Below the pieces are notes generated by a model, which saw only the letters and a list, made by a program, of their open reading frames with translations, did no database searches and had not been told where the DNA came from. Both the position numbers and the translations under genes were made by a program. A stretch of DNA of 64,000 bases from Bacteroidales bacterium (lineage in GTDB: Bacteria > Bacteroidota > Bacteroidia > Bacteroidales > JAFGUD01). The stretch covers positions 1 to 64,000 of the forward strand of contig JAFGUD010000339.1 in the NCBI GenBank assembly GCA_016938685.1. The letters are read 5' to 3'. Positions 1 to 64,000 of the stretch are shown piece after piece; within the stretch, counting starts at the first letter, position 1, and each line of letters begins with the position of its first letter.

Positions 1-203
1 AAAATTTCTACGTTTACTCATAGGTACAAATTTAATGTTTTTTATTTTATTTAAATTTGTTGTCCAGTTTTTGGGGGGAATTATATTCTTATCCCACCCC
101 GACTCTTAATACAAGTAAGTTGATTCCGGCAGGACATTTGTGGTTGATTTTTACTATGTAGTAATTATAAGTCTTTCAAAATGAGATATCGATTGAGATT
201 AAA

Positions 204-240
204 AAAAGCCCGAAATTTTTTGGAATAATTTCGGGCTTTT
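204..240. terminator. Bidirectional rho-independent terminator after parC
   Basis: A 13-base inverted repeat (aaaagcccgaaat / atttcgggctttt) is flanked by A and T tracts on its two sides. It lies just past the stop of the minus-strand topoisomerase gene and can work in both directions. Bases 1-203 upstream of it hold no recognisable gene. Confidence 0.85.
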
Positions 241-253
241 AATATGGTTGTTT

Positions 254-2932
254 TTAAAAATCGAGGTTTATCTGTCTTCCGTCAGGCATTTTAATTTCAA
301 AGTCAATTTTTTTCTCTTTGGTTTCTTCCTTTTTTTCTTTGGTTTCTTCTTTTTTCTCGTTTGTTTCAACTTCTTCAATTGTATCATCATCAATGATTTC
401 ATCGTCGTTTGTTCCGAGTTCATCAAGGTCTGTTTCTGGAGTAATAAATTTGGCAGATGCAATGTCGTAGGTAGAAAGTCTTTTGCCACGAGCAGCAACC
501 GATTTTACTCCTAAAAATTCGTCAGAATTTAGTATTTTAGGGTCTTTATCTTTGTCATTTCCTCCGAAAATAAGTTCAATAAATGGTTTTTCAACATCTG
601 TAAATTCTACTAAATAAGAGCCTTTTTCTTCACTGATATATAGCTGTTCTACATTTGTGCTGTCAAAAGTGAAACGTTTTAGGTATAAATAACCTTGTTC
701 AGCGTTGAAATAAATTGCATTGTAAACTTTATCGGGATTGTATTTTTCAATTTGAATAATATCCGGTTCGTAGTGATTAGTAAGGTCATAAGTTGTTAGC
801 CTGTATGTTCCTGATTTACGAGCAACCAGAATTTTGTCACCATTTTCAAATTCACCCAAATATTGGTCAACTTCAACGTTTTTAAGCCTCAAAGTAGCAA
901 AGTCGAACCATCTTTTTTCTCCTCCGATTGTAGATTCCCCTTTTTCTTTGATTGTTATTTTGTGAACTAAATGTTTAGTGAGTAGATTTCCTTTTGCAGA
1001 TCTATTTCTGATAGAAAGTTCACCGAAATCAAAATCAAACTTAATTTTTTTAAGTCTTGCTTTTGGTTTGTGTTTAACTACAACTGTTTCAGCTTCGGCG
1101 TTTGGATTAGCTGAAAAATAATTTATTTTAGAATATTTGCTTCCGCTTGTAACGTCGTATCTTTTGTCTTTGATAATAGATGTCACCGTAAAACGTTTAA
1201 CATACGTATAGCCTGTTTTTCCGTCTAAATAAGCTACGTTGTATGTTGTTCTTTCGTCATTTTTTCTAAAAATATCAATATGTTCAACATTTTGACCTAT
1301 AAAGAACTTTTCTTGTACATTGGTCACAAAATATTCTCCGTTATTTAGAAATACAATAACATCGTCTATTTCGGAGCAATCGCTTAAAAACTCTGCTCCT
1401 TTTAGTTCTGTTCCGGCAAATCCTTCTTGGTAATTAACATAAAGTTTTTTGTTCGCTACCGCAACTTCTGATGCAATAATATCGTCAAAGTTTCTTATTT
1501 CGGTTTTTCTTTCCTTGCCTTTGCCGAATTTTTCTTTTATTCTAATGTAATAGTCAATAGTGTACTGAACAATATGATCCAAATTATATTGCGCTTGTTT
1601 GATTTTTTCTTCAAGATTTTTTAGTAGTTCGTCAGCTTTAAAAGAGTCGAATTTGGAAATACGTTTGATTTTTATTTCAGTAAGTTTAATAATATCGTCT
1701 CTTGTAACTTCTCTAATCAACAGTTTTTTAAAAGGTTCTAATCCTTTGTCTATTTCTTCTATTATTTGCTCAAAAGTTGTACATTCTTCAATTCGTTGAT
1801 AAATTTTATTTTGAATAAATATTTTTTCTAAAGATGAAAAGAAATGGGATTCGTTAAGTTCGTCAATTTCTATTTCGAGTTCTTTTGTTAGAAGGTTTTG
1901 AGTATTGTTGGTAGCTGCTATTAATAATTCGGTTACAGATAAAAATCTAGGTTTATTTCCTCCAATAACCGTTGAATTTGGAGAAATAGAAACTTCACAA
2001 TCTGTGAAAGCGTATAGTGCATCAATTGCCTGATCCGGTGTTAAATCTGTATGAATATGAACAATTATTTTTACTTGATCAGATGTTTTGTCTTCTATTT
2101 TTTTTATCTTAATTTTTCCTTTGTCATTCGCAGAAAGGATAGATTCTATTAGGGTTGTTGTAGTTTTACCAAATGGTAATTCTGTTATTGTAAGAGTTTT
2201 ACGGTCAGTTTTTTCAATTTTTGCTCTTACTTTTACTTTTCCGCCTCTAATACCATCGTTATATCTAGAAACATCAATCATTCCTCCTGAAATAAAATCA
2301 GGAAACAGCTCAAATTCTTGTTTTTTTAGATATGCAATTGAAGCATCAATTAGTTCGATAAAATTGTGAGGGAGAATTTTTGAAGCTAAACCAACAGCAA
2401 TACCTTCAACACCTTGCGCTAAAAGTAACGGGAATTTAACAGGCAAATTAATAGGCTCCTGATTTCTTCCGTCATAAGAAGTTTTCCATTCTGTTGTTTT
2501 GTGATTAAAAAGTACTTCAAGTGCAAATTTTGAAAGTCTGGCTTCAATATAACGTGGTGCTGCTGCTGAATCTCCTGTAAGAGTATTTCCCCAGTTTCCC
2601 TGAGCGTCAATAAGAAGTTCTTTTTGGCCTAGTTGAACAAGAGCATCTCCAATAGAAGCGTCGCCATGTGGGTGATATTGCATGGTGTATCCAATGATAT
2701 TTGCGACTTTATTGTATCGACCATCATCGAGGCGTTTCATTGCGTGTAAAATTCTACGCTGAACAGGTTTTAATCCGTCATTTAGATGAGGAACTGCTCT
2801 TTCTAATATAACATAAGAAGCATAATCTAAAAACCAGTTTTTATACATTCCGGAAACAGATATTATCGACATATCATTGTTTTCGACGTTTTCAGTATTT
2901 TGTTCAATTTCGTTTTTGTGGTCTTCGTCCAT
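254..2932 (-). CDS. parC: DNA topoisomerase IV subunit A (ParC/GyrA family)
   Basis: Type IIA topoisomerase A subunit, which cuts and rejoins both DNA strands with the ParE/GyrB ATPase and decatenates or relaxes chromosomes. The track's start at 2995 adds 21 hydrophobic residues not typical of the family. I prefer the internal ATG at 2932 (MDEDHKN), giving 892 aa. The breakage-reunion domain covers about residues 25-480, with QRRILHAM, the HPHGDASIGDALVQ motif and AAAPRYIE, in which Tyr128 is the expected catalytic tyrosine. A coiled arm and a divergent six-bladed C-terminal domain follow. The tail is acidic and then Lys/Glu-rich (repeats of EETKEKK). No clean GyrA box was seen, which favours ParC over GyrA. 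ParE is not adjacent. The gene is transcribed alone and ends at a strong terminator. Confidence 0.93.
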   Translation of the reverse strand: MDEDHKNEIEQNTENVENNDMSIISVSGMYKNWFLDYASYVILERAVPHLNDGLKPVQRRILHAMKRLDDGRYNKVANIIGYTMQYHPHGDASIGDALVQLGQKELLIDAQGNWGNTLTGDSAAAPRYIEARLSKFALEVLFNHKTTEWKTSYDGRNQEPINLPVKFPLLLAQGVEGIAVGLASKILPHNFIELIDASIAYLKKQEFELFPDFISGGMIDVSRYNDGIRGGKVKVRAKIEKTDRKTLTITELPFGKTTTTLIESILSANDKGKIKIKKIEDKTSDQVKIIVHIHTDLTPDQAIDALYAFTDCEVSISPNSTVIGGNKPRFLSVTELLIAATNNTQNLLTKELEIEIDELNESHFFSSLEKIFIQNKIYQRIEECTTFEQIIEEIDKGLEPFKKLLIREVTRDDIIKLTEIKIKRISKFDSFKADELLKNLEEKIKQAQYNLDHIVQYTIDYYIRIKEKFGKGKERKTEIRNFDDIIASEVAVANKKLYVNYQEGFAGTELKGAEFLSDCSEIDDVIVFLNNGEYFVTNVQEKFFIGQNVEHIDIFRKNDERTTYNVAYLDGKTGYTYVKRFTVTSIIKDKRYDVTSGSKYSKINYFSANPNAEAETVVVKHKPKARLKKIKFDFDFGELSIRNRSAKGNLLTKHLVHKITIKEKGESTIGGEKRWFDFATLRLKNVEVDQYLGEFENGDKILVARKSGTYRLTTYDLTNHYEPDIIQIEKYNPDKVYNAIYFNAEQGYLYLKRFTFDSTNVEQLYISEEKGSYLVEFTDVEKPFIELIFGGNDKDKDPKILNSDEFLGVKSVAARGKRLSTYDIASAKFITPETDLDELGTNDDEIIDDDTIEEVETNEKKEETKEKKEETKEKKIDFEIKMPDGRQINLDF

Positions 2933-2957
2933 TTTTATCCTAATTTTACAACGAGTG

Positions 2958-2965
2958 CAAAAATA
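2958..2965 (-). promoter_or_regulatory. Possible -7 element for parC
   Basis: On the minus strand this reads TATTTTTG, a match to the Bacteroidota TAnnTTTG -7 consensus, 26 bases upstream of the chosen ATG. No well-spaced -33 TTTG was found, so support is limited. Its position supports the 2932 start, because the 2995 start would lie upstream of it. Confidence 0.4.
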
Positions 2966-3052
2966 GATAAAATTTTTTACAAGTATAAAATACATTTATC
3001 CACAAAATCGTACTTTCTGTTGGGTATTGTGAATAACTATTTGTTTTTTCAA

Positions 3053-3076
3053 TAAAAAAAGCCACACGAGGTGGCT
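3053..3076 (-). terminator. Terminator after the 3142-3606 gene
   Basis: The short stem gccac/gtggc with loop acgag is followed on the minus strand by a run of seven T. It is placed downstream of the small secreted-protein gene. Confidence 0.65.
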
Positions 3077-3141
3077 TCATTATATATATCGGTTTGATTA
3101 TTCTCAATAATGCGACAAATATTGTAAATTTTAAAAAAAAA

Positions 3142-3606
3142 TTATTTGCTTCCAACAAAAGATAATATTCCAACCGCACAAGTTTTCTTATCTTCAATTC
3201 CGTCTTGAAAACGGATTGAAACATAGTACATTCCTGATTTTCTGCATACAAAGTCGAAAGACTCATAATATTTTCCTGTTTTAGGATCATAAGTAGAACC
3301 GTAAGGAGCTGTTTTTTCAGGATGTTGACTGTCATAAAGAGTAAGAATCACCTTTTTTTCAAAACCTTCCGGAGTACAAAGATTAAATCTGTAATGAGCA
3401 TCTTTATTTAGAACAACAGTCCAACGAGCACCGCTTTCTGATGATTTTGAATTTTTAAGTTTTGTGTTAAAGTCACGCAAATATATACTTTGACCTTTAG
3501 TTGCACAAGCATAAACCATTTGTTGACGACATTGTGCATCAGCTTTTTGCGGTAAAAAACTTATAAATGCAAATGCAACGATAAGTGTAATTATGAGTTT
3601 TTTCAT
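3142..3606 (-). CDS. Small secreted protein of unknown function
   Basis: 154 aa with a clear Sec signal peptide (MKKLIITLIVAFAFISF..., predicted cleavage near ADA-Q at about residue 25). The mature part is about 130 residues, with five cysteines and alternating strand-like segments ending in a MYYVSIRF strand. This resembles a small beta-sandwich such as a PPC-type domain, but I do not recognise a family. Its start lies one base from the stop of the upstream lipoprotein gene (3608), so the two are almost certainly co-transcribed and translationally close. A terminator follows at 3053-3076. The role is probably in the periplasm or outside the cell; no function is assigned. Confidence 0.75.
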   Translation of the reverse strand: MKKLIITLIVAFAFISFLPQKADAQCRQQMVYACATKGQSIYLRDFNTKLKNSKSSESGARWTVVLNKDAHYRFNLCTPEGFEKKVILTLYDSQHPEKTAPYGSTYDPKTGKYYESFDFVCRKSGMYYVSIRFQDGIEDKKTCAVGILSFVGSK

Positions 3607-3607
3607 A

Positions 3608-4528
3608 TTATAAGTTTATTAATTTGTTACGAATTTTTTCTGTTATTAGTGTTATTTGTTGAAGTTGTTCGTCAGTCATTTCGACTATACTTTCTTCGTT
3701 TTGAATTATTGTTATGTGTCCGTCTATTACTTGTGTTTCAGGCTCTCCAACTTGATATGTTATTTTGACTTCGTCATAAATCTTCTGAAATTCTTTGAAG
3801 TCTGTAACTAAACTTTCAAAATAAGGATCGTCTTTGTAGATTTTAAGAATTGGATAAAGCATGTTGAACAAAATCTTTTGTTCTCCAATACGTTCTCTCA
3901 ATTTTTCGGATTTTTTTTCTTCTGTTACTTGTGTTAACAAATATAATCCTTCTAGCCAAACTCCTGTAATAGCAAGTAAACTAAGGTTACTTCTTCCACT
4001 TTCTCTTAGATAAGAGTCCATGTTTTGAAAACTTTGAACTGAAAGAAAAAGTAATGAATCAATGTTGTCATTGTTTGTGGCAATTCTTTTAAAAGACTGA
4101 AAATCAAAGAATTGACTTACTTTTAAATCGTCAGATAACCTTTTAATTGCTGAAAGATATTCTACAATTAACGAAGATCTTTCGTAAACGTTTAAATATC
4201 CTAAATCTGCACTCATAACTCCTAAGGCAAAAGCTTTTTTGTTATTTGTGTCGTAATTTTCAGTAAGTCCGGGATCTACCAGGTATTTTTTTGAAAATGG
4301 GACATTTAATGTACTCATAAGTGCGGCCATTTCAACAGGAGATGAAAAACTACTTATTATTTCGTTAATAGCATCTTCGTTGATAACAGGAGACTGAGTA
4401 GTATTCTGATCCATTATTAAGTCATCTAAATCCGCCTCATCATTATTGCAACCGCATCCAACAGTAAGCGATTGTAATGAAAAAATTAGTGCAAAAATTA
4501 GTATGCCTGATATATATCTTTTGAGCAT
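3608..4528 (-). CDS. Lipoprotein of unknown function
   Basis: The track ORF begins at 4576, but the internal ATG at 4528 gives MLKRYISGILIFALIF followed by a lipobox-like TVGC, a normal lipoprotein signal, so I use 4528 (306 aa). After the lipidated Cys comes a short acidic linker (NNDEADLDD) and then a mostly helical domain with no motif I can name. A Ser/Leu-rich helical region mentions no catalytic signature. It is probably anchored at the periplasmic face of the outer or inner membrane. It is first in a two-gene unit with the small secreted protein immediately downstream and has a well-spaced promoter at 4547-4577, which also supports the shorter start. Confidence 0.75.
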   Translation of the reverse strand: MLKRYISGILIFALIFSLQSLTVGCGCNNDEADLDDLIMDQNTTQSPVINEDAINEIISSFSSPVEMAALMSTLNVPFSKKYLVDPGLTENYDTNNKKAFALGVMSADLGYLNVYERSSLIVEYLSAIKRLSDDLKVSQFFDFQSFKRIATNNDNIDSLLFLSVQSFQNMDSYLRESGRSNLSLLAITGVWLEGLYLLTQVTEEKKSEKLRERIGEQKILFNMLYPILKIYKDDPYFESLVTDFKEFQKIYDEVKITYQVGEPETQVIDGHITIIQNEESIVEMTDEQLQQITLITEKIRNKLINL

Positions 4529-4546
4529 ATGAAATGGTTTATAAGG

Positions 4547-4577
4547 CAAAATTATAAATTGTTTTAATAAAATCAAA
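4547..4577 (-). promoter_or_regulatory. Bacteroidota-type promoter for the lipoprotein gene
   Basis: On the minus strand a TTTG (-33 box, 4574-4577) and a TAATTTTG (-7 box, 4547-4554) are separated by 19 bases, the expected spacing for the primary sigma factor of this phylum. The -7 box is about 18 bases upstream of the chosen ATG at 4528. Confidence 0.6.
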
Positions 4578-4668
4578 ATTTTTAAATTATCTGTTGCCGT
4601 AAAGCAACCTTATTGAATATGAAATTTTGCATTGTAACTATCAGTACTACAATTATTATACCCCATAA

Positions 4669-7600
4669 TTACTTGCGTTTTTTTCGTTTGCGAATAAACT
4701 TAAATAACTTTTCAATTCCCGCTAAACCTTTTTTGAAATGTTCAAAATAGAGTGGGGGATAAAGCATCAAAGTCATAAACCAAATAACAAACATGTTAAA
4801 CCAAAATGTATCGTAATATCGCCCCATAAAATATTTTCTGGGTGCGTAAAAATGAGATCTGAAGCCAATAAAGTTTGTATCATCAGGATCCTGGAAAATT
4901 GGTTCTGCTTGTCGTACTAATTTATCTTTGTAACGAAGTATTTTGTATTTTTCGTATGTATTGGTTACAATGTCTTTTAGATGTTCATTTTCATATTTGT
5001 TTCGCATCATTATGTAAACACCGGGATGTTTGCTTGCCCAGGCAATTTTTATTGCTTCTTTTTCACTGTCTTTTTGGAAGTTTATTGTTCCATAATATGC
5101 TTTTAATTCTTCAAGATAAAATATCGTTTCATCATAAATATCTTCATCAAAGTCTCTAAGAGTCAGACTGTTGACGTAATCAAAACTAACTTTCTCACCA
5201 GTTTTATTCAACTCTTTTTCAATTTCGTTTTTAACTAGTGCTAAGTTGTCGATAATCATCGAGTCTATTGAGTCAGCATTTGCATCTTCGTAAAAATCTT
5301 TTGTATCGATTCCGTCTAAAACATCTATTATATTGTTTTCTATTTCAGGAATCCAATGTACTTGCATAAAATCTGCTGTACTAATATCTTTATCTAATTC
5401 GAAAAAATAGGATTCAAATTTGTTACTCTTAAATTGATGTACCATAATTGCTTCGTAAGCCCATCTTGACTGCATAAATTCTGCTACAATTGGTACTTTA
5501 TCAACGCTTCCAATTTTTCTGTTTAATTTACTAAAACTAAACATTGCTCCTCCTAATGCCATAAGTGGAATCATGATAAGAGGAATAAGAATATAAATAG
5601 TTACGGCTGAGTTGAAAGTTGCTGAGATGTTGAGTCCAAGCATGTTGGCATAAACAAATGTGGAGAATAATGCTAACCAAAAGTAAAATCCCATTCCTAT
5701 AATTCCAAGTATTGTGTTGCCAATAAGAACGTATTCTAAGGCTTGAATAGCAGAAATAGTTATTAAAATTATTATTTTAGAAATTAGATATCCTGATCTT
5801 GATAGATTTAGAAATTTTTCCCGTTTTAGAATTTTTCTGTCTCTAAATATTTCTTCTGCACTAACTGTTAATCCCAAGAAAAGAGCAACAACAATGCTCA
5901 TGAAAATATATGGAGGTATATTTTCGTTGTCGAAAAATATATATTTAGAAGAGTTAGGGTCTGCAATGTATCTGATTAAGAAAGCAAGAATTAAACCCAA
6001 CAACGGGGCTTCGGTCATACTTAAAACTATATATTGAGTATTGCTTAATTTTGATAATATGTCTCTTGTTAAAAATATTTTGAATTGATTAAACCAATTT
6101 GGAAGATTTAATGTTTTTTGAGGTTCTTCTTCAACAATCTCAATTCTTTTAATATCTTTAGAATTATAATAAGTTTCCGACCAAGCCGGAGGTGTTACTT
6201 TTCTGTTGGGAGTGTATCTACCAAATTCGTCAACTACTTTTGATTCTATAATATCAAAAATAAGTTCAGGTTTTACTGTTCCGCAAACCGGACATTCGCC
6301 TACATCGCTGTTAACTTGTTTGTCCAGAGATTTGAAATACATAATAGCTTCTACCGGATTACCGTAATAAATTTGGTAACCGCCGGTATCAAGGATCATC
6401 ATGTTGTCAAACATTTTGTATATGTCTGACGATGGTTGGTGAATTACAACAAAGATAAGTTTTCCCTTTAAAGCTAATTCCCTGAGCAAATCCATTACGT
6501 TTTCTGAATCTCTTGATGATAATCCCGATGTTGGCTCATCAACGAAAAGAATAAGGGGTTCGCGAATTAATTCAAGTGCTATATTTAAACGTTTTCTTTG
6601 TCCTCCGCTGATAAGTTTATTAAAAACGTTACCAACTTTTAGGTGTTTTATTTTATCGAGACCTAAATTTTGAAGTGTTTTGTTAACAAGTTCTGTAAGC
6701 TCTGCTTTTCCTTTGTCTCTAAAACAAAGTTTAGCACTATAATAAAGATTTTGAAAAACTGAAAGTTCTTCAATCAACAGATCGTCCTGCGGAATATATC
6801 CTATAAGTCCTTCTAGCTTTTCTTTTTCTTTATGAAGGTTAATGCTATTAATAAGAACTTCTCCACTTGTTGGTGTATAAATACCTGAAAGAATATTTAA
6901 AAGAGTTGTTTTACCTGAACCGCTTGCTCCAAGAATACCAATTAGTTTTCCTTGTGTTTCGGAAAGGTTTACTCTTCTGAGGCCAATATCTCCGGTTGGA
7001 AATTTGTAATGAACATCAATTACGTTAAACGATAATCTGGAAATATTTATATCGGATAAAAATTTAGCAACAACATCACTGTAATAAATAGGTTTTCCCT
7101 TTGGAAGTTTTAGTGTGCTTCCGGTAGCATACAGATAAATTCTTTGGTTGCTAATAGGTAGTCCGTTAAGCTGTATGGCTTCGGAGCCCGTATAACGCAT
7201 AAAATAGAGCTCGGAGCTGGCTATCCTGAGAACTAAAAGAATACCATCAATGTGTTCAGTTTTGATAGACAAACAATGTTCGCATTGGAGGTCTACGTCA
7301 TCTATTATTAGAATGCTACTCTTGTCTAATTTTTCAAAGTCGTTTTCGATAACAAAATCTCTAATGTTATCGTATTCTTCTTTTGAGATATTAAAAACTT
7401 CAGCAACAGTATCTATAATTGCCATTCTTTGTTCGGTAAATTGTCTGCTGGTATTAACCATTTCAAACAAACGAACAAGAACAACTATTTTTTGGTTTTG
7501 GTCAAGAGTTTTGTTTATTTTTCTACAAAGAGCAAGAGTTCTAACAGATTCTTTAACCGGAGTTAGTTTTTTTTTCTTAGTAGATGCCTGCGCAAATTCT

Positions 7601-7773
7601 CCTATTTCTGCTTTTTCTTTGAATTTTGTAAGATAATCTTGTACCGCTTCGTGACCAAGTTGTTGAGTCAAGAATGATTCTACAAAATCCAGTTCTTTCA
7701 TGTGAACTCCATCGTCTTGTTTCGCTATAATTGCTAGGAGTTGTATCAGCGCATTTAAAATCTCTTCACTCAT
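4669..7773 (-). CDS. ABCG-type ABC transporter with N-terminal TerB-like and FHA-like domains
   Basis: 1034 aa, far longer than a usual ABC-2 half transporter. About residues 1-150 look like a TerB-type helical domain (short acidic helices, DQNQKIVVLVRLFEM). About 155-240 resemble an FHA-like beta sandwich. The ATPase follows: Walker A GASGSGKTT near residue 281, signature ISGGQRKRLN near 388, Walker B LILFVDEPTSG near 409. A CPVC pair near 496 could bind a metal. Membrane helices run from about 590 to 780, then a large soluble loop, then a last helix near 985. Domain order (ATPase first, membrane part last) matches the ABCG/White class. The substrate is unknown. It is the last gene of the cluster, 37 bases after the SiaC-like gene, which suggests that its activity or its soluble domains are tied to that switch. 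Confidence 0.85.
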   Translation of the reverse strand: MSEEILNALIQLLAIIAKQDDGVHMKELDFVESFLTQQLGHEAVQDYLTKFKEKAEIGEFAQASTKKKKLTPVKESVRTLALCRKINKTLDQNQKIVVLVRLFEMVNTSRQFTEQRMAIIDTVAEVFNISKEEYDNIRDFVIENDFEKLDKSSILIIDDVDLQCEHCLSIKTEHIDGILLVLRIASSELYFMRYTGSEAIQLNGLPISNQRIYLYATGSTLKLPKGKPIYYSDVVAKFLSDINISRLSFNVIDVHYKFPTGDIGLRRVNLSETQGKLIGILGASGSGKTTLLNILSGIYTPTSGEVLINSINLHKEKEKLEGLIGYIPQDDLLIEELSVFQNLYYSAKLCFRDKGKAELTELVNKTLQNLGLDKIKHLKVGNVFNKLISGGQRKRLNIALELIREPLILFVDEPTSGLSSRDSENVMDLLRELALKGKLIFVVIHQPSSDIYKMFDNMMILDTGGYQIYYGNPVEAIMYFKSLDKQVNSDVGECPVCGTVKPELIFDIIESKVVDEFGRYTPNRKVTPPAWSETYYNSKDIKRIEIVEEEPQKTLNLPNWFNQFKIFLTRDILSKLSNTQYIVLSMTEAPLLGLILAFLIRYIADPNSSKYIFFDNENIPPYIFMSIVVALFLGLTVSAEEIFRDRKILKREKFLNLSRSGYLISKIIILITISAIQALEYVLIGNTILGIIGMGFYFWLALFSTFVYANMLGLNISATFNSAVTIYILIPLIMIPLMALGGAMFSFSKLNRKIGSVDKVPIVAEFMQSRWAYEAIMVHQFKSNKFESYFFELDKDISTADFMQVHWIPEIENNIIDVLDGIDTKDFYEDANADSIDSMIIDNLALVKNEIEKELNKTGEKVSFDYVNSLTLRDFDEDIYDETIFYLEELKAYYGTINFQKDSEKEAIKIAWASKHPGVYIMMRNKYENEHLKDIVTNTYEKYKILRYKDKLVRQAEPIFQDPDDTNFIGFRSHFYAPRKYFMGRYYDTFWFNMFVIWFMTLMLYPPLYFEHFKKGLAGIEKLFKFIRKRKKRK

Positions 7774-7810
7774 TTTTTTCTTTTAAAAAAGATAAAAGGA
7801 AAGTTAAATG

Positions 7811-8203
7811 TTAGTCAACATCATAACTTACTTGTTCAAAAGGAACTTCTACTATGTCGGCGTATTCTTCTCCGGCTTCTTCCATGTCTTCATCATCTTC
7901 GGGGTAATGCCATCTGACTAAAACATCATGTCCATCGTCGTACATATCTTCTAATTTCAGTAGAACATCAAGAAGGAGTTTTGACGAAGCAGTGTTAAAA
8001 TACTCGAGTTTGAAGTCGAATATTGTTTTCCCCAAAGGTCCTTGTGCATATTCATCAAGCCATTCTAAAATAGGTTCATAAAAAGCAACAACATCTTCCG
8101 GAAGAGAACGTCCTGAAATTTCGAAAATAGGATTATCATCGTTAGGATCTAAAATAACTTTTGGAGTATCGTCTGTTCCTTGAATTTTAATAGGCTGTAA
8201 CAT
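7811..8203 (-). CDS. siaC: SiaC-family regulatory phosphoprotein (DUF1987)
   Basis: 130 aa, the usual length of the SiaC/DUF1987 family. It opens with the family's IQGTDDTPKV and carries FEISGRSLPED and EYFNTASSKLLLDVLL. In Pseudomonas aeruginosa SiaC the Thr in the equivalent NTSS segment is phosphorylated by SiaB and dephosphorylated by SiaA; here the matching residue is Thr71. In that system unphosphorylated SiaC binds and activates the diguanylate cyclase SiaD. The very acidic C-terminus (EDDEDMEEAGEEYAD) is notable. It sits 24 bases after the SiaB-like gene and 37 before the ABC transporter. Family assignment is firm; the downstream target here is unknown because no GGDEF protein is in the window. 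Confidence 0.88.
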   Translation of the reverse strand: MLQPIKIQGTDDTPKVILDPNDDNPIFEISGRSLPEDVVAFYEPILEWLDEYAQGPLGKTIFDFKLEYFNTASSKLLLDVLLKLEDMYDDGHDVLVRWHYPEDDEDMEEAGEEYADIVEVPFEQVSYDVD

Positions 8204-8227
8204 ATTTTATATTATTTTTTTCAGTTA

Positions 8228-8824
8228 TTAAATTTTGTTTTCGGTTTTTAATCTTGAAATTGTAGATGTAAGAACAAAGAAAGATTTTTCTTCATCAATT
8301 TTTATGAAGCTGTATACAAGTTTTTGTCCTGTTTTTCTGGCAATATCTATAAAACCAAGTCCTGCGCCTCCTTTTTCAGAAAGCCTACCTTCTTTTATTT
8401 TTTGTTTGTAAAGTTTGTTGAGATTTTCTTTATCAAGTTGATTTATGTGTTCTAACATTTTCTTCAACTCGTCTATTTTATCATTGATTACAACATTACC
8501 GGTTGTTACATTATATTCTTTTTCGTCTTTACTGACAAGAAATATTCCTCTTCCGTCTTTAGATTCAATAAAATTAAATTGATTATCGGCGTGTTTACTA
8601 ATATTCTGTAGACATTCAACCATAACGTGAAAGACTTTTTTCTGAACAGAACTGTAGTCTTCGTCTTTAATCATATTGTTTTCTGTCAGCGAAGTAAATG
8701 CTTTTGTAATCTGATGCGTAATTTCGCCCTCGTATGCCAAGTTAATGTTGTTACGTTTCATTTTGATATAGAAATCGTAAACAAATTCGAGAGATTTTTT
8801 ACTGTCTTTTAATATATTCACCAT
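8228..8824 (-). CDS. siaB: SiaB-family protein kinase (GHKL-like, DUF6272)
   Basis: 198 aa. An N-box-like segment VECLQNISKHADN (Glu70, Asn74, His78) and a G-box EKGGAGLGFIDIA (about 150-161) identify a GHKL-type ATP-binding fold like anti-sigma-factor kinases. In the SiaABC system SiaB phosphorylates SiaC. There is no histidine-phosphotransfer domain and no membrane segment, so it is a soluble Ser/Thr-type kinase rather than a sensor kinase. It begins 12 bases after the SpoIIE phosphatase stop and ends 24 bases before siaC, so kinase, phosphatase and substrate are in one operon. Confidence 0.85.
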   Translation of the reverse strand: MVNILKDSKKSLEFVYDFYIKMKRNNINLAYEGEITHQITKAFTSLTENNMIKDEDYSSVQKKVFHVMVECLQNISKHADNQFNFIESKDGRGIFLVSKDEKEYNVTTGNVVINDKIDELKKMLEHINQLDKENLNKLYKQKIKEGRLSEKGGAGLGFIDIARKTGQKLVYSFIKIDEEKSFFVLTSTISRLKTENKI

Positions 8825-8836
8825 TGTGATAATGTT

Positions 8837-11449
8837 TTAAAATTCAACACCTAAAAGAATGATATCGTCTATTTGTTTGAAATCACCTTTCCATTTTAGG
8901 AATTCAGTTTCTATAATATTTGAGTAATCAAAGATACTTACTTTTTTGTTACTTTCGATAATATCTCTAATTTGATTATTCTTAAATTTTCGTCCGTCAT
9001 TGCCTCCTATTTGATCAGCCAAACCATCAGAAAAGAAAAATATTTTATCTTTTTCGACAAATTTGATTGTGTGATTTATAAAGTTTTTTTCAGTCTTGTT
9101 TTTCATTGGAATTCCGCCAATTGCTTTAAGGGAGCCTTTATATTGTATGAATTCTCCATCTTCTTTCAGATAGTACAAAGGTCTGTGAGCACCTGCGAAG
9201 TCCAGTTGATTATTGTCTAAATTTATTTTGCATAATGCAATATCCATACCATCTCTTGCTTCAGCGTCGGGGTCGTCTTGTTTTAATGTTTTTCTAACAT
9301 CAAAATGTAGTTTGTCGAGAATTTGACCAGCATTTAGCTCTTTCCCTTCGGTAGCAACAATATTATTGATGAGGAAATAGCCAATGAATGAAAGCAGGGC
9401 ACCGGGAACTCCATGTCCGGTACAATCAATAGCTGCTATATAAACAATTTCGTTTTGAGGGAAAATCCAAGGAATATCACCACTAACTACATCACGAGGA
9501 CGATAGAACATAAATGAGTTTGGTAAAGCGTCTCTTATTTTATCTTCGGTAGGTAATATTGCAGTTTGAATTCTACGAGCGTAGTTTATACTTTCAGTAA
9601 TGCTTTTGTTTTTCTTTTCAATTTCAAGTTGAATTAGTTTTTGTTCTGTAATATCGTGAGCAACAAACAGAATGGTTTCTAGTTCGTTTAAGTCATTAAA
9701 TTCTGGTATTGCGTTAAACTGTACAATTCGTTCACCTTCTTCTTCAGAGAGGGGGAAAGTTGTTTCTGATTCAAATTTAACGTTGTTTTTTAGAATTTTA
9801 TCAAGAGCATTTTGGAAAACATTTTTTATTTCTGTTGGTAGTGTTGTGTCTTTTATTGTGTTTCCAATAAGATTTCTTTTTCCGACACTGATAAATTGTT
9901 CGGCAATTGGGTTCGCATAAAAGAATTTTCCTTCACCGTTTACCCTAACAATCATATCAATAGAATTTTCAGATAGAGCTTGCATTCTACCGCTCATACG
10001 TTGTGCCCTTTCTGCTATTTTCCGAACAGTGATATCTCGGGTATTAAAAATAATTCCGTTGATTGCGGGATTTTTTAGCAGGTTTCTTCCGGTTGTTTCC
10101 AGCCAAATTTCTTCTCCGTCAGTTTTTGTGAAAATTGTTTCAAAAGAAACCGGTTCTTCTGCATTTTCAATAAGAGCAAAAAAGGAGTTTTTAAATTTGG
10201 TGTTAGTTTCTTCGTCGAATACTGAAAATCCGTTTTTGCCAACAAGTTCTTCGGCTTCAAATCCAAGGATTGTTTTTATTGATGGACTTTCATAACTAAT
10301 AATACCATTTTTATTATATATCGAAATAACCTCAGAGGCATTTTCTAACAAAGAGTAAAGTCTTTTTTGCGAACGTTCTACTTCCGAAATTTGAGCAGCA
10401 AGTTTTCGGTTTGTTTCTTCAAGTTCTTTTTGTGTTTTTTTCATTTGTTCTGCGTTGTGACGAAGCTCTTCTTCATTTTTTTTGAGCTTATATGTCATTT
10501 CGCGAGATTCTAGAAGTAGTTTTTCAGTTCTTTCGTTAACTTTTAAGTTAAAAACTGTTTGCCCAACAATGCCACTAATTTCACGCATCAAATTAATTGT
10601 TTTGTCAGGTAAATTGTTATCTAAAGACGCAATTTCAATAACACCTTGCAGTTTTTCGTCACCTAGCAATGGAGTAATAAGAATGGATCTGGGTTTTTTG
10701 TCGCCCAAGATACCTGAAGAAATTGTAACATAATCGTCAGGAATTTCTTTTCTATATATAATGTCTTTTTCAAAAGCGGCTGCCCCAATTAATCCTTGCC
10801 CTATTTGGAAGGTTTTGTTTTCGTATTTTCTTCTATTGTATGCGTATGTTGCAATGTTTTTTAGTAATTTTTCATCATTATCGTATATGTAAAAGGCTCC
10901 TTGAACTGCGTTAACGTAGTCGACTAGAGTAACTAATGTTTCGTATGATAAATCTTCAATTTTGTTGTGGAAACGAAGAATGTCTCCAACCATTTCTTTT
11001 CCTTTTGCAATCCATGACTGTTCTGCTTCTCTTTGTGAGGTTTCAATGAGGTTATTCCGCATCAAAAGTAATGATTGTCCAAGCATATCATTTGAATCAA
11101 CTTCTAAATCTGCAGCTAGTTCTCCTTGACCGATTTTTTTTGCAAAATCGGAGTTTCTTTGAAGAACATCATTCATTTTGATGATTGTTTGGTTAAGTTC
11201 GTTTCGTATTTTGGATGTGTTGATAATAAGAACGTGAAAAATGACAGCTAGAACAAAGGGAGCTAGATCAATAATATATAGAATTCTGTTGTGGGTGTGA
11301 ATAAAATATAGCCCGTCAAAATTAAAATGTATTCCGTTTTCGTTTTTAATTTCAATAATCCATGCAACCAGTGGGAATAGCAATCCGAACAAAAAGCCTA
11401 ATAGAGTAAATCTATAATTTGTATTTCTATTTAATTTGTCTTTGGCCAT
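8837..11449 (-). CDS. Membrane GAF/PAS/SpoIIE phosphatase (SiaA-like)
   Basis: 870 aa. Two membrane helices lie at about 14-33 and 57-77, then a HAMP-like linker, a GAF domain (about 150-300), a coiled coil (about 310-375), two PAS domains (about 375-480 and 490-610) and a SpoIIE/PP2C phosphatase (about 650-870). Metal-site motifs are present: SGD, DCTGHGVPGA, RDGMDIA, FSDGLADQ and IDDIILLG. The usual SGDFYWF of the other SpoIIE proteins in the window is SGDIPWI here, with no length change. By operon position it should remove phosphate from the SiaC-like protein. Unlike Pseudomonas SiaA it carries cytoplasmic GAF and PAS sensors. A short 77-base gap with a -7-like element separates it from the PAS-array gene upstream. 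Confidence 0.88.
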   Translation of the reverse strand: MAKDKLNRNTNYRFTLLGFLFGLLFPLVAWIIEIKNENGIHFNFDGLYFIHTHNRILYIIDLAPFVLAVIFHVLIINTSKIRNELNQTIIKMNDVLQRNSDFAKKIGQGELAADLEVDSNDMLGQSLLLMRNNLIETSQREAEQSWIAKGKEMVGDILRFHNKIEDLSYETLVTLVDYVNAVQGAFYIYDNDEKLLKNIATYAYNRRKYENKTFQIGQGLIGAAAFEKDIIYRKEIPDDYVTISSGILGDKKPRSILITPLLGDEKLQGVIEIASLDNNLPDKTINLMREISGIVGQTVFNLKVNERTEKLLLESREMTYKLKKNEEELRHNAEQMKKTQKELEETNRKLAAQISEVERSQKRLYSLLENASEVISIYNKNGIISYESPSIKTILGFEAEELVGKNGFSVFDEETNTKFKNSFFALIENAEEPVSFETIFTKTDGEEIWLETTGRNLLKNPAINGIIFNTRDITVRKIAERAQRMSGRMQALSENSIDMIVRVNGEGKFFYANPIAEQFISVGKRNLIGNTIKDTTLPTEIKNVFQNALDKILKNNVKFESETTFPLSEEEGERIVQFNAIPEFNDLNELETILFVAHDITEQKLIQLEIEKKNKSITESINYARRIQTAILPTEDKIRDALPNSFMFYRPRDVVSGDIPWIFPQNEIVYIAAIDCTGHGVPGALLSFIGYFLINNIVATEGKELNAGQILDKLHFDVRKTLKQDDPDAEARDGMDIALCKINLDNNQLDFAGAHRPLYYLKEDGEFIQYKGSLKAIGGIPMKNKTEKNFINHTIKFVEKDKIFFFSDGLADQIGGNDGRKFKNNQIRDIIESNKKVSIFDYSNIIETEFLKWKGDFKQIDDIILLGVEF

Positions 11450-11474
11450 TTAGCAATTGTCTGTTTTTGTTTAG

Positions 11475-11482
11475 CAAAATTA
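11475..11482 (-). promoter_or_regulatory. Possible internal -7 element before the SpoIIE phosphatase gene
   Basis: Minus-strand TAATTTTG matches TAnnTTTG, 26 bases upstream of the ATG at 11449. The -33 region is not convincing. It could allow siaA-B-C-ABC expression independent of the PAS-array gene. Confidence 0.4.
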
Positions 11483-11526
11483 TAAAAAAAGTTTAAAGTT
11501 AAAATTTAAAAATTCAAACGGGCTTT

Positions 11527-14500
11527 CTATTCCAAACTATCGAGCCAATCTTTATAAAGTTTGTCTTGTTCTGTGTCAAATTGTTCAGCTATTTCTTCCT
11601 CTAATTCTTTTAGCCTTTCATTTTCTTCTTCTACTTGTTGGAATTCTTTAAAAAGTTCATCCATGTTTTGTGTCATTATCTGTTCCTGAACCGTAAGTTC
11701 TTGTTCTAGTCTTTTTTGTTCAGAAATATCAAATGCCAAATATAATATTTTTGAAATTTTTCCTTCATTATCTTTTACTGGAGTATATTGATTTAGTAAC
11801 CAAATATCTTCGTCTGTTTTTTTGTTTTTTCTTTTTACGACAATTTGCTCTAAGTTCCCGTCGACAACACTCTTCCATAATTTAATAAAATCGTCTCTTT
11901 CTTCTTCAATAATAAATTCTAAAATATTTTTTCCGATCATTGTTTCAGGATCATATCCCATTGTATCAACGTGAATATGGTTTGACGAAATAAATAACCC
12001 TTCCGGAGTATATTCAGCTCTCATAAGGGTTTGATCAACTGCTGTGAAAAGAGCAGACAGTTCAATCTCGTTTTCTTGTGATTTCGCTAACAGTTCTACT
12101 GAACTTTGTTCTAGACGTTTTTCTTCGGTTATATCAATACCTAAGTATAATACTTCAATAACTCTGCCAGATGAATCAAAAATTGGATTATACTGATTTT
12201 TTAGCCAGATTGTTTTGTTTGTTGTTTTATTAAATCGTTTTACTACAAGCTCCTTTTGATTTCCTTGTGTTAATTCTGTCCACATTTTTTGAAAATCCTC
12301 TTTCTCTTCTTCTGGAATAAATTCAAGAATGTTTTTGCCGAGCATATTTTCAATTTTATAGCCCATTATGTTTCTGTGAACTTCATTAGATTCAAAAAAC
12401 AAACCTTCAACAGAGTATCTTGCACGCATAATTGTTCTGTCTATACCGGCTAAAATACCTTTAAGTTCTAATTCTTTTAGTTGAGCATCTATAAGTAAAT
12501 CTACAGCTTTTTGTTCAGCTTGTTTTTGTTCTGAAATATTGATGGCAAGATATAGAACTTTAATTACGTCTCCTGCCTTGTTTTTAATCGGAGTATATTG
12601 ATTAAGAAGCCATACATCCTCACCTGTTTCTTTATTTGTTCTTTTTACCGTTAGATGTTCTAAGTTGCCTTTTTTTACGCTTTCCCAAGTCTTGATAAAT
12701 TCTTCTTTGTCATTGTCCTCTATAAATTCAAGAATGTTTTTACCAGTCATTTGGGCTTTGTCGTATCCAAGTGTTTTAACGTGAATGTCATTAGAATCGA
12801 TAAATGTTCCTTCTGCTGTGTATTCTGCTCTCATAATAGCCTGATCAACACCGGAAAGAATACCGGATAATTCCAATTCTTTTTCTTGTGAACTTGTTAA
12901 TAATTCGGCGGCTATATTTTCTGCAACTTTTTGTTCTGAGATGTCAATTGCAAGATATAGTATTTTAACAATTTTCCCATTTTCATCTTCGATGGGGGTA
13001 TATTGATTTAAAAGCCAAATTTCATCACCAGTGGATTGGTTGATTCTTTTAACCGTAATTTGTTCCAGATTTCCTTCTTTAACGCTATTCCATACTTCTG
13101 TAAATTCTTCTTTGTCCTCTTCCGGAATAAAGTTTATAATATTTTGGCCTTTCATTTTTGCAATATCGTACCCTAACGTTTGAACGTGTATTTCATTAGC
13201 ATCAATAAAAGCACCATCTGGGGAGTATTCGGCACGCATAATTGCTTGGTCGATACCAATAAAAAGTCCTCGAAGTTCGTGCTCTTTTTGTTGAGTTTGT
13301 TTTAATAATTCTTGTGCTCTTGCCTCAGCAACTTTTTGTTCGGTTATGTCAATAGCAAGATAAAGAATTTTTGTTACTTTGTTGTTCTCATCTAGAATAG
13401 GATTATACTGGTTGATTAACCAAATATCTTTGCCGGTACTACGATTAACTCTTTTTACTGTTAATTCTTTTGCTTTTCCTAAACCAACTTCTCTCCATAG
13501 TTTATTAAATTCTTCTTTTTGATCTTCTTGAATAAAGTCTAAGATACTTTTCCCAATCATGTTTTTAAGTTCATATCCCATGATGCGGCGGTGAACTTCA
13601 TTTGAGCTGATAAAATTACCTTCAACAGTATATTCAGCTCGCATAATTGTTCTGTCAATACCAGAAAGAACCCCTTTTAATTCAACTTCTTTTTCTTGAG
13701 TTTCAATAAGAAGTGCGTTAGATTTTTCTTCTGCAACTTTTTGTTCGGTGATATCGATTGCCAAGTACAGCACTTTTATTACTTTACCTTTATCGTCTTT
13801 AATTGGGGTATATTGATTAAGTAGCCAAATGTCTGCTCCTGTTTGTTTGTTTTGTCTTTTTACCGTGATTTGATATGGCTTTCCACTAGAGACTTCACTC
13901 CATAACTTTTTGAAATTTTCTTTTTCTTCTTCTTGAATAAATTCCAGAATGTTTTTTCCTTTCATTTGTTCTATGTCGTAACCCATTGTTTGACGGTGAA
14001 CAAAGTTGGAGTTGATGAATTTACCATCTACAGAATATTCTGCACGCATAAGAGTTTGGTCTACTCCGGTAAGGATACCGGTCATCTCGATTTCGTTTCT
14101 TTTAGCAGATTGGTGAGCTTTGTTTACCTCTTCCATTGTTTCTTGAAGAATTTTCTCACGTGCCGAAAGTTCGTCTGATTTTTTCTGTGATTCTTTAAGT
14201 AGTTCAACTGTTCTTGCATTAATTTTAACGGCTTCTAAAGTCGAGGCAACAGAACGAGAAAGTGTTTCGGAAAATTCTATTTCGAAATCTTCAAAATTTC
14301 TAAGAGCTGCGATTTCAATTATTCCAAGCAGTCCGTTGTCTGTTAGTAAAGGCAGAATTAGAAGGTTATTTGGAGGAGAATCACCAAGGCCTGATTCGAT
14401 TTCAAGATAATCTGATGGTATTTTGTTTAGATGGATTGTCGTTTGATCTATAGCAACTGTTCCAATAAGTCCTTCTCCAAAATATATTCTTTTTGAATAA

Positions 14501-15654
14501 TATTTTTTTCTGTCGTATGCAAATGCTGCAAGAAGTTCAAGATATGGTTCTTCTTTTTCGGGATTTTGCACAATAAATAATCCACCAACGGAAGCCTCTA
14601 GATACTTAACAAGGGCTTTAATAATTTCATCGGAAAGAATGGTTAAATTATTAGAATGTTGGCGCATTAGTTCTGAAAACATATTAATTCCAGTGTTTGC
14701 CCATTCTTTTTGTTTGTCACTTTTCTGACGAATTTCTATTTCTTTTTGAGATTCAATTAGTTGATCTTTTAAAGACTGTATAGTGTTGGAAATTACATCG
14801 TTTTTGCCTAAACTTTTTAATTCAAATTCGTAATTTTTATTTTTTAATTCGTTTATATAATTATTAATTCTTTTGTAGTTATCGTTTATTTGTTTGATGG
14901 ATTTTAACGAAACTGATTTTTCTTTTTCGTCTTCTACAGATATTTTAATTGTTTCTCCAGAAGATAATCTATTCAAATAAGGTTCGATAATTTGTGGTAA
15001 TTTTAGATTTTCTTTAAAAAACACAATACTCAAAACAATAAAAAGGCCTAAAAACAATAAAAAACTAAATAAAATGCGAATTATTATTTGTGTAATATTT
15101 TTTTCCATAGAATCTATGGATATTCCAAAACTGTTATTGTTTTGTTGTTTTAATTTTTTTAAAATAGAAATTAAATTTTGGTAAGAAAGCAATTCTTTGT
15201 TGAATAACCGACTAATGTTTTTTAGACTAATTTCTTCTTTTTTATATTCGTTGAATATTTCGTAAATAATGTTTTGAAATATTTGATATTCAAGAGAAAA
15301 CTCATCAAGAGTTAAGTTCTCGTTTACGTTGTTGGTAAGGTTTTCGTATTTTTTTGTGATTTGAAGAATTGAGTCGTTAGTTTGAAAAAATGAATTTTGG
15401 ATATCAATAAAATCATCAAGTTTTTCGTAAGAAATATGATTAAACACTATAAACGAGTTTATAATTCTTTGAGAATTATTGATTAAATTGTTTTTTTGAA
15501 GATAAGTTTTTGTTAAATAGTTTTTATTTATATTAATTTCTCTTTGAAATGCGTTAAAGTGAAGAAATAATGACATAGCAAAAACAAGAACAATTACAGA
15601 AAGTATAATTATTTTCAGTCTAATTGATATATCTTTTAATTTGAGTTTACTCAT
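11527..15654 (-). CDS. Membrane sensor with GAF and six tandem PAS domains, no output domain
   Basis: 1375 aa. TM1 (about 14-31), an extracytoplasmic helical region (about 32-185), TM2 (about 190-213), a HAMP-like linker and coiled coil, a GAF domain (about 325-480) and a coiled coil, then six PAS/PAC repeats. Each repeat carries a MRAEY-like motif and ends in YLAIDI(T/S)EQK; the MRA motifs fall at residues 536, 671, 806, 941, 1076 and 1211, an exact 135-residue period. The last 65 residues are a Glu-rich coiled coil. No kinase, phosphatase, cyclase or receiver domain is present although the stop is clean. It is the first gene of the cluster leading to the SiaABC-like genes, so it probably signals by contact with a neighbour such as the SpoIIE protein, which has a similar membrane-HAMP-GAF-PAS architecture. 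That partnership is inference. Confidence 0.87.
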   Translation of the reverse strand: MSKLKLKDISIRLKIIILSVIVLVFAMSLFLHFNAFQREININKNYLTKTYLQKNNLINNSQRIINSFIVFNHISYEKLDDFIDIQNSFFQTNDSILQITKKYENLTNNVNENLTLDEFSLEYQIFQNIIYEIFNEYKKEEISLKNISRLFNKELLSYQNLISILKKLKQQNNNSFGISIDSMEKNITQIIIRILFSFLLFLGLFIVLSIVFFKENLKLPQIIEPYLNRLSSGETIKISVEDEKEKSVSLKSIKQINDNYKRINNYINELKNKNYEFELKSLGKNDVISNTIQSLKDQLIESQKEIEIRQKSDKQKEWANTGINMFSELMRQHSNNLTILSDEIIKALVKYLEASVGGLFIVQNPEKEEPYLELLAAFAYDRKKYYSKRIYFGEGLIGTVAIDQTTIHLNKIPSDYLEIESGLGDSPPNNLLILPLLTDNGLLGIIEIAALRNFEDFEIEFSETLSRSVASTLEAVKINARTVELLKESQKKSDELSAREKILQETMEEVNKAHQSAKRNEIEMTGILTGVDQTLMRAEYSVDGKFINSNFVHRQTMGYDIEQMKGKNILEFIQEEEKENFKKLWSEVSSGKPYQITVKRQNKQTGADIWLLNQYTPIKDDKGKVIKVLYLAIDITEQKVAEEKSNALLIETQEKEVELKGVLSGIDRTIMRAEYTVEGNFISSNEVHRRIMGYELKNMIGKSILDFIQEDQKEEFNKLWREVGLGKAKELTVKRVNRSTGKDIWLINQYNPILDENNKVTKILYLAIDITEQKVAEARAQELLKQTQQKEHELRGLFIGIDQAIMRAEYSPDGAFIDANEIHVQTLGYDIAKMKGQNIINFIPEEDKEEFTEVWNSVKEGNLEQITVKRINQSTGDEIWLLNQYTPIEDENGKIVKILYLAIDISEQKVAENIAAELLTSSQEKELELSGILSGVDQAIMRAEYTAEGTFIDSNDIHVKTLGYDKAQMTGKNILEFIEDNDKEEFIKTWESVKKGNLEHLTVKRTNKETGEDVWLLNQYTPIKNKAGDVIKVLYLAINISEQKQAEQKAVDLLIDAQLKELELKGILAGIDRTIMRARYSVEGLFFESNEVHRNIMGYKIENMLGKNILEFIPEEEKEDFQKMWTELTQGNQKELVVKRFNKTTNKTIWLKNQYNPIFDSSGRVIEVLYLGIDITEEKRLEQSSVELLAKSQENEIELSALFTAVDQTLMRAEYTPEGLFISSNHIHVDTMGYDPETMIGKNILEFIIEEERDDFIKLWKSVVDGNLEQIVVKRKNKKTDEDIWLLNQYTPVKDNEGKISKILYLAFDISEQKRLEQELTVQEQIMTQNMDELFKEFQQVEEENERLKELEEEIAEQFDTEQDKLYKDWLDSLE
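11665..14082 (-). repeat. Six coding tandem repeats of 405 bp (PAS array)
   Basis: The ATG of the repeated MRA motif occurs (as cat on the plus strand) at 14047, 13642, 13237, 12832, 12427 and 12022, each 405 bases apart with no insertion or deletion. Copies differ at many codons, so they are not very recent. Copies 2 and 5 share IDRTIMRA and NQYNPI; copies 3, 4 and 6 share the HVxTxGY, GNLE and ISEQK variants. Confidence 0.9.
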
Positions 15655-15684
15655 CTCGTTTATTTCTCGCTAAGTTGAATTATA

Positions 15685-15692
15685 CAAAAATA
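15685..15692 (-). promoter_or_regulatory. Possible -7 element for the signalling cluster
   Basis: Minus-strand TATTTTTG, 31 bases upstream of the ATG at 15654, within a very A/T-rich 114-base spacer before gmk. No clear -33 box. Confidence 0.4.
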
Positions 15693-15768
15693 GAAATTTT
15701 TTTTTTTAACGAAAATATTTTTTTTTTTTACGCTAAATAATTGAAAAATAGATTGAAAAACAAGGTTT

Positions 15769-16344
15769 TTAAAGTTCTTGTTTTAAAATGAAATTCCCGA
15801 CTACTTTTTTAATTTCGTCTATTGCTTTTTTTAAGTTGTCGTTAGTTATTGTCACGTCAAATTCATTTGCAAAAGTCATTTCAAATTTGGCTTTTTCTAT
15901 TCTTTTTTTGAAACTTTCTTCTGTTTCTGTTCCTCTTTTTTGAAGGCGTTTTTTTAATTCTTCTATTGATGGTGGTTTTATAAAGATAGAAATTGAGTTT
16001 TCAGGAAATGTTTTTTTAATATTTAACCCGCCTTTTACATCAACGTCAAAAATAAGGTTTTTGTTTAAGTTCCAAACTCTTTTAACTTCTGATTTTAAGG
16101 TTCCGTAGAATTGGTTATTATATACCTCTTCCCATTCAATAAATTCGTCATTTTTTATTTTTTCTTTAAAATTATCAACAGAAAGAAAGTGATAGTCTTT
16201 GCCGTTAATTTCATTTTCTCGTGGTTTTCTACTAGCTGCTGATATGGAAAACATGAGTTTAAGTTCTTCTTCCTGCATTAGTTCTTTTACCAAAGTTGTT
16301 TTTCCGGCACCAGAAGGCGCAGAAACTATAATTAACTTGTTCAT
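15769..16344 (-). CDS. gmk: Guanylate kinase
   Basis: 191 aa, a normal length. It phosphorylates GMP to GDP with ATP in the cytoplasm. It starts with the P-loop SAPSGAGKTTLVKEL (residues 8-22); SRKPRENEINGKDYHF and the IEWEEVYNNQFYGT segment form the GMP-binding part, and a DVDVKGG motif and the lid region KRLQKRGTETEESFKKR follow. Its start lies only 3 bases after the stop of the beta-propeller/SpoIIE sensor gene, so this essential nucleotide enzyme appears to be co-transcribed with a signalling gene. Confidence 0.95.
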   Translation of the reverse strand: MNKLIIVSAPSGAGKTTLVKELMQEEELKLMFSISAASRKPRENEINGKDYHFLSVDNFKEKIKNDEFIEWEEVYNNQFYGTLKSEVKRVWNLNKNLIFDVDVKGGLNIKKTFPENSISIFIKPPSIEELKKRLQKRGTETEESFKKRIEKAKFEMTFANEFDVTITNDNLKKAIDEIKKVVGNFILKQEL

Positions 16345-16347
16345 TTT

Positions 16348-19300
16348 TTAAAGTTTGAATCCAATAACTAAAATATCATCAGTTTGGCGTGTTGTTTCCA
16401 TCCAGTTTGTTACGGCTTTGTCAAGTATTTCTTTTTGTTCTTCCATCGGTTTTTGATAGATTTCCAGTAGCAAGTCTTTAAATCTTTTAATCATAAATTT
16501 AGAATGATCATCGCCTCCAAATTGGTCTGCATAGCCATCGGAGAAGATATAGAACCAAGTAGGGGAGCTGTATTTTATCGTGTGTCTTTCAAATTCGCCA
16601 AATTGGAATCCTCCTATTGATTGGCGACTACCTTTTATTTTTGTTATTTCTTCATTTGAAATGTAAAATAGAGGATTTTTAGCACCTGAAAATTCTACGG
16701 TTTTATTTTCTTCGTCAATAACGCAAAGAGCCATATCCATTCCGTCTTGATTTTCAGTTGTATCTTGTTTAAGGGCAGTTCTAACGTATTTGTTCAGAAG
16801 TTCAAGTATTTCTGAGGCATCTGAAACTCCTTTATTACTAACTATTGTTGTTAGGATTTCGGCTCCAATCATGCTCATAAAGGCGCCTGGAACGCCGTGT
16901 CCGGTACAATCAACTGCCGCAATGAATGCTTTGTCTTCTCTTTTTGAAAACCAATAGAAGTCGCCTGAAACTATATCGCGAGGTTTGAATAATATAAAAT
17001 GTTCTTTAAGATGTTTTTGAATAGTAGAATTTAAGGGCAACATTGCTGTTTGAATTCTTTTTGCGTATTCGATGCTTGATGTTATATCCTTATTGATTTT
17101 TTGAATTTCTTCGTTTTGTTCTGCTAATTGGTCTCTTTGTGATTCTATTTCTTCTTTTTGTTGTTCTATTTCTTGTGTTCTAAGTTTTACTTGTTCCTCC
17201 AGATATTCTTTTTGTAATCTCAATCTGCGAGTGTACCAAAATACAATTAGCCAAATAAGTAACCCTGCTAAAACAAAATATCCAATAAATGCCAAGATGG
17301 TGAGATACCAAGGCGGTTTGATTACAAATTCGTAACTGGCAATTGTGCTTTCTATTAAATATTGATTTCTTGCTTTTACTTGAAATTTGTATTCGCCGGG
17401 TTTTAAGTTTGAATAATCTTTGTAGTTTTCCGAAGTCCACTCAGACCATTTTTGATCGTTTCCTTCCAAAAAGTATTTGTATTCAATTTTATCAGGAGAT
17501 TGCAGGTATGTGCCTGAAAAAGTGAATCTTAAGTTTCCGTTTTTGTATTCTAATATAGGAATCTGAGATAGTAATTGTTCCGAACCAACTAGCGAGTCTT
17601 TTGTTATGAATGCACCATTGAAGATTATTGAATCAGAATTAAGAATTTTTACCGAACGTATAAATGCAGGGAATTCAATAGCGTAATTATTTTCGATAGT
17701 TTCGTCGTAGTGAACAAAACCGTTTGGTCCTCCGATTAGATATGTGTTTTCTGAGAGTTGGTCAAAGAAGAAGATTTTGTTTTTAAAGGGTAAAAAAGGT
17801 TCTCTAATTTTAACAAATCCACTATCTGTATTTTTTAGGTAACATAATTCCCAATTCATTTCGTCGTTGTTGGTAGTTTCTTCTTTATACCAAATATTTC
17901 CATGCGAATCTTTGTTGATAAAACGAACAGATACGTTTGTTCCAATAACATCGTTTAATTCATCGTACGGAGAAAAATTATTGTTAGATGGGTTGTATTT
18001 ATATAGACCTTCTTTGGTTGAAAAATAAAGATTGTTGTCAATTTTAAAAATTTTATTATTTTCTTGAGAAGGCAGTCCATTTAATCCGTGTATTGTATCA
18101 AATACCGTTGCTTCAGTTATTTGATTAAAGTATTGGTCAAATTTTATTTTGTAGACACCTTGGTTTTTGTTTGAAATCCAAAAATAACCGTTTTCATCTT
18201 GTTCAAGATATTCTCCGTATATATCTTGCTCGTATATTTGCTGAATATCATGAGAAAGAGTCCACTTTCCGTTGTTTTTTTTGTATATAAAAATTGCTTG
18301 TGATAATCCAATAATTGTATTTGAGTCTTCTTTGGGTACTCTGAAAATTTTAACTCCACGTACAGCTCTGTCTGTTCCTTCTGCTAAGAAATATATTGCT
18401 GTAAAATTTTCTATATCAAATAAACCGTTTGCAGAAGCTGCAATTAGTTTATTATCAACTATATCTAAAAATTCTGTCTTAATGTTTCCCGAAGGATTTT
18501 TTATTTGAGTAAAGTCTGCTTTTTTTATTTTGTTTTCATAATCAGTCCATTTTTTATAATACACACCTGATGTGGTTGCAATGTATAAAATATTATTAAA
18601 TAATTTTGAACTAAAACTTGTTGATTCGTTTTCAAAACCATTGAATTGATTGTAAGTTGTGAAAGGAGAAAAAAGATATACTGTTGAAATACCATTATCT
18701 GTACAAAGCCATAAATTTTCTTGGTTATCTAGCGTTGCCCTGTATATTTTATCGTTTTGTAAGCCGTTTTGAGATGTTATGAATTGAATGATTTTAAACT
18801 CTTTATCAGTAATTAGAATTCCTCCATCGTTAAGTTGAAAAGCATAATAGTCATCTTTAATGCTAATTGCTCTGTAAAGGTTTCTATCTATTATACTGTC
18901 AATTGGTGTCTTCTTGGGTGTTATTTTTCCATCTTTCATTGTATAGGCTCCATCGAACCATGTGAAAATCAAAAGAGAATCTTGTTTGTAATTAAGAAGT
19001 GTTCTTAAATATGAATTGTTAATTATTTCAGATTCTACTATAAATTTTAAGTCGTTATTAGCCAGTTCATAAATTCCCTTATATTTAGTGTAAATGTATA
19101 TTTTACCATTTACTTGATAAGAAATTAAAAATAGTCCTTCGGGAAAATAATTTTCGATAGGTAGAACAGTAATAGAATCGTTTTTGTATAAAAATATTTC
19201 ATCGAAAGTTTGAAAAAAGATTGCAGAATCTTCGGTAACAAAGATGTCCCATATTTTTTGAAAATCTTTATGATCATCTGGGATTTTATCGCTTAGGCTT

Positions 19301-19650
19301 TTAAATACTAAACTTCCATTTGAAGTAGGGTGTAGGTATCCGATTTCATTATCTCCGCCAACGTAAATTACATTTTTATTGTCCACGCATAAAGCTGTAA
19401 TTGATGTTTCAGTTTCTGAAACTTTTATTTTATTCCAATTTTGTCCGTCAAATTCTAAAACTGAGCCGTCGGAGTTACCGAAATACATTAATCCTCTTTG
19501 GTCTTGAACAGCTATCCAATTTTGTCTTGCTCCTGAATATGTTTCGGGAGAATAATTATTGATAAATGGAATTTCTCCCAAATTTTTTATTTGAGAAAAT
19601 GATGGTAATGTTAGAATTACTAAGAAAAATATTTGAAAAAGTTTCTTCAT
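16348..19650 (-). CDS. Periplasmic beta-propeller sensor with cytoplasmic SpoIIE phosphatase
   Basis: 1100 aa. Signal peptide (MKKLFQIFFLVILTLPSFS-Q), then two-component-regulator-type propeller repeats (about 25-690, with segments such as LCTDNGIS, NLWL and GNIWY), a Y_Y_Y-type beta-sandwich (about 700-770, ending in KPGEYKFQVKARNQ), one membrane helix (about 777-803), a coiled coil, and a SpoIIE/PP2C domain (about 880-1100) with SGDFYWF, DCTGHGVPGAFMS, QDGMDMA, FSDGYADQ and TDDILVIG. The sensor half is like that of hybrid two-component systems of this phylum, but the output is a phosphatase rather than a histidine kinase. The ligand is unknown. gmk follows after 3 bases. Confidence 0.9.
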   Translation of the reverse strand: MKKLFQIFFLVILTLPSFSQIKNLGEIPFINNYSPETYSGARQNWIAVQDQRGLMYFGNSDGSVLEFDGQNWNKIKVSETETSITALCVDNKNVIYVGGDNEIGYLHPTSNGSLVFKSLSDKIPDDHKDFQKIWDIFVTEDSAIFFQTFDEIFLYKNDSITVLPIENYFPEGLFLISYQVNGKIYIYTKYKGIYELANNDLKFIVESEIINNSYLRTLLNYKQDSLLIFTWFDGAYTMKDGKITPKKTPIDSIIDRNLYRAISIKDDYYAFQLNDGGILITDKEFKIIQFITSQNGLQNDKIYRATLDNQENLWLCTDNGISTVYLFSPFTTYNQFNGFENESTSFSSKLFNNILYIATTSGVYYKKWTDYENKIKKADFTQIKNPSGNIKTEFLDIVDNKLIAASANGLFDIENFTAIYFLAEGTDRAVRGVKIFRVPKEDSNTIIGLSQAIFIYKKNNGKWTLSHDIQQIYEQDIYGEYLEQDENGYFWISNKNQGVYKIKFDQYFNQITEATVFDTIHGLNGLPSQENNKIFKIDNNLYFSTKEGLYKYNPSNNNFSPYDELNDVIGTNVSVRFINKDSHGNIWYKEETTNNDEMNWELCYLKNTDSGFVKIREPFLPFKNKIFFFDQLSENTYLIGGPNGFVHYDETIENNYAIEFPAFIRSVKILNSDSIIFNGAFITKDSLVGSEQLLSQIPILEYKNGNLRFTFSGTYLQSPDKIEYKYFLEGNDQKWSEWTSENYKDYSNLKPGEYKFQVKARNQYLIESTIASYEFVIKPPWYLTILAFIGYFVLAGLLIWLIVFWYTRRLRLQKEYLEEQVKLRTQEIEQQKEEIESQRDQLAEQNEEIQKINKDITSSIEYAKRIQTAMLPLNSTIQKHLKEHFILFKPRDIVSGDFYWFSKREDKAFIAAVDCTGHGVPGAFMSMIGAEILTTIVSNKGVSDASEILELLNKYVRTALKQDTTENQDGMDMALCVIDEENKTVEFSGAKNPLFYISNEEITKIKGSRQSIGGFQFGEFERHTIKYSSPTWFYIFSDGYADQFGGDDHSKFMIKRFKDLLLEIYQKPMEEQKEILDKAVTNWMETTRQTDDILVIGFKL

Positions 19651-19877
19651 GTTTTTCTGTTTTTGTTTAGATCTTTTCTCCCTTGTTTTCTGTCTATAAT
19701 ACTACAGGAGCTTTGTGTTTGATCTTTCTTCGCTAATTAAGTTAAGTTAAGCAAATTTCAGTCCGATAAATATAATTTTGACCGTTAAAATTATAAAATT
19801 AAAAATTCTTTTAGATAAAAAAAATCTATAATATTTTAATTCTTGATTTAATTCTCTGTTTTTCAGCGCATTATGTT

Positions 19878-22070
19878 TTAAAAATTTTGAAAAATTATGT
19901 TGCTTTTCTCATCTAAAATTAAATAGTACGGCGTTGGTAATTCTTTTATTTTGTTATTGTAGGTGTTGCTTTTTTTAGTGTATCCAAGTATGTTTATTGT
20001 TTGACTGTTTATTTTATATGCGCATGTTCCCCACATAAAATGATTTGGAATAATTTCTTTGCTTTGGATATATTTTCCGTTTGTGGAAAATTTCATGATT
20101 ATAATATTTGATTTTGTGTTGATGAAGTTTTCATTTCCAATTGCTATTCTGCTGTAGTTTGCTATTAAATGGAAAGTTGTGTCCATTTTTATTATGTTTA
20201 TCAAATTTGCGTCGAAATAGAAATTCTGTTGCCACAATATTTTATCCGAAGCGATATCTATTTTTTGAATAGTTAGCGAATCATCTGTTTGATCAAAATT
20301 ATCAATTTTTGTTCCATGAAAAGCTATTGTTATTTCATCGTTTATTTCGTCATAATCTATAAATCTTGGGTAATTTTCGTTTTGTAACTTCTTTTTATAA
20401 ACTTGTTTACCATCAGCATTTAATCTAATTACCGAATTTTGATTTTTTTCGTCTATAGTTGTGTGGATTATTGCTACACAGCCTTCGGGTGTTGCTTTTA
20501 CTATTGTTCCGTATTCATAAGCATTTGTGCCTGCAGTTGTGTTTTTTATCCATTCTACCTGATTATTGACTATTTTAGCTATAAAAGCCGAAGAGCCGGT
20601 TGCGGTTTTGAAATAACCTGTGACATATTTTTCTCCTAAAATATTTTCATCAACACTAATGGTATAATATTCGTTTGGATTTCCTGTTTGTGGTTCTATG
20701 TTTTTAATTATCAGGCTTATATCTTTTCCTTTATGAGTTGTTTTTATTGGTTTTGAATGTAAGTGAAAATAATCTCTGTTTGTTGAATATTCAAACTTTT
20801 TAATGTCTTTTAAAAATAGTTCATTTAAACTGGTGTTTTCTTGTTGAATATATTTATTTATTCCTTCAAAACCTTGATAGCTGAAATCAAAAAAATCTTT
20901 GTGTTTAGTGTAAGTTTCTTTTGTGAATTTTTGATTAAGTATGGTAAGTAAAGAGTCTGTTTTTTGTTTCAAAATGGCTAATTCGTAATATTCGATAGCT
21001 CTGTTTTGGTTTGAAACTGAATAGTTTGAAGTGTCATTGAAAATTCTTTTTCCTTTTACCAAGTAATCAATTTTGGATTTTCTGTATAAAAATAAGTCGG
21101 TTAAGAATGAATTGTAATCGAATTTTTCTATTTCAAATAATGTTTTTTGGTCAATTTCATAGGTTTCGTAAGAGTTTGAGAATTTGTTTGTGTTTGAAAG
21201 TTCTGCTTCCTTGGCTACTAATTCTTTGTTTGTCAAAATTATAGTTTCTCTAAAATGGCTTATGTCTGTTCCAAGATTGTTTTGTACTTCTTTTGCCCAG
21301 GTTTTGTAGTCCCATATTTTTATAGAATCAATTAAAAAGTTAGACCTTGTAATTCCTTGAAGTCTGTATATTTTAATTGGGCTTATTGAAATTTGTTGAT
21401 TGTAGTTTTTTATGGGGTAATTATTGATTGAAATTTTATATTGTTCATAGAAAAGCATTGTTGAGTCAAATAATAATATGAGTTCGTTTGTTGATTTTAA
21501 TATTGACGATTTTTGTTCTAAATAAATATCTTTTAATTGTGCGTAATTTTCGATTATTGAAAGGAAAACATCTACTGTTTCGTTGTATTTTTTAACCATT
21601 TTGTTAAATAATTCAGCAGATTTGTGTGCGTTTTTGTCAAAGTTATCGATATCTTTTAGTTGTGAATTAATAAAATCCAGAACAATTATATTGTCTAGCT
21701 TTTCAACGTTTTGTAATTCAGAAACTGTTTTGTAAAGTTTGTCGTTTTTTTTTGCGTCTTTTTCTTCTTTTTGTAGTTTGCTTATGCACAGGCTGTAATA
21801 TAGTTTAGTGTTTCTAATATGATACACAGTTTGTTCAAATTCAACTAAAGGGTCTGAGTTTTTTGCCCAAATGTATGAAATGTAGCCAAGTTGAAAATAT
21901 GTGTTTGGAAATTCAGGGTCGGTTTGTTGATATTCAAACAATTGAGCATAAGCTTTTTCGTAATCTTTGTTATTTATTGTTTCAATAATATCATCATACT
22001 TTATAGTTTGTGCGAATGTAATATTTCCAATAAAAAATAAAATTGCTGTTATTAGTGTTTTTTTTGTCAT
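19878..22070 (-). CDS. Secreted protein with TPR-like N-terminus and propeller-like C-terminus
   Basis: 730 aa with a signal peptide (MTKKTLITAILFFIGNITFA-Q). The first ~90 residues look like one or two tetratricopeptide units (NNKDYEKAYAQLFEYQ). A long helical middle follows, then from about 430 a beta-rich part with repeated strand patterns (YVTGYFKTATGSSAFIAKI, GCVAIIHTT, HLIANYSRI) that resembles a beta-propeller. No enzyme motif is seen. Its stop-start spacing to the upstream PD40/OmpA gene is 23 bases, so it is probably part of the 24602-to-19878 operon. Function is unknown; a cell-envelope partner of the OmpA protein is possible. Confidence 0.7.
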   Translation of the reverse strand: MTKKTLITAILFFIGNITFAQTIKYDDIIETINNKDYEKAYAQLFEYQQTDPEFPNTYFQLGYISYIWAKNSDPLVEFEQTVYHIRNTKLYYSLCISKLQKEEKDAKKNDKLYKTVSELQNVEKLDNIIVLDFINSQLKDIDNFDKNAHKSAELFNKMVKKYNETVDVFLSIIENYAQLKDIYLEQKSSILKSTNELILLFDSTMLFYEQYKISINNYPIKNYNQQISISPIKIYRLQGITRSNFLIDSIKIWDYKTWAKEVQNNLGTDISHFRETIILTNKELVAKEAELSNTNKFSNSYETYEIDQKTLFEIEKFDYNSFLTDLFLYRKSKIDYLVKGKRIFNDTSNYSVSNQNRAIEYYELAILKQKTDSLLTILNQKFTKETYTKHKDFFDFSYQGFEGINKYIQQENTSLNELFLKDIKKFEYSTNRDYFHLHSKPIKTTHKGKDISLIIKNIEPQTGNPNEYYTISVDENILGEKYVTGYFKTATGSSAFIAKIVNNQVEWIKNTTAGTNAYEYGTIVKATPEGCVAIIHTTIDEKNQNSVIRLNADGKQVYKKKLQNENYPRFIDYDEINDEITIAFHGTKIDNFDQTDDSLTIQKIDIASDKILWQQNFYFDANLINIIKMDTTFHLIANYSRIAIGNENFINTKSNIIIMKFSTNGKYIQSKEIIPNHFMWGTCAYKINSQTINILGYTKKSNTYNNKIKELPTPYYLILDEKSNIIFQNF

Positions 22071-22093
22071 TTTTCTTGTTTTATAAGTAAATA

Positions 22094-24094
22094 TTATTCT
22101 GTTACTTCAATTATTTTTAGCTCAACTCTGCGGTTTTTTGCTCTGTTTTCGTCATTTGAATTTGGCAAAATAGGTTGTTTTTCTCCATATCCTTTTGATA
22201 TTAGTTTTGTTTTGTCTACTTCATGTCTTATAAGATAATCTACAACAGATTTTGCTCTTTTTTCAGATAGTTTTTGATTATATGTGTCTGAACCAACATC
22301 ATCTGTATGTGCCGAAATTTCAACTTTAATTTCAGGATTTTCGTTCATTAGTATTACAACATTGTCCAATTCTGTGTATGATTCTACGTTCAGTTCCGCA
22401 GAATTTGTTTCAAATGTTATGTTACTTAATTCAATTTTAACGTCTTGTATTAGTGGTTGAAGTTTTATATTGTTAGTTTTATCTGTATTGTCTGTTATTT
22501 CTATTGTTTCATTGTAAAAAGCGTAACCATGCGGATTTATTGTTAAATCATAAACATCTCCCTTTCTTACAAATATTGTAACTTCACCATTTGAATTTGT
22601 TTTAGCTTTTGATACTATTTCTTTTGATGTGCTTTGATTTTTCAAAATAATGTCACATTCAATTCCTTCTCCGTTTTGGGAATCAATAATTTGAAAAGTG
22701 TATTTTGCTTTGTATGAGTTTACTTCTATGTTTTTTTCAAAAGTGTTGAAAATAACGGTTCCGCTCAAATCAATTTCAAAATAATTGGGGTCTGAAAATT
22801 CGCTTGTTAGTTCTATTTTGTATTTTTCGCCAATTGGCAAAGTGAGTAAATATTTGCCCTTGTTTAGTTCTTTTGTGTTTGTGTTAATTACAGTATTTGT
22901 TTTAGCGTTTTTGGCAACTATATTAACATCAAAAGGTTCGTATATTTCTTTGTCGTAAACATTTAGATATAGCATTGTTTGGTTAAATAGTTTTGCGTTT
23001 ATTGTTGATTTATTATCTTCTGAGTTTTTGTTGTTGAAATTTACAAATTGGTGTGAATAATTTTCTGATGAAAAATCTAGTACATATTCAGAATTTAAAG
23101 GTAGAAAAATTGTGTATTCTCCTGTTTCTGAGTTGTTTGCGTAAACTCCTGTTTTTACGATTGAAGTTGGATCTAGTAATGAAATTGTTGCAGCAATAGG
23201 TTTATCTTCTGTATTTGTTATTTTTCCGCTTAAAATGAATGTTTTTTCTGGTTTGAAATTTTTTGGTAGATTTGCTATTCTTAATTCGGATTTTTTGTCA
23301 TTGTTACTTGATGCGAAAATTATTGTTTCTCCTTTATAATCAATAGCAGGGTAATAGTTATCTTCTTTTGTAAAAGTTCCTACAGCCATAGGATTTATCC
23401 AAATGTTTGAAAAAAGATTTTTTGCGTAGTAAAATTTGAATTTTTTTTCTCCTTCTCGTTTTGATGCAAAAATAAGAGTTTTATTGTCGGATAATACTCT
23501 TGGTGTTCTTTCGCATTCTATATTTAGTGGCGACAATAGAGCTTTTGGTTGTGACCATTCAAAGTTTTCATCTTTTTTACTAATGTATATTTTCCCGCAT
23601 TCTTTGTCTTTTTCGTCTTCAAATCTCACAAAATATAAAATATTGTCATTTGGAGAAATAGATGGTTCTCCTTCGTTTTTTGTTGAATTAATATTTGAGG
23701 GTAATGCTTCGGGCGTAGACCAACCATTTGTTGTTCTGCTGCTTACAAAAATGTCTGTATTAGTGTCGTTTTGAGCTTCAAAATATATTTTGGAAGCATC
23801 GAAATTATAAACAGGTGAGTTTTTGTATGTCTCTTCTCCTAGATTTGTGTTAAGTTCTTTTAATTCAGTGGGTTCTGTCCAGTTTGTGTTGTCTTTTTTA
23901 CTTTCATAAAATTTGTACATTTCGTTTTCTTTCACAACAAAAATTAAGAAATTGCCATCAAAACTTAACGAAGGTGATGATATATAATCTTTTTCTGATA
24001 AGCTGTTGAAAATAAGTGGGTTATTTGGAGTTTCTTCTTGTGAATATAAATTTAAAGTTAAGCCGACTAATAGTAATAGTATTATAGTTTTCAT
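22094..24094 (-). CDS. OmpA-family protein with PD40 repeats
   Basis: 666 aa, signal peptide (MKTIILLLLVGLTLNLYS-Q). About residues 25-280 contain WD40-like PD40 repeats (SPSLSFDGNFLIFV, EPSISPNDNILYFV, YYPAIDYKGETIIF). About 290-540 hold carboxypeptidase-regulatory-like or CNA-B-like modules (ILSGKITNTEDKPIAATISL). The last ~115 residues are an OmpA/MotB peptidoglycan-binding domain with EISAHTDDVGSDTYNQKLSEKRAKSV and NRRVELKI. The order matches a family common in Bacteroidota, including gliding or type IX secretion related proteins such as PorE, but no other secretion gene is nearby, so I do not assign that role. It is in line with DUF6702 upstream (13 bases) and the TPR/propeller gene downstream. 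Confidence 0.85.
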   Translation of the reverse strand: MKTIILLLLVGLTLNLYSQEETPNNPLIFNSLSEKDYISSPSLSFDGNFLIFVVKENEMYKFYESKKDNTNWTEPTELKELNTNLGEETYKNSPVYNFDASKIYFEAQNDTNTDIFVSSRTTNGWSTPEALPSNINSTKNEGEPSISPNDNILYFVRFEDEKDKECGKIYISKKDENFEWSQPKALLSPLNIECERTPRVLSDNKTLIFASKREGEKKFKFYYAKNLFSNIWINPMAVGTFTKEDNYYPAIDYKGETIIFASSNNDKKSELRIANLPKNFKPEKTFILSGKITNTEDKPIAATISLLDPTSIVKTGVYANNSETGEYTIFLPLNSEYVLDFSSENYSHQFVNFNNKNSEDNKSTINAKLFNQTMLYLNVYDKEIYEPFDVNIVAKNAKTNTVINTNTKELNKGKYLLTLPIGEKYKIELTSEFSDPNYFEIDLSGTVIFNTFEKNIEVNSYKAKYTFQIIDSQNGEGIECDIILKNQSTSKEIVSKAKTNSNGEVTIFVRKGDVYDLTINPHGYAFYNETIEITDNTDKTNNIKLQPLIQDVKIELSNITFETNSAELNVESYTELDNVVILMNENPEIKVEISAHTDDVGSDTYNQKLSEKRAKSVVDYLIRHEVDKTKLISKGYGEKQPILPNSNDENRAKNRRVELKIIEVTE

Positions 24095-24107
24095 AAAATG
24101 AATGCTG

Positions 24108-24602
24108 TTAATAGGTTATTGTTTTTACTGTGTCTTTAAAAGAAAATTCTAAGGCAGACTGGTCGTTTTTATATGTTAGAATGAGCATGTTCTTTTGGTC
24201 TCTGTATAAATCTGTCATTAGTGTGTTTTTGATTTTGATTTTGTTTATGGAATTTTTGTATTTTACCTCAAAATCTAGCCATAGAGTAATATCTTCAATT
24301 TTTCTTCCTGTTAGTTTAAAACTTTTTGCTTTAATCGTTTTGTCATTTACGGTTAATTCTAGATTATTAGTTATATAGGTTGTAATATATTCTTCAATTT
24401 TGGGGTTTTCATTATTTTTTCCTAGGTTTATTTCTTCATTGTTTTTGTATTGTAGTATGGTGCTAAAATCATCAACAAATAATCTGATCGAAATATCGAA
24501 TTTTTTTAGGTTTTCTTCGTATTCAATGTTAGTTATTGTTAGATGTACAGGGTGAGCTGCAAGTTGAATCAAAAGAATTAAAATATTAATATAGCTAAGC
24601 AT
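24108..24602 (-). CDS. DUF6702 family secreted protein
   Basis: 164 aa with an N-terminal hydrophobic signal (MLSYINILILLIQLA). The AAHPVHLTITNIEYEENLKKFDISIRLFVDDF opening is characteristic of DUF6702, a periplasmic beta-rich family restricted mainly to Bacteroidota. Function is unknown. These proteins are often found near HupE/UreJ-like membrane proteins and metallopeptidases; here the HupE-like gene is divergent, 91 bases away, and an M16-fold gene follows it. Its stop lies 13 bases before the OmpA-family gene. Confidence 0.8.
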   Translation of the reverse strand: MLSYINILILLIQLAAHPVHLTITNIEYEENLKKFDISIRLFVDDFSTILQYKNNEEINLGKNNENPKIEEYITTYITNNLELTVNDKTIKAKSFKLTGRKIEDITLWLDFEVKYKNSINKIKIKNTLMTDLYRDQKNMLILTYKNDQSALEFSFKDTVKTITY

Positions 24603-24618
24603 GGTTTATATTTTGTTT

Positions 24619-24676
24619 CAAAATTAGTAAAAAAACTTAAAAATGGAATGAATGTTTTGATAGCTTTTTACTTTTG
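24619..24676. promoter_or_regulatory. Divergent promoter elements between DUF6702 and HupE-like genes
   Basis: Two TAnnTTTG-type -7 boxes face opposite ways: minus-strand TAATTTTG at 24619-24626, 17 bases from the DUF6702 ATG, and plus-strand TACTTTTG at 24669-24676, 17 bases from the HupE-like ATG. The -33 boxes are not obvious. Confidence 0.5.
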
Positions 24677-24693
24677 CGGTCTAACTTCATATT

Positions 24694-25284
24694 ATGAATA
24701 TTTTTTATTTTTATTTTAAACTAGGTGTTCAGCACATTCTTGATTTGCAGGGTTATGATCACATTTTATTTATAGCTGCTATGACTGCTGTATATGTCAT
24801 TGGAGAATGGAAACATGTTTTGGTTCTTGCTACTGCTTTTACTATAGGTCACACAACTACACTTGCACTAGCAACATTGAATCTTATTAATGTTCCAACT
24901 CAGCTGATTGAAGCTTTGATAGCTTTTACAATATTTTTGACGGGATTTTTTAATCTTTTCAAAGTGAAAGACGATTTTTCTAAAAAAATGCAGATTATTA
25001 AATATTTTGTTGCTTTATTTTTTGGATTAATTCACGGTTTAGGCTTTTCTAATTATTTAAAATATCTTTTGGGTGAAGAAATGAGCATTGTAAAACCTTT
25101 GTTCGCTTTTAATTTAGGACTTGAAATTGGGCAAATTGTTATAATTTCTGCCGTTTTATTTCTTTCTTTTTTGTTGATAAATAAAGCAAAAGTCAAAAGA
25201 AGAGAATGGAATTTGGTTATTTCCGGTGCTGCAATGGGAATAGCTTTGATGCTGCTTATTGACAGACTTACTTTGATGTTTTAG
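24694..25284 (+). CDS. HupE/UreJ-like membrane protein
   Basis: 196 aa, about six membrane helices. Family motifs are GVQHILDLQGYDHILFI at the start, ATAFTIGHTTTLALATL in helix 2-3 and LFFGLIHGLGFSNYL in the middle; the conserved His residues are consistent with a metal (nickel or cobalt) permease-like fold. In this phylum the HupE_UreJ_2 subgroup is usually not linked to hydrogenase or urease, and none is seen here. It is the only plus-strand gene in a long minus-strand stretch, and its stop overlaps the convergent M16-like gene by 4 bases. The substrate is unknown. Confidence 0.82.
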   Translation: MNIFYFYFKLGVQHILDLQGYDHILFIAAMTAVYVIGEWKHVLVLATAFTIGHTTTLALATLNLINVPTQLIEALIAFTIFLTGFFNLFKVKDDFSKKMQIIKYFVALFFGLIHGLGFSNYLKYLLGEEMSIVKPLFAFNLGLEIGQIVIISAVLFLSFLLINKAKVKRREWNLVISGAAMGIALMLLIDRLTLMF

Positions 25285-27287
25285 TTTTCTGGTTCGGGAA
25301 TGGTTATCGTAGGTTTCTTAAAGTAAAAAATCTTTTTGTCTATTTTCGATTTGTCGTCAATTTCTGTGATTTTTAGCGTAAAATATATTTCGCCAAATAT
25401 TTGGGTTATTGTAAAAGGAATTTTCATGTCAGACTTGTCTGAAATTTTCTGATAGTCTGAATATTCAACTATTTGGACTGTTTCGTAATATCCATCTTTT
25501 AGAATTACTGTTTCTGTTTTAATTTTTTCTTTTTTGTTCAAATCATAATAATCGTAAAAGAAAACATTGTAAGGCGTGTTAACTTTTATTTTAAAAATAT
25601 TGTCTTTCAATAATGCAGTGTCACACACAAATTCAGGTTCGTAATTCAATTTTGGGTAGTAAAGTTCTGGGAAAATATAAGCTTGATAAATTTTTGCCCA
25701 AAACTTATCTTGTGTTGAATATTCCGCTCCTAAAGCTGAACTGTCTAACCAAACTTCTTCGTTGGCTATTTGTAATTTTTGAAGCAAAGTGTCTTCCTCA
25801 ATTATTAAAACGGATTTAAAGTAGTAATAATCAGGTTCTTTTTTGTATATTATACCTTCTACATTGTATACAGTGTCGGCATTGTATGTAGCATCAAATT
25901 TTATTGTCAGGTTTTTAAAATTTTTATTTGCATTACATGCATCTAAATAGTCAAATATTACAGAATTACAATCAAATCCTTTGTATATTATTTTGTATTT
26001 GTGAAATTCTTCATCAAAAAACTCAACTCTGAAAAATTTTGCCAAAAAATATAGTTGACAAATAAGATCTGTTTCTTCACCTTGAATTAAAATACTTGCA
26101 TTGTCAGGTTTGAATAAGTCTTCGGTAGTAGTTCCAACTTCGGTTAACGATGTTTTTCCTATTTCCTTTGTGTAATTTTCAAAATATTGTTTTGATAATT
26201 TATTTTCTTCGGTAATATATGCATAATTTGCAATATTATAGGGGTTTTTTATGGAATTATTAAAATCATTTGTCAGGTCAGTTTTTGCTGTATTTAGATC
26301 TTGTTGTGTCGAATTGTAAATTATCATATCTCTCATAATTTCAATGCTTTGAACAACTGCATCGTATAAATCTTCGGTTTCTGAATCAAACGATAAATAA
26401 AACTCTGATATTACTGGATTTGTTTCTAGCTTAAAATCAACGTTTTTGGCGTATTTATATTTTGGTAGTGTTTCTTTTACTTTGTTTTCAAAAATTTTGG
26501 CATTTAGTTCTTTTGCGAAATAATCTTCATCGGTGTAGTAGTGCTTTGATGGATAGCTTATTGAAGCAAAAGTGTTTGAGTTTTTGTTCATGAAATTGAT
26601 TTTTGTTTCTCCGTTATAAGCTGGATTTTCGTGATCTTCTATAAGATTTTCTCCTTGCCAGAACATAAAATTTTTAGATGCATATTTAACTAATGTATCA
26701 TGTTCAATATTTCCAACAGCAATTATATAAGCATTTTGCGGTTTAATTATTTTTGAATGTAATAGTTCAATAGCGTACCCGTTGATGTCTGACATTGTGT
26801 TTTCGTCAGGGAATTGTGAAAACGAACTGTTTTTTCCAAAGCTGAATTTTTTGCCTATTTGATCAAATTCAATTTTTGAGTTTTTTTGATATTCAAGTTT
26901 TTTTAATTGGAAATTTTTAACTTTTGTCAATTTTTCTTCATCATAGTCGGGATTAACTACTGCATTTTTTATAAAGTTTAATGCAGAATCAACCGCATTG
27001 GTATCTGAAACTAAGTTCTTGTATATTTGTGTTTTGTATAATAAATCGCAACCTGATAGTTGGCAAAAAATATTTAATGCTCCCGGAAATTCATTATCTG
27101 CATTTTCGTGAATGTCAATTATTAAACTATAATTTATATAATCAAATTCCTGTGTTTTTACAGTAATAACAGTTAATCCATTTGGCAGAACTGAGCTCTG
27201 ATAATTAGATAAATCTTTCAAAACTTGTTGCGAATCAGCATTGAAAAAAAATATTAGTAATATTATGGTTAAAAAAAGTTTGTTCAT
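25281..27287 (-). CDS. M16-family (insulinase-like) protein lacking the zinc motif
   Basis: 668 aa with a signal peptide (MNKLFLTIILLIFFFNADS-Q). LSNYQSSVLPNGLTVITVKTQ is the standard opening of M16 peptidases, and VVNPDYDEEKLTKVKNFQLKKLEYQKN is the usual helix after the active site. Where active members have HxxEH the aligned segment is GALNIFCQLSGCD, so the zinc ligands are missing. A second M16-like half follows (KNSNTFASISYPSKHYYTDEDYFAKELNAKIF), then a non-M16 beta-rich C-terminal part of about 250 residues. Many M16 systems pair one active and one inactive subunit, but no active partner is adjacent. It is probably a periplasmic pseudoenzyme. The upstream glycosyltransferase stop is 1 base from its start. 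Confidence 0.72.
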   Translation of the reverse strand: MNKLFLTIILLIFFFNADSQQVLKDLSNYQSSVLPNGLTVITVKTQEFDYINYSLIIDIHENADNEFPGALNIFCQLSGCDLLYKTQIYKNLVSDTNAVDSALNFIKNAVVNPDYDEEKLTKVKNFQLKKLEYQKNSKIEFDQIGKKFSFGKNSSFSQFPDENTMSDINGYAIELLHSKIIKPQNAYIIAVGNIEHDTLVKYASKNFMFWQGENLIEDHENPAYNGETKINFMNKNSNTFASISYPSKHYYTDEDYFAKELNAKIFENKVKETLPKYKYAKNVDFKLETNPVISEFYLSFDSETEDLYDAVVQSIEIMRDMIIYNSTQQDLNTAKTDLTNDFNNSIKNPYNIANYAYITEENKLSKQYFENYTKEIGKTSLTEVGTTTEDLFKPDNASILIQGEETDLICQLYFLAKFFRVEFFDEEFHKYKIIYKGFDCNSVIFDYLDACNANKNFKNLTIKFDATYNADTVYNVEGIIYKKEPDYYYFKSVLIIEEDTLLQKLQIANEEVWLDSSALGAEYSTQDKFWAKIYQAYIFPELYYPKLNYEPEFVCDTALLKDNIFKIKVNTPYNVFFYDYYDLNKKEKIKTETVILKDGYYETVQIVEYSDYQKISDKSDMKIPFTITQIFGEIYFTLKITEIDDKSKIDKKIFYFKKPTITIPEPEN

Positions 27288-27288
27288 T

Positions 27289-28368
27289 TTAGATTTTGCC
27301 TAATTTATTATCCAAAAAATCGCATAAATTTATGTTTGTCTTTACGTTTTTTATGTTGTTTGTTAAAGTAGTTTTTTTATTAATAAGGTCATTTATTGAT
27401 TTGTAAACATCAAAATTATCTTGTTTTGCTCTGATAAATAATTCTTTATTATGCAAGTAATCTGCCAAATATTCTTGTTCTGTTTGTCCGGGCGTAGGAA
27501 TAATTATAGCAGTTTTTTTTAATGCAATTAAATCCATTATTGTTGAATATCCGGCTCTTGCAATTATTATTTTGCTGCTGGTTAAATACTCTAAAAAAGC
27601 ATCTGTTGAAACGTGACTTTTAATTGTAATATTATTTTGAGTTGTTATGTCTGATTTTTGCGGTTTTCCGCTTAAAATAAGAGTTTTATATGATGATTTT
27701 TTTAATGATTCTGTAATTTTTTTTTCAAATATTGTTCTTTGTGGTTCCGGACCGGAAATTATTATTAGAATATCATATTTTGCTCTTTTCTCTTTATTAA
27801 TATTGTTGGTAAATCTAGATAATATTCCTATTTCATGAGTTATAATTTTTAATTTTTTTGTGTCTGATAGTTTGCCGCTTAATTGAGAATTTTTATCAGG
27901 AATCCAACATTCATTAAATTTTTCAATATTAAGTTTATTTACACCAAAAGCTAAATTGCTGAATATTCGTAAGTTTTTTGGCATCGCAATTCTAATCTGA
28001 TGCGTAATAAATATCGATTTTACTTTTTTTGAAAAAAAACCGAATCTATTGTCAGAAATAATAACGTCTGTTTTGTGTTTTTTTATATAACTTTCAATCC
28101 ACTTTCTGTTTTTAAAATAAAAAATCAAGAGTTTTGGAATTGTTATTAAAATTTTAAAAGGCATTAAAAATCTGGTAGGAGAGTAATGTATTTCAAGCGA
28201 AGGTGCCTTTTTTATAATCAATTCAGGAAATTCTTTTTTTAAAAAAAAATATGAATTACCGTCTGCTGCTATTGTAACATTGTGTGTTTTTTTTAAGTAT
28301 TTTATAATTGGAACAATTCTGGTTGCATGGCCAATTCCCCAATTCAAAGGTGAGATTAAAATGTTCAT
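27289..28368 (-). CDS. MurG-like glycosyltransferase (GT28-type fold)
   Basis: The track start at 28395 adds nine residues (MLFFNYKFF); the ATG at 28368 gives MNILISPLNWGIGHATRIVPII, the glycine-rich N-terminal loop expected for a GT-B transferase, and I use it (359 aa). The C-terminal half has the donor-site pattern IIISGPEPQRTIFEKK and ARAGYSTIMDLIALKKTAIIIPTPGQTEQEYLADYL, as in GT28/MurG-type UDP-sugar transferases. No membrane helix. The acceptor is unknown; a glycolipid or envelope polysaccharide is plausible. It is one base upstream of the M16-like gene and probably co-transcribed with it. Confidence 0.82.
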   Translation of the reverse strand: MNILISPLNWGIGHATRIVPIIKYLKKTHNVTIAADGNSYFFLKKEFPELIIKKAPSLEIHYSPTRFLMPFKILITIPKLLIFYFKNRKWIESYIKKHKTDVIISDNRFGFFSKKVKSIFITHQIRIAMPKNLRIFSNLAFGVNKLNIEKFNECWIPDKNSQLSGKLSDTKKLKIITHEIGILSRFTNNINKEKRAKYDILIIISGPEPQRTIFEKKITESLKKSSYKTLILSGKPQKSDITTQNNITIKSHVSTDAFLEYLTSSKIIIARAGYSTIMDLIALKKTAIIIPTPGQTEQEYLADYLHNKELFIRAKQDNFDVYKSINDLINKKTTLTNNIKNVKTNINLCDFLDNKLGKI

Positions 28369-28438
28369 GAAGAATTTGTAATTAAAAAATAACAATTTAT
28401 ACTAAGCCGACATTAAGATTATAAATAATATTTAGTAT

Positions 28439-28519
28439 AATGCCGAACCGTTATCATAACCCGTGTCGAAAATCGGGATTAAAAAATTTTTTCCTGCTAC
28501 ATGATAACGGTTCGGTATT
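28439..28519. repeat. 81-bp imperfect palindrome between ftcD and the glycosyltransferase gene
   Basis: An 18-base arm aatgccgaaccgttatca (28439-28456) is repeated inverted at 28502-28519 with one mismatch, and an inner cccg/cggg pair lies in the 45-base loop. There is no T tract, so it is unlike an intrinsic terminator. Confidence 0.7.
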
Positions 28520-28566
28520 ACTATATAATTTATGTATTATAAATTGTTACTTGTTCTTTCAGAAAA

Positions 28567-30249
28567 TTATCCTGCTATTTTTTTGTTTACAATTTCCAGG
28601 ATTTTAGCTTCTTTTTCAATCGCTTTTGCTTCAATGTCTTGTGCTTCTGTCAATAATTTGTCTAAGAATTCTTTGTCATTTAAGCCTTCTGCATTGATTT
28701 TGACATTAAGAAAAGCTCCCATAACAGCAGATCTTGCAGCTAAAGCTCCAACTCCTGCATCTGAAACTGACGCCTTCAAACCAATATTTGCCATTGCTTC
28801 CATTACCTCCATTGATTCGTAAGAAGTTTTCATTACTCTAAATGGTATTTCGATAGCATATTTTGTAGCATCTTGAATTGCCTTTGTTCGTGCTGTTTTT
28901 TCTTCTTCTGAATTTTTAGGTAATCTAAATGCGTCCATTATTTTGTTGAAAGCATGTGTGTCTTCGTCAACAAGTGCTAAAAGAGTGTTTTTGTAATTTT
29001 GTCCTTTTACTGCCCAGTCAGAATATTCTTCCCATTTGTCATCCCAACCTCTTTTGTGTGAAGAAAGATTTGCTACCATTGTTCCAAGCGAAACCCCCAA
29101 AGCACCCATGTATGCAGAAATAGATCCTCCTCCCGGAGCAGGTGATTCAGAAGCTGTTTCTTCAGCAAAACCTTTAACGGTCATGTTGATAAGTGGCTGA
29201 TTACTTTGGTCTTCTAGTAAATATTCTATTATTTTTTCTTTTGGATTAAATGGCTTTAAATCATCTAAACCAAGCGATTTTACTGCTATTTTTATCATTT
29301 CTTCTTCTGATATTCCTAGTGAACGTTCTTGTTTTTGAAGATAATGTTTGGCTGCATCTAGAAGTGCTTGTTTGGGAACTAATCCTACTAATTCAGAGCC
29401 TGTAACACGTATTCCTCTGCTTGATGCACTTTTTACAACTTCGTCAAATGCTTTGTGTATTGAGGTTACTGTAATATCTGTAAGGTTCATTGAAATTTGA
29501 GCTATTCCGTATTCTTCGATATACCAACCTATTGCTTTTGTTTTTGGTAGAGTTCCGGGAATTCTAATTAGATTTCCTTTTTCATCAAGCACATTTTTGC
29601 CTTTTGAATCAGTTTTAACTCTTCCGGCTTCTCTTACGTCAAAAGCAATTGCATTAGCCCGACGTGTAGACGTTGTGTTTAGGTTGAAATTGTATGCGAC
29701 AAGGAAATTTCTTGCACTAATTGCTGTGGCTCCTGCTCTTGCATTAAATTCTGTTGGACCAAAATCGGGTTTCCATTCAGGGTTTTGAAGTTTTTTGGCT
29801 AATCCTTCATATTCTCCTGAACGAACTGTAGCTAAATTACGTCTCTTTTCTTCGGTTGCTGCAAATTCGTAGAAATAAATTGGGATGTTAAGTTCATTGC
29901 CCACTCTTTCTCCTAGTTTATGAGCATATTTTACTACTTCGTCCATTTCAATATTGGCAATAGGAACCAAAGGACAAACATCTGTTGCTCCAAATCTAGG
30001 ATGTTCTCCGTGATGTTTTGTCATATCAATAACTTCTGCTGCTTTTTTTATAGCTAAATAAGCTGCTTCTATTACTGGTTCTGGTTCGCCAACGAAAGTA
30101 ACAACGGTTCTGTTTGTTGCTTTGCCCGGATCAACGTCCAAAAGTTTTACTCCGTCAACACTTTCAATTACGTCTGTTATTTGTTTAATGATGCTCATGT
30201 CGCTACCTTCACTGAAATTGGGTACGCATTCAATAAGTTTTTTAATCAT
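28567..30249 (-). CDS. ftcD: Bifunctional glutamate formimidoyltransferase / formimido-THF cyclodeaminase
   Basis: 560 aa, matching the bifunctional FtcD. It transfers the formimino group of formiminoglutamate to tetrahydrofolate and then deaminates the product to methenyl-THF plus ammonia, the last steps of one histidine degradation route. The N-terminal transferase (about 1-320) has IECVPNFSEGSD, DPGKATNRTVVTFVG and TKHHGEHPRFGATDVCPLVP, which carries the expected catalytic His. The C-terminal cyclodeaminase (about 345-560) has ESPAPGGGSISAYMGALG. Other hut genes are not in the window. The gene stands alone, with non-coding spacers on both sides. Confidence 0.95.
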   Translation of the reverse strand: MIKKLIECVPNFSEGSDMSIIKQITDVIESVDGVKLLDVDPGKATNRTVVTFVGEPEPVIEAAYLAIKKAAEVIDMTKHHGEHPRFGATDVCPLVPIANIEMDEVVKYAHKLGERVGNELNIPIYFYEFAATEEKRRNLATVRSGEYEGLAKKLQNPEWKPDFGPTEFNARAGATAISARNFLVAYNFNLNTTSTRRANAIAFDVREAGRVKTDSKGKNVLDEKGNLIRIPGTLPKTKAIGWYIEEYGIAQISMNLTDITVTSIHKAFDEVVKSASSRGIRVTGSELVGLVPKQALLDAAKHYLQKQERSLGISEEEMIKIAVKSLGLDDLKPFNPKEKIIEYLLEDQSNQPLINMTVKGFAEETASESPAPGGGSISAYMGALGVSLGTMVANLSSHKRGWDDKWEEYSDWAVKGQNYKNTLLALVDEDTHAFNKIMDAFRLPKNSEEEKTARTKAIQDATKYAIEIPFRVMKTSYESMEVMEAMANIGLKASVSDAGVGALAARSAVMGAFLNVKINAEGLNDKEFLDKLLTEAQDIEAKAIEKEAKILEIVNKKIAG

Positions 30250-30581
30250 AAATTTTATTTTAAATGTTTAGAAAGTGCAAAAGTTTTTAATATTTATAAA
30301 GTTGTAGTTTGCTTTATAAAAATACTATTGTGAAAAACTTTAGACTTATTCAAAATTTTGTCGAAAATAGTAATTCATTTAGAAAAAAAATAATTTGGAG
30401 AGAAGTTTTTTTGATTACTATTTTACTATGTTTTAAAATAGAGTGAATTATGTGAATTAAGAGTTGAAAATTCAGGCAGGCGGGAAACACCTGTCTGGGG
30501 CACTTTGCCTGAATCAGGTGTTTTCCACCTGATTTAAACTAAATATCTAAGATGTTGGTTTCCTGTTAGTTATTTTAATCC
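30250..30581. other. 332-bp gene-free spacer containing a hairpin cluster
   Basis: No ORF or RNA gene is seen. Bases 30470-30534 hold several overlapping inverted repeats. attcaggca (30470-30478) pairs with tgcctgaat (30506-30514); aatcaggtg (30512-30520) pairs with cacctgatt (30526-30534); and gggaaacacctg can instead pair with caggtgttttcc. The last hairpin may terminate the minus-strand 30582 gene, but the T tract is weak. Confidence 0.6.
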
Positions 30582-31460
30582 TTAATTTATTTTTCGGAAC
30601 CATTGTACCATAGGAATTGGAACAGGTAAAAATTCATTGTCTGCATAAATTCCTCCAAACCCGAATTGAAATGCACTCTTGTTTTCAACTTGCCATCTTA
30701 TTCCGGGTATTATTAGCGCAAAAGCATCTTTATTGGCAGAAAAAGAAGGAGCGATAAAAGAGTCGAATACAAGACTTATTTTGTTACTTACTTTTGATAT
30801 TCCTGCTACTGACATAAGAGCTCTGCCTTCTGTGTCTCCATCAAAAAAAACAGCTCCATAACCAGCTGAAAAGTTGATATTACTTGTGTAATTTCCTAAT
30901 GTAAAAACGCCATAAGGTAAAAAACCTCCATATTCAGGTAATACCCATGAACCTGTGCCGACTAGCGCGCCAATTCCAAAACTAATGTTTTCTTTTATTG
31001 GTATAGCATATTTTACTGTTCCAATAATAGGTATTCCAACCCAACTTGTCATTAACCCGATACCGAAATTTTTACCTATACTGAATTCAAAATCAGGTCC
31101 ATACCAATTCCATTGAACATAACTTTCTCCCTTTTCTATTGGAAGACCATTAGTTGTTATAAAATAACGTGTGGAGAAAATTGTTTTGCCCATAAAATTT
31201 CCTTTGTTATCAATTTCTCCTGACTTTATTTCTTCTATCTTTAAAATTTCATGTTTGGGAATAATTACATCTCCAATGGAGTTGCTTTCTAAGTATATTT
31301 CTCTGGCATCCTGACTTTTTATATATCCGGTGTATTGTGCTCCGTCATTTTTTGTTATTACATATAGTTTCTTGGTTTTTGTAATGTCGTCTTGGGCTTT
31401 TAAATTTGTAATTCCTGCAAATAAAAAAGTTAGAAGTAGTAAAAGTTTTATTGCCTTCAT
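30582..31460 (-). CDS. Secreted or outer-membrane beta-rich protein of unknown function
   Basis: 292 aa, signal peptide (MKAIKLLLLLTFLFAGITNLKA-Q). The first ~60 mature residues form a small strand-rich module (KNDGAQYTGYIKSQDAREIYLES) of the kind found before Bacteroidota beta-barrel domains. From about 95 to the end alternating aromatic/Gly strands (NFGIGLMTSWVGIPIIGTVKYA, AFQFGFGGIYA) suggest an eight- to ten-strand outer-membrane barrel, although the last residue is Asn rather than Phe or Tyr. No enzyme motif. A TAATTTTG -7-like box on the minus strand lies at 31472-31479. It is transcribed alone. Confidence 0.7.
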   Translation of the reverse strand: MKAIKLLLLLTFLFAGITNLKAQDDITKTKKLYVITKNDGAQYTGYIKSQDAREIYLESNSIGDVIIPKHEILKIEEIKSGEIDNKGNFMGKTIFSTRYFITTNGLPIEKGESYVQWNWYGPDFEFSIGKNFGIGLMTSWVGIPIIGTVKYAIPIKENISFGIGALVGTGSWVLPEYGGFLPYGVFTLGNYTSNINFSAGYGAVFFDGDTEGRALMSVAGISKVSNKISLVFDSFIAPSFSANKDAFALIIPGIRWQVENKSAFQFGFGGIYADNEFLPVPIPMVQWFRKIN

Positions 31461-31507
31461 TGTTTTTTTTGCAAAATTAAGTTAAAATAAAATATTTACT
31501 TGAAAAT

Positions 31508-31541
31508 TTTGATTAGTGGTTATTTATTTTTTTTATATTTG
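31508..31541 (+). promoter_or_regulatory. Promoter of the 31566 gene
   Basis: TTTG at 31508-31511 and TATATTTG at 31534-31541, 22 bases apart, fit the Bacteroidota -33/-7 pattern. The ATG follows 24 bases later. Confidence 0.6.
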
Positions 31542-31565
31542 CTGTGAATTTTTAAAATTAAATTT

Positions 31566-31871
31566 ATGAAAAAAATCTTACTTATCTTAACAGTTAGTGT
31601 TCTTGCTGTGAGCTTTTCTTTTGGTCAAACAACATACAAAGGTAAAGTTTCAGGAGAGAAAGGAAAAGACGTAATTGGTTTAGCAATGGTTAAAGCTTTT
31701 GACTCAAAAGGAAATATTGTAGAAAAAGTTCAAACAGGCGGTGATGGTAAATTTGAAATCACTGTTCCTGCTGGTGTAACTAATATTGAAGTTTCAAAAT
31801 TAGGTTACAAAACAGTTACAATTACTGTTGGTAAAAAGAAAAAACTGAAAGTCAAAATGATGAAAGAGTAG
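31566..31871 (+). CDS. Small secreted carboxypeptidase-regulatory-like protein
   Basis: 101 aa. Signal peptide MKKILLILTVSVLAVSFSFG-Q, then a single beta-sandwich of about 80 residues of the carboxypeptidase-regulatory-like type: TYKGKVSGEKGKDVIGLAMVKAF, then DGKFEITVPAG, then IEVSKLGYKTVTITV. Such modules usually begin larger TonB-dependent receptors or surface proteins, so a stand-alone one is small for the family. The C-terminal tail is lysine-rich. A good promoter and a strong terminator bracket it, so it is a single-gene unit. Function is unknown. Confidence 0.8.
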   Translation: MKKILLILTVSVLAVSFSFGQTTYKGKVSGEKGKDVIGLAMVKAFDSKGNIVEKVQTGGDGKFEITVPAGVTNIEVSKLGYKTVTITVGKKKKLKVKMMKE

Positions 31872-31883
31872 TTTTGATAATAT

Positions 31884-31917
31884 AAAAAAATCCGACATTT
31901 ATTGTCGGATTTTTTTG
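31884..31917. terminator. Bidirectional terminator
   Basis: The stem tccgaca/tgtcgga is flanked by seven A on the left and seven T on the right. It serves the plus-strand 31566 gene and the convergent minus-strand synthase gene. Confidence 0.85.
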
Positions 31918-31944
31918 TTTTAGAATTGTTTGATTTTTAAATTT

Positions 31945-33219
31945 TTAAAAATCTTCAATTTTAACATTGTATTTTGCTATAAATTCTTCTATTGGTTTGT
32001 TGAAATAACCTGCTTCTAATTTGTCTTTTAAATCTTTGAAAGCGGCTATTGTTCTTTCAACATGTTCAAGATTGTGAACTGCAGTAGGAATTAAACGGAA
32101 CATTACAACATCTTTGGGAACAACCGGATATACAACTACTGAACAGAAAATTTTGTGAAATTCTCTTATTTCAATAAGCATATTTCCTGCTAATTCAGCA
32201 GGTCCTTTAATATAAACCGGAGTTACTGAAGAGTTGGTTTCGCCAATATCAAGTCCCATTTTAGTTAATCCTGATTGAAGAGCATTTACTACTTTCCAAA
32301 GATTGGCTTTGTGACTTGGATCAGAACGAAGCATGTCAAGACGTTTTAAGGCACCAATAACCATTGGCATAGGAAGCGATTTTGCAAATACTTGCGAACG
32401 CATAACGTATTGTAGATAGTCAATGATTTTTTTCTCTGCGGCAACAAAAGCACCAATTAAAGCCATTGATTTTGCAAAGGTTGAAAAGTAAACATCAATT
32501 CCGTCCTGTACTTTGAAATGTTCGCCTGTTCCTGCTCCTTTTTCTCCCATTGTCCCAAAACCATGAGCATCGTCGATAAGTAAACGGAAACTGTAATCTT
32601 TTTTAAGTGCAACAATTTCGTCTAATTTACCTAAATCGCCTGCCATTCCAAAAACTCCTTCTGTGATAACTAAAATACCACCATTGGTTTTTTCAGCAAC
32701 TTTTTTGGCGTGCTCTAGTTGTTTTTTTAAGCTTTCCATGTTGTTGTGCTCAAAAACAAATCGTTTACCAAAGTGAAGTTGGCAACCATCAAGAATACAA
32801 GCATGTGATTCAGAGTCATAAACAATAACATCGTTTCTGTCAACTAATGACTGAATAATTGAAACCATTCCCTGGTAACCATAGTTAAGCAAATATGCCT
32901 TTTCTTTACAAACAAAGTCAGCTAATTCTTGTTCTAATTGTTCATGGTATTTTGTTTGTCCGGACATCATACGAGCGCCCATTGGATAGGCTAACCCCCA
33001 TTCTTTTGCAGCGTCGGCATCAGCTTTTCTAACCTCAGGATGATTTGCAAGTCCTAAATAACTGTTGATACTCCAAGTTAAAACTTCTTTGCCTCTAAAA
33101 GTCATCATTGGACCTATCGGTCCTTCTAATTTTGGGAAAGAAATATAACCATGTGCTACACTTCTGTATTGTCCCAATGCAGATTTTTTGTCTCTTAATT
33201 TGTCAAAAATATCAGTCAT
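31945..33219 (-). CDS. PLP-dependent alpha-oxoamine synthase (SPT/KBL/BioF family)
   Basis: The track start at 33306 adds 29 residues; the ATG at 33219 gives MTDIFDKLRDKKSALGQY, 424 aa, close to the family's usual length, and lies just after a TACCTTTG -7-like box (minus strand, 33253-33260). Motifs: NSYLGLANHPEV, the glycine-rich GARMMSGQTKYHEQLE, LLIDDAHGFGTMG with the PLP-binding Asp/His, and STFAKSMALIG with the PLP lysine. Enzymes of this group condense an amino acid with an acyl thioester. In Bacteroidota the likely roles are serine palmitoyltransferase for sphingolipids or the cysteate-using enzyme of sulfonolipid synthesis; 2-amino-3-ketobutyrate ligase and BioF are alternatives. The substrate cannot be settled from sequence reading. 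Confidence 0.85.
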   Translation of the reverse strand: MTDIFDKLRDKKSALGQYRSVAHGYISFPKLEGPIGPMMTFRGKEVLTWSINSYLGLANHPEVRKADADAAKEWGLAYPMGARMMSGQTKYHEQLEQELADFVCKEKAYLLNYGYQGMVSIIQSLVDRNDVIVYDSESHACILDGCQLHFGKRFVFEHNNMESLKKQLEHAKKVAEKTNGGILVITEGVFGMAGDLGKLDEIVALKKDYSFRLLIDDAHGFGTMGEKGAGTGEHFKVQDGIDVYFSTFAKSMALIGAFVAAEKKIIDYLQYVMRSQVFAKSLPMPMVIGALKRLDMLRSDPSHKANLWKVVNALQSGLTKMGLDIGETNSSVTPVYIKGPAELAGNMLIEIREFHKIFCSVVVYPVVPKDVVMFRLIPTAVHNLEHVERTIAAFKDLKDKLEAGYFNKPIEEFIAKYNVKIEDF

Positions 33220-33438
33220 ATCTTTGTGTTTAAATGTTTTTGTATAATTGCGCAAAGGTATAAATCTAAACGAATTAAAAAAATATTTTAGAGGATGTGT
33301 AACCAAACAATATTTTTCTTGTTTTTTATTTTATTTTTCTGATTATCAATAGTTTTTGTGCTTATGACACATTGTTTTTTATTCATTTATTAACTGTGTT
33401 TTTTTTTGTTTTGGTTAAAAAAAATTAGTTTTTTTGAT

Positions 33439-33469
33439 TTTGATTTAAGATTTTAAATTGGTATAATTG
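33439..33469 (+). promoter_or_regulatory. Probable promoter of the TPR/SpoIIE gene
   Basis: TTTG at 33439-33442 and TATAATTG at 33462-33469 are separated by 19 bases; the -7 differs from TAnnTTTG at one position. The ATG is 14 bases downstream. Confidence 0.45.
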
Positions 33470-33482
33470 TAAAAAAATTAAG

Positions 33483-35348
33483 ATGTCTAAATTAATTATA
33501 TTATTGGCTTTTCTAGGACTATTTGCCATTAATCTGTTTGCTCAGGATATTGATCCTGAAGTGCAGGCAAAAATAGATGAATATCAGCAATTTGTAGATA
33601 AATACAAAGCAGAAGATAATACAGGTAGCGCAGTAAATTATTTAATTAAAATCGGAAATTTATATTGGCAGGCAAATGATGCAGATAAAGCTATTGTGGC
33701 ATACAATGAAGCTGAAATTTTACTACAAGGTTCAAGTAATACGACGGCTAAAGTGCAGTTGAGCAATTCATTAGGGTATTTGTATATGGGGCAGGGTAAT
33801 TATGTTAATGCCGAAAAATATTTTACAGATGCTTATAATATTTCACGTGATTATGCTAACTCTACTTCTTTAATTTCTTCTTTGTTAAATATAGCTCAAT
33901 GTCAACAGAATCAAAATAAATTTGAAGATGCAATTAGCTCTTATAATGAAGCCTTGACTATTGCACTTGAAATTGACGATATGAATTTAGCTGTGAAATC
34001 GTCTTCAAAAATAGCATTATGTTATCAGCAACTAGGTGATACTCAGAATTACACATATTATTATAATTTGTCTGTTAAGTTCGATAAAGAATTGAAAGAT
34101 GAAATAATTCAACAAAAACAAGATGAAGTAAATAGACAGAGCAATCTTGCCAGACAAAGTGCAATGCTTTTGCAAATGCAACAGTACAAAAATAAAATGA
34201 TGAAAGATTCTCTATCGCTTCAACAGCAACTGAATGAACAAAATGAAGCTAGAATAGAGCTTCTTAATAAACAACAAGAACTTAGAGACTCGCTTATTTT
34301 TCAACAGGAAAAAGAATTAACGAACGAGAAAAAACTTAATAAAGCTCAGAATAGAGTTATTTCGTTGTTGATTTTTGGAATTGTAATTTTTATTATAGCT
34401 TTTTTGCTCATTTTTAGATTGTATGTACTTAACAAAAAACAAAAGGAAAAATTAAACCAACTTAATGGTGAATTGAATGTTTTGAATACAAATTTGAATA
34501 ACTTAAATATTGAACTTAGCGATAAAAATGAGAAAATAGAAAAGCAGTCTGTTATTTTGCTAAAACAAAAAGAAAACCTAGAATCACAGAACAAAAAAAT
34601 ATCTGATAGTATTAATTATGCCAGCAGAATTCAACAAGCAATATTACCTGTAAAAGTTGCTATTGAAGAGAATTTTAAAGGTGCTTTTATTTTTTACAGA
34701 CCTCGTGATGTTGTAAGTGGTGATTTTTATTGGTTTGTTAAAACAAAAAAAGAAAAAATAATTGCTGCTGTCGATTGCACAGGACATAGCGTTCCCGGAG
34801 CATTTATGAGTATGATTGCCAATACTTTGCTTAATGAAATAATCAAAGCAAAAGGTGAAACTAGGTTGAATGTCGTTTTGACTCTTTTAAATCAAGGTGT
34901 TATTGAAACTTTGCATAGCTCTAAAAATGTTGAAGGAGTCAACGATGGAATGGATATAACTCTTTTGAAATTTGAAGATGGTAGCCGCAAAGCAAAATTT
35001 GCTTCTGCAAATCATGTATCAGTAGTTTTTGTTGAGGGAGAAAGATCAACCATTAATGGTGATTTTTATTCTATTGGAGGAATGGAAGATGATTATAATG
35101 TGGAATTTACCGAACAGGAAATTGACTTAGGAAAAGAAGCTACAATTTACATGTTTTCAGATGGTTTTGTTGATCAATTTAACAAGAAAGGGAAAAAGTA
35201 TATGTCAAAAAGATTCTTTAGTTTCTTAGACGATGTTCAACAAAAATCTATGCATGAACAAGAAATCAGTTTTTCAAACGAATTTGATGCATGGAAACAA
35301 GATTTTAGGCAAGTTGACGACGTACTTGTGATTGGATTGAAAGTATAG
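33483..35348 (+). CDS. TPR sensor with membrane helix and SpoIIE phosphatase
   Basis: 621 aa. Signal peptide (MSKLIILLAFLGLFAINLFA-Q), then about four tetratricopeptide repeats (about 40-205, e.g. NSLGYLYMGQGNYVNAEKYF), a Gln-rich coiled coil, one membrane helix (about 292-314), a second coiled coil and a SpoIIE/PP2C domain (about 385-621) with RPRDVVSGDFYWF, NDGMDIT, FSDGFVDQF and VDDVLVIG. The usual DCTGHGVPG is DCTGHSVPG here. The TPR part is periplasmic by topology, so this looks like a transmembrane phosphatase controlled by a protein or cell-wall partner outside. It stands alone, with its own promoter; its phosphoprotein substrate could be the SiaC-like protein, but this is inference. 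Confidence 0.88.
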   Translation: MSKLIILLAFLGLFAINLFAQDIDPEVQAKIDEYQQFVDKYKAEDNTGSAVNYLIKIGNLYWQANDADKAIVAYNEAEILLQGSSNTTAKVQLSNSLGYLYMGQGNYVNAEKYFTDAYNISRDYANSTSLISSLLNIAQCQQNQNKFEDAISSYNEALTIALEIDDMNLAVKSSSKIALCYQQLGDTQNYTYYYNLSVKFDKELKDEIIQQKQDEVNRQSNLARQSAMLLQMQQYKNKMMKDSLSLQQQLNEQNEARIELLNKQQELRDSLIFQQEKELTNEKKLNKAQNRVISLLIFGIVIFIIAFLLIFRLYVLNKKQKEKLNQLNGELNVLNTNLNNLNIELSDKNEKIEKQSVILLKQKENLESQNKKISDSINYASRIQQAILPVKVAIEENFKGAFIFYRPRDVVSGDFYWFVKTKKEKIIAAVDCTGHSVPGAFMSMIANTLLNEIIKAKGETRLNVVLTLLNQGVIETLHSSKNVEGVNDGMDITLLKFEDGSRKAKFASANHVSVVFVEGERSTINGDFYSIGGMEDDYNVEFTEQEIDLGKEATIYMFSDGFVDQFNKKGKKYMSKRFFSFLDDVQQKSMHEQEISFSNEFDAWKQDFRQVDDVLVIGLKV

Positions 35349-35356
35349 AATAACCT

Positions 35357-35388
35357 ACAATGTGCAATGTACAATATTCAATGCGCAA
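35357..35388. repeat. Short degenerate direct repeats (caatgt-type)
   Basis: acaatgtgcaatgtacaata and the bases after it repeat a 7-8 base word (caatgt, gcaatgt, acaatat, tcaatgc) in the spacer between the TPR/SpoIIE and nitroreductase genes. Confidence 0.5.
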
Positions 35389-35459
35389 AGAAAAATGCAC
35401 AAAGAACTAATTAATTTACAACTGATTATCAGTCAAATCAAAAACAAAAAAACTAATAT

Positions 35460-36209
35460 ATGATAGATGCAATTTTTAAACATCGTTCAATTAGGAAATA
35501 TAAAAATACACCTATATCAGATGATGTTTTAAATAAAATTTTGGAAGCTGCTATTAGAGGTTCAAATACCGGAAATATGCAGCTTTATAGTGTTATTGTC
35601 ACTAAAGACGAGGAAATAAAAAAACAGCTTTGGGAATCCCATTTTAAGCAAAATATGGTTGTTGAAGCACCGGTTATTTTGACTTTTGTTGCTGATATAA
35701 ACCGTTTTCATAAATGGTGCGAACTCAGAAACGCAGGAATTGCTTATGATAACTTTTTGTGGTTTTATAATGCAACAATTGATGCAGTAATTGCTGCTCA
35801 AAATGCTTGTGTTGAAGCCGAAGCTAATGACTTGGGTATTTGTTATCTTGGAACAACAACTTACATGGCAGAAAATATTATTAAAATACTTGATTTACCA
35901 AAAGGTGTTGTTCCTGTGACAACTGTTGTTGTGGGGCATCCTGATGAAAATCCGTCTTTGACAGATAGATTGCCATTTGATGCCGTTGTTTTTAATGAAA
36001 AATATTCTGAACAAACCTCCGAGCAGATAAATGAGTTGTTTTATGAAAAGGAAAACCTTGATTTTACAAAAGCTCTTATTGAAGAAAATCAAACTGAAAA
36101 TTTAGCTCAGATTTTTACCCAAAAAAGATACAAAAAAGCCGATAATCTGCATTTTTCAAAGGAATTTTTGAAAATTTTGGAGAAACAAGGTTTTATGAAT
36201 AATGATTAG
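35460..36209 (+). CDS. Nitroreductase-family flavoprotein
   Basis: 249 aa. FMN-dependent NAD(P)H oxidoreductase fold. The N-terminus IFKHRSIRKYKNTPISDDVLNKILEAAIRGSNTGNMQ is the family's FMN-phosphate binding arm (RSIRxY and SNTGNMQ). AQNACVEAEANDLGICYLG and VPVTTVVVGHPDENPSLTDRLP are the second and third family blocks. The C-terminal ~60 residues are an extension. Substrates in this family range from nitroaromatics to quinones and flavins; none can be chosen here. It is separated from the next gene (arsC-like) by 96 bases and may share its transcript. Confidence 0.88.
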   Translation: MIDAIFKHRSIRKYKNTPISDDVLNKILEAAIRGSNTGNMQLYSVIVTKDEEIKKQLWESHFKQNMVVEAPVILTFVADINRFHKWCELRNAGIAYDNFLWFYNATIDAVIAAQNACVEAEANDLGICYLGTTTYMAENIIKILDLPKGVVPVTTVVVGHPDENPSLTDRLPFDAVVFNEKYSEQTSEQINELFYEKENLDFTKALIEENQTENLAQIFTQKRYKKADNLHFSKEFLKILEKQGFMNND

Positions 36210-36305
36210 AATATGAAACGATCATGATTCATTTTAAAACACACAATTAGATGATTATCATGGGAGTTCCATCTGTACCTGTGAAAATAAAAAAATAATA
36301 AACAG

Positions 36306-36716
36306 ATGAAAATTTTAATAATATGTACCGGTAATACCTGTAGAAGCCAAATGGCAGAAGGTTTTTTGAGGAAAAAATATCCCGATTGGGATATTTTTTC
36401 TGCCGGAACAAAAGCCGAAACAGTTGTTAATCCTTTTGCTGTAAAAGTGATGCAAGAGGTCGATATTAGTATTGAAGAACAAAAGCCTAGTCAGATAGCT
36501 TTTTTCCTTGATCAAAGTTTTGACTACGTTTTTACAGTTTGCGATGAGGCTAATGAAATTTGTCCTATGTTTTCCGGAAATGTTAAAAAAAGATTACATA
36601 TTGGATTTGAAGATCCTGCAAAAGCAGTTGGTTCAGAAGAAAAAATCTTGCCGATATATAGAAATGTACGCAATCAAATTATCGAATATTTTGATAAATT
36701 TAGATTTGAACACTAA
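36306..36716 (+). CDS. arsC: Thioredoxin-type arsenate reductase / LMW phosphatase-like protein
   Basis: 136 aa. The CX5R loop CTGNTCRSQMAEGF (Cys7, Arg13) is the low-molecular-weight tyrosine phosphatase active site. A second Cys pair, Cys79 and Cys86 in FTVCDEANEICP, corresponds to the redox relay of thioredoxin-coupled ArsC (Cys10/82/89 in the plasmid pI258 enzyme). This triad favours arsenate reduction over a pure phosphatase role. No ArsR, ArsB or Acr3 gene is nearby, so its physiological role is less certain. The stop overlaps that of the convergent 36713-37129 gene by 4 bases. Confidence 0.82.
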   Translation: MKILIICTGNTCRSQMAEGFLRKKYPDWDIFSAGTKAETVVNPFAVKVMQEVDISIEEQKPSQIAFFLDQSFDYVFTVCDEANEICPMFSGNVKKRLHIGFEDPAKAVGSEEKILPIYRNVRNQIIEYFDKFRFEH

Positions 36717-37129
36717 TCAATAGTTGTAGTCTTTTTTAAATAGTACTTTGCGCTACGGTCTTTAATCATGTATTTTTGGTAAGTCCCGATGGGTACTTCA
36801 CTACCGTCTAAATCGTCAATTGTTTCAGCTATTCCTCCTCTGTAAACAATCTCGTATTTTTTATGTTTTAAAAAATCGAAATTTATTTTTTTCTTTATAT
36901 CTGCAATTTCGGTATCCTCGAAACTAATTATAAGTTCAAAGTTTTGAAGAGTGTCTGCATCAATGAAAAAAGTATCAACCGGCATCATTAGCATTTGTTC
37001 TCCATTAATAAATGGAATAAAACCAGCATTTGGCAAAGTTGTATATACTTCTACTGTTTTATTTTGTGAAAAAACTGAAAAACTTATTAACATCAGTATT
37101 GTAAAAAACAATGTGTTTAGATTGCTCAT
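36713..37129 (-). CDS. Small secreted protein of unknown function
   Basis: 138 aa, signal peptide (MSNLNTLFFTILMLISFSVFS-Q), followed by a short beta-rich domain: KTVEVYTTLPNAGFIPFINGEQML, then FELIISFEDTEIADIKKKINF. The C-terminus ends in a Lys/Tyr-rich segment (YQKYMIKDRSAKYYLKK). No family is recognised. The gene is convergent with the arsC-like gene and shares 4 bases at the stops, with no terminator between them. It is likely periplasmic. Confidence 0.65.
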   Translation of the reverse strand: MSNLNTLFFTILMLISFSVFSQNKTVEVYTTLPNAGFIPFINGEQMLMMPVDTFFIDADTLQNFELIISFEDTEIADIKKKINFDFLKHKKYEIVYRGGIAETIDDLDGSEVPIGTYQKYMIKDRSAKYYLKKTTTID

Positions 37130-37208
37130 AATCAGTTATTTGTTTGTTTTTTGCTTTCTTTTAATTGAAAAACAAAATTAATATTTTATTTTATTTTGAT
37201 GAGTTCTA

Positions 37209-37238
37209 TTTGTATAATTTATTTTTTTTTTACTTTTA
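37209..37238 (+). promoter_or_regulatory. Promoter of the first lipoprotein paralogue
   Basis: TTTG (37209-37212) and TACTTTTA (37231-37238), 18 bases apart. The ATG at 37265 is 27 bases downstream, which supports that start over the ORF-track start at 37196, as the latter lies upstream of the promoter. Confidence 0.5.
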
Positions 37239-37264
37239 CGCCGATAAATTTAAAAATTATAATT

Positions 37265-37720
37265 ATGAAAAAATTTGTTTTATCTGCTGTTGCAATTGTA
37301 TTTGCAATGTTTTTGTTCTCTTCTTGCGGAGGAGGTAATGTAGAAAAAGATATCGTAGGAAAATGGGAAATCAAATCTGCCGATTTATCTAACCTTGATG
37401 AATTAGTTGTTGAATTAGCAGAATCTTTTGGTTTGGGCGACGAAGAAATCGAACAAATGAAAGAAGAAATGAAAACCGGTATGTCAGAAGAATTTATTGG
37501 CTCAACTATTGAATTTGGTGAAGACAAAACTTTTGTTACTCCTGACGGAGAAGGTGAATGGTCTTATGATGCTGATAAAAAAGTTATTGTTGTTAAAGAA
37601 GGCGATACTGAATACGACATTATTGTTGACAAGTTAAGCGGAGACAACTTAGAGATGACTATGAGTTTTGATGATAGTGGAATGGAATTTAAAATTGCCA
37701 TGACTCTTGTTCGTAAGTAA
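37265..37720 (+). CDS. Lipoprotein paralogue 1 (lipocalin-like domain suspected)
   Basis: The track start at 37196 is replaced by the ATG at 37265, which gives MKKFVLSAVAIVFAMFLFSSC, a textbook lipoprotein signal with lipobox FSSC (151 aa). The mature part begins VEKDIVGKWEIKSADLSNLDEL; a helix rich in Glu follows, then strands ending GEWSYDADKKVIVV and a final MEFKIAMTLVRK. The GKWE opening and strand pattern resemble small lipocalin-like lipoproteins of this phylum. It is the first of three tandem paralogues, each with its own promoter-like element; the first two also have near-identical terminators. Function is unknown. Confidence 0.8.
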   Translation: MKKFVLSAVAIVFAMFLFSSCGGGNVEKDIVGKWEIKSADLSNLDELVVELAESFGLGDEEIEQMKEEMKTGMSEEFIGSTIEFGEDKTFVTPDGEGEWSYDADKKVIVVKEGDTEYDIIVDKLSGDNLEMTMSFDDSGMEFKIAMTLVRK

Positions 37721-37736
37721 TTCTAAGTTTTGACAC

Positions 37737-37768
37737 AAAAAAACACACCAATTGGTGTGTTTTTTTTA
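37737..37768 (+). terminator. Terminator after paralogue 1
   Basis: The stem aaacacacc/ggtgtgttt with loop aatt is followed by a T run. It shares the core accaattggt with the terminator after paralogue 2. Confidence 0.85.
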
Positions 37769-37778
37769 TTTATTTTAT

Positions 37779-37786
37779 TATTTTTG
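37779..37786 (+). promoter_or_regulatory. -7 element of paralogue 2
   Basis: TATTTTTG, 27 bases before the ATG at 37814, the same distance as in paralogue 1. The -33 box would fall in the upstream terminator's T run and is not distinct. Confidence 0.45.
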
Positions 37787-37813
37787 CTCTATAAAATTTA
37801 AAAAATTTGAATT

Positions 37814-38266
37814 ATGAAAAAAGTTGTATTTTCAACATTAGCATTGGTTTTTGCTATGTTTTTGTTCTCTTCTTGCGGAGGTAACGTAGAAAAAGATATA
37901 GTAGGAAAATGGAAAATCGAAACTGCGGATTTGTCAAACATCGATGAGTTAGTTGCTGAAATAGCAGAATCTTTTGGTCTTAGTGATGCCGACATCGAAG
38001 AAATGAAAAAAGAAATGAAAGACGGAATGTATGACGAATTTGTTGGTCAAACTATCGAGTTTGTAGAAGACCATACTGTTATTAGTCCTGATAGCGAAGG
38101 AGAATGGTCTTATGATTCAGAAAAAAACGCTATTGTTATTAAAGAAGGCGATATGAGCTACCAATTATTAGTTGATAAACTAAGCGGAGACAAATTTGAA
38201 GGAACAATGGTTGTTTCTGATAGCGGAATGGATTTTAAAGTTGTTATGACTATGTCTCGTCAGTAA
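37814..38266 (+). CDS. Lipoprotein paralogue 2
   Basis: 150 aa, very close to paralogue 1 along its whole length. It has the same signal and lipobox (FLFSSCGG), the same VEKDIVGKWKIETADLSNIDELVAEIAESFGL block, GEWSYDSEKNAIVIKEGD and the same DSGMDFKVVMTMSRQ-type end. Differences are scattered, so this is an older duplication that has kept its fold. It has its own promoter-like element and terminator. It is presumably anchored in the envelope. Function is unknown. Confidence 0.82.
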   Translation: MKKVVFSTLALVFAMFLFSSCGGNVEKDIVGKWKIETADLSNIDELVAEIAESFGLSDADIEEMKKEMKDGMYDEFVGQTIEFVEDHTVISPDSEGEWSYDSEKNAIVIKEGDMSYQLLVDKLSGDKFEGTMVVSDSGMDFKVVMTMSRQ

Positions 38267-38281
38267 TCATTAAGAAAAAAC

Positions 38282-38312
38282 AAAAAAACGTACCAATTGG
38301 TGCGTTTTTTTT
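38282..38312 (+). terminator. Terminator after paralogue 2
   Basis: The stem aaaacgtacc/ggtgcgtttt (one G-T pair) with loop aatt is followed by a T run. Confidence 0.85.
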
Positions 38313-38352
38313 GTTTTTAATTATCTTTACAGAAATATTAAAATAAAAAATT

Positions 38353-38796
38353 ATGAAAAAACTTGTTGTAATTACATTTTCTTTAGTCTTAATACTTTCT
38401 TCGTGTAGTAATCAGGTAGAAAAGAATATTATCGGAACATGGACAGTAAAAGAAACTGACTTTCAAAATATAGATGAAGTAATGGACATTTTCATAAATG
38501 ATTATGCTCTAGATCAAGCTGGCGCAGATGAAATTAGAAAAGAAATATTAAAGTCATTAGAAGATGAAATGAAAGGAACAATTATAGTGTTTGAAGAAGA
38601 TAACATTTATAAAGCGGAAGGAAATGAAGGTAAATGGTATTATAATAAAAAATCAAAAGCATTTGAAATTGAGGAAGGCGGTTATGAATATGACCTTAGT
38701 ATAGAAAAATTTAAAGGAGATGTTATTGAATTAATTATGACTGTGGAAGATGACGGAATTAAAATGGACATTTCTATGAAATTGTTTAGAAATTAG
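38353..38796 (+). CDS. Lipoprotein paralogue 3 (diverged)
   Basis: 147 aa. Signal MKKLVVITFSLVLILSSC with lipobox LSSC, then VEKNIIGTWTVKETDFQNIDEV, GKWYYNKKSKAFEIEEGG and GIKMDISMKLFRN, which align with paralogues 1 and 2 throughout, but identity is clearly lower. Its spacing (86 bases after paralogue 2) and orientation indicate that it belongs to the same tandem array. No clear terminator was found after it in the 149-base spacer before the peptide transporter gene. Confidence 0.8.
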   Translation: MKKLVVITFSLVLILSSCSNQVEKNIIGTWTVKETDFQNIDEVMDIFINDYALDQAGADEIRKEILKSLEDEMKGTIIVFEEDNIYKAEGNEGKWYYNKKSKAFEIEEGGYEYDLSIEKFKGDVIELIMTVEDDGIKMDISMKLFRN

Positions 38797-38945
38797 GCTT
38801 TATTACTTTTTTCACGACGCTAGTTGTAAATAATTTTAGAGGAATATTTTATTTTGAAAATTTCAAAAAAAACTATTCTTTTGCATGACTATATTTTAAT
38901 ATGTAGCATACAGACATATCTAATATTCACTATAAAAAAAATACT

Positions 38946-40556
38946 ATGTTTAAAGGACATCCAAAGGGATTAATCGGAGCTGCTTTAGCCAATATGGGCG
39001 AAAGATTCGGCTTCTATACTATGATGGCTATCTTAGTGCTGTTTTTACAAGCTAAATTTGGTCTGAACGGAAAAGATGCCGGGCTAATTTATTCAGTTTT
39101 TTACTTCTCTATTTATATTCTTGCTTTTGTGGGAGGTATAATAGCTGATAAGTTGAGAAATTTCAAAGGAGTTATTTTAACCGGTTTGATTGTTATGGCG
39201 TTAGGTTATGTTGTAATGGCAATTCCAACTCCTGTTCCGGCAGAAAATAAAACAGCTTTCCTATTCTTTACAATTATAGGATTGTTTGTAATTGCTTTTG
39301 GTAATGGTTTATTCAAAGGTAACTTGCAAGCATTAGTAGGCCAAATGTACGACAGAGATAAATCCTCTGATGATACTAAAAGAGATTCAGGATTTTCTTT
39401 ATTTTATATGTTTATTAATGTAGGTGCTATTTTTGCTCCTTTTGCTGCAATTATTGTTAGAAATTGGTGGTTAGGAAGACATAGTTTTGCTTATGATGCT
39501 AATTTGCCTGCTCTTTGTCATCAACAAATTGACGGAGTATTATCTTCTACAAATGTTGTTGGAACAGGTGCACTTGATCAAGCTCAGGGGGCTGCTGAAA
39601 AACTTTTTGCTCTCGATCCTGCAAGTCAATTTCAAATACTTGCTCAAAAGGTTTCTGAAACTGCTTCTACTTTTAATGCTTCTGAATTTGCAGACCAATA
39701 TCTGACTGCATTTAACACAGGTTTTCATTATGCTTTTGCTACTGCAATTGGAGCAATGATTATTTCTCTTGTTATTTATCTTCTAAACATGAAGACATTC
39801 CCAAGTGTACTTAAAAAATCTGATTTAAGTGATGGAGGAAATACTCATGCAACTGATAACATGTCAGCTAAAGAAATTAAACAAAGACTTTACGCTTTAT
39901 TTGCTGTATTTGGAATTGTTATTTTCTTCTGGTTTTCTTTCCATCAAAATGGCTTGACTTTAACAATGTTTGCTCGTGATTATACTGTCCTTAGTGGTAT
40001 AAAAATAAATCTCGGATTCACAACTATTGAGGGGGCTGAAATATTCCAATCTATCAATCCAATATTTATTGTTATATTAACTCCAATAATAATGGGGATA
40101 TTTGGTTGGCTCAAAACAAAAGGTAAAGAAATTTCTACTCCTAAGAAAATTGCTATTGGTATGGGAATAGCTGCTTCGGCTTATGTTGTAATGGCTCTTG
40201 GTTCTGCCGGTTTACCTGTTCATACTGCTATTGAAGGAAGTCCTCTTGCTGATTCCGAAAAAGTAACTCCTTTCTTGTTGATTGGAACATATCTAATTTT
40301 GACTGTTGCTGAATTATTTATCAGTCCACTTGGAATCTCATTTGTTTCTAAAGTAGCTCCTCCAAAATATCAAGGTATTATGCAAGGAGGCTGGTTAGGT
40401 GCAACTGCTGTTGGTAATCAACTATTATTTATTGGTGCTATTCTTTACGAAAGTATTCCTATTTGGATGACTTGGTCTGTATTTGTTATTGCATGTTCTA
40501 TCTCAATGTTTACTATGTTGTTTATGGTAAAATGGTTAGAAAGAATTACTAAATAA
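38946..40556 (+). CDS. POT/PTR-family proton-coupled peptide transporter
   Basis: 536 aa, about 12-14 membrane helices. The N-terminal LANMGERFGFYTMMAIL carries the ExxERFxYY-like proton-coupling signature of the family, and FGNGLFKGNLQALVGQMY is the second POT block. A hydrophilic insert of about 70 residues lies near 180-250. ISPLGISFVSKVAPPKYQGIMQGGWLGATAVGN near the end is the conserved late POT block. It should import di- and tripeptides across the inner membrane with protons. It is transcribed with, or just before, a small lipoprotein gene 43 bases downstream. Confidence 0.92.
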   Translation: MFKGHPKGLIGAALANMGERFGFYTMMAILVLFLQAKFGLNGKDAGLIYSVFYFSIYILAFVGGIIADKLRNFKGVILTGLIVMALGYVVMAIPTPVPAENKTAFLFFTIIGLFVIAFGNGLFKGNLQALVGQMYDRDKSSDDTKRDSGFSLFYMFINVGAIFAPFAAIIVRNWWLGRHSFAYDANLPALCHQQIDGVLSSTNVVGTGALDQAQGAAEKLFALDPASQFQILAQKVSETASTFNASEFADQYLTAFNTGFHYAFATAIGAMIISLVIYLLNMKTFPSVLKKSDLSDGGNTHATDNMSAKEIKQRLYALFAVFGIVIFFWFSFHQNGLTLTMFARDYTVLSGIKINLGFTTIEGAEIFQSINPIFIVILTPIIMGIFGWLKTKGKEISTPKKIAIGMGIAASAYVVMALGSAGLPVHTAIEGSPLADSEKVTPFLLIGTYLILTVAELFISPLGISFVSKVAPPKYQGIMQGGWLGATAVGNQLLFIGAILYESIPIWMTWSVFVIACSISMFTMLFMVKWLERITK

Positions 40557-40599
40557 TTTGTTTCAATTGACAAAAATGTTAAATCTTAAAAATTAAAAC

Positions 40600-40992
40600 A
40601 TGAAAAAAATATTTTTATATATCCCATTTATTCTTGTTCTTTTATTTGCGTCATGTAAAAAAGAAGACGCTGCAAAAGATGTTGAAAATGCATTAAATAA
40701 ATTGGCTTATTTTAATGAAAAATTTGAAGAATTGTATGTTGATGGTGTTATTTCAACAGAGGCTCCAAACGAAGATGAGAAATCTGAGTTTGATCAATTG
40801 AAAAAAATTGCCTCGGAATATTACGAAATTATGAATAAAATAAATTCAAATATTGAAGAAGAAAAGGAAGATTTAGAAAAAGGAAAATCAATAGATGATT
40901 ATGAGAAAAATTATAACGAATTATTGAAAGAAAAACAAGCTGTGATTAATGAACTGACAATGAAATTTGAAGAAAATTTATCTAAAATGTAA
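40600..40992 (+). CDS. Small helical lipoprotein of unknown function
   Basis: 130 aa. Signal MKKIFLYIPFILVLLFASC with lipobox FASC. The mature part is almost all charged helix (NALNKLAYFNEKFEELYVDG; NSNIEEEKEDLEKGKS), probably a two- or three-helix coiled coil. No family is recognised. It follows the POT transporter by 43 bases and is closed by a terminator at 41014-41048. Confidence 0.72.
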   Translation: MKKIFLYIPFILVLLFASCKKEDAAKDVENALNKLAYFNEKFEELYVDGVISTEAPNEDEKSEFDQLKKIASEYYEIMNKINSNIEEEKEDLEKGKSIDDYEKNYNELLKEKQAVINELTMKFEENLSKM

Positions 40993-41013
40993 TATTGTTA
41001 CAGTTTAAAATTT

Positions 41014-41048
41014 AAACGCAAAATCTAATAATGGTTTTGCGTTTTTTT
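41014..41048 (+). terminator. Terminator after the helical lipoprotein
   Basis: aaacgcaaaa and ttttgcgttt form a 10-bp stem with an 11-base loop, followed by seven T. Confidence 0.85.
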
Positions 41049-41164
41049 ATTGCAAACGTTTTCTAAGTTTTAATGTGTTGATTTGCTGGTTATTAATGTT
41101 ATTATTGATGAGTAATTTGTTTAAAATAACTTTCTGTTAATAAGCTATCTAATTCAATTATTTT

Positions 41165-41172
41165 TACCTTTG
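41165..41172 (+). promoter_or_regulatory. -7 element of rsmG
   Basis: TACCTTTG is an exact TAnnTTTG match ending 13 bases before the GTG start, implying a very short 5' leader. The -33 box is unclear. Confidence 0.5.
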
Positions 41173-41184
41173 TGAAAAAAAATT

Positions 41185-41799
41185 GTGAACTGCATTGAAA
41201 AATACTTTTATTTAACTCCTGATCAGAAAGATAAGTTCGAAAAATTTAAACTTTTATTTACTGAATGGAATTCTAAAATTAATCTGGTTTCCCGTAAGGA
41301 TATTGAATTTTTGTGTATTAATCATGTCCTTCATTCTTTAGCAATTGCTAAATATTTGGATTTGGACGGCACAAAAGTTATAGATGTTGGAACGGGTGGG
41401 GGATTTCCCGGAATCCCGTTGGCTATTATGTTTCCGAAATCTGATTTTTTTCTAATTGATTCTATTGGAAAGAAAATTGAAGTTGTTAATGACATTATTA
41501 ATAAATTGGAGCTTAAAAATGCTAAAGCTCAAACAATTCGTAGTACCGAGCTAAAAGGAAAATACGATTTCGTTTTAGCAAGAGCCGTTACTAATTTCCC
41601 AAAGTTTTTTGTTGATGTAAAACATCTTATTAAAGGAGGGTTTGTGACTAATCATGCTAACGGAATTGTTTATCTTAAAGGTGGCGATTTTAAAGAAGAA
41701 ATTAAACCTTATAAAGATAAAATTCATATCGAAAATATATCTGAGATATTTCAAGATGAGTTTTTTGACATTAAAAAAATTATACATTACAAATTTTAA
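41185..41799 (+). CDS. rsmG: 16S rRNA (guanine527-N7)-methyltransferase RsmG
   Basis: 204 aa, the usual size. It methylates G527 of 16S rRNA with S-adenosylmethionine. The SAM-binding motif VIDVGTGGGFPGIPLAI lies at residues 65-81; FTEWNSKINLVSRKDIEFLCINHVLHSLAI is the conserved RsmG opening, and VLARAVTNFPKF the later family block. The start is GTG at 41185; no in-frame ATG lies upstream near the promoter-like element. It is followed after 12 bases by the phosphofructokinase gene, with which it should be co-transcribed. Confidence 0.93.
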   Translation: MNCIEKYFYLTPDQKDKFEKFKLLFTEWNSKINLVSRKDIEFLCINHVLHSLAIAKYLDLDGTKVIDVGTGGGFPGIPLAIMFPKSDFFLIDSIGKKIEVVNDIINKLELKNAKAQTIRSTELKGKYDFVLARAVTNFPKFFVDVKHLIKGGFVTNHANGIVYLKGGDFKEEIKPYKDKIHIENISEIFQDEFFDIKKIIHYKF

Positions 41800-41811
41800 A
41801 ATACATTAGCT

Positions 41812-43011
41812 ATGACAACAAAAAAAAGAGGCGTTATCGGTATTCTTACCGGTGGGGGTGATGTGCCCGGACTTAATCCTGCCATTCGTGCAGTCACTAT
41901 TCGTGCAAAAAGAGAGGGGTATGACGTAATTGGTCTAAAAAGAGGTTGGGCAGGACTAATTGAGATTCAAAGAACAAAAGGCGCTGATAATTCACATTGT
42001 TATGTGCATCTTGATGAAAATATCGTAAATAAAATTGGTCGAACAGGAGGTACTTTTCTGCATTCTTCAAGAACCCGCGCCAGTCATGTGCCAAAAGCTG
42101 TTGTTCCTGAGCATTTAGTTGATACTTACACCGAAGAAATTAACGATCTTACACCGGAAGTTCTTAAAAATTTAGAATTTTTGGGTATTGATTATCTTAT
42201 TCCTATTGGTGGTGACGACACATTAAGCTATGCTGTAAGACTCTATCAAGAAGGTGTAAAAGTTGTTGCTTTGCCAAAAACAATGGATAATGACGTTCCG
42301 GGAACTGATTATTGTATTGGGTTTTCTACTTGCATCACAAGAACCATCAGTATGGTTAATTTGCTTAGAACAAGTGCCGGTTCTCATGAACGTTTTCTTG
42401 TTGTTGAAGTTTTTGGTCGTTATGCAGGTTTTACTGCAATGTTACCAACTATGGCTGGTGCTGCTAATCGTTGCGTTATTCCGGAATATAAATTTAATAT
42501 CGAAAGTTTAACGGAATTATTAGTCGAAGACCGACATAACAATCCAAGTAATTATTCTGTTGTTCTTGTTTCGGAAGGTGCAATGTTTCATGGTGGCGAA
42601 ATGATTTTTGAATCTAATGAAATGGACATGTTTGGTCACAAAAAATTGGGAGGAATTGGTGATATCGTAGGAAAAGGACTAAAAGAGCTTTCTCCGAAAT
42701 TTAATAAAGGTCAGAGAGTAAATGTAATTAACCAAAAACTTGGATATTTAGTGCGTAGTGGTGACCCCGATGCAATTGATTCTATTGTTCCAATGGCTTA
42801 TGGTAATTTAGCTTTGGACTTGATTATGAGAGGAATACATGGTCGATTGGTTGTGCTAAAAAATGGTCGTTATGATAACGTGCCAATTGAAGTTATTACA
42901 ACTACCAGTAAAAAAGTAAATGTAGATAAATTTTATAATGTTGAAAGACTTCGTCCTTTCTACAAAAGTTTTGAAATGCAACCACAGTTCATAATGACAA
43001 GTGAATTCTAA
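41812..43011 (+). CDS. pfk: 6-phosphofructokinase with PPi-type active-site residues
   Basis: 399 aa, longer than the ~320 aa of E. coli PfkA. It phosphorylates fructose-6-phosphate in glycolysis. N-terminal GILTGGGDVPGLNPAIRA, catalytic PKTMDND (155-161) and SAGSHERFLVVEVFGRYAG are family blocks. The donor-site residues point to pyrophosphate: GGDDT (133-137) instead of the ATP-type GGDGS, and PKTMDND instead of PGTIDND. In the family, Asp and Lys at these positions block ATP and favour PPi. I therefore call it probably PPi-dependent; ATP use cannot be excluded without assay. It is co-transcribed with rsmG and ends in a terminator shared with the convergent Crp-like gene. Confidence 0.9.
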   Translation: MTTKKRGVIGILTGGGDVPGLNPAIRAVTIRAKREGYDVIGLKRGWAGLIEIQRTKGADNSHCYVHLDENIVNKIGRTGGTFLHSSRTRASHVPKAVVPEHLVDTYTEEINDLTPEVLKNLEFLGIDYLIPIGGDDTLSYAVRLYQEGVKVVALPKTMDNDVPGTDYCIGFSTCITRTISMVNLLRTSAGSHERFLVVEVFGRYAGFTAMLPTMAGAANRCVIPEYKFNIESLTELLVEDRHNNPSNYSVVLVSEGAMFHGGEMIFESNEMDMFGHKKLGGIGDIVGKGLKELSPKFNKGQRVNVINQKLGYLVRSGDPDAIDSIVPMAYGNLALDLIMRGIHGRLVVLKNGRYDNVPIEVITTTSKKVNVDKFYNVERLRPFYKSFEMQPQFIMTSEF

Positions 43012-43040
43012 AAAAAATCCCGCTATTGCGGGATTTTTTT
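43011..43040. terminator. Bidirectional terminator between convergent genes
   Basis: aaaaaaatcccgc and gcgggattttttt form a 13-bp stem with loop tatt. The left arm begins inside the stop codon of the phosphofructokinase gene and the right arm overlaps the stop codon of the minus-strand Crp-like gene. Confidence 0.9.
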
Positions 43041-43737
43041 ATCCTATTTTTTGAACAGCTTGGAGAAGCTGTTTATTAGATATTGTAATGTTTTTTCCGC
43101 TAACGGAAATAAGTTTTTCTTTCTTGAAATCGCCCAGTATTCTCACAGCATTTTCTCTTGAAATGCCTATGTAATCGGCTAAATCCTGACGCGACATGCT
43201 AAAAACAAACGTATCACTTCTATAAATTTCATCTGCAAAAAATACCAAAGCAGTAGCTAATCTTGCACGTACACTTTTTTGATTCAAAAATGTTAGTCGG
43301 CTAAAAATATTATTTGTGCATTTGGAAATAGATTCTGTTATCGACATTAAAAAATGAGGATTAGATGTGCACAATTCTTTGAAATATTTTATGTCAATCA
43401 AACAAATTCTTGATGGTTCCAGGGCGGTTATTGAAAAACGATAAGAGCCTTCGCCGAAAATAGACTGCAGACCAATATATTCTCCAGATGAAGCAATTCT
43501 TAGAATTGTGTTTTTCTTTTCTGTTTCAATAAATACTTTTACTAATCCTTTTGAAAGATACAAGGAGTGAGTTACTGTTAAATCTTGTTTACAAATGTTT
43601 TCTCCTTTTTTGAAGTTTACTATCAGGCAGTTATCCTGAATTTGTTGTTTTTCTTCAATAGATAGAAAATCGAAATGTTTAGATTGGTATGGACAATTTA
43701 TACAATTATCTGCTTTCTTAAACTTTGCCATGTTCAA
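43039..43737 (-). CDS. Crp/Fnr-family transcriptional regulator
   Basis: 232 aa. The N-terminal NCINCPYQSKHF holds a CxxC pair (Cys12, Cys15) with more cysteines later. A cyclic-nucleotide-binding-type beta barrel follows (about 30-145, IVNFKKGENICKQ, LYLSKGLVKVFIE, SGEYIGLQSIFGE). The C-terminal winged helix has FVFSMSRQDLADYIGISRENAVRILGDFKKEKLI. The Cys-rich start could bind an iron-sulfur cluster as in Fnr, but only one CxxC is grouped and this is uncertain. No clear cAMP contact motif is present. It lies 112 bases downstream of pgmB on the same strand and may have its own promoter. Target genes are unknown. Confidence 0.88.
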   Translation of the reverse strand: MNMAKFKKADNCINCPYQSKHFDFLSIEEKQQIQDNCLIVNFKKGENICKQDLTVTHSLYLSKGLVKVFIETEKKNTILRIASSGEYIGLQSIFGEGSYRFSITALEPSRICLIDIKYFKELCTSNPHFLMSITESISKCTNNIFSRLTFLNQKSVRARLATALVFFADEIYRSDTFVFSMSRQDLADYIGISRENAVRILGDFKKEKLISVSGKNITISNKQLLQAVQKIG

Positions 43738-43848
43738 TGATTTTAGTGACTTCCAAAACTACTGTTTTTTTTTATTATTAGTGATTAAAATCAACTTTTT
43801 TTGCTTTTTTTATGTGTTGCATTATTTATCTAGTTGATTTTTAGGTTT

Positions 43849-44502
43849 TTATCTTGTGAGTTTTTTTGTAAGATTATCTATGTTTTGAGCTAAAAAATCA
43901 TTCAAAATAATATCTGCACCTTTTAAATTTTCTGTTTTTCCTATTCCAATTGCGTACATTTTTGCAGATTTTGCAGCTTCTATACCAGCTTGTGCATCTT
44001 CAAAAACAATACATTCTTCAGGCTTTTTGTTAATTTCAGTTGCTCCCAAAAGAAAAACTTCCGGGTCTGGTTTTGCTTTTGAAATTTTTGTGCCATCAAT
44101 AATAGCATCAAAAAAATCTACCAAATTAATGTTTTGTAGAATTGTCATTGCATTTTTACTTGCCGAACCAAGCGCTATCTTGTAGTTTTTTGTTTTTAAA
44201 TCTGTTAAAAAATCAAGCACTCCGGGTAAAATGTCGGCTGGAGTTAACGTTTTTATTAGTTCAACATAACGGTCATTTTTTTCGGTAGCTAGTTCAAGTT
44301 TTTTTTGCTTATCAAAATTTAAACCACCAACTTCCAAAAGAATATCGAGAGAACGCATTCTGCTTACACCTTTAAGTTTTTCGTTGTCTTTTTCAGTAAA
44401 ATTAAAACCAAGTTTTTGTGCAAGTTCTCGCCAGGCAATAAAATGAAATTTTGCCGTGTCAACAATCACTCCGTCTAAGTCAAATATACAAGCTGAAATC
44501 AT
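43849..44502 (-). CDS. pgmB: Beta-phosphoglucomutase
   Basis: The track start at 44538 falls inside an inverted repeat; the ATG at 44502 gives MISACIFDLDGVIVDTAKFHFIAWREL, the classic HAD/beta-PGM start, so I use it (217 aa). Nucleophile and acid/base are the two Asp in DLDGV; SKAKPDPEVFLLGA and FEDAQAGIEAAKSA supply motifs III and IV, and KLKGVSRMRSLDILLE is the beta-PGM cap segment. It converts beta-glucose-1-phosphate from the GH65 phosphorylase to glucose-6-phosphate. It lies 83 bases after the SLC45-type transporter gene on the same strand. Confidence 0.92.
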   Translation of the reverse strand: MISACIFDLDGVIVDTAKFHFIAWRELAQKLGFNFTEKDNEKLKGVSRMRSLDILLEVGGLNFDKQKKLELATEKNDRYVELIKTLTPADILPGVLDFLTDLKTKNYKIALGSASKNAMTILQNINLVDFFDAIIDGTKISKAKPDPEVFLLGATEINKKPEECIVFEDAQAGIEAAKSAKMYAIGIGKTENLKGADIILNDFLAQNIDNLTKKLTR

Positions 44503-44518
44503 AAGTTTAGTTATAAAG

Positions 44519-44582
44519 TTAACCAGTTGATAGTACACCAGAGTAAATTAACGGGTTAACTGTTTTCCTAACAACTGGTTAA
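44519..44582. repeat. Inverted repeat between the transporter gene and pgmB
   Basis: ttaaccagttg (44519-44529) is repeated inverted as caactggttaa (44572-44582), with an inner gttaac-type palindrome (ttaacgggttaac). Words taaccagt and ctaacaact recur in the array at 58385-58517. No T tract follows. Confidence 0.65.
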
Positions 44583-44585
44583 TTG

Positions 44586-46094
44586 TTAATGTTTATCTTC
44601 TACAAACAACACTGAAATTGCAGCAATCATAAATGAGACTCCTCCTAAAAGCAGGGCGTAAATTGCCTGTTCTTTGAACAAAACTTTAACGAAAAATCCC
44701 AAAATACTGGCTGCTAAGATTTGTGGAATTACAATAAAAAAGTTGAAAATCCCCATATAAGTACCCATTTTTTTTGCCGGTAATGAACCAGTAAGTATAG
44801 CATAAGGCATAGCCAAAATACTAGCCCAAACTAATCCTATTCCAACGAATGCAACCAAAAGTAAATTAGGGTCTTTGATAAAAAAGATAGAAATAAAACT
44901 AATACTTCCCACAATTAATGAAATAGCATGGGTCGTTTTTCTGTTAGTTTTTTTAGCCATAAACATTAGAAAGAATGCTAAAATTGCGGCAGCTCCGTTG
45001 TAAACAGCAAAACAAATACCAACCCAATCTGCTCCGTCGTTATATGCTTGAGAAGTTGGATCAGTAGATCCAAAAACATGTTCCGTAATTGCCGGGGTTG
45101 TGTAAATCCACATTGCAAATAAGGCAAACCACGAGAAAAACTGAACAATAGCAAGTTGTTTCATGGTTTTCGGCATATTATTCAAATCAAGAATTACTTC
45201 TGATAAGCCATTTTTAATTCTGTCTTTTTGTATTAAAAAATTTCCGACAAACATTTCTAATAACCCAAAAACAATTAAGCCTATTGAAAATATGTAAACT
45301 TCACCTTTTGCTTCTTTGGCAAAAAATATTATTACTGCAGTAACAACAATTCCTAATATAATTGAAAAAATTCCAATTTTATTCGTTGATGATATTTCTT
45401 TTTTCTTATCAAATATTTCTTCTCTTACACATTCAGCATCAGCTGATTCTTCATTGTATTTTGCTAATTCTTCAGGAGAATATTCTTTGCTTTTAAATAC
45501 TGTTAATAAAACTGCACTAATAAAAACAATTGCTCCTATTGTAAATGATAACTTTATCGAAGGGGGTATTATTCCTTCTGGTGCTGTATTGGGCACTCCA
45601 AATTGAGCTAAAACCCAAGGAAGACCGGAAGCAATAACAGCACCTGTCCCAATGAAAAAACTTTGCATTGAAAAACCAACTGTTCTTTGTTCGCTTGGAA
45701 GCATATCGCCAACAAAGGCTCTGAAAGGCTCCATCGAAATGTTTATAGAAGCGTCCATAATCCACAACATCCCAGCGGCAACCCAAAGAACAGGTGAATG
45801 AGGCATAAATAATAATGCAATTGAAGCTAAAATGGCTCCGACCAGAAAATATGGTCTTCTTCTGCCGAGTTTACACCAAGTTTTATCACTCATGTGACCA
45901 ATTATGGGTTGAATTATAAGACCAGTTAACGGTGCGGCAATCCACAAAATTGGGATTTTATCTAAATCAGCACCAAGGGTTTGAAAAATACGACTGACGT
46001 TGGCATTTTGTAGACCGAGTCCAAATTGAATTCCGAGAAATCCGAAGCTCATATTCCAAATTTGCCAAAAACTGAGTTTAGGTTTTTTGCTCAT
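44586..46094 (-). CDS. SLC45/GPH-type sugar (maltose) transporter
   Basis: 502 aa, about 12 membrane helices, a major-facilitator protein. FWQIWNMSFGFLGIQFGLGLQNANVSRIFQTLG, PLTGLIIQPIIGHMSDKTW and KLGRRRPYFLVG are typical of the SLC45/sucrose-maltose symporter group. The middle cytoplasmic loop (EEIFDKKKEISSTN) is charged. Its position between LacI and pgmB, opposite the SusCDE-GH65 genes, makes maltose or maltooligosaccharide the likely substrate. It should deliver the sugar from periplasm to cytoplasm for phosphorolysis. The 283-base spacer upstream holds a degenerate repeat tract. Confidence 0.88.
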   Translation of the reverse strand: MSKKPKLSFWQIWNMSFGFLGIQFGLGLQNANVSRIFQTLGADLDKIPILWIAAPLTGLIIQPIIGHMSDKTWCKLGRRRPYFLVGAILASIALLFMPHSPVLWVAAGMLWIMDASINISMEPFRAFVGDMLPSEQRTVGFSMQSFFIGTGAVIASGLPWVLAQFGVPNTAPEGIIPPSIKLSFTIGAIVFISAVLLTVFKSKEYSPEELAKYNEESADAECVREEIFDKKKEISSTNKIGIFSIILGIVVTAVIIFFAKEAKGEVYIFSIGLIVFGLLEMFVGNFLIQKDRIKNGLSEVILDLNNMPKTMKQLAIVQFFSWFALFAMWIYTTPAITEHVFGSTDPTSQAYNDGADWVGICFAVYNGAAAILAFFLMFMAKKTNRKTTHAISLIVGSISFISIFFIKDPNLLLVAFVGIGLVWASILAMPYAILTGSLPAKKMGTYMGIFNFFIVIPQILAASILGFFVKVLFKEQAIYALLLGGVSFMIAAISVLFVEDKH

Positions 46095-46261
46095 TATTTT
46101 TTGCGTTTAAATTTGTTGTTATCAAAAACAAAGATTAATTTCTGAATAGGGTATAAAAAACTACTCCGAACCAGATGTAGCTCAGAAATAATTGTGGATA
46201 GAAAATAAAACAGCATAAAATCAGCGTAAAAATATAAAAAAAATAGAAAATGCAAAATTAG

Positions 46262-46376
46262 TTTTTCAGTCTTCTGTCCTCAGCCTTTCAGTTTTCAGTC
46301 TTCAGTTCTCAGTTTTTAGTCTTCAGTTTTCAGCCTTTTAGTCTTTCATTTCCGACTGCCGACTGTTTGACTGCCG
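46262..46376. repeat. Degenerate tandem-repeat tract (cagttttcagtctt-type)
   Basis: Between the LacI and transporter genes, short words ttcag/tttcagt/cttcag recur about ten times with variable 2-8 base fillers, then ccgactg occurs three times (ccgactgccgactgtttgac). It runs to within two bases of the LacI stop. No spacers of constant size, so not a CRISPR array. Confidence 0.7.
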
Positions 46377-46377
46377 A

Positions 46378-47391
46378 CTATACCAGTGTTTTTGTACTTT
46401 CTCTCAGAACTAATTTTGTGGACACAACTTCGGTTCTTGGGCGGATTTCTTTTTCGCTTTCAATCCTTTCAATTAGTAATCTTGTTGCAGTATAACCCAT
46501 TTCGTAACCGGGTTGTTCCACGGTTGATAATTTCGGACTAATTATTTTTGAAATTAAATCGTTAGAATAACCAAAGACAGAAACCTGGTCGGGAATAGAT
46601 ATTCTGTTTTTGTTTAATGTAACAATCGCACCTGCAGCACTATCATCGTTGACTGTGAAAATGCCGTCAAAAGTAATTTTGTTGTCAATAAGTTTTTGAG
46701 TTTGAACTATTGCTTCTTCAAAGTTATCACAAGTAATAATAAGGTCTTTTTCATAAGGAAGATTATATTCATGAAAAGCCTCTAAAAAACCGGTTAGTCT
46801 TTTGGTTGAAATTTCTAAATTATCCGGACCTTTGAAATGGACAATTTTTCGACAGCCGGTTTTTATTAAGTATTCTGTTGCTAAAAAGGCAGCATATTCA
46901 TCGTTTACAATTACTTTGTCGGTTTTTAAAGTAGGACAAATTCTGTCGAAAAAAACAATTGGAATGTCGTAAGACATTAACTGTGTAAAATGTGAAAAAT
47001 CAGTTGTTTGTTTTGTCCTTGAAATTAGTACTCCTTCTACACCGCTCGAAATCATTGCGGTTGTATTGTCAATTTCTCTTTCTACTAATTCATTCGATTG
47101 CGTAACTATAACGGTGTAGCCTTTTTCATGAGCACAATCCTCAATTCCGCTAATAACAGACGAGAAAAAATAATGCACAATTTGTGGGATAATAACACCT
47201 ATTGTATTCGATTTGTTTTTTCTAAGATTCAATGCAAGAGTATTTGGTCTGTATTTTAACTTTGAAGCTTGTTCTAATACCGCTTTTTTGGTTTTTTCGC
47301 TAATATCAGGATGATCTTTTAACGCTCTTGAAACAGTTGAAGGCGAAATACCTAATATTTTTGCTATGTCTTTTATGGTTGCTCTATGCAT
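46378..47391 (-). CDS. LacI-family transcriptional regulator
   Basis: 337 aa. N-terminal helix-turn-helix TIKDIAKILGISPSTVSRALKDHPDISEKTKK and hinge YRPNTLALNLRKN, then a periplasmic-binding-protein-like effector domain (TIGVIIPQIVHYFFSSVISG, FDGIFTVNDDSAAGAI, STVEQPGYEMGYTATRLLIERI). It is divergent from susC, and two palindromes with the GCAA/TTGC character of LacI operators lie in the shared spacer. The likely effector is maltose or a phosphorylated product. It heads the minus-strand group LacI-transporter-pgmB and probably controls both directions. Confidence 0.92.
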   Translation of the reverse strand: MHRATIKDIAKILGISPSTVSRALKDHPDISEKTKKAVLEQASKLKYRPNTLALNLRKNKSNTIGVIIPQIVHYFFSSVISGIEDCAHEKGYTVIVTQSNELVEREIDNTTAMISSGVEGVLISRTKQTTDFSHFTQLMSYDIPIVFFDRICPTLKTDKVIVNDEYAAFLATEYLIKTGCRKIVHFKGPDNLEISTKRLTGFLEAFHEYNLPYEKDLIITCDNFEEAIVQTQKLIDNKITFDGIFTVNDDSAAGAIVTLNKNRISIPDQVSVFGYSNDLISKIISPKLSTVEQPGYEMGYTATRLLIERIESEKEIRPRTEVVSTKLVLRESTKTLV

Positions 47392-47593
47392 TTTGTTATT
47401 GAAAAAAAATTTAAAAAAATATAATATTTAGTATTACTTTTCTCAAAAATTGGGTTTTATTTTTTTTTTTGAAATAATACAGTTGTTTTTCCTGAAAGTC
47501 CTATTAGCAATGAATTATAGGTTTTTTAGTCTAATCAGCGTGGGCTAAAATAGTAATATAAGAAGTCAAATGCAAATTTTTTAAAAAAAAATT

Positions 47594-47623
47594 GCAAACG
47601 ATTGCGGTGACGTTTTCGCAAAC
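47594..47623. promoter_or_regulatory. Two candidate LacI-type operators
   Basis: GCAAacgaTTGC (47594-47605) and GTTTtcgcAAAC (47612-47623) are CG-centred palindromes, 18 bases centre to centre. They are just upstream of the susC promoter, on the same face of the helix to a first approximation if two turns are counted loosely. They match the general form of LacI-family sites. Confidence 0.5.
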
Positions 47624-47637
47624 TTTTGTCAAAACAT

Positions 47638-47671
47638 CTTTGGTTTTTAAGTTAATTTTATGTTAAATTTG
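47638..47671 (+). promoter_or_regulatory. Promoter of the susC operon
   Basis: cTTTG (-33, 47638-47642) and TAAATTTG (-7, 47664-47671) are 21 bases apart, followed by a leader of about 50 bases to the ATG. The candidate operators end 15 bases upstream of the -33 box, a position more usual for activation than for simple blocking. Confidence 0.6.
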
Positions 47672-47724
47672 GAGTGGACGAAAATTAAACAGTTTTATAT
47701 TTTTTTACTAAAAAAACAATATTT

Positions 47725-50682
47725 ATGAGAGCAAAATTTTTAAACTTATTGGGCTTGTTGTTGATTATTTTTTTCACATCAAGTTCTTTGTATGCACAAA
47801 AGACAATTACCGGTAAGGTGGTTGATAATCGGGATATCGGACTTCCCGGTGTTACGATTGTGGAAGTTGGAACTGCTAATGCTACTATTACCGATTTAGA
47901 TGGTAATTATTCTCTGAAAGTTTCAGAAAATGCAGCAGTTTTAGAGTTTAATATGATGGGAATGAAAACTGAAAACGTTGAAATTACATCAGATGTTATT
48001 AATCTTAAAATGACAATTAATGACCAAGAAATTGGAGATGTGGTTGTAATTGGTTACGGAAAAGTTAAAAAAGGTGACGTTACAGGTTCTATTTCTACTT
48101 TAGGCTCCAAAGACTTTATTCAGGGATCTATTTCTTCTCCTCAGGATTTAATTTCAGGTAAAATACCCGGAGTTAGTGTAACTTCTTCTGGAGGTGCACC
48201 AGGTAGTTCTTCTGTTATCAGAATTCGTGGAGGTTCTTCATTATCTGCCAGCAACGACCCATTAATTGTTATTGATGGAATTCCTGTTGAAAATAGTGAT
48301 GTTGCCGGAATGAGAAACCCTTTAAATGTAATTAATCCGGAAGATATTGAATCTTTTACAGTATTAAAAGATGCTTCTGCTACTGCTATTTATGGTTCAA
48401 GAGCTTCAAATGGTGTAATAATCATTACAACCAAAAAATCTCAACAAGGAGCTCCTTTTAAAATTTCTTATACTGTTAATACAGCTATTAGTACTTTGCC
48501 GAATAAATTAGATGTTTTATCAGCTGATGAATACAGAACTCTTATTACTGAAAAGTATGGAGAGGGTTCTATTCAGGCAAATTTACTTGGTACAAGTAAC
48601 ACTGACTGGCAAAATGAAATATATCAAAATGCTTTTAATCAAGAACATAATCTTTCTTTGTCAGGTTCTGTTAAAGTACTTCCTTATAGAGTTTCTTTAT
48701 CTTATACCGATCAAAAAGGGGTTTTAAAAACTGATGGTTTCCAACGTATGAGTGGAGCTATTTTGCTTAATCCGAAACTAATGAATGATCATCTTAATAT
48801 TACTGTTAATGTAAGAGGAACTAATGTGCAAAATCAATTTGCTGATGGTGGAGCAGTTGGAGCCGCAGTTAGATTTGACCCTACTCAGTCTGTGTTAGTT
48901 GACGATCAAACTTTTGGAGGATATTATACTTGGCTTGCTGGCGGAGGAAATCCAATTACTATCGCTACCAAAAATCCGGTTGCTCTTTTAAATCAAAGAG
49001 AAAATATTTCTAATGTTAATAGAATTTTGGCTAGTACTCAACTTGATTATAAATTACATTTCTTGCCTGATTTACATTTTAATGTGAATTTAGCCTTAGA
49101 TCGTTCTGAAAGTAATGGAACTAATATCGTGCCTGATAATGCCTCTTTTGATTGGGATCCATCAGGAGTTACTAGTGGGTATAATTCTGAATACTCGCAG
49201 GTAAAATCTAACGAATTACTTGAAACTTATTTGAATTACTCAAAAGATTTATCTACGTCTGGTACCAGAATTGATGTGATGGGCGGTTATTCTTGGCAAC
49301 ATCTTTATTCTGAGGATCATAATTTTTCAACAAATTATTCTGGTGATGCAGACACAAGTCAGAATGATTATTCTACAGAATATTACTTAATTTCTTTGTA
49401 TGGTCGTTTAAATTTTACGGTAAAAGACAGATATATTTTAACAGCAACCTTACGTGATGATGGTACTTCAAGATTTTCTCCTGAAAATCGTTGGGGACTT
49501 TTTCCATCAGCTGCTTTTGCATGGAAAATAAGTGAAGAGAGTTTTATGAAAAATGTTACTCAAATTTCTGATATGAAATTTAGAATTGGTTATGGGATTA
49601 CCGGACAACAAAATATAGGACAAGGTAATTATCCTTATTTGGCTAGATATACTTACTCTTATCCTAATGCCGCTTATCCTTTTGGTTCTACTTATTATAA
49701 CACACTTAGACCGGAAGCGTATAATTATAATCTAAAATGGGAAGAAACTACAACTTATAATGTTGGTCTTGATTTTGGTTTGTTCAAAAATCGCATTGTT
49801 GGTTCTGTTGACTTATACAAAAGAGTTACAAATGATTTATTGAACGTTATTCCTATTCCTGCCGGTACTAATTTTAACAATACTATATTAAGCAATATTG
49901 GAAGTCTTGAAAATAAGGGGGTAGAGTTTAATTTTAATTTTAGACCGATTGTGAAAACTGATGTTTTTTGGGAAATAGGTTTTAATGTTTCTTATAATAA
50001 AAATGAAATTACCAAATTAACTGTTGTTGAAGATCCTGATTATATTGGTGTTACTACTGGTGGTATATCGGGCGGAATAGGAAATACAGTTCAAATGCAT
50101 AGTGTTGGATACCCTGCTTCTACTTTTTATTTAATGGAGCAAATTTATGATGCTGATGGCAATCCAATCGAAGGAGCTTATGTTGACAGAAATAATGATG
50201 GTGTAGTTAATGACCAAGATAAGTATCTTTCATATAGTCCTAATGCTGATTATTTAATTGGTTTCTCAACACGTTTTAATTATAAAAATATTGATTTAAG
50301 TATGTCTGCCAGAGGAAGTATCGGTAATTTTGTCTATGATAATATTAGTTCTGTTAACGGGCTTTCTATTGATATGTATAATTCAGCCGGTTATCTAAAT
50401 AATGTAACAAATGCGATAACAGATCCAGGTTTTAACGATTATCAGTTAATGTCTGATTATTATGTGAAAGATGCTTCTTTTTTAAGAATGGATAATATCA
50501 GTTTAGGGTATTCTAAAAAATTATTTAACGAAAAATTAAAGTTTAGAATTGCTACTTCTGTACAAAATGTATTTGTCATTTCTAAATATAATGGTTTGGA
50601 TCCTGAAATTTATGGAGGAATTGATAATAATATGTATCCTCGTCCAAGAATTTTTTCAGTTAACTTAAATATAGAGTTCTAA
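47725..50682 (+). CDS. susC: SusC/RagA-family TonB-linked outer-membrane transporter
   Basis: 985 aa. Signal peptide (ending SSLYA-Q), carboxypeptidase-regulatory-like domain (KTITGKVVDNRDIGLPGVTIVE, about 28-105), TonB-box region DVVVIGYGKVKKGDVTGS, plug domain (DLISGKIPGVSVTSSGGAPGSSSVIRIRGG; ASATAIYGSRASNGVIIITTKK), then a 22-strand barrel ending RPRIFSVNLNIEF with the C-terminal Phe. It imports large oligosaccharides across the outer membrane with energy from TonB. It is first in an operon with susD (17 bases) and susE. Context indicates alpha-glucans such as starch or maltooligosaccharides. Confidence 0.95.
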   Translation: MRAKFLNLLGLLLIIFFTSSSLYAQKTITGKVVDNRDIGLPGVTIVEVGTANATITDLDGNYSLKVSENAAVLEFNMMGMKTENVEITSDVINLKMTINDQEIGDVVVIGYGKVKKGDVTGSISTLGSKDFIQGSISSPQDLISGKIPGVSVTSSGGAPGSSSVIRIRGGSSLSASNDPLIVIDGIPVENSDVAGMRNPLNVINPEDIESFTVLKDASATAIYGSRASNGVIIITTKKSQQGAPFKISYTVNTAISTLPNKLDVLSADEYRTLITEKYGEGSIQANLLGTSNTDWQNEIYQNAFNQEHNLSLSGSVKVLPYRVSLSYTDQKGVLKTDGFQRMSGAILLNPKLMNDHLNITVNVRGTNVQNQFADGGAVGAAVRFDPTQSVLVDDQTFGGYYTWLAGGGNPITIATKNPVALLNQRENISNVNRILASTQLDYKLHFLPDLHFNVNLALDRSESNGTNIVPDNASFDWDPSGVTSGYNSEYSQVKSNELLETYLNYSKDLSTSGTRIDVMGGYSWQHLYSEDHNFSTNYSGDADTSQNDYSTEYYLISLYGRLNFTVKDRYILTATLRDDGTSRFSPENRWGLFPSAAFAWKISEESFMKNVTQISDMKFRIGYGITGQQNIGQGNYPYLARYTYSYPNAAYPFGSTYYNTLRPEAYNYNLKWEETTTYNVGLDFGLFKNRIVGSVDLYKRVTNDLLNVIPIPAGTNFNNTILSNIGSLENKGVEFNFNFRPIVKTDVFWEIGFNVSYNKNEITKLTVVEDPDYIGVTTGGISGGIGNTVQMHSVGYPASTFYLMEQIYDADGNPIEGAYVDRNNDGVVNDQDKYLSYSPNADYLIGFSTRFNYKNIDLSMSARGSIGNFVYDNISSVNGLSIDMYNSAGYLNNVTNAITDPGFNDYQLMSDYYVKDASFLRMDNISLGYSKKLFNEKLKFRIATSVQNVFVISKYNGLDPEIYGGIDNNMYPRPRIFSVNLNIEF

Positions 50683-50699
50683 TTTTAAAATTTTATAAA

Positions 50700-52310
50700 A
50701 TGAAAATAAAAAATTATATCATATTACTAGCTTTGATGGTTACTTTGTTCTCTTCTTGTTTCAAAGATTTGAATACTGTTCCTCTTGATGAAGATGAAGT
50801 AACATCTGCAAATCTGTTTAATAATTTACTTGATTATAAACAGTTTTTAGCCAAAACTTATGCCGGATTGTCTTTAACAGGTCAGGAAGGACCGGCAGGA
50901 CATCCAGATATCAACGTTTCTGACGAAGGTTTTTCTTCTTATTTAAGACAATATTGGGTGCATCAGGAAATTCCTACTGACGAAGCAATTGTTGCTTGGA
51001 CAGATCCGGGGCTTCCTCAATACAATTTTCAAGAATGGACTTCTTCGAGTGATTTTGCTGAAATGATGTATTACAGAATATTCTATCAAATAACTTTGTG
51101 TAATGAATTTATTCGTAATGCCAGTGATGAAAAATTAAGCGAAAAAGATTTATCTGACGCTGACATTGCTGAAATAAAAATTTATAGAGATGAAGCTCGT
51201 TTATTAAGAGCTTTAAGTTATTGGCATGCACTTGACTTATTCGGTAGTGTTCCTTTTGTTACAGAAGAAGATGATTTAGGAGCATTTTTGCCTCAACAAA
51301 TAACTAAAAAGGATCTTTTTGATTATATTGAATCCGAACTTATAGATATTGAATCTGGACTTGTTGATGCTCGTCAAAATGAATACGGAAGAATGGACAA
51401 AGCTTCGGCTTGGATGCTTTTGGCAAAATTATATCTGAATGCTATTGTTTATACAGGCGAAACTAAGAATACTGAATGTATTACTTATTGTAATAAAATA
51501 ATTGAAGCTGGATACACATTAGATGACCGTTATCAAAATTTGTTTTGGTTAGGAAATGAAACTAGTTCTGAAATCATTTTTGCAATCCCAATGGACGGAA
51601 TAAATTCTAAAACTTATGGTGGAACAACTTTTATAATTCACGCCGGAACAGGTGGTAGTATGAATGATATTGCTCCTAGCGTATTAGGAATTGATGGTGG
51701 CTGGGGAGGTCATAGAGTTACCCCACAATTTGTTGGTTTGTTTTCTGATATTACAGGTGCAACTGACACAAGAGCTATGTTTTATACTGACGGACAAACA
51801 TTAGAGGTTGATGACTATTCTCAATTTTCTAATGGTTATGCTATTGATAAATTTAGAAATTCCTGGATTAGTGAAGATGGTAATGATACAATACTTGGTT
51901 CTAATCAAACTTTTGTTGATACTGATTTTCCGTTATTTAGACTTGCTGATGTCTATCTTATGTACGCAGAAGCAACTTTAAGAGGCGGAACTGGTGGTGA
52001 TGTTACTACTGCTTTAGGATATGTTAATGATTTAAGAGAGAGAGCATATAATGATGAGTCTGGTAATATTACTGAAGGTCAGTTAACCTTAGATTTTATT
52101 CTTGATGAAAGAGGTAGAGAATTATATTGGGAAGCTCAAAGAAGAACTGATTTGATTCGTTATGATAAATTTACCGGCACTAATTATCTATGGGCATGGA
52201 AAGGTGGTGTTCAAGCAGGTGCTTTTACAGATGCTAAGTACAATGTTTATCCTATTCCTGCTGCTGAAATAAATGCTAATCCAAATCTTCATCAAAATCA
52301 GGATTATTAG
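50700..52310 (+). CDS. susD: SusD/RagB-family glycan-binding lipoprotein
   Basis: 536 aa. Lipoprotein signal ending TLFSSC. N-terminal KDLNTVPLDEDEVTSANLFNNLLDYKQFLAKTYAGLSLTG, then YRDEARLLRALSYWHALDLFGSVPFVTEED and SAWMLLAKLYLNA are the helical TPR-like core typical of SusD; LDFILDERGRELYWEAQRRTDLIRYDKF and VYPIPAAEINANPNLHQNQDY are the conserved C-terminal blocks. It caps the SusC barrel and binds the glycan at the cell surface. It is co-transcribed with susC and susE. Confidence 0.95.
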   Translation: MKIKNYIILLALMVTLFSSCFKDLNTVPLDEDEVTSANLFNNLLDYKQFLAKTYAGLSLTGQEGPAGHPDINVSDEGFSSYLRQYWVHQEIPTDEAIVAWTDPGLPQYNFQEWTSSSDFAEMMYYRIFYQITLCNEFIRNASDEKLSEKDLSDADIAEIKIYRDEARLLRALSYWHALDLFGSVPFVTEEDDLGAFLPQQITKKDLFDYIESELIDIESGLVDARQNEYGRMDKASAWMLLAKLYLNAIVYTGETKNTECITYCNKIIEAGYTLDDRYQNLFWLGNETSSEIIFAIPMDGINSKTYGGTTFIIHAGTGGSMNDIAPSVLGIDGGWGGHRVTPQFVGLFSDITGATDTRAMFYTDGQTLEVDDYSQFSNGYAIDKFRNSWISEDGNDTILGSNQTFVDTDFPLFRLADVYLMYAEATLRGGTGGDVTTALGYVNDLRERAYNDESGNITEGQLTLDFILDERGRELYWEAQRRTDLIRYDKFTGTNYLWAWKGGVQAGAFTDAKYNVYPIPAAEINANPNLHQNQDY

Positions 52311-52353
52311 AGTGTGAAATATTAAGGTGTAATCTTTAAAAATTAAATAAATT

Positions 52354-53451
52354 ATGAAAAATAATCTAATAATAGTAGTTTTAGTCGCGTTGTTTTTTGT
52401 TTATTCCTGCGATAAAAAGGAATTAGGACCGACATTAGAACTAATAAATGCTCCGGTTTTGCTTGAGCCGGAAAACACTACATTTACATTAAGCAATGAT
52501 ATAGCAAAAGATACTATTTTAACTTTGAAATGGCAAAAAGCTGTATATAATGTTCCTACTGAAATTACTTATGATGTGGAGATGGCTGAAGCCGGAACTA
52601 ATTTTGCAAATCCTATTGCTATTGTTTCTGGAATTTCTGATGATTCTGTTGGAATTACTGCTTTTACATTAAATAAGTTTATGACTGTCGATTTACAATT
52701 GGCTGTTGGTGAAGAATGCCAAGTTGAATTTCGAGTAAATTCTTTTGTTGGAGAAAGTGACGCTTCTCTATCAAATGCTGTTGGTATTTCTGCTGTTACT
52801 TTTGATCCTCCATATACTCCTCTTACTTTTACAATAATGTCAGGTGATACTGAAATTAAAGTTTTGAATTTGTTGGATGATTTTGTAGGAGATGCTACTT
52901 TAGATGTAGATCAGAAAGGTATGTATGAGGGATACGTTTGGCTAACTGCTGATAATTTATCAATAACTTTTCTTGGAGGACAAGATTTGGTTTTAAACAG
53001 AGATCCAAAAACATTAGGATCTGATAGCAGTAAGATTGTTGGTCAAGTTACTACTCATTTTTTATCTGAAACTGCAGTTGACCCTATTACAGTTGATTCT
53101 GTTGGTTATTACAGATTTAAAATTGACATGAATGAGTCAACTGTTGAGGTTATGGGTGTAGCTTGGGGTGTTATTGGTTCGGGTATTGAGCCTTTTGATT
53201 GGTCAACTAGTATTGTAATGGACTATTCAATTGATGATGATATCTGGTCGGTTGAGGTTACTACACATGATGGAGAGTTTAAGTTTAGACCAAACCAAAC
53301 TTGGGATCCATTAAACTATGGTGATCAAAATAATGATGGTACACTTAATGAATATGGAACTAATATTCCAATTGAAGCAGGAACTAAGTTTATAACATTG
53401 AAACTTAGCGAGTTTCCTTATGAATTTAGTGTCCAAAACGCAAAAAAATAG
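52354..53451 (+). CDS. susE: SusE/SusF-like starch-binding outer-membrane lipoprotein
   Basis: 365 aa. Lipoprotein signal ending FFVYSC. The N-terminal domain (about 28-150; LINAPVLLEPENTTFTLSN, LTLKWQKAVYNVPTEITYDVEM) is the SusE-type Ig/FN3-like module. The C-terminal domains (about 155-365) have strands YEGYVWLTADNLSITFLGGQ and DDDIWSVEVTTHDGEFKFRPNQTWDPLNYGDQNNDG, resembling the starch-binding modules of SusE/F. It helps to hold alpha-glucan at the surface. It is third in the susCDE operon and is followed by a hairpin at 53472-53497. Confidence 0.85.
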   Translation: MKNNLIIVVLVALFFVYSCDKKELGPTLELINAPVLLEPENTTFTLSNDIAKDTILTLKWQKAVYNVPTEITYDVEMAEAGTNFANPIAIVSGISDDSVGITAFTLNKFMTVDLQLAVGEECQVEFRVNSFVGESDASLSNAVGISAVTFDPPYTPLTFTIMSGDTEIKVLNLLDDFVGDATLDVDQKGMYEGYVWLTADNLSITFLGGQDLVLNRDPKTLGSDSSKIVGQVTTHFLSETAVDPITVDSVGYYRFKIDMNESTVEVMGVAWGVIGSGIEPFDWSTSIVMDYSIDDDIWSVEVTTHDGEFKFRPNQTWDPLNYGDQNNDGTLNEYGTNIPIEAGTKFITLKLSEFPYEFSVQNAKK

Positions 53452-53471
53452 GATTCATGGTTTAGGTGAAG

Positions 53472-53497
53472 ATAGCCTCTAAGGAGGCTATTTTCTT
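53472..53497 (+). terminator. Terminator after susE
   Basis: atagcctc/gaggctat with loop taag forms an 8-bp stem followed by ttttctttta. Confidence 0.75.
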
Positions 53498-53581
53498 TTA
53501 TAAATCGAATGAATTATCTGATATATATTACTTTTTTGTTTTATAAAACTAACTCGCACAAGTTTAATTTAATTTTTAAAT

Positions 53582-55897
53582 ATGATTGACTTTATTAAAC
53601 ATCATCCTTGGCAAATTATTGAAGAGGGATTTAATCCTGAAAATCAGGAAGCTGCCGAAAGTATTTTTAGTCTTGGAAATGGGAAAATGGGACATCGCGC
53701 CAATTTTGAGGAATATTACACAGGAAAATCAATGCAAGGCACATATATTTCCGGTATTTATTATCCTGATAAAACGGTTGTAGGTTGGTGGAAAAATGGC
53801 TATCCCGAGTATTTTGCCAAAATCCTGAATGCTCCTGATTGGCGTGGAATAAAAATTTCCATTGGTAAACAGAAACTCGATTTGTTTACATGCAAAATAT
53901 CTGATTTTAAACGTGTTCTGGATATGAAACACGGTTATTTGCAGAAAACATTTATTGCTGAATTTCCTGATGGAAAAAAAATCGCTGTTGAATCTGTGCG
54001 GTTTTTGAGTATTGTTCAGGATGAACTTGGGGTGATAAAATATGCCGTTACTCCTCTTAATTTTTCGGGAGAAATTGATGTTTTAACGGATATTGATGCT
54101 GATGTAAAAAACAAAGATGCCAATTATGGCGAAAAATTTTGGGTGGAGGTTGAAAAAAACTATTTGCCTTATCCTTATATTATTACTGAAACCAAAAAAA
54201 CATTTTTTCAGCTTTGTAACGCGATAAATGTTGTTTTTGAAACTAATGGAGATGCTTTTGAACCGTCAACGTTTAAAAGTTTTGAACGTGAAAAATATAT
54301 TGGTCAAAAATATCGTATCAATGTTGTTGAAAATCAAACAACTACTATTTACAAGTATGCTGCAATTACAAGTTCATTAAATTACACAAAGGAAAATCTT
54401 GTTGAACCTGCTCTTACTATTCTTGAAAATGCTGAAAATATTGGCTTCGACGGGCTTTTTGATGAACATAAAAACGCATGGGAACAAAAATGGCTTGAAA
54501 GTGACATAGTTATTGAAGATGATGTAGCAGCTCAACAGGCTATAAGATTTAATATTTTTCAGCTTAATCAAACTTATTCCGGTAAAGACGAACGTCTTAA
54601 TATTGGACCAAAAGGTTTTACAGGTGAAAAATATGGTGGTGTAACTTATTGGGATACAGAGGCTTACTGTGTGCCTTTTTATTTGAGCACAGCTGAAGAA
54701 AATGTTGCTAAAAATTTATTAAAATATAGGTTTAAACATTTGCCTAAAGCAATTGAAAATGCACAAAAATTAGGTTTCAAAAACGGTGCGGCTCTTTACC
54801 CAATGGTAACTATAAACGGCGAAGAATGCCATAATGAATGGGAAATTACTTTTGAAGAAATTCATAGAAATGGTGCAATTGCTTTTGCAATTTTTAATTA
54901 CATTAGATATTCTAACGATACTGAATATCTCTCAAAATTCGGACTTGAGGTTTTAATTGCTATTTCTCGTTTTTGGGCACAACGTGTTAATTTTTCCGAG
55001 CAAAAACAAAAATTTGTGATGCTTGGTGTTACAGGACCAAATGAATACGAGAATAATGTAAATAATAACTGGTACACATTAAAAATGGCTAGTTGGACAT
55101 TAAAATACACGATTGAATCTTTGGGATTTGTTAAGAAAAATCATTCTGTAGATTTGAAAAGAATTATTGAAAAAACTAATTTTAATGAAATTGATGAAGT
55201 TGGGCAATGGGAAAAAATTATTGATAATATGTATTTCCCGTTTGATGAAAAGCGCAATGTTTTTCTTCAACAGGATGGATTTTTAGATAAAGAACTTATT
55301 TTGGCGGAAAATATTAATCCTAAAGAAAAACCTATAAATCAACACTGGTCTTGGGACAGAATTTTACGTTCTTGTTTTATAAAACAAGCTGATGTTTTGC
55401 AGGGAATGTTCTTTCTTGAAGATGAATTTGATACTGAAACTATAAAACGACATTTTGATTTTTATGAGCCAATGACTGTTCATGAATCTTCTTTGTCGGC
55501 TAGCGTACATTCTGTTTTGGCTTCTAAAATTGGGGAAGAAAAAAAGGCTTATGAATTGTACTTAAGAACTGCCAGACTTGACTTGGACGATTACAATAAT
55601 GAAGTTGCCGAAGGTTTGCATATTACAAGCATGGCAGGAACTTGGATTAGTTTTGTTTATGGTTTTGGAGGACTTAGAATTAAGGACGGAAAAATTTCTT
55701 TTGCTCCATTTTTGCCAAATAACTGGAAAATAATTACTTTTAATGTGTTGTTTCGAGGAGTGCGTTTGAAAGTTCAAGTTGTTAAAAATGAGATTGCTAT
55801 AAGTAATTTATCAGATGTTGACGCAGAAGTGTTGGTTTATGATTCAGATTTTATTGTTCATGCCAATGATGATATTGTGATTGTTAGAAATTTTTAG
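53582..55897 (+). CDS. GH65 glycoside phosphorylase, probably maltose phosphorylase
   Basis: 771 aa, cytoplasmic (no signal). N-terminal beta-sandwich (AAESIFSLGNGKMGHRANFEEYYTGKS), then an (alpha/alpha)6 barrel with GFTGEKYGGVTYWDTEAYCVPFYLS and LGVTGPNEYENNVNNNWYTLKMASWTL; Glu488 in GPNEY is the expected general acid (Glu487 in Lactobacillus brevis maltose phosphorylase). HQSSLSASVHS-like MTVHESSLSASVHSVLASK is the phosphate-site block. It splits an alpha-glucobiose with phosphate into glucose and beta-glucose-1-phosphate. Maltose is favoured because of the SLC45-type carrier, pgmB and the alpha-amylase genes; trehalose, nigerose or kojibiose are alternatives in the family. Confidence 0.9.
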   Translation: MIDFIKHHPWQIIEEGFNPENQEAAESIFSLGNGKMGHRANFEEYYTGKSMQGTYISGIYYPDKTVVGWWKNGYPEYFAKILNAPDWRGIKISIGKQKLDLFTCKISDFKRVLDMKHGYLQKTFIAEFPDGKKIAVESVRFLSIVQDELGVIKYAVTPLNFSGEIDVLTDIDADVKNKDANYGEKFWVEVEKNYLPYPYIITETKKTFFQLCNAINVVFETNGDAFEPSTFKSFEREKYIGQKYRINVVENQTTTIYKYAAITSSLNYTKENLVEPALTILENAENIGFDGLFDEHKNAWEQKWLESDIVIEDDVAAQQAIRFNIFQLNQTYSGKDERLNIGPKGFTGEKYGGVTYWDTEAYCVPFYLSTAEENVAKNLLKYRFKHLPKAIENAQKLGFKNGAALYPMVTINGEECHNEWEITFEEIHRNGAIAFAIFNYIRYSNDTEYLSKFGLEVLIAISRFWAQRVNFSEQKQKFVMLGVTGPNEYENNVNNNWYTLKMASWTLKYTIESLGFVKKNHSVDLKRIIEKTNFNEIDEVGQWEKIIDNMYFPFDEKRNVFLQQDGFLDKELILAENINPKEKPINQHWSWDRILRSCFIKQADVLQGMFFLEDEFDTETIKRHFDFYEPMTVHESSLSASVHSVLASKIGEEKKAYELYLRTARLDLDDYNNEVAEGLHITSMAGTWISFVYGFGGLRIKDGKISFAPFLPNNWKIITFNVLFRGVRLKVQVVKNEIAISNLSDVDAEVLVYDSDFIVHANDDIVIVRNF

Positions 55898-55994
55898 AAT
55901 TTACATAAGGTTTTAATTAATAAAAAACACGATGCAAATTATTTTCTCGGCTAGGATGCCCAGATTATTGCTCTAATTTAAAATGTTAAACAAA

Positions 55995-58376
55995 ATGAAA
56001 AAAATAATAATGTTTTTATACATTCTTTCGTTGTTTGCAGTTTCCTGTAAATATCCGGCTTCTGATAAGTTGCAGATTCCTGAAAAAAGTGAAATATTCG
56101 GATTAGCTTCGATTGTTAACCTGAATGTTGAACAAACAGTTATTTCAATGTTCGATTTTTTTGCCGAACCTGTAATAATTGACAGTGTTCGTGTTAATAA
56201 AAATCTTGATTTTAAATTGTCTGATGATAAATCTCAATTAACTTTAGATGTGATGTCTGATAGTCTTCCTAAATTGAGTGTAATGACTATTTACGCAGAT
56301 GGTTACGGTTATTCTATTTTATTGAAAAAATCAAATAAAACTATGCAAGAACTTATTTTCGACCCAAAAGGAAAGGAATACGAAACTGTTTACATGAAAG
56401 GCGAAATGAATGCTTGGAATTATCTCGCTAATCAGCTTGAATTTGACGGAAAAAAATGGAGAACTTATGTAGAAGTAGAACCCGGAAATTATCAATATTT
56501 ATTTGTTGTCGATGGCGTTGAAACTCTGGATAGAAAAAATAAAGACAGTATAAGTAACGGAATGGGTGCTTATAATTCTGTGCTAAATGTTGGCAAAAAC
56601 ACAGATGCAGATAAACCGTATTTATATACAATTTCTTTTACTGATGAAAATTTGACTTTTGGAATAGAAAATAAGGCAAAAGAAGTTATAGTGTTTTATC
56701 AAAATCATAAATTACCCGACAATTTTGTTGTTAAAACTGGCAATGAATATACTGTTTCTATACCCAAAGAGGCAAAAAAACTTGATAGAAGTTACATTCG
56801 TGTTTGGTCTTACAACAAATCAGGGGTTTCAAATGATTTATACATTCCTTTGACCAAGGGAAAAGTTGTAGATGATGCTACAGAATTAAATCGTTCGGAT
56901 TATGAATCAGCTGTAATGTATAATGTTTTTATTGACCGTTTTTATGATGGTGACGAAACAAATAATCGTCCTTTGAATAGCAAAGAAGTGCTTCCGCAGG
57001 CTGATTTTCACGGTGGAGATATTGCAGGAATTATTGATAAAATAAATGACGGCTATTTTGAAAAATTGGGCGTTAATACTCTTTGGATTTCACCAATTGT
57101 GAAAAACGTTGAAGGTGCTTATGGTCAATGGCCAAAACCTGAAACAAAATTTTCTGCTTATCATGGCTATTGGCCCATGTCATTTACTCAAATTGATGAT
57201 AGATTTGGCACGCATGATGAATTTAAAGAGCTGGTAGAACTTGCACACGAACATAATTTAAACGTAATTCTTGACTTTGTGGCTCACCATGTTCACGAAG
57301 AAAATCCAATTTATAAACAACATCCTGATTGGGCTACTGATTTATATTTGCCCGACGGAACACTTAATACAGAACGTTGGGATGACCATCGACTTACAAC
57401 TTGGTTTGATGTTTTTTTACCCACGTTGGATAATTCTAAACCTGAAGTTTATAATATGGTCTCTGATTCTGCTTTGTATTGGATTACAGAATTTGGAATT
57501 GATGGATTTCGCCATGATGCAGCCAAACATGTTCCTCTTGTTTTTTGGAGCGAATTGACCAAAAAAGTTAAAAATCAAGTTGCTATTCCTCAAAATAGAA
57601 AAATTTATCAAATTGGTGAAACTTACGGCTCGCCTGAACTTATTGGTAGTTATGTAAATTCAGGAATGCTTGATGCTCAGTTTGATTTCAATTTATATGA
57701 TGCTGTTTCTACTGCTATTTCTGTTGATAATAGTTTCAAAAATGTTGAAGTTACTCTCAATAAAAGCTTTAAATATTATGGTTATCATAATTTAATGGGA
57801 AATATTACCGGAAATCAGGATAGAGGTCGTTTTATTTCTTATGCTACCGGAACTTTAAAATATGATGAAGATGCTAAACTTGCAGGTTGGACTCGTGATA
57901 TTATTGTTGGGTCGCCTGTTGGTTACGATAAAATGGCAATGTTGATTACGTTTATTAACACCGTTCCCGGAATACCGGTTATTTATTATGGTGATGAAAT
58001 TGGAATACCAGGAGGAAATGACCCGGATAATCGCAGAATGATGAGATTTGATGATTTAGACGATAATGAACACGTTTTGAAAGATAATACAGCAGAATTG
58101 ATTAAACTTCGTCGTAGTTCAATGCCTCTGATGTTTGGTGATTTTAAATTTATTCAGGTTACTGATGATATAATGATTTACCAAAGAACTTATTTCGGAC
58201 AAATTGCAATTATTGTATTTAATAAATCGGATAAAGAAGAGGTAATAATTTTCGATTTAGACCCAAAATATGATTATACTGATTTGAAATCAAATTTTGC
58301 TTGTTGTTTTTCAATTAGCAAAGGTCAATTACAAATCACTCTTGAACCGGAGTCTTTTGAAGTATTCACAAACTAA
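55995..58376 (+). CDS. GH13 alpha-glucan hydrolase lipoprotein with N-terminal starch-binding-like module
   Basis: The track begins at 55983; the ATG at 55995 gives MKKIIMFLYILSLFAVSC, a standard lipobox signal (793 aa). A beta-sandwich E-set/CBM48-like module covers about 110-200 (YETVYMKGEMNAWN; VEVEPGNYQYLFVVDG). The GH13 barrel has VNTLWISPIV, VILDFVAHHVH, GIDGFRHDAAKHVP (nucleophile Asp512 in track numbering), YQIGETYGSPE (acid/base Glu546) and GNITGNQDRGR (Asp613). Region IV has NQD where most GH13 members have NHD. It is probably a surface or periplasmic amylase/neopullulanase-type enzyme (SusA/SusG-like role). It follows the GH65 gene by 97 bases. Confidence 0.9.
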   Translation: MKKIIMFLYILSLFAVSCKYPASDKLQIPEKSEIFGLASIVNLNVEQTVISMFDFFAEPVIIDSVRVNKNLDFKLSDDKSQLTLDVMSDSLPKLSVMTIYADGYGYSILLKKSNKTMQELIFDPKGKEYETVYMKGEMNAWNYLANQLEFDGKKWRTYVEVEPGNYQYLFVVDGVETLDRKNKDSISNGMGAYNSVLNVGKNTDADKPYLYTISFTDENLTFGIENKAKEVIVFYQNHKLPDNFVVKTGNEYTVSIPKEAKKLDRSYIRVWSYNKSGVSNDLYIPLTKGKVVDDATELNRSDYESAVMYNVFIDRFYDGDETNNRPLNSKEVLPQADFHGGDIAGIIDKINDGYFEKLGVNTLWISPIVKNVEGAYGQWPKPETKFSAYHGYWPMSFTQIDDRFGTHDEFKELVELAHEHNLNVILDFVAHHVHEENPIYKQHPDWATDLYLPDGTLNTERWDDHRLTTWFDVFLPTLDNSKPEVYNMVSDSALYWITEFGIDGFRHDAAKHVPLVFWSELTKKVKNQVAIPQNRKIYQIGETYGSPELIGSYVNSGMLDAQFDFNLYDAVSTAISVDNSFKNVEVTLNKSFKYYGYHNLMGNITGNQDRGRFISYATGTLKYDEDAKLAGWTRDIIVGSPVGYDKMAMLITFINTVPGIPVIYYGDEIGIPGGNDPDNRRMMRFDDLDDNEHVLKDNTAELIKLRRSSMPLMFGDFKFIQVTDDIMIYQRTYFGQIAIIVFNKSDKEEVIIFDLDPKYDYTDLKSNFACCFSISKGQLQITLEPESFEVFTN

Positions 58377-58384
58377 AACAGTTT

Positions 58385-58517
58385 ACCAGTTGTCGAGTTA
58401 ACCAGTAATCGAGTTAACCAGTAATCGAGTTAACCAGTAATCGAGTTAACCAGTTCTAACAACTCGACAACTCGACAACTCGACAACTCGACAAACTCAA
58501 TAACTCGACAACTTAAC
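58385..58517. repeat. Compound tandem and inverted repeat array between GH13 genes
   Basis: Four exact 16-base periods of accagtaatcgagtta (58385-58448; copy 1 reads accagttgtcgagtta) are followed by accagttctaac and then four copies of aactcgac (58461-58492) and degenerate remnants to about 58517. The 8-base unit aactcgac is the reverse complement of gtcgagtt in the left array, so the whole tract can fold back on itself. No ORF. Confidence 0.85.
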
Positions 58518-58538
58518 AAACTTTTAAAACTTAATTAT

Positions 58539-59924
58539 ATGAAATTCAAACCTTTTTTTCTTTTGCTGACGTTAAGCTTTTTTATTTTTGCTGCTTCATG
58601 CAATGAAAATTCAAAAACAGATAAAAATAATACTGATTCTACCACAACAGAGGTAAAGTATCCTGAAAAAATCAAAAGTGCAGTAATTTACGAAGTAAAC
58701 ATCAGACAGTACAGCCCTGAAGGAACTTTTAATGCCTTTACTGAACAAATTCCCAGATTGGCTGATATGGGAGTTGATATACTTTGGTTAATGCCGGTTT
58801 TCCCTGTAGGTGAAAAAAACAGAAAAGGTGACTTGGGAAGTTATTACGCCGTTCAAAATTATACCGAAGTTAATCCTGAATTTGGAACAAAAGAAGATTT
58901 AGCCAAATTGATAAAAGTTGCTCATGAAAATAATATGTTGGTAATTCTAGATTGGGTTGCAAATCACACAGCATGGGATAATGTGTGGATTGATGAACAC
59001 CCTGATTGGTACACTCACGATGACAAAGGAAATATTATTCCTCCCGTTGAAGATTGGAGTGACGTTGCTGACTTGAACTATGATAATCAGGAAATGCGTG
59101 CAGAAATGTTAAAATCACTTGAATATTGGGTTACTGATTTTGATGTTGACGGTTTTCGTTGCGATGTAGCAATGATGGTTCCAACTGATTTCTGGGAAAA
59201 TGCTCGTATTGAACTTGACAAAATTAAACCTATGTTTATGCTTGCTGAGTCTGAAACTGATGATTTAATGGTTTCCGCTTTTGATATGAATTATTCATGG
59301 GAACTTCTTCATATTACTCAAGAAATTGCAAAAGGAGAGTTGAATGCTACTGATTTGATTGATTACATAAAACGTGACGAAGAACGATTTTCTGAAAAAG
59401 TTCTTAGAATGACTTTTACTTCTAATCATGATGAAAATTCTTGGAACGGAAGTGTTTATGAGCGCTTCCCTGATTGTTACAAAACTTTTGCTGCGTTAAC
59501 TTTTGTTGTGCCCGGTATGCCATTGATTTATAGTGGTCAAGAAGCTTGTTTGGATAAACGTCTTGCTTTTTTCTACAAAGATACAATCGATTGGAAGGAA
59601 TGTGAAATGGCAGGATTTTATAAAGATTTAATCAAATTAAAAGATGAAAATGAAGCACTTTGGAACGGTGAATTAGGTGCCCCAATTACATTTGTAAACA
59701 TCAAAGAAAACAAAAATACTCTTGTGTTTATTAGAGAACAAAATGACGATAAAGTATTGTCTGTGTTTAATTTATCAGCTAATGAAACCGAAATAGTTAT
59801 TACTGACGAAGCTGTGTTTGGAAAATATAAAAATTATTTTTCCGGAGCAGAAATTGAAATTTCAGTAGAAAAAAACACATTTAAGTTTAATGCTTGGGAT
59901 TTTTGGGTCTTAATTGCACAATAA
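58539..59924 (+). CDS. GH13 alpha-amylase-family lipoprotein
   Basis: 461 aa. Signal MKFKPFFLLLTLSFFIFAASC (lipobox AASC), a short Asn/Thr/Lys linker, then a compact GH13 barrel (about 45-400): AVIYEVNIRQYSPEG, VILDWVANHTAWD, DVDGFRCDVAMM (nucleophile Asp209), MLAESETD (Glu237), FTSNHDENSW (Asp298), and a small C-terminal beta domain. All three catalytic acids are present. It lacks extra binding modules. It is closely related to the 60199 gene product, which has no signal; this copy should act in the periplasm or at the cell surface on maltooligosaccharides. A terminator follows. Confidence 0.92.
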   Translation: MKFKPFFLLLTLSFFIFAASCNENSKTDKNNTDSTTTEVKYPEKIKSAVIYEVNIRQYSPEGTFNAFTEQIPRLADMGVDILWLMPVFPVGEKNRKGDLGSYYAVQNYTEVNPEFGTKEDLAKLIKVAHENNMLVILDWVANHTAWDNVWIDEHPDWYTHDDKGNIIPPVEDWSDVADLNYDNQEMRAEMLKSLEYWVTDFDVDGFRCDVAMMVPTDFWENARIELDKIKPMFMLAESETDDLMVSAFDMNYSWELLHITQEIAKGELNATDLIDYIKRDEERFSEKVLRMTFTSNHDENSWNGSVYERFPDCYKTFAALTFVVPGMPLIYSGQEACLDKRLAFFYKDTIDWKECEMAGFYKDLIKLKDENEALWNGELGAPITFVNIKENKNTLVFIREQNDDKVLSVFNLSANETEIVITDEAVFGKYKNYFSGAEIEISVEKNTFKFNAWDFWVLIAQ

Positions 59925-59969
59925 TTCAAGGTATTAATTAGCTAAGACTTTTAAGTTGAATAAATAATT

Positions 59970-60004
59970 CGGGGTATATTTTTTTGATATACCCCGTTTT
60001 TTTT
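59970..60004 (+). terminator. Terminator after the 58539 gene
   Basis: cggggtata/tataccccg forms a 9-bp stem with a 9-base loop (tttttttga), followed by eight T. Confidence 0.88.
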
Positions 60005-60122
60005 AGTGAAAATATTTACAACGCAAAAAATATTGACTGAATATTTGATGAGTTTTATCAAAACACCAACGACTTTATATATTTTTGCACCAGTTCAACT
60101 TAGGACTCTAATTCGGTAAAAG

Positions 60123-60190
60123 GCACTTCAGTGCTCTTTAAAATTGTCCCATCGGGACGCTCAGTATTTAAAAAGGTACCTCGGTACCTT
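60123..60190. repeat. Three consecutive short hairpins before the cytoplasmic GH13 gene
   Basis: gcact-tc-agtgc (60123-60134), gtccc-atc-gggac (60146-60158) and aaggtacc-tc-ggtacctt (60173-60190) have very small loops and unrelated stems, spaced 11-14 bases apart. The last hairpin ends 9 bases before the first ATG, where it could affect translation. Confidence 0.7.
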
Positions 60191-60198
60191 TGATTAAA

Positions 60199-61467
60199 AT
60201 GAATATGGAAAAAATAAAAAAATCAGTAATCTACGAAGTAAATTTACGTCAATATACTCCGGAAGGAACTATAAATGCTTTTATAGAGCATATTCCCCGA
60301 CTGGCAGATATGGGAATTGGAATTTTGTGGATTATGCCAATTCAACCTATCGGGAAAAAGAATCGCAAAGGAACACTTGGAAGTTATTATTCGATTAGTA
60401 ATTATATTGCTGTTAATCCTGAATTTGGAACAGAAAAAGATTTTGCAAGATTAGTTGAAGTTACGCATGAATTTGGAATGTTACTTATTCTTGATTGGGT
60501 TGCAAATCACACTTCGTGGGATAACGTTTGGATTGATGCACACCCAGATTGGTACACACAAGACAAAGCCGGTAATATTTTACCTCCCAATAAAGACTGG
60601 ACAGATGTTGCCGATTTGAATTATAAGAATAAAAAGATGCGTGTCGAAATGATTAATTCAATGAAATATTGGATTGAAAATTTTGATGTAGATGGCTTTA
60701 GGTGTGATATGGCAATGCTTGTTCCAACTGATTTTTGGAATCAGGCTCGAGCAGAATTAGATAAAGTTAAACCTGTTTTTATGCTTGCCGAAGCTGAAGA
60801 AAAAGACCTTATGGAAATGGCTTTTGATGCAAATTATTCCTGGGATTTTTTACATCTTATTGAGGCAATAGCAAAAGGCAAACGGAGAGCAGTTGATGTA
60901 ATTGATTATTTCCTTGATGCTCCTAAAAAGTTTCCGCAAAAGGTCATCCGAATGACTTTTACTTCTAATCACGACGAAAACACTTGGAACGGTAGTGTGT
61001 TTGAACGATTTCCTGATAAAAGTTACAAAACATTTGCGGTTTATTCGTTTTTAGTCCCTGGTATGCCTCTGATTTACAGTGGACAAGAAGCATGTTTAAA
61101 CAAAAAAATCAAGTTTTTCGACAGAGATACAATAGAATGGAAAAATTGTGAAATGGGGCATTTATACAAGAAACTTATTGCTCTAAAATCTAAAAATGAA
61201 GCACTTTGGAATGGTGAATTTGGTTCTTCGCTTGTATTTGCTCCAACAGAAAATAACGAACAAATTACTACATTTATCAGAGAAAAAAATGGCAACAAAA
61301 TTCTTGCAATGTTCAATTTTTCAGCAAAACTAACAGATGTGAAATTTACAGATAAAAACGCCTTTGGCAAATACAAAGAATATTTCACCGATGAAGAAAT
61401 TGAAATCACATCTGAGCAAACTTATATGCTTACAGGTTGGGAATATAAAGTGTTGGTAAAATTGTAA
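60199..61467 (+). CDS. Cytoplasmic GH13 alpha-amylase-family enzyme
   Basis: 422 aa from the ATG at 60199; the track's TTG start at 60190 overlaps a hairpin stem, and a second ATG at 60205 is equally possible. The protein aligns with the 58539 product across its length (VIYEVNLRQYTPEG, LILDWVANHTSWDNVWIDAHPDWYT, DVDGFRCDMAML, MLAEAEEKDL, FTSNHDENTWNGS) and keeps all three catalytic acids. It has no signal peptide or lipobox, so it should be cytoplasmic and could cut imported maltooligosaccharides to maltose and glucose for GH65. It is a paralogue that lost or never gained export. Its own promoter is not clear; a TATTTTTG box lies at 60080-60087. Confidence 0.92.
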   Translation: MNMEKIKKSVIYEVNLRQYTPEGTINAFIEHIPRLADMGIGILWIMPIQPIGKKNRKGTLGSYYSISNYIAVNPEFGTEKDFARLVEVTHEFGMLLILDWVANHTSWDNVWIDAHPDWYTQDKAGNILPPNKDWTDVADLNYKNKKMRVEMINSMKYWIENFDVDGFRCDMAMLVPTDFWNQARAELDKVKPVFMLAEAEEKDLMEMAFDANYSWDFLHLIEAIAKGKRRAVDVIDYFLDAPKKFPQKVIRMTFTSNHDENTWNGSVFERFPDKSYKTFAVYSFLVPGMPLIYSGQEACLNKKIKFFDRDTIEWKNCEMGHLYKKLIALKSKNEALWNGEFGSSLVFAPTENNEQITTFIREKNGNKILAMFNFSAKLTDVKFTDKNAFGKYKEYFTDEEIEITSEQTYMLTGWEYKVLVKL

Positions 61468-61610
61468 TTTTTTTTAAAAAGAATATTTTCTAGGCTTGAG
61501 TTTCTATATTAAATCAAAAAAAAGACTAAATTGTATTCTGTGTTAAACAGGAGAAGACAAATATTTGAAAATGAATTGAAAAAGTTGTATTTTTATAAAA
61601 ATATTTTTCT

Positions 61611-61838
61611 ATGGAGCTTACTATTAGTGTAAAAGAAAAACAAAAGGCTGACTTTCTAATTAAACTATTACAGGAGTTAAACTTTGTTGAAATAATTGAT
61701 TTTAAAGAAGATGATGATATTTATCCTGATGAACATAAAAGAATTATTCAAGAAAGACTTGAAAAAATAGCGAAGGGAGAAACAACGTTTAAAAGCTGGA
61801 ACGATATTAAAAAGAAGTATGAACATAAAGCAATTTGA
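61611..61838 (+). CDS. Type II antitoxin (partner of ParE-like toxin)
   Basis: 75 aa. MELTISVKEKQKADFLIKLLQEL is a short strand-helix opening of the kind used for dimerisation, followed by an acidic, flexible tail (KEDDDIYPDEHKRIIQERLEKI, GETTFKSWNDIKKKYEH) like that of antitoxins that wrap a RelE/ParE toxin. The family cannot be named with certainty. The next gene, encoding the toxin, overlaps its 3' end by 20 bases, a typical arrangement that couples translation. Confidence 0.75.
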   Translation: MELTISVKEKQKADFLIKLLQELNFVEIIDFKEDDDIYPDEHKRIIQERLEKIAKGETTFKSWNDIKKKYEHKAI

Positions 61839-62124
61839 AATTGAACTTTCAGATGACGCTGAATTTGACTTTGATAGTTCTTACTTATATTATTTTAAGA
61901 TTAGTGAGATGCTTGCTAGTAGATTTTATAATCAGATAAATTCTAGTTTTAAAGCAATTTCTATTAATCCACAAGGATATCAAGAGGTGGAAGATAACGT
62001 TCGCCGATTTGTTGTTCGTGATTTCCCTTTTGTTATTTATTATCAAATTAAAGGTTTAAAAATAAGAATAATTGCAGTTTTTCATGCTAGTCGAAATCCT
62101 AGAGTTTGGGTAGAAAGAATATAA
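61819..62124 (+). CDS. ParE/RelE-family toxin
   Basis: 101 aa. FEIELSDDAEFDFDSSYLYYFKISEMLASRFYNQINSSFKAISINPQGYQ and the RRFVVRDFPFVIYYQIKGLKIRIIAVFHASRNPRVW block are the usual ParE/RelE plan: two N-terminal helices then a four-strand sheet. ParE members act on DNA gyrase and RelE members on ribosome-bound mRNA; the long helical start and the late HASRNPR favour the ParE side, without certainty. It overlaps the antitoxin gene by 20 bases and is followed by a terminator. Confidence 0.8.
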   Translation: MNIKQFEIELSDDAEFDFDSSYLYYFKISEMLASRFYNQINSSFKAISINPQGYQEVEDNVRRFVVRDFPFVIYYQIKGLKIRIIAVFHASRNPRVWVERI

Positions 62125-62137
62125 TAATATAATGAAT

Positions 62138-62173
62138 AAAAGTGTTTTTGGGAATGATAATTAAACACTTTTT
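62138..62173 (+). terminator. Terminator of the toxin-antitoxin operon
   Basis: aaaagtgttt/aaacactttt forms a 10-bp stem with a 15-base loop, then a short T run. Confidence 0.75.
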
Positions 62174-62229
62174 AGTTTAATTTTATAACTTAAATCCATA
62201 AATAAACGTAAGTTTCTAACTTACATCAA

Positions 62230-63492
62230 TCAATCCCCACTAGAATAATCAAATTTTATCAAATCCGGCAGATATTCTTTTTCTCGTTTTTTTTCGTAGT
62301 CAAGAATTAGAAAGCCTAGTTGCTCAAAGAAAGGTAGCGCTATTTGGCGGTATTCGTAATTGTCGTTGTTCATAATTTCGTCTTTGTTGGAATAAATCAC
62401 AGATGATAAAAAGAATTCTACATTGTTTTCATAATCAACAATATACGCCACATCAGCCATGAATCCGAACGACATTCCAACCTTATCAAAAATACGGATA
62501 TTTTCAGGTAGTTTTTCGGTGGAATTTCCAAGCATGTAATATTTTACGTAGCTGTCGTAATAAACATCGTAAGGCACATACCAAGGATTTTTTGATTCTC
62601 TCGGCAACATTCCCATATATCTGCGAACGGTATTGTAATCATCTTCTGTTAGATCAAATCTTTGCTTCTCGGGGAAAACATCAGGAAAAAATATCATTTC
62701 TAAAAGTTTGTGCAAATCCTGAATGTTTATATAGTTCATGTTTCCGAAATTTTTCGGAGAATTGCTTACTGTTCTTGTTTTGGAGTCCCATACGCCTTTG
62801 CCGGCATAAGGTTTTGGATGCCAGCCTGTAATTATTGTGTCGCTTTTTGTTTCTTCTTCCTGATAAACCAATTCGTCATCTAGTGTGTAGAAATTAATCC
62901 CACAACTAAGCCTGTTTTCTTCCGCGCTGCATGGTACAAATCTGTTCAGAATTCTGACTTTTTTAAAACCAAGTTGCCAAATTCTTTTGTTGGCGTATTT
63001 CTGTCCCAAAAAATCGTACATTCTGTTAAATGCATCATTATTGCTCAGAACTAATGCTTTTTTAATGAGATGATTAAACGATTCATAATCTTCTGCAGCT
63101 GTGGTGTCGTAATATAATCCTTTTTGGCAACCGCAACCGTCAAATGTAACTTTGTTATATTTAGATATTTGTTCAATGCGATTTAATTTTTCCAAAGTCA
63201 TTAAAATTACCGGAAGTTTTATCATACTTGCGCAGTAATAATATTCGTTGTCGTTTAATCTGTATGTATAGTCAGTAAAATGTGGTGTTCCATTAGAATC
63301 CCGGTCTATTTGGGTGTAAATAATCTGCAATCTGTATTTTTCTGAATTTTCAATTACGTCAGCAAAATATTCCGGTCGTGTTTGCATTAACTTTAATAAA
63401 AAATCATTGTCATTCGGGTTTTTAAACTCTTGTGCGCTAACGAAAAATGAGTTTAAAATAGTTGTTATCAGGATGATTGCTTTTATGTACAT
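62230..63492 (-). CDS. Serine hydrolase with class A beta-lactamase-like fold
   Basis: 420 aa, signal peptide (ending FFVSA-Q). YYYCASMIKLPVILMTLEKL has the SxxK pair (Ser89, Lys92) of the penicillin-recognising superfamily. LVLSNNDAFNRMYDFLG supplies an S-N-N in place of SDN. FDKVGMSFGFMADVAYI sits where KTG-type motifs occur, with Val replacing Thr. It is much longer than a class A beta-lactamase (~290 aa), with a Cys-containing insert (FDGCGCQKGLYYD) and a middle insertion. The family in Bacteroidota contains many secreted hydrolases of unknown substrate, so I do not claim antibiotic resistance. It acts in the periplasm. Confidence 0.8.
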   Translation of the reverse strand: MYIKAIILITTILNSFFVSAQEFKNPNDNDFLLKLMQTRPEYFADVIENSEKYRLQIIYTQIDRDSNGTPHFTDYTYRLNDNEYYYCASMIKLPVILMTLEKLNRIEQISKYNKVTFDGCGCQKGLYYDTTAAEDYESFNHLIKKALVLSNNDAFNRMYDFLGQKYANKRIWQLGFKKVRILNRFVPCSAEENRLSCGINFYTLDDELVYQEEETKSDTIITGWHPKPYAGKGVWDSKTRTVSNSPKNFGNMNYINIQDLHKLLEMIFFPDVFPEKQRFDLTEDDYNTVRRYMGMLPRESKNPWYVPYDVYYDSYVKYYMLGNSTEKLPENIRIFDKVGMSFGFMADVAYIVDYENNVEFFLSSVIYSNKDEIMNNDNYEYRQIALPFFEQLGFLILDYEKKREKEYLPDLIKFDYSSGD

Positions 63493-63571
63493 CTTCTTTG
63501 ATTTTTATTTGAAAGTTAAAACTTTCTTTATTTGAACAACTGAATTATAATCTAATTTATTTCAAAATTTT

Positions 63572-64000
63572 TCATTTTCTACTAATCAATTGCAAATTTG
63601 ACTCCTCAAATGTTCCATTGTAACCTGTTGCAAAGTTTATTGGTGTTACATTTGGATCTTGTTTGTACATATCTCGCAAATCTGACTGAAAATAAGCTCT
63701 GAACATGTCAAGAGTTTTGGTGTAAGAGCCAAAAAGTTTGATATTCCATGTTTCTTTGTCAATATATTTTATTGGAATACCGGAATCGTCTTGAAAAATA
63801 TAGTCTGATTTTTCTAGGCTGACATTACGTATTTTAACAAACCAGATATTTAGATAAGAAGCTGCTTTTAAGTATGTTGCATTGATTGAGCGTTTTTCTA
63901 AAAAAGTTATAAATTCAGGAGTGTCATCAATTTTTGGTTCGCCGATATTGTGTGAAAAATACATGACAGTTTTGATGTCATTTGTTCCTTTTTGGAAATA
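63572..64000 (-). CDS. C-terminal part of an unrecognised protein, cut by the window edge
   Basis: The reading frame stays open through the edge (YFQKGTNDIKT before the track's first Met), so this is a partial gene and the Met at 63964 is not its start. About 142 residues are visible, with a strand-rich segment RSINATYLKAASYLNIWFVKIR and QDDSGIPIKYIDKETWNIKLFGSYTKTLDMFRAYF. I do not recognise a family, and no catalytic motif can be named. It lies 79 bases upstream of the serine hydrolase on the same strand and could share its transcript. Confidence 0.6.
   Translation of the reverse strand, partial: YFQKGTNDIKTVMYFSHNIGEPKIDDTPEFITFLEKRSINATYLKAASYLNIWFVKIRNVSLEKSDYIFQDDSGIPIKYIDKETWNIKLFGSYTKTLDMFRAYFQSDLRDMYKQDPNVTPINFATGYNGTFEESNLQLISRK

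Follow-up and report, generated by a model that had tools for sequence, protein, structure and literature searches.

Signalling through coiled-coil linkers depends on heptad phase in PAS/LOV kinases (Moglich 2010, as cited in PMC6798134) and in phytochrome cyclases, the PadC diguanylate cyclases (PMC9587094). In RsbU-type PP2C phosphatases a coiled-coil linker and a partner protein that binds bring about switching (PMC12143880), SiaC phosphorylation is controlled by SiaA and SiaB (PMC7647112), and the canonical CheR pentapeptide carries aromatic residues at positions 2 and 5 and sits at the extreme C-terminus (PMC7390727). Here we compare with these systems an operon from a Bacteroidales bacterium, found in a contiguous stretch of 64,000 nucleotides (the window), whose first gene encodes a PAS array. 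As in tandem PAS/LOV/GAF histidine kinases and PadC, linkers in the array family differ by multiples of seven and PAS/GAF spacing is regular (PMC9587094, PMC6798134). Those proteins end in an effector enzyme, whereas the array protein has none, and its family reaches 14 PAS domains per chain with a ladder of seven linker lengths. As in the SiaABC(D) system of Pseudomonas aeruginosa, a PP2C phosphatase, SiaB and SiaC are co-encoded with their catalytic and phospho-site positions conserved (PMC7647112, PMC8457831), but the window phosphatase has GAF-PAS-PAS domains before its PP2C domain, the operon adds a multi-PAS receptor and a TerB-ABC transporter, and no SiaD-type GGDEF (diguanylate cyclase) gene was seen among the window operon genes tested. 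RsbU and RsbP provide a parallel for what we propose below, a PP2C switched by a dimeric coiled-coil linker and separate partners (PMC12143880), although their partners are RsbT or RsbQ and not a membrane PAS array. Finally, methyl-accepting chemotaxis proteins (MCPs) with a CheR pentapeptide resemble the array protein in a HAMP (HAMP-like in the array protein), a long helical cytoplasmic rod, a terminal aromatic motif, in some lineages a nearby CheR gene and, tentatively, a 4HB-type periplasmic input (PMC7390727). In contrast to MCPs, the array protein has a PAS array in place of the signalling domain that contacts CheA/CheW (PF00015, not found by Pfam scan), and its motif stops short of the C-terminus and lacks the canonical spacing in some members.

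Downstream of the array gene, and co-oriented with it, come the genes for the phosphatase, SiaB, SiaC and the transporter, separated by 77, 12, 24 and 37 bases in turn (Table 1). The PP2C domain matches P. aeruginosa SiaA-PP2C (6k4e), the kinase SiaB (6kko_A) and the phosphoprotein SiaC (6k4f), and the metal-site Asp motifs of the PP2C, the kinase Glu of SiaB and the phospho-Thr position of SiaC (YLNT/YFNT) are all retained. The SiaB subfamily cut-off is passed (170.7/85 bits), and the NCBI equivalog cut-offs are not reached (SiaA 143/700, SiaB 87/225, SiaC 77.5/150 bits), so that the Sia names are used here at family level only. Judged by sequence, the window genes are a homologous Sia module, not orthologues of the P. 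aeruginosa genes. Each of the ten Bacteroidales genomes tested encodes 14–21 SiaC homologues (PF09345), the window genome 20 of them, and 14 control genomes have none; the Bacteroidales counts represent a large expansion of Sia-type partner switches. Elsewhere in the window we observed a further SpoIIE/PP2C sensor phosphatase, TPR-like by eye (33483–35348), a 322-residue lipoprotein-like gene after the ABC transporter with no Pfam or NCBIfam match (3608–4576; ORFs of 300–333 residues come after the transporter in most array operons), two closely similar small lipoprotein-like genes in tandem (37196–38266), and, by eye, an apparent alpha-glucan utilisation cluster with a LacI regulator, SusC/D-like proteins, glycoside hydrolases and a transporter (44586–61467).

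Table 1. Features of the array operon and its surroundings, in window coordinates.
Feature	Coordinates	Strand	Basis
Array gene, 1375 aa	11527..15654	(-)	4-helix-bundle/TM/HAMP-like input, GAF, six PAS, coiled coil, terminal helix
N-terminal membrane sensor, residues 1-275 (TM, four-helix bundle, TM, HAMP-like)	14830..15654	(-)	AlphaFold2 model, Foldseek
GAF domain, residues 336-474	14233..14649	(-)	Pfam GAF_2 4.4e-10
PAS unit 1	13720..14124	(-)	Motif spacing, Pfam
PAS unit 2, subtype IDRT/NQYNPI	13315..13719	(-)	Motif spacing, unit tree
PAS unit 3	12910..13314	(-)	Motif spacing, unit tree
PAS unit 4	12505..12909	(-)	Motif spacing, unit tree
PAS unit 5, subtype IDRT/NQYNPI	12100..12504	(-)	Motif spacing, unit tree
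PAS unit 6	11695..12099	(-)	Motif spacing, unit tree
C-terminal coiled coil, predicted as a single unbroken helix following PAS6	11581..11694	(-)	AlphaFold2
Conserved terminal helix motif FDTEQDKLYKDWLDSLE	11530..11580	(-)	Tail comparison, AlphaFold2
GAF-PAS-PAS-SpoIIE PP2C phosphatase, SiaA-like catalytic domain	8837..11449	(-)	Pfam SpoIIE 4.1e-13; 6k4e E 7.7e-27
SiaB-family kinase	8228..8824	(-)	NF038262 170.7 bits, above cut-off; match to 6kko_A
SiaC-family phosphoprotein, YxNT Thr conserved	7811..8203	(-)	PF09345 9.4e-39; alignment to 6k4f
TerB-ABC transporter, next operon gene	4669..7773	(-)	Pfam, gene order
Guanylate kinase gene upstream	15769..16344	(-)	Synteny; common to G002, f45, f70 loci
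Reg_prop/Y_Y_Y-SpoIIE, second SiaA-like phosphatase, upstream	16348..19650	(-)	Pfam/NCBIfam; syntenic with array operon in f45, f70

A first-pass annotation of this DNA, made from the letters alone, had described six PAS domains in exact register and no output domain, over coordinates that cover the array and the tail, while the gene itself reaches upstream to 15654. The register is exact: MRA motifs lie at residues 536, 671, 806, 941, 1076 and 1211 (window positions 14049, 13644, 13239, 12834, 12429 and 12024), so that the six copies define five intervals of 135 residues, or 405 nucleotides, each without indel. The copies have diverged, as had been noted, with pairwise identities of 47–61% (amino acids) and 60–67% (nucleotides). 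Six PAS stretches are recognised by Pfam and likewise by TIGR00229, in addition to the GAF domain, and scans with Pfam and NCBIfam reveal no catalytic domain in the protein. In AlphaFold2 models, which are single-chain predictions, the N-terminal part forms a four-helix bundle between two membrane helices, followed by HAMP-like and GAF regions, the GAF at low confidence; HAMP was scored in the type-B homologue L157. Foldseek relates the N-terminal model to chemoreceptor ligand-binding domains (Vc1313, TMt 0.68–0.77; Tsr, 0.64; prob ~1), and since the E-values exceed 0.01 we treat the chemoreceptor-like input as a lead. The PAS5-PAS6-tail model contains two PAS folds linked by one 34-residue helix, with tandem LOV-PAS sensor structures as the closest fold matches, and beyond PAS6 a helix of 48 residues, which a short break separates from a terminal one of 13. 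Neither Pfam/NCBIfam nor the AlphaFold2 model shows an output domain concealed within the last 65 residues, and that possibility is rejected. Thus the statement that the array lacks an output domain stands as far as an enzyme is concerned, but it overlooked a motif in the terminal helix that is conserved.

Among 60 relatives searched, two species of the window genus and members of five other families each have a single close orthologue per genome. Extending the search to 393 genomes of the order brought in two more families as well as further species, and sampling 396 genomes across the phylum gave no additional match at E 1e-125. The order array-PP2C-SiaB-SiaC-ABC is kept in most families sampled, wherever the contig allows, except in G059, in which the remaining genes of the series could not be located close to the phosphatase. 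In 30 of the 80 named SiaB-bearing loci a receptor of the tailed type lies directly upstream of the phosphatase, the copy detector being weak in a few of them (L128, L143).

Where is the output of such a protein then? The tails end in the motif [DE]xx[Y]xxW[LIV], with the W present in every complete tail; in an alignment of 17 tail sequences it is invariant and the D nearly so. Tails are alike across families that share little else in this region (FDTEQDKLYKDWLDSLE, FNSEIDNLYSNWLNKIYEK, FDSDIDKDINDWLDDLAKG and others). In eight genomes searched with a tail profile the array protein is in each case the one strong match, from which it follows that the motif is specific to this protein and is not a general C-terminal tag. 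In f45 the motif comes only about 15 residues after the last PAS, which indicates that the coiled coil is dispensable and the motif is not. The spacing between the last PAS and the tail W does not keep to heptad steps, which suggests a flexible break and speaks against the reading proposed below. On these comparisons the terminal helix is the best candidate for the output of the array protein.

We propose, with a probability of roughly 0.5, that the array protein is a PAS rod resembling a chemoreceptor and taking several inputs, and that its coiled-coil tail controls a SiaA-type phosphatase that is a protein of its own. An MCP-type four-helix-bundle input would act via the HAMP-like and GAF regions on a rigid rod, in which PAS units are joined by parallel coiled-coil helices of a putative dimer. 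With all joints in heptad phase, signals from any PAS could be summed as helix rotation or supercoiling along one coil, and the end of the rod, a coiled coil plus a short conserved docking helix, would act on another protein. Of the possible partners we consider the co-encoded GAF-PAS-PAS-PP2C phosphatase the likeliest; we infer this docking, and likewise that in the CheR alternative discussed next, and docking on the SpoIIE protein fits the conserved array-PP2C gene order. Together with SiaB and SiaC, the phosphatase would determine the phosphorylation state of SiaC and probably also how active the neighbouring TerB-ABC transporter is.

The alternative that survives best, which we regard as tentative, is that of a methylation-adapted receptor: the terminal helix would be a docking peptide of CheR type, and glutamates in the coiled coils of the array would be methylated by CheR (and CheB), providing PP2C/SiaBC adaptation without CheA or CheW. 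In the f56 and f17 lineages a CheR methyltransferase gene divergently adjoins the array. A sister operon type has CheR, CheR2 and CheB among its own genes; in the cultured Perlabentimonas gracilis (L157) it encodes CheR, an output-less HAMP-GAF-PAS-PAS receptor, CheR2, CheB, a GAF protein, PP2C, SiaB, SiaC and the ABC transporter. Several tailed-array genomes hold an extra CheR that groups with the array-adjacent ones, among them the lone CheR of the window genome (L105:5933–6775; 93/80). In G002 the array coexists with a free CheR-CheR2-CheB cluster and no CheW, so that such a pathway needs no chemotaxis CheW, and the input domain resembles MCP four-helix-bundle ligand-binding domains, at the Foldseek E-values mentioned. 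However, the tail fits the CheR pentapeptide loosely: the Y-x-x-W spacing agrees in most arrays but 4–10 residues trail it, and f45 tails have no Y. A CheR-CheR2-CheB cluster was not found in the window genome, which is 95.5% complete, and G059 has no obvious array-type CheR among its CheR matches, as judged by score and size only. Furthermore, the type-B receptors that adjoin CheR have no tail, and in several CheR operons no receptor can be recognised between one CheR gene and the other. Loci L170, L171, L176, L181, L182, L186, L188 and L189 encode CheR, CheR2, PP2C and SiaBC with no recognisable receptor gene; in some operons, then, the phosphatase can do without the receptor, which counts against the preferred reading as well. 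Sister operons (L157:1855–15536 and L150–L189) were also seen to contain a free-standing CheB and a SLATT/GAF-like protein, some of them being without a receptor gene.

Less probable still, and in our view unlikely, is a passive rod which only spaces or clusters phosphatases at the membrane and in which PAS sensing has been lost. The first-pass annotation had suggested comparing copy number in relatives, and it varies from 2 to 14 PAS beside the same gene neighbours, as expected of a spacer: 6, 6 and 7 in the window genus (f1), 14, 13, 11 and at least 9 in f45, 6 and 5 in f70, 5 in f37, 3 in f58, f63 and f17, and 2 in f56. Against a mere spacer, the PAS cores appear to be under purifying selection between the window genome (G000) and G002 (dN 0.19, dS about 2.4, which is saturated, making dN/dS merely indicative), the conserved residues N..H..GY and W..NQY are kept in six of six window units, and f1 arrays retain position-specific subtypes. 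Two residues present in all six units (11695–14124), the conserved His of N..H...(M/L)GY and the Trp of IWL.NQY, possibly mark a ligand or cofactor site. Heme binding of the FixL type was rejected, as the F-alpha helix region, read by eye, has no His.

The unit tree bears out the two subtypes proposed in the first pass: copies 2 and 5 form one clade with their orthologues (100/97), copies 3, 4 and 6 fall within another (92/94), and copy 1 groups with 2 and 5 (95/81). Positions 1–6 correspond one-to-one between the G000 and G002 arrays, and therefore the view that the array is no simple recent expansion holds within the genus. The units of f1 form a single clade, which implies separate expansion in each family, and those of f1, f37, f70 and f45 expanded largely within their own families. 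Constant spacing alone, from which selection on helical phase had been deduced, is then no proof of it, since the f1 units arose by family-specific duplication, which also explains why f1 has a single linker value; constancy inside one array is partly inherited.

What discriminates is the variation between arrays. In 17 non-redundant orthologous arrays (2–14 PAS; sequences more than 70% identical removed) each unit was split into a core, from the A of MRAEY to the D of the D-I-T motif, and a linker, which runs on to the next A. Spacings between whole units (121, 122, 128, 131, 135, 141, 142, 147–150, 155 and 162/163) are off by one or two residues, and upon this split the irregularity disappears: cores of 90–98 residues drift by single residues, while linkers measure 25, 32, 39, 46, 53, 60 or 67 residues, with 64 of 65 equal to 25+7k (4 modulo 7). 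The one linker off the ladder, 54 residues long, lies in front of a degenerate PAS with a score of 24 bits, and 30 of 32 other PAS pairs in the same loci are on the same ladder. The chance that eight lengths drawn from 25–67 cover all seven rungs is 36/C(43,8), about 2.5e-7, a figure that counts distinct lengths only and ignores the frequency of each. Linker ends are constant and extra whole heptads sit in the middle; linker hydrophobicity peaks at a period of 3.50 (0.534, above all of 200 shuffles with mean 0.198 and SD 0.021), and the inter-PAS helices are continuous in the AlphaFold2 models. Eight arrays matched the anchor chosen for the GAF-to-PAS1 distance, and in these it is likewise constant, at 53. 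One 2397-residue receptor with 14 PAS (L031:3–7193) has linkers of 25, 32, 39, 46 and 53 in a single chain. Orthologues do therefore differ in linker length, which had been named as an observation against phase selection, yet they differ in steps of exactly seven, and this is strong evidence for heptad phase, because families, and sites within f45 arrays, have settled on different lengths of one ladder. Selection on the helical phase of the linkers is thus supported by sequence comparison. That the 135-residue register is a by-product of tandem duplication with phase unselected agrees with the uniform f1 linkers (all 39) and the single clade of genus units (82/80), but is highly improbable given seven lengths across families on one ladder with one exception and cores drifting by one, and f45 arrays that by themselves span 25, 32, 39, 46 and 53; that the spacing is a mere relic of duplication is rejected on the cross-family ladder.

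The principle of heptad linkers is already known, and the seven-rung ladder and the layout of the pathway are new variants. In the literature searched, which covered few subscription journals, we found no description of this operon type or of output-less PAS arrays, nor of a seven-rung ladder in an output-less receptor or the grouping of receptor, PP2C, Sia and CheR genes. A bolder reading, which we hold only tentatively, is that this is an undescribed Bacteroidales system in which an extensible PAS rod in heptad phase stands in for the kinase-control tip of a chemoreceptor, adaptation is by methylation of the CheR/CheB type, and the short terminal helix acts on PP2C/SiaB/SiaC with no CheA or CheW. 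The array family offers an unusually clean natural experiment on helix signalling, where seven linker lengths have been sampled and only heptad phase was kept while domain loops vary. A receptor of this kind can gain whole sensors, from 2 to 14, with signal transmission unbroken. The terminal motif and the linker ladder give direct predictions for mutagenesis, and the operon suggests a layout for PP2C/Sia signalling, which is widespread in Bacteroidales, with sensor and phosphatase as separate proteins.
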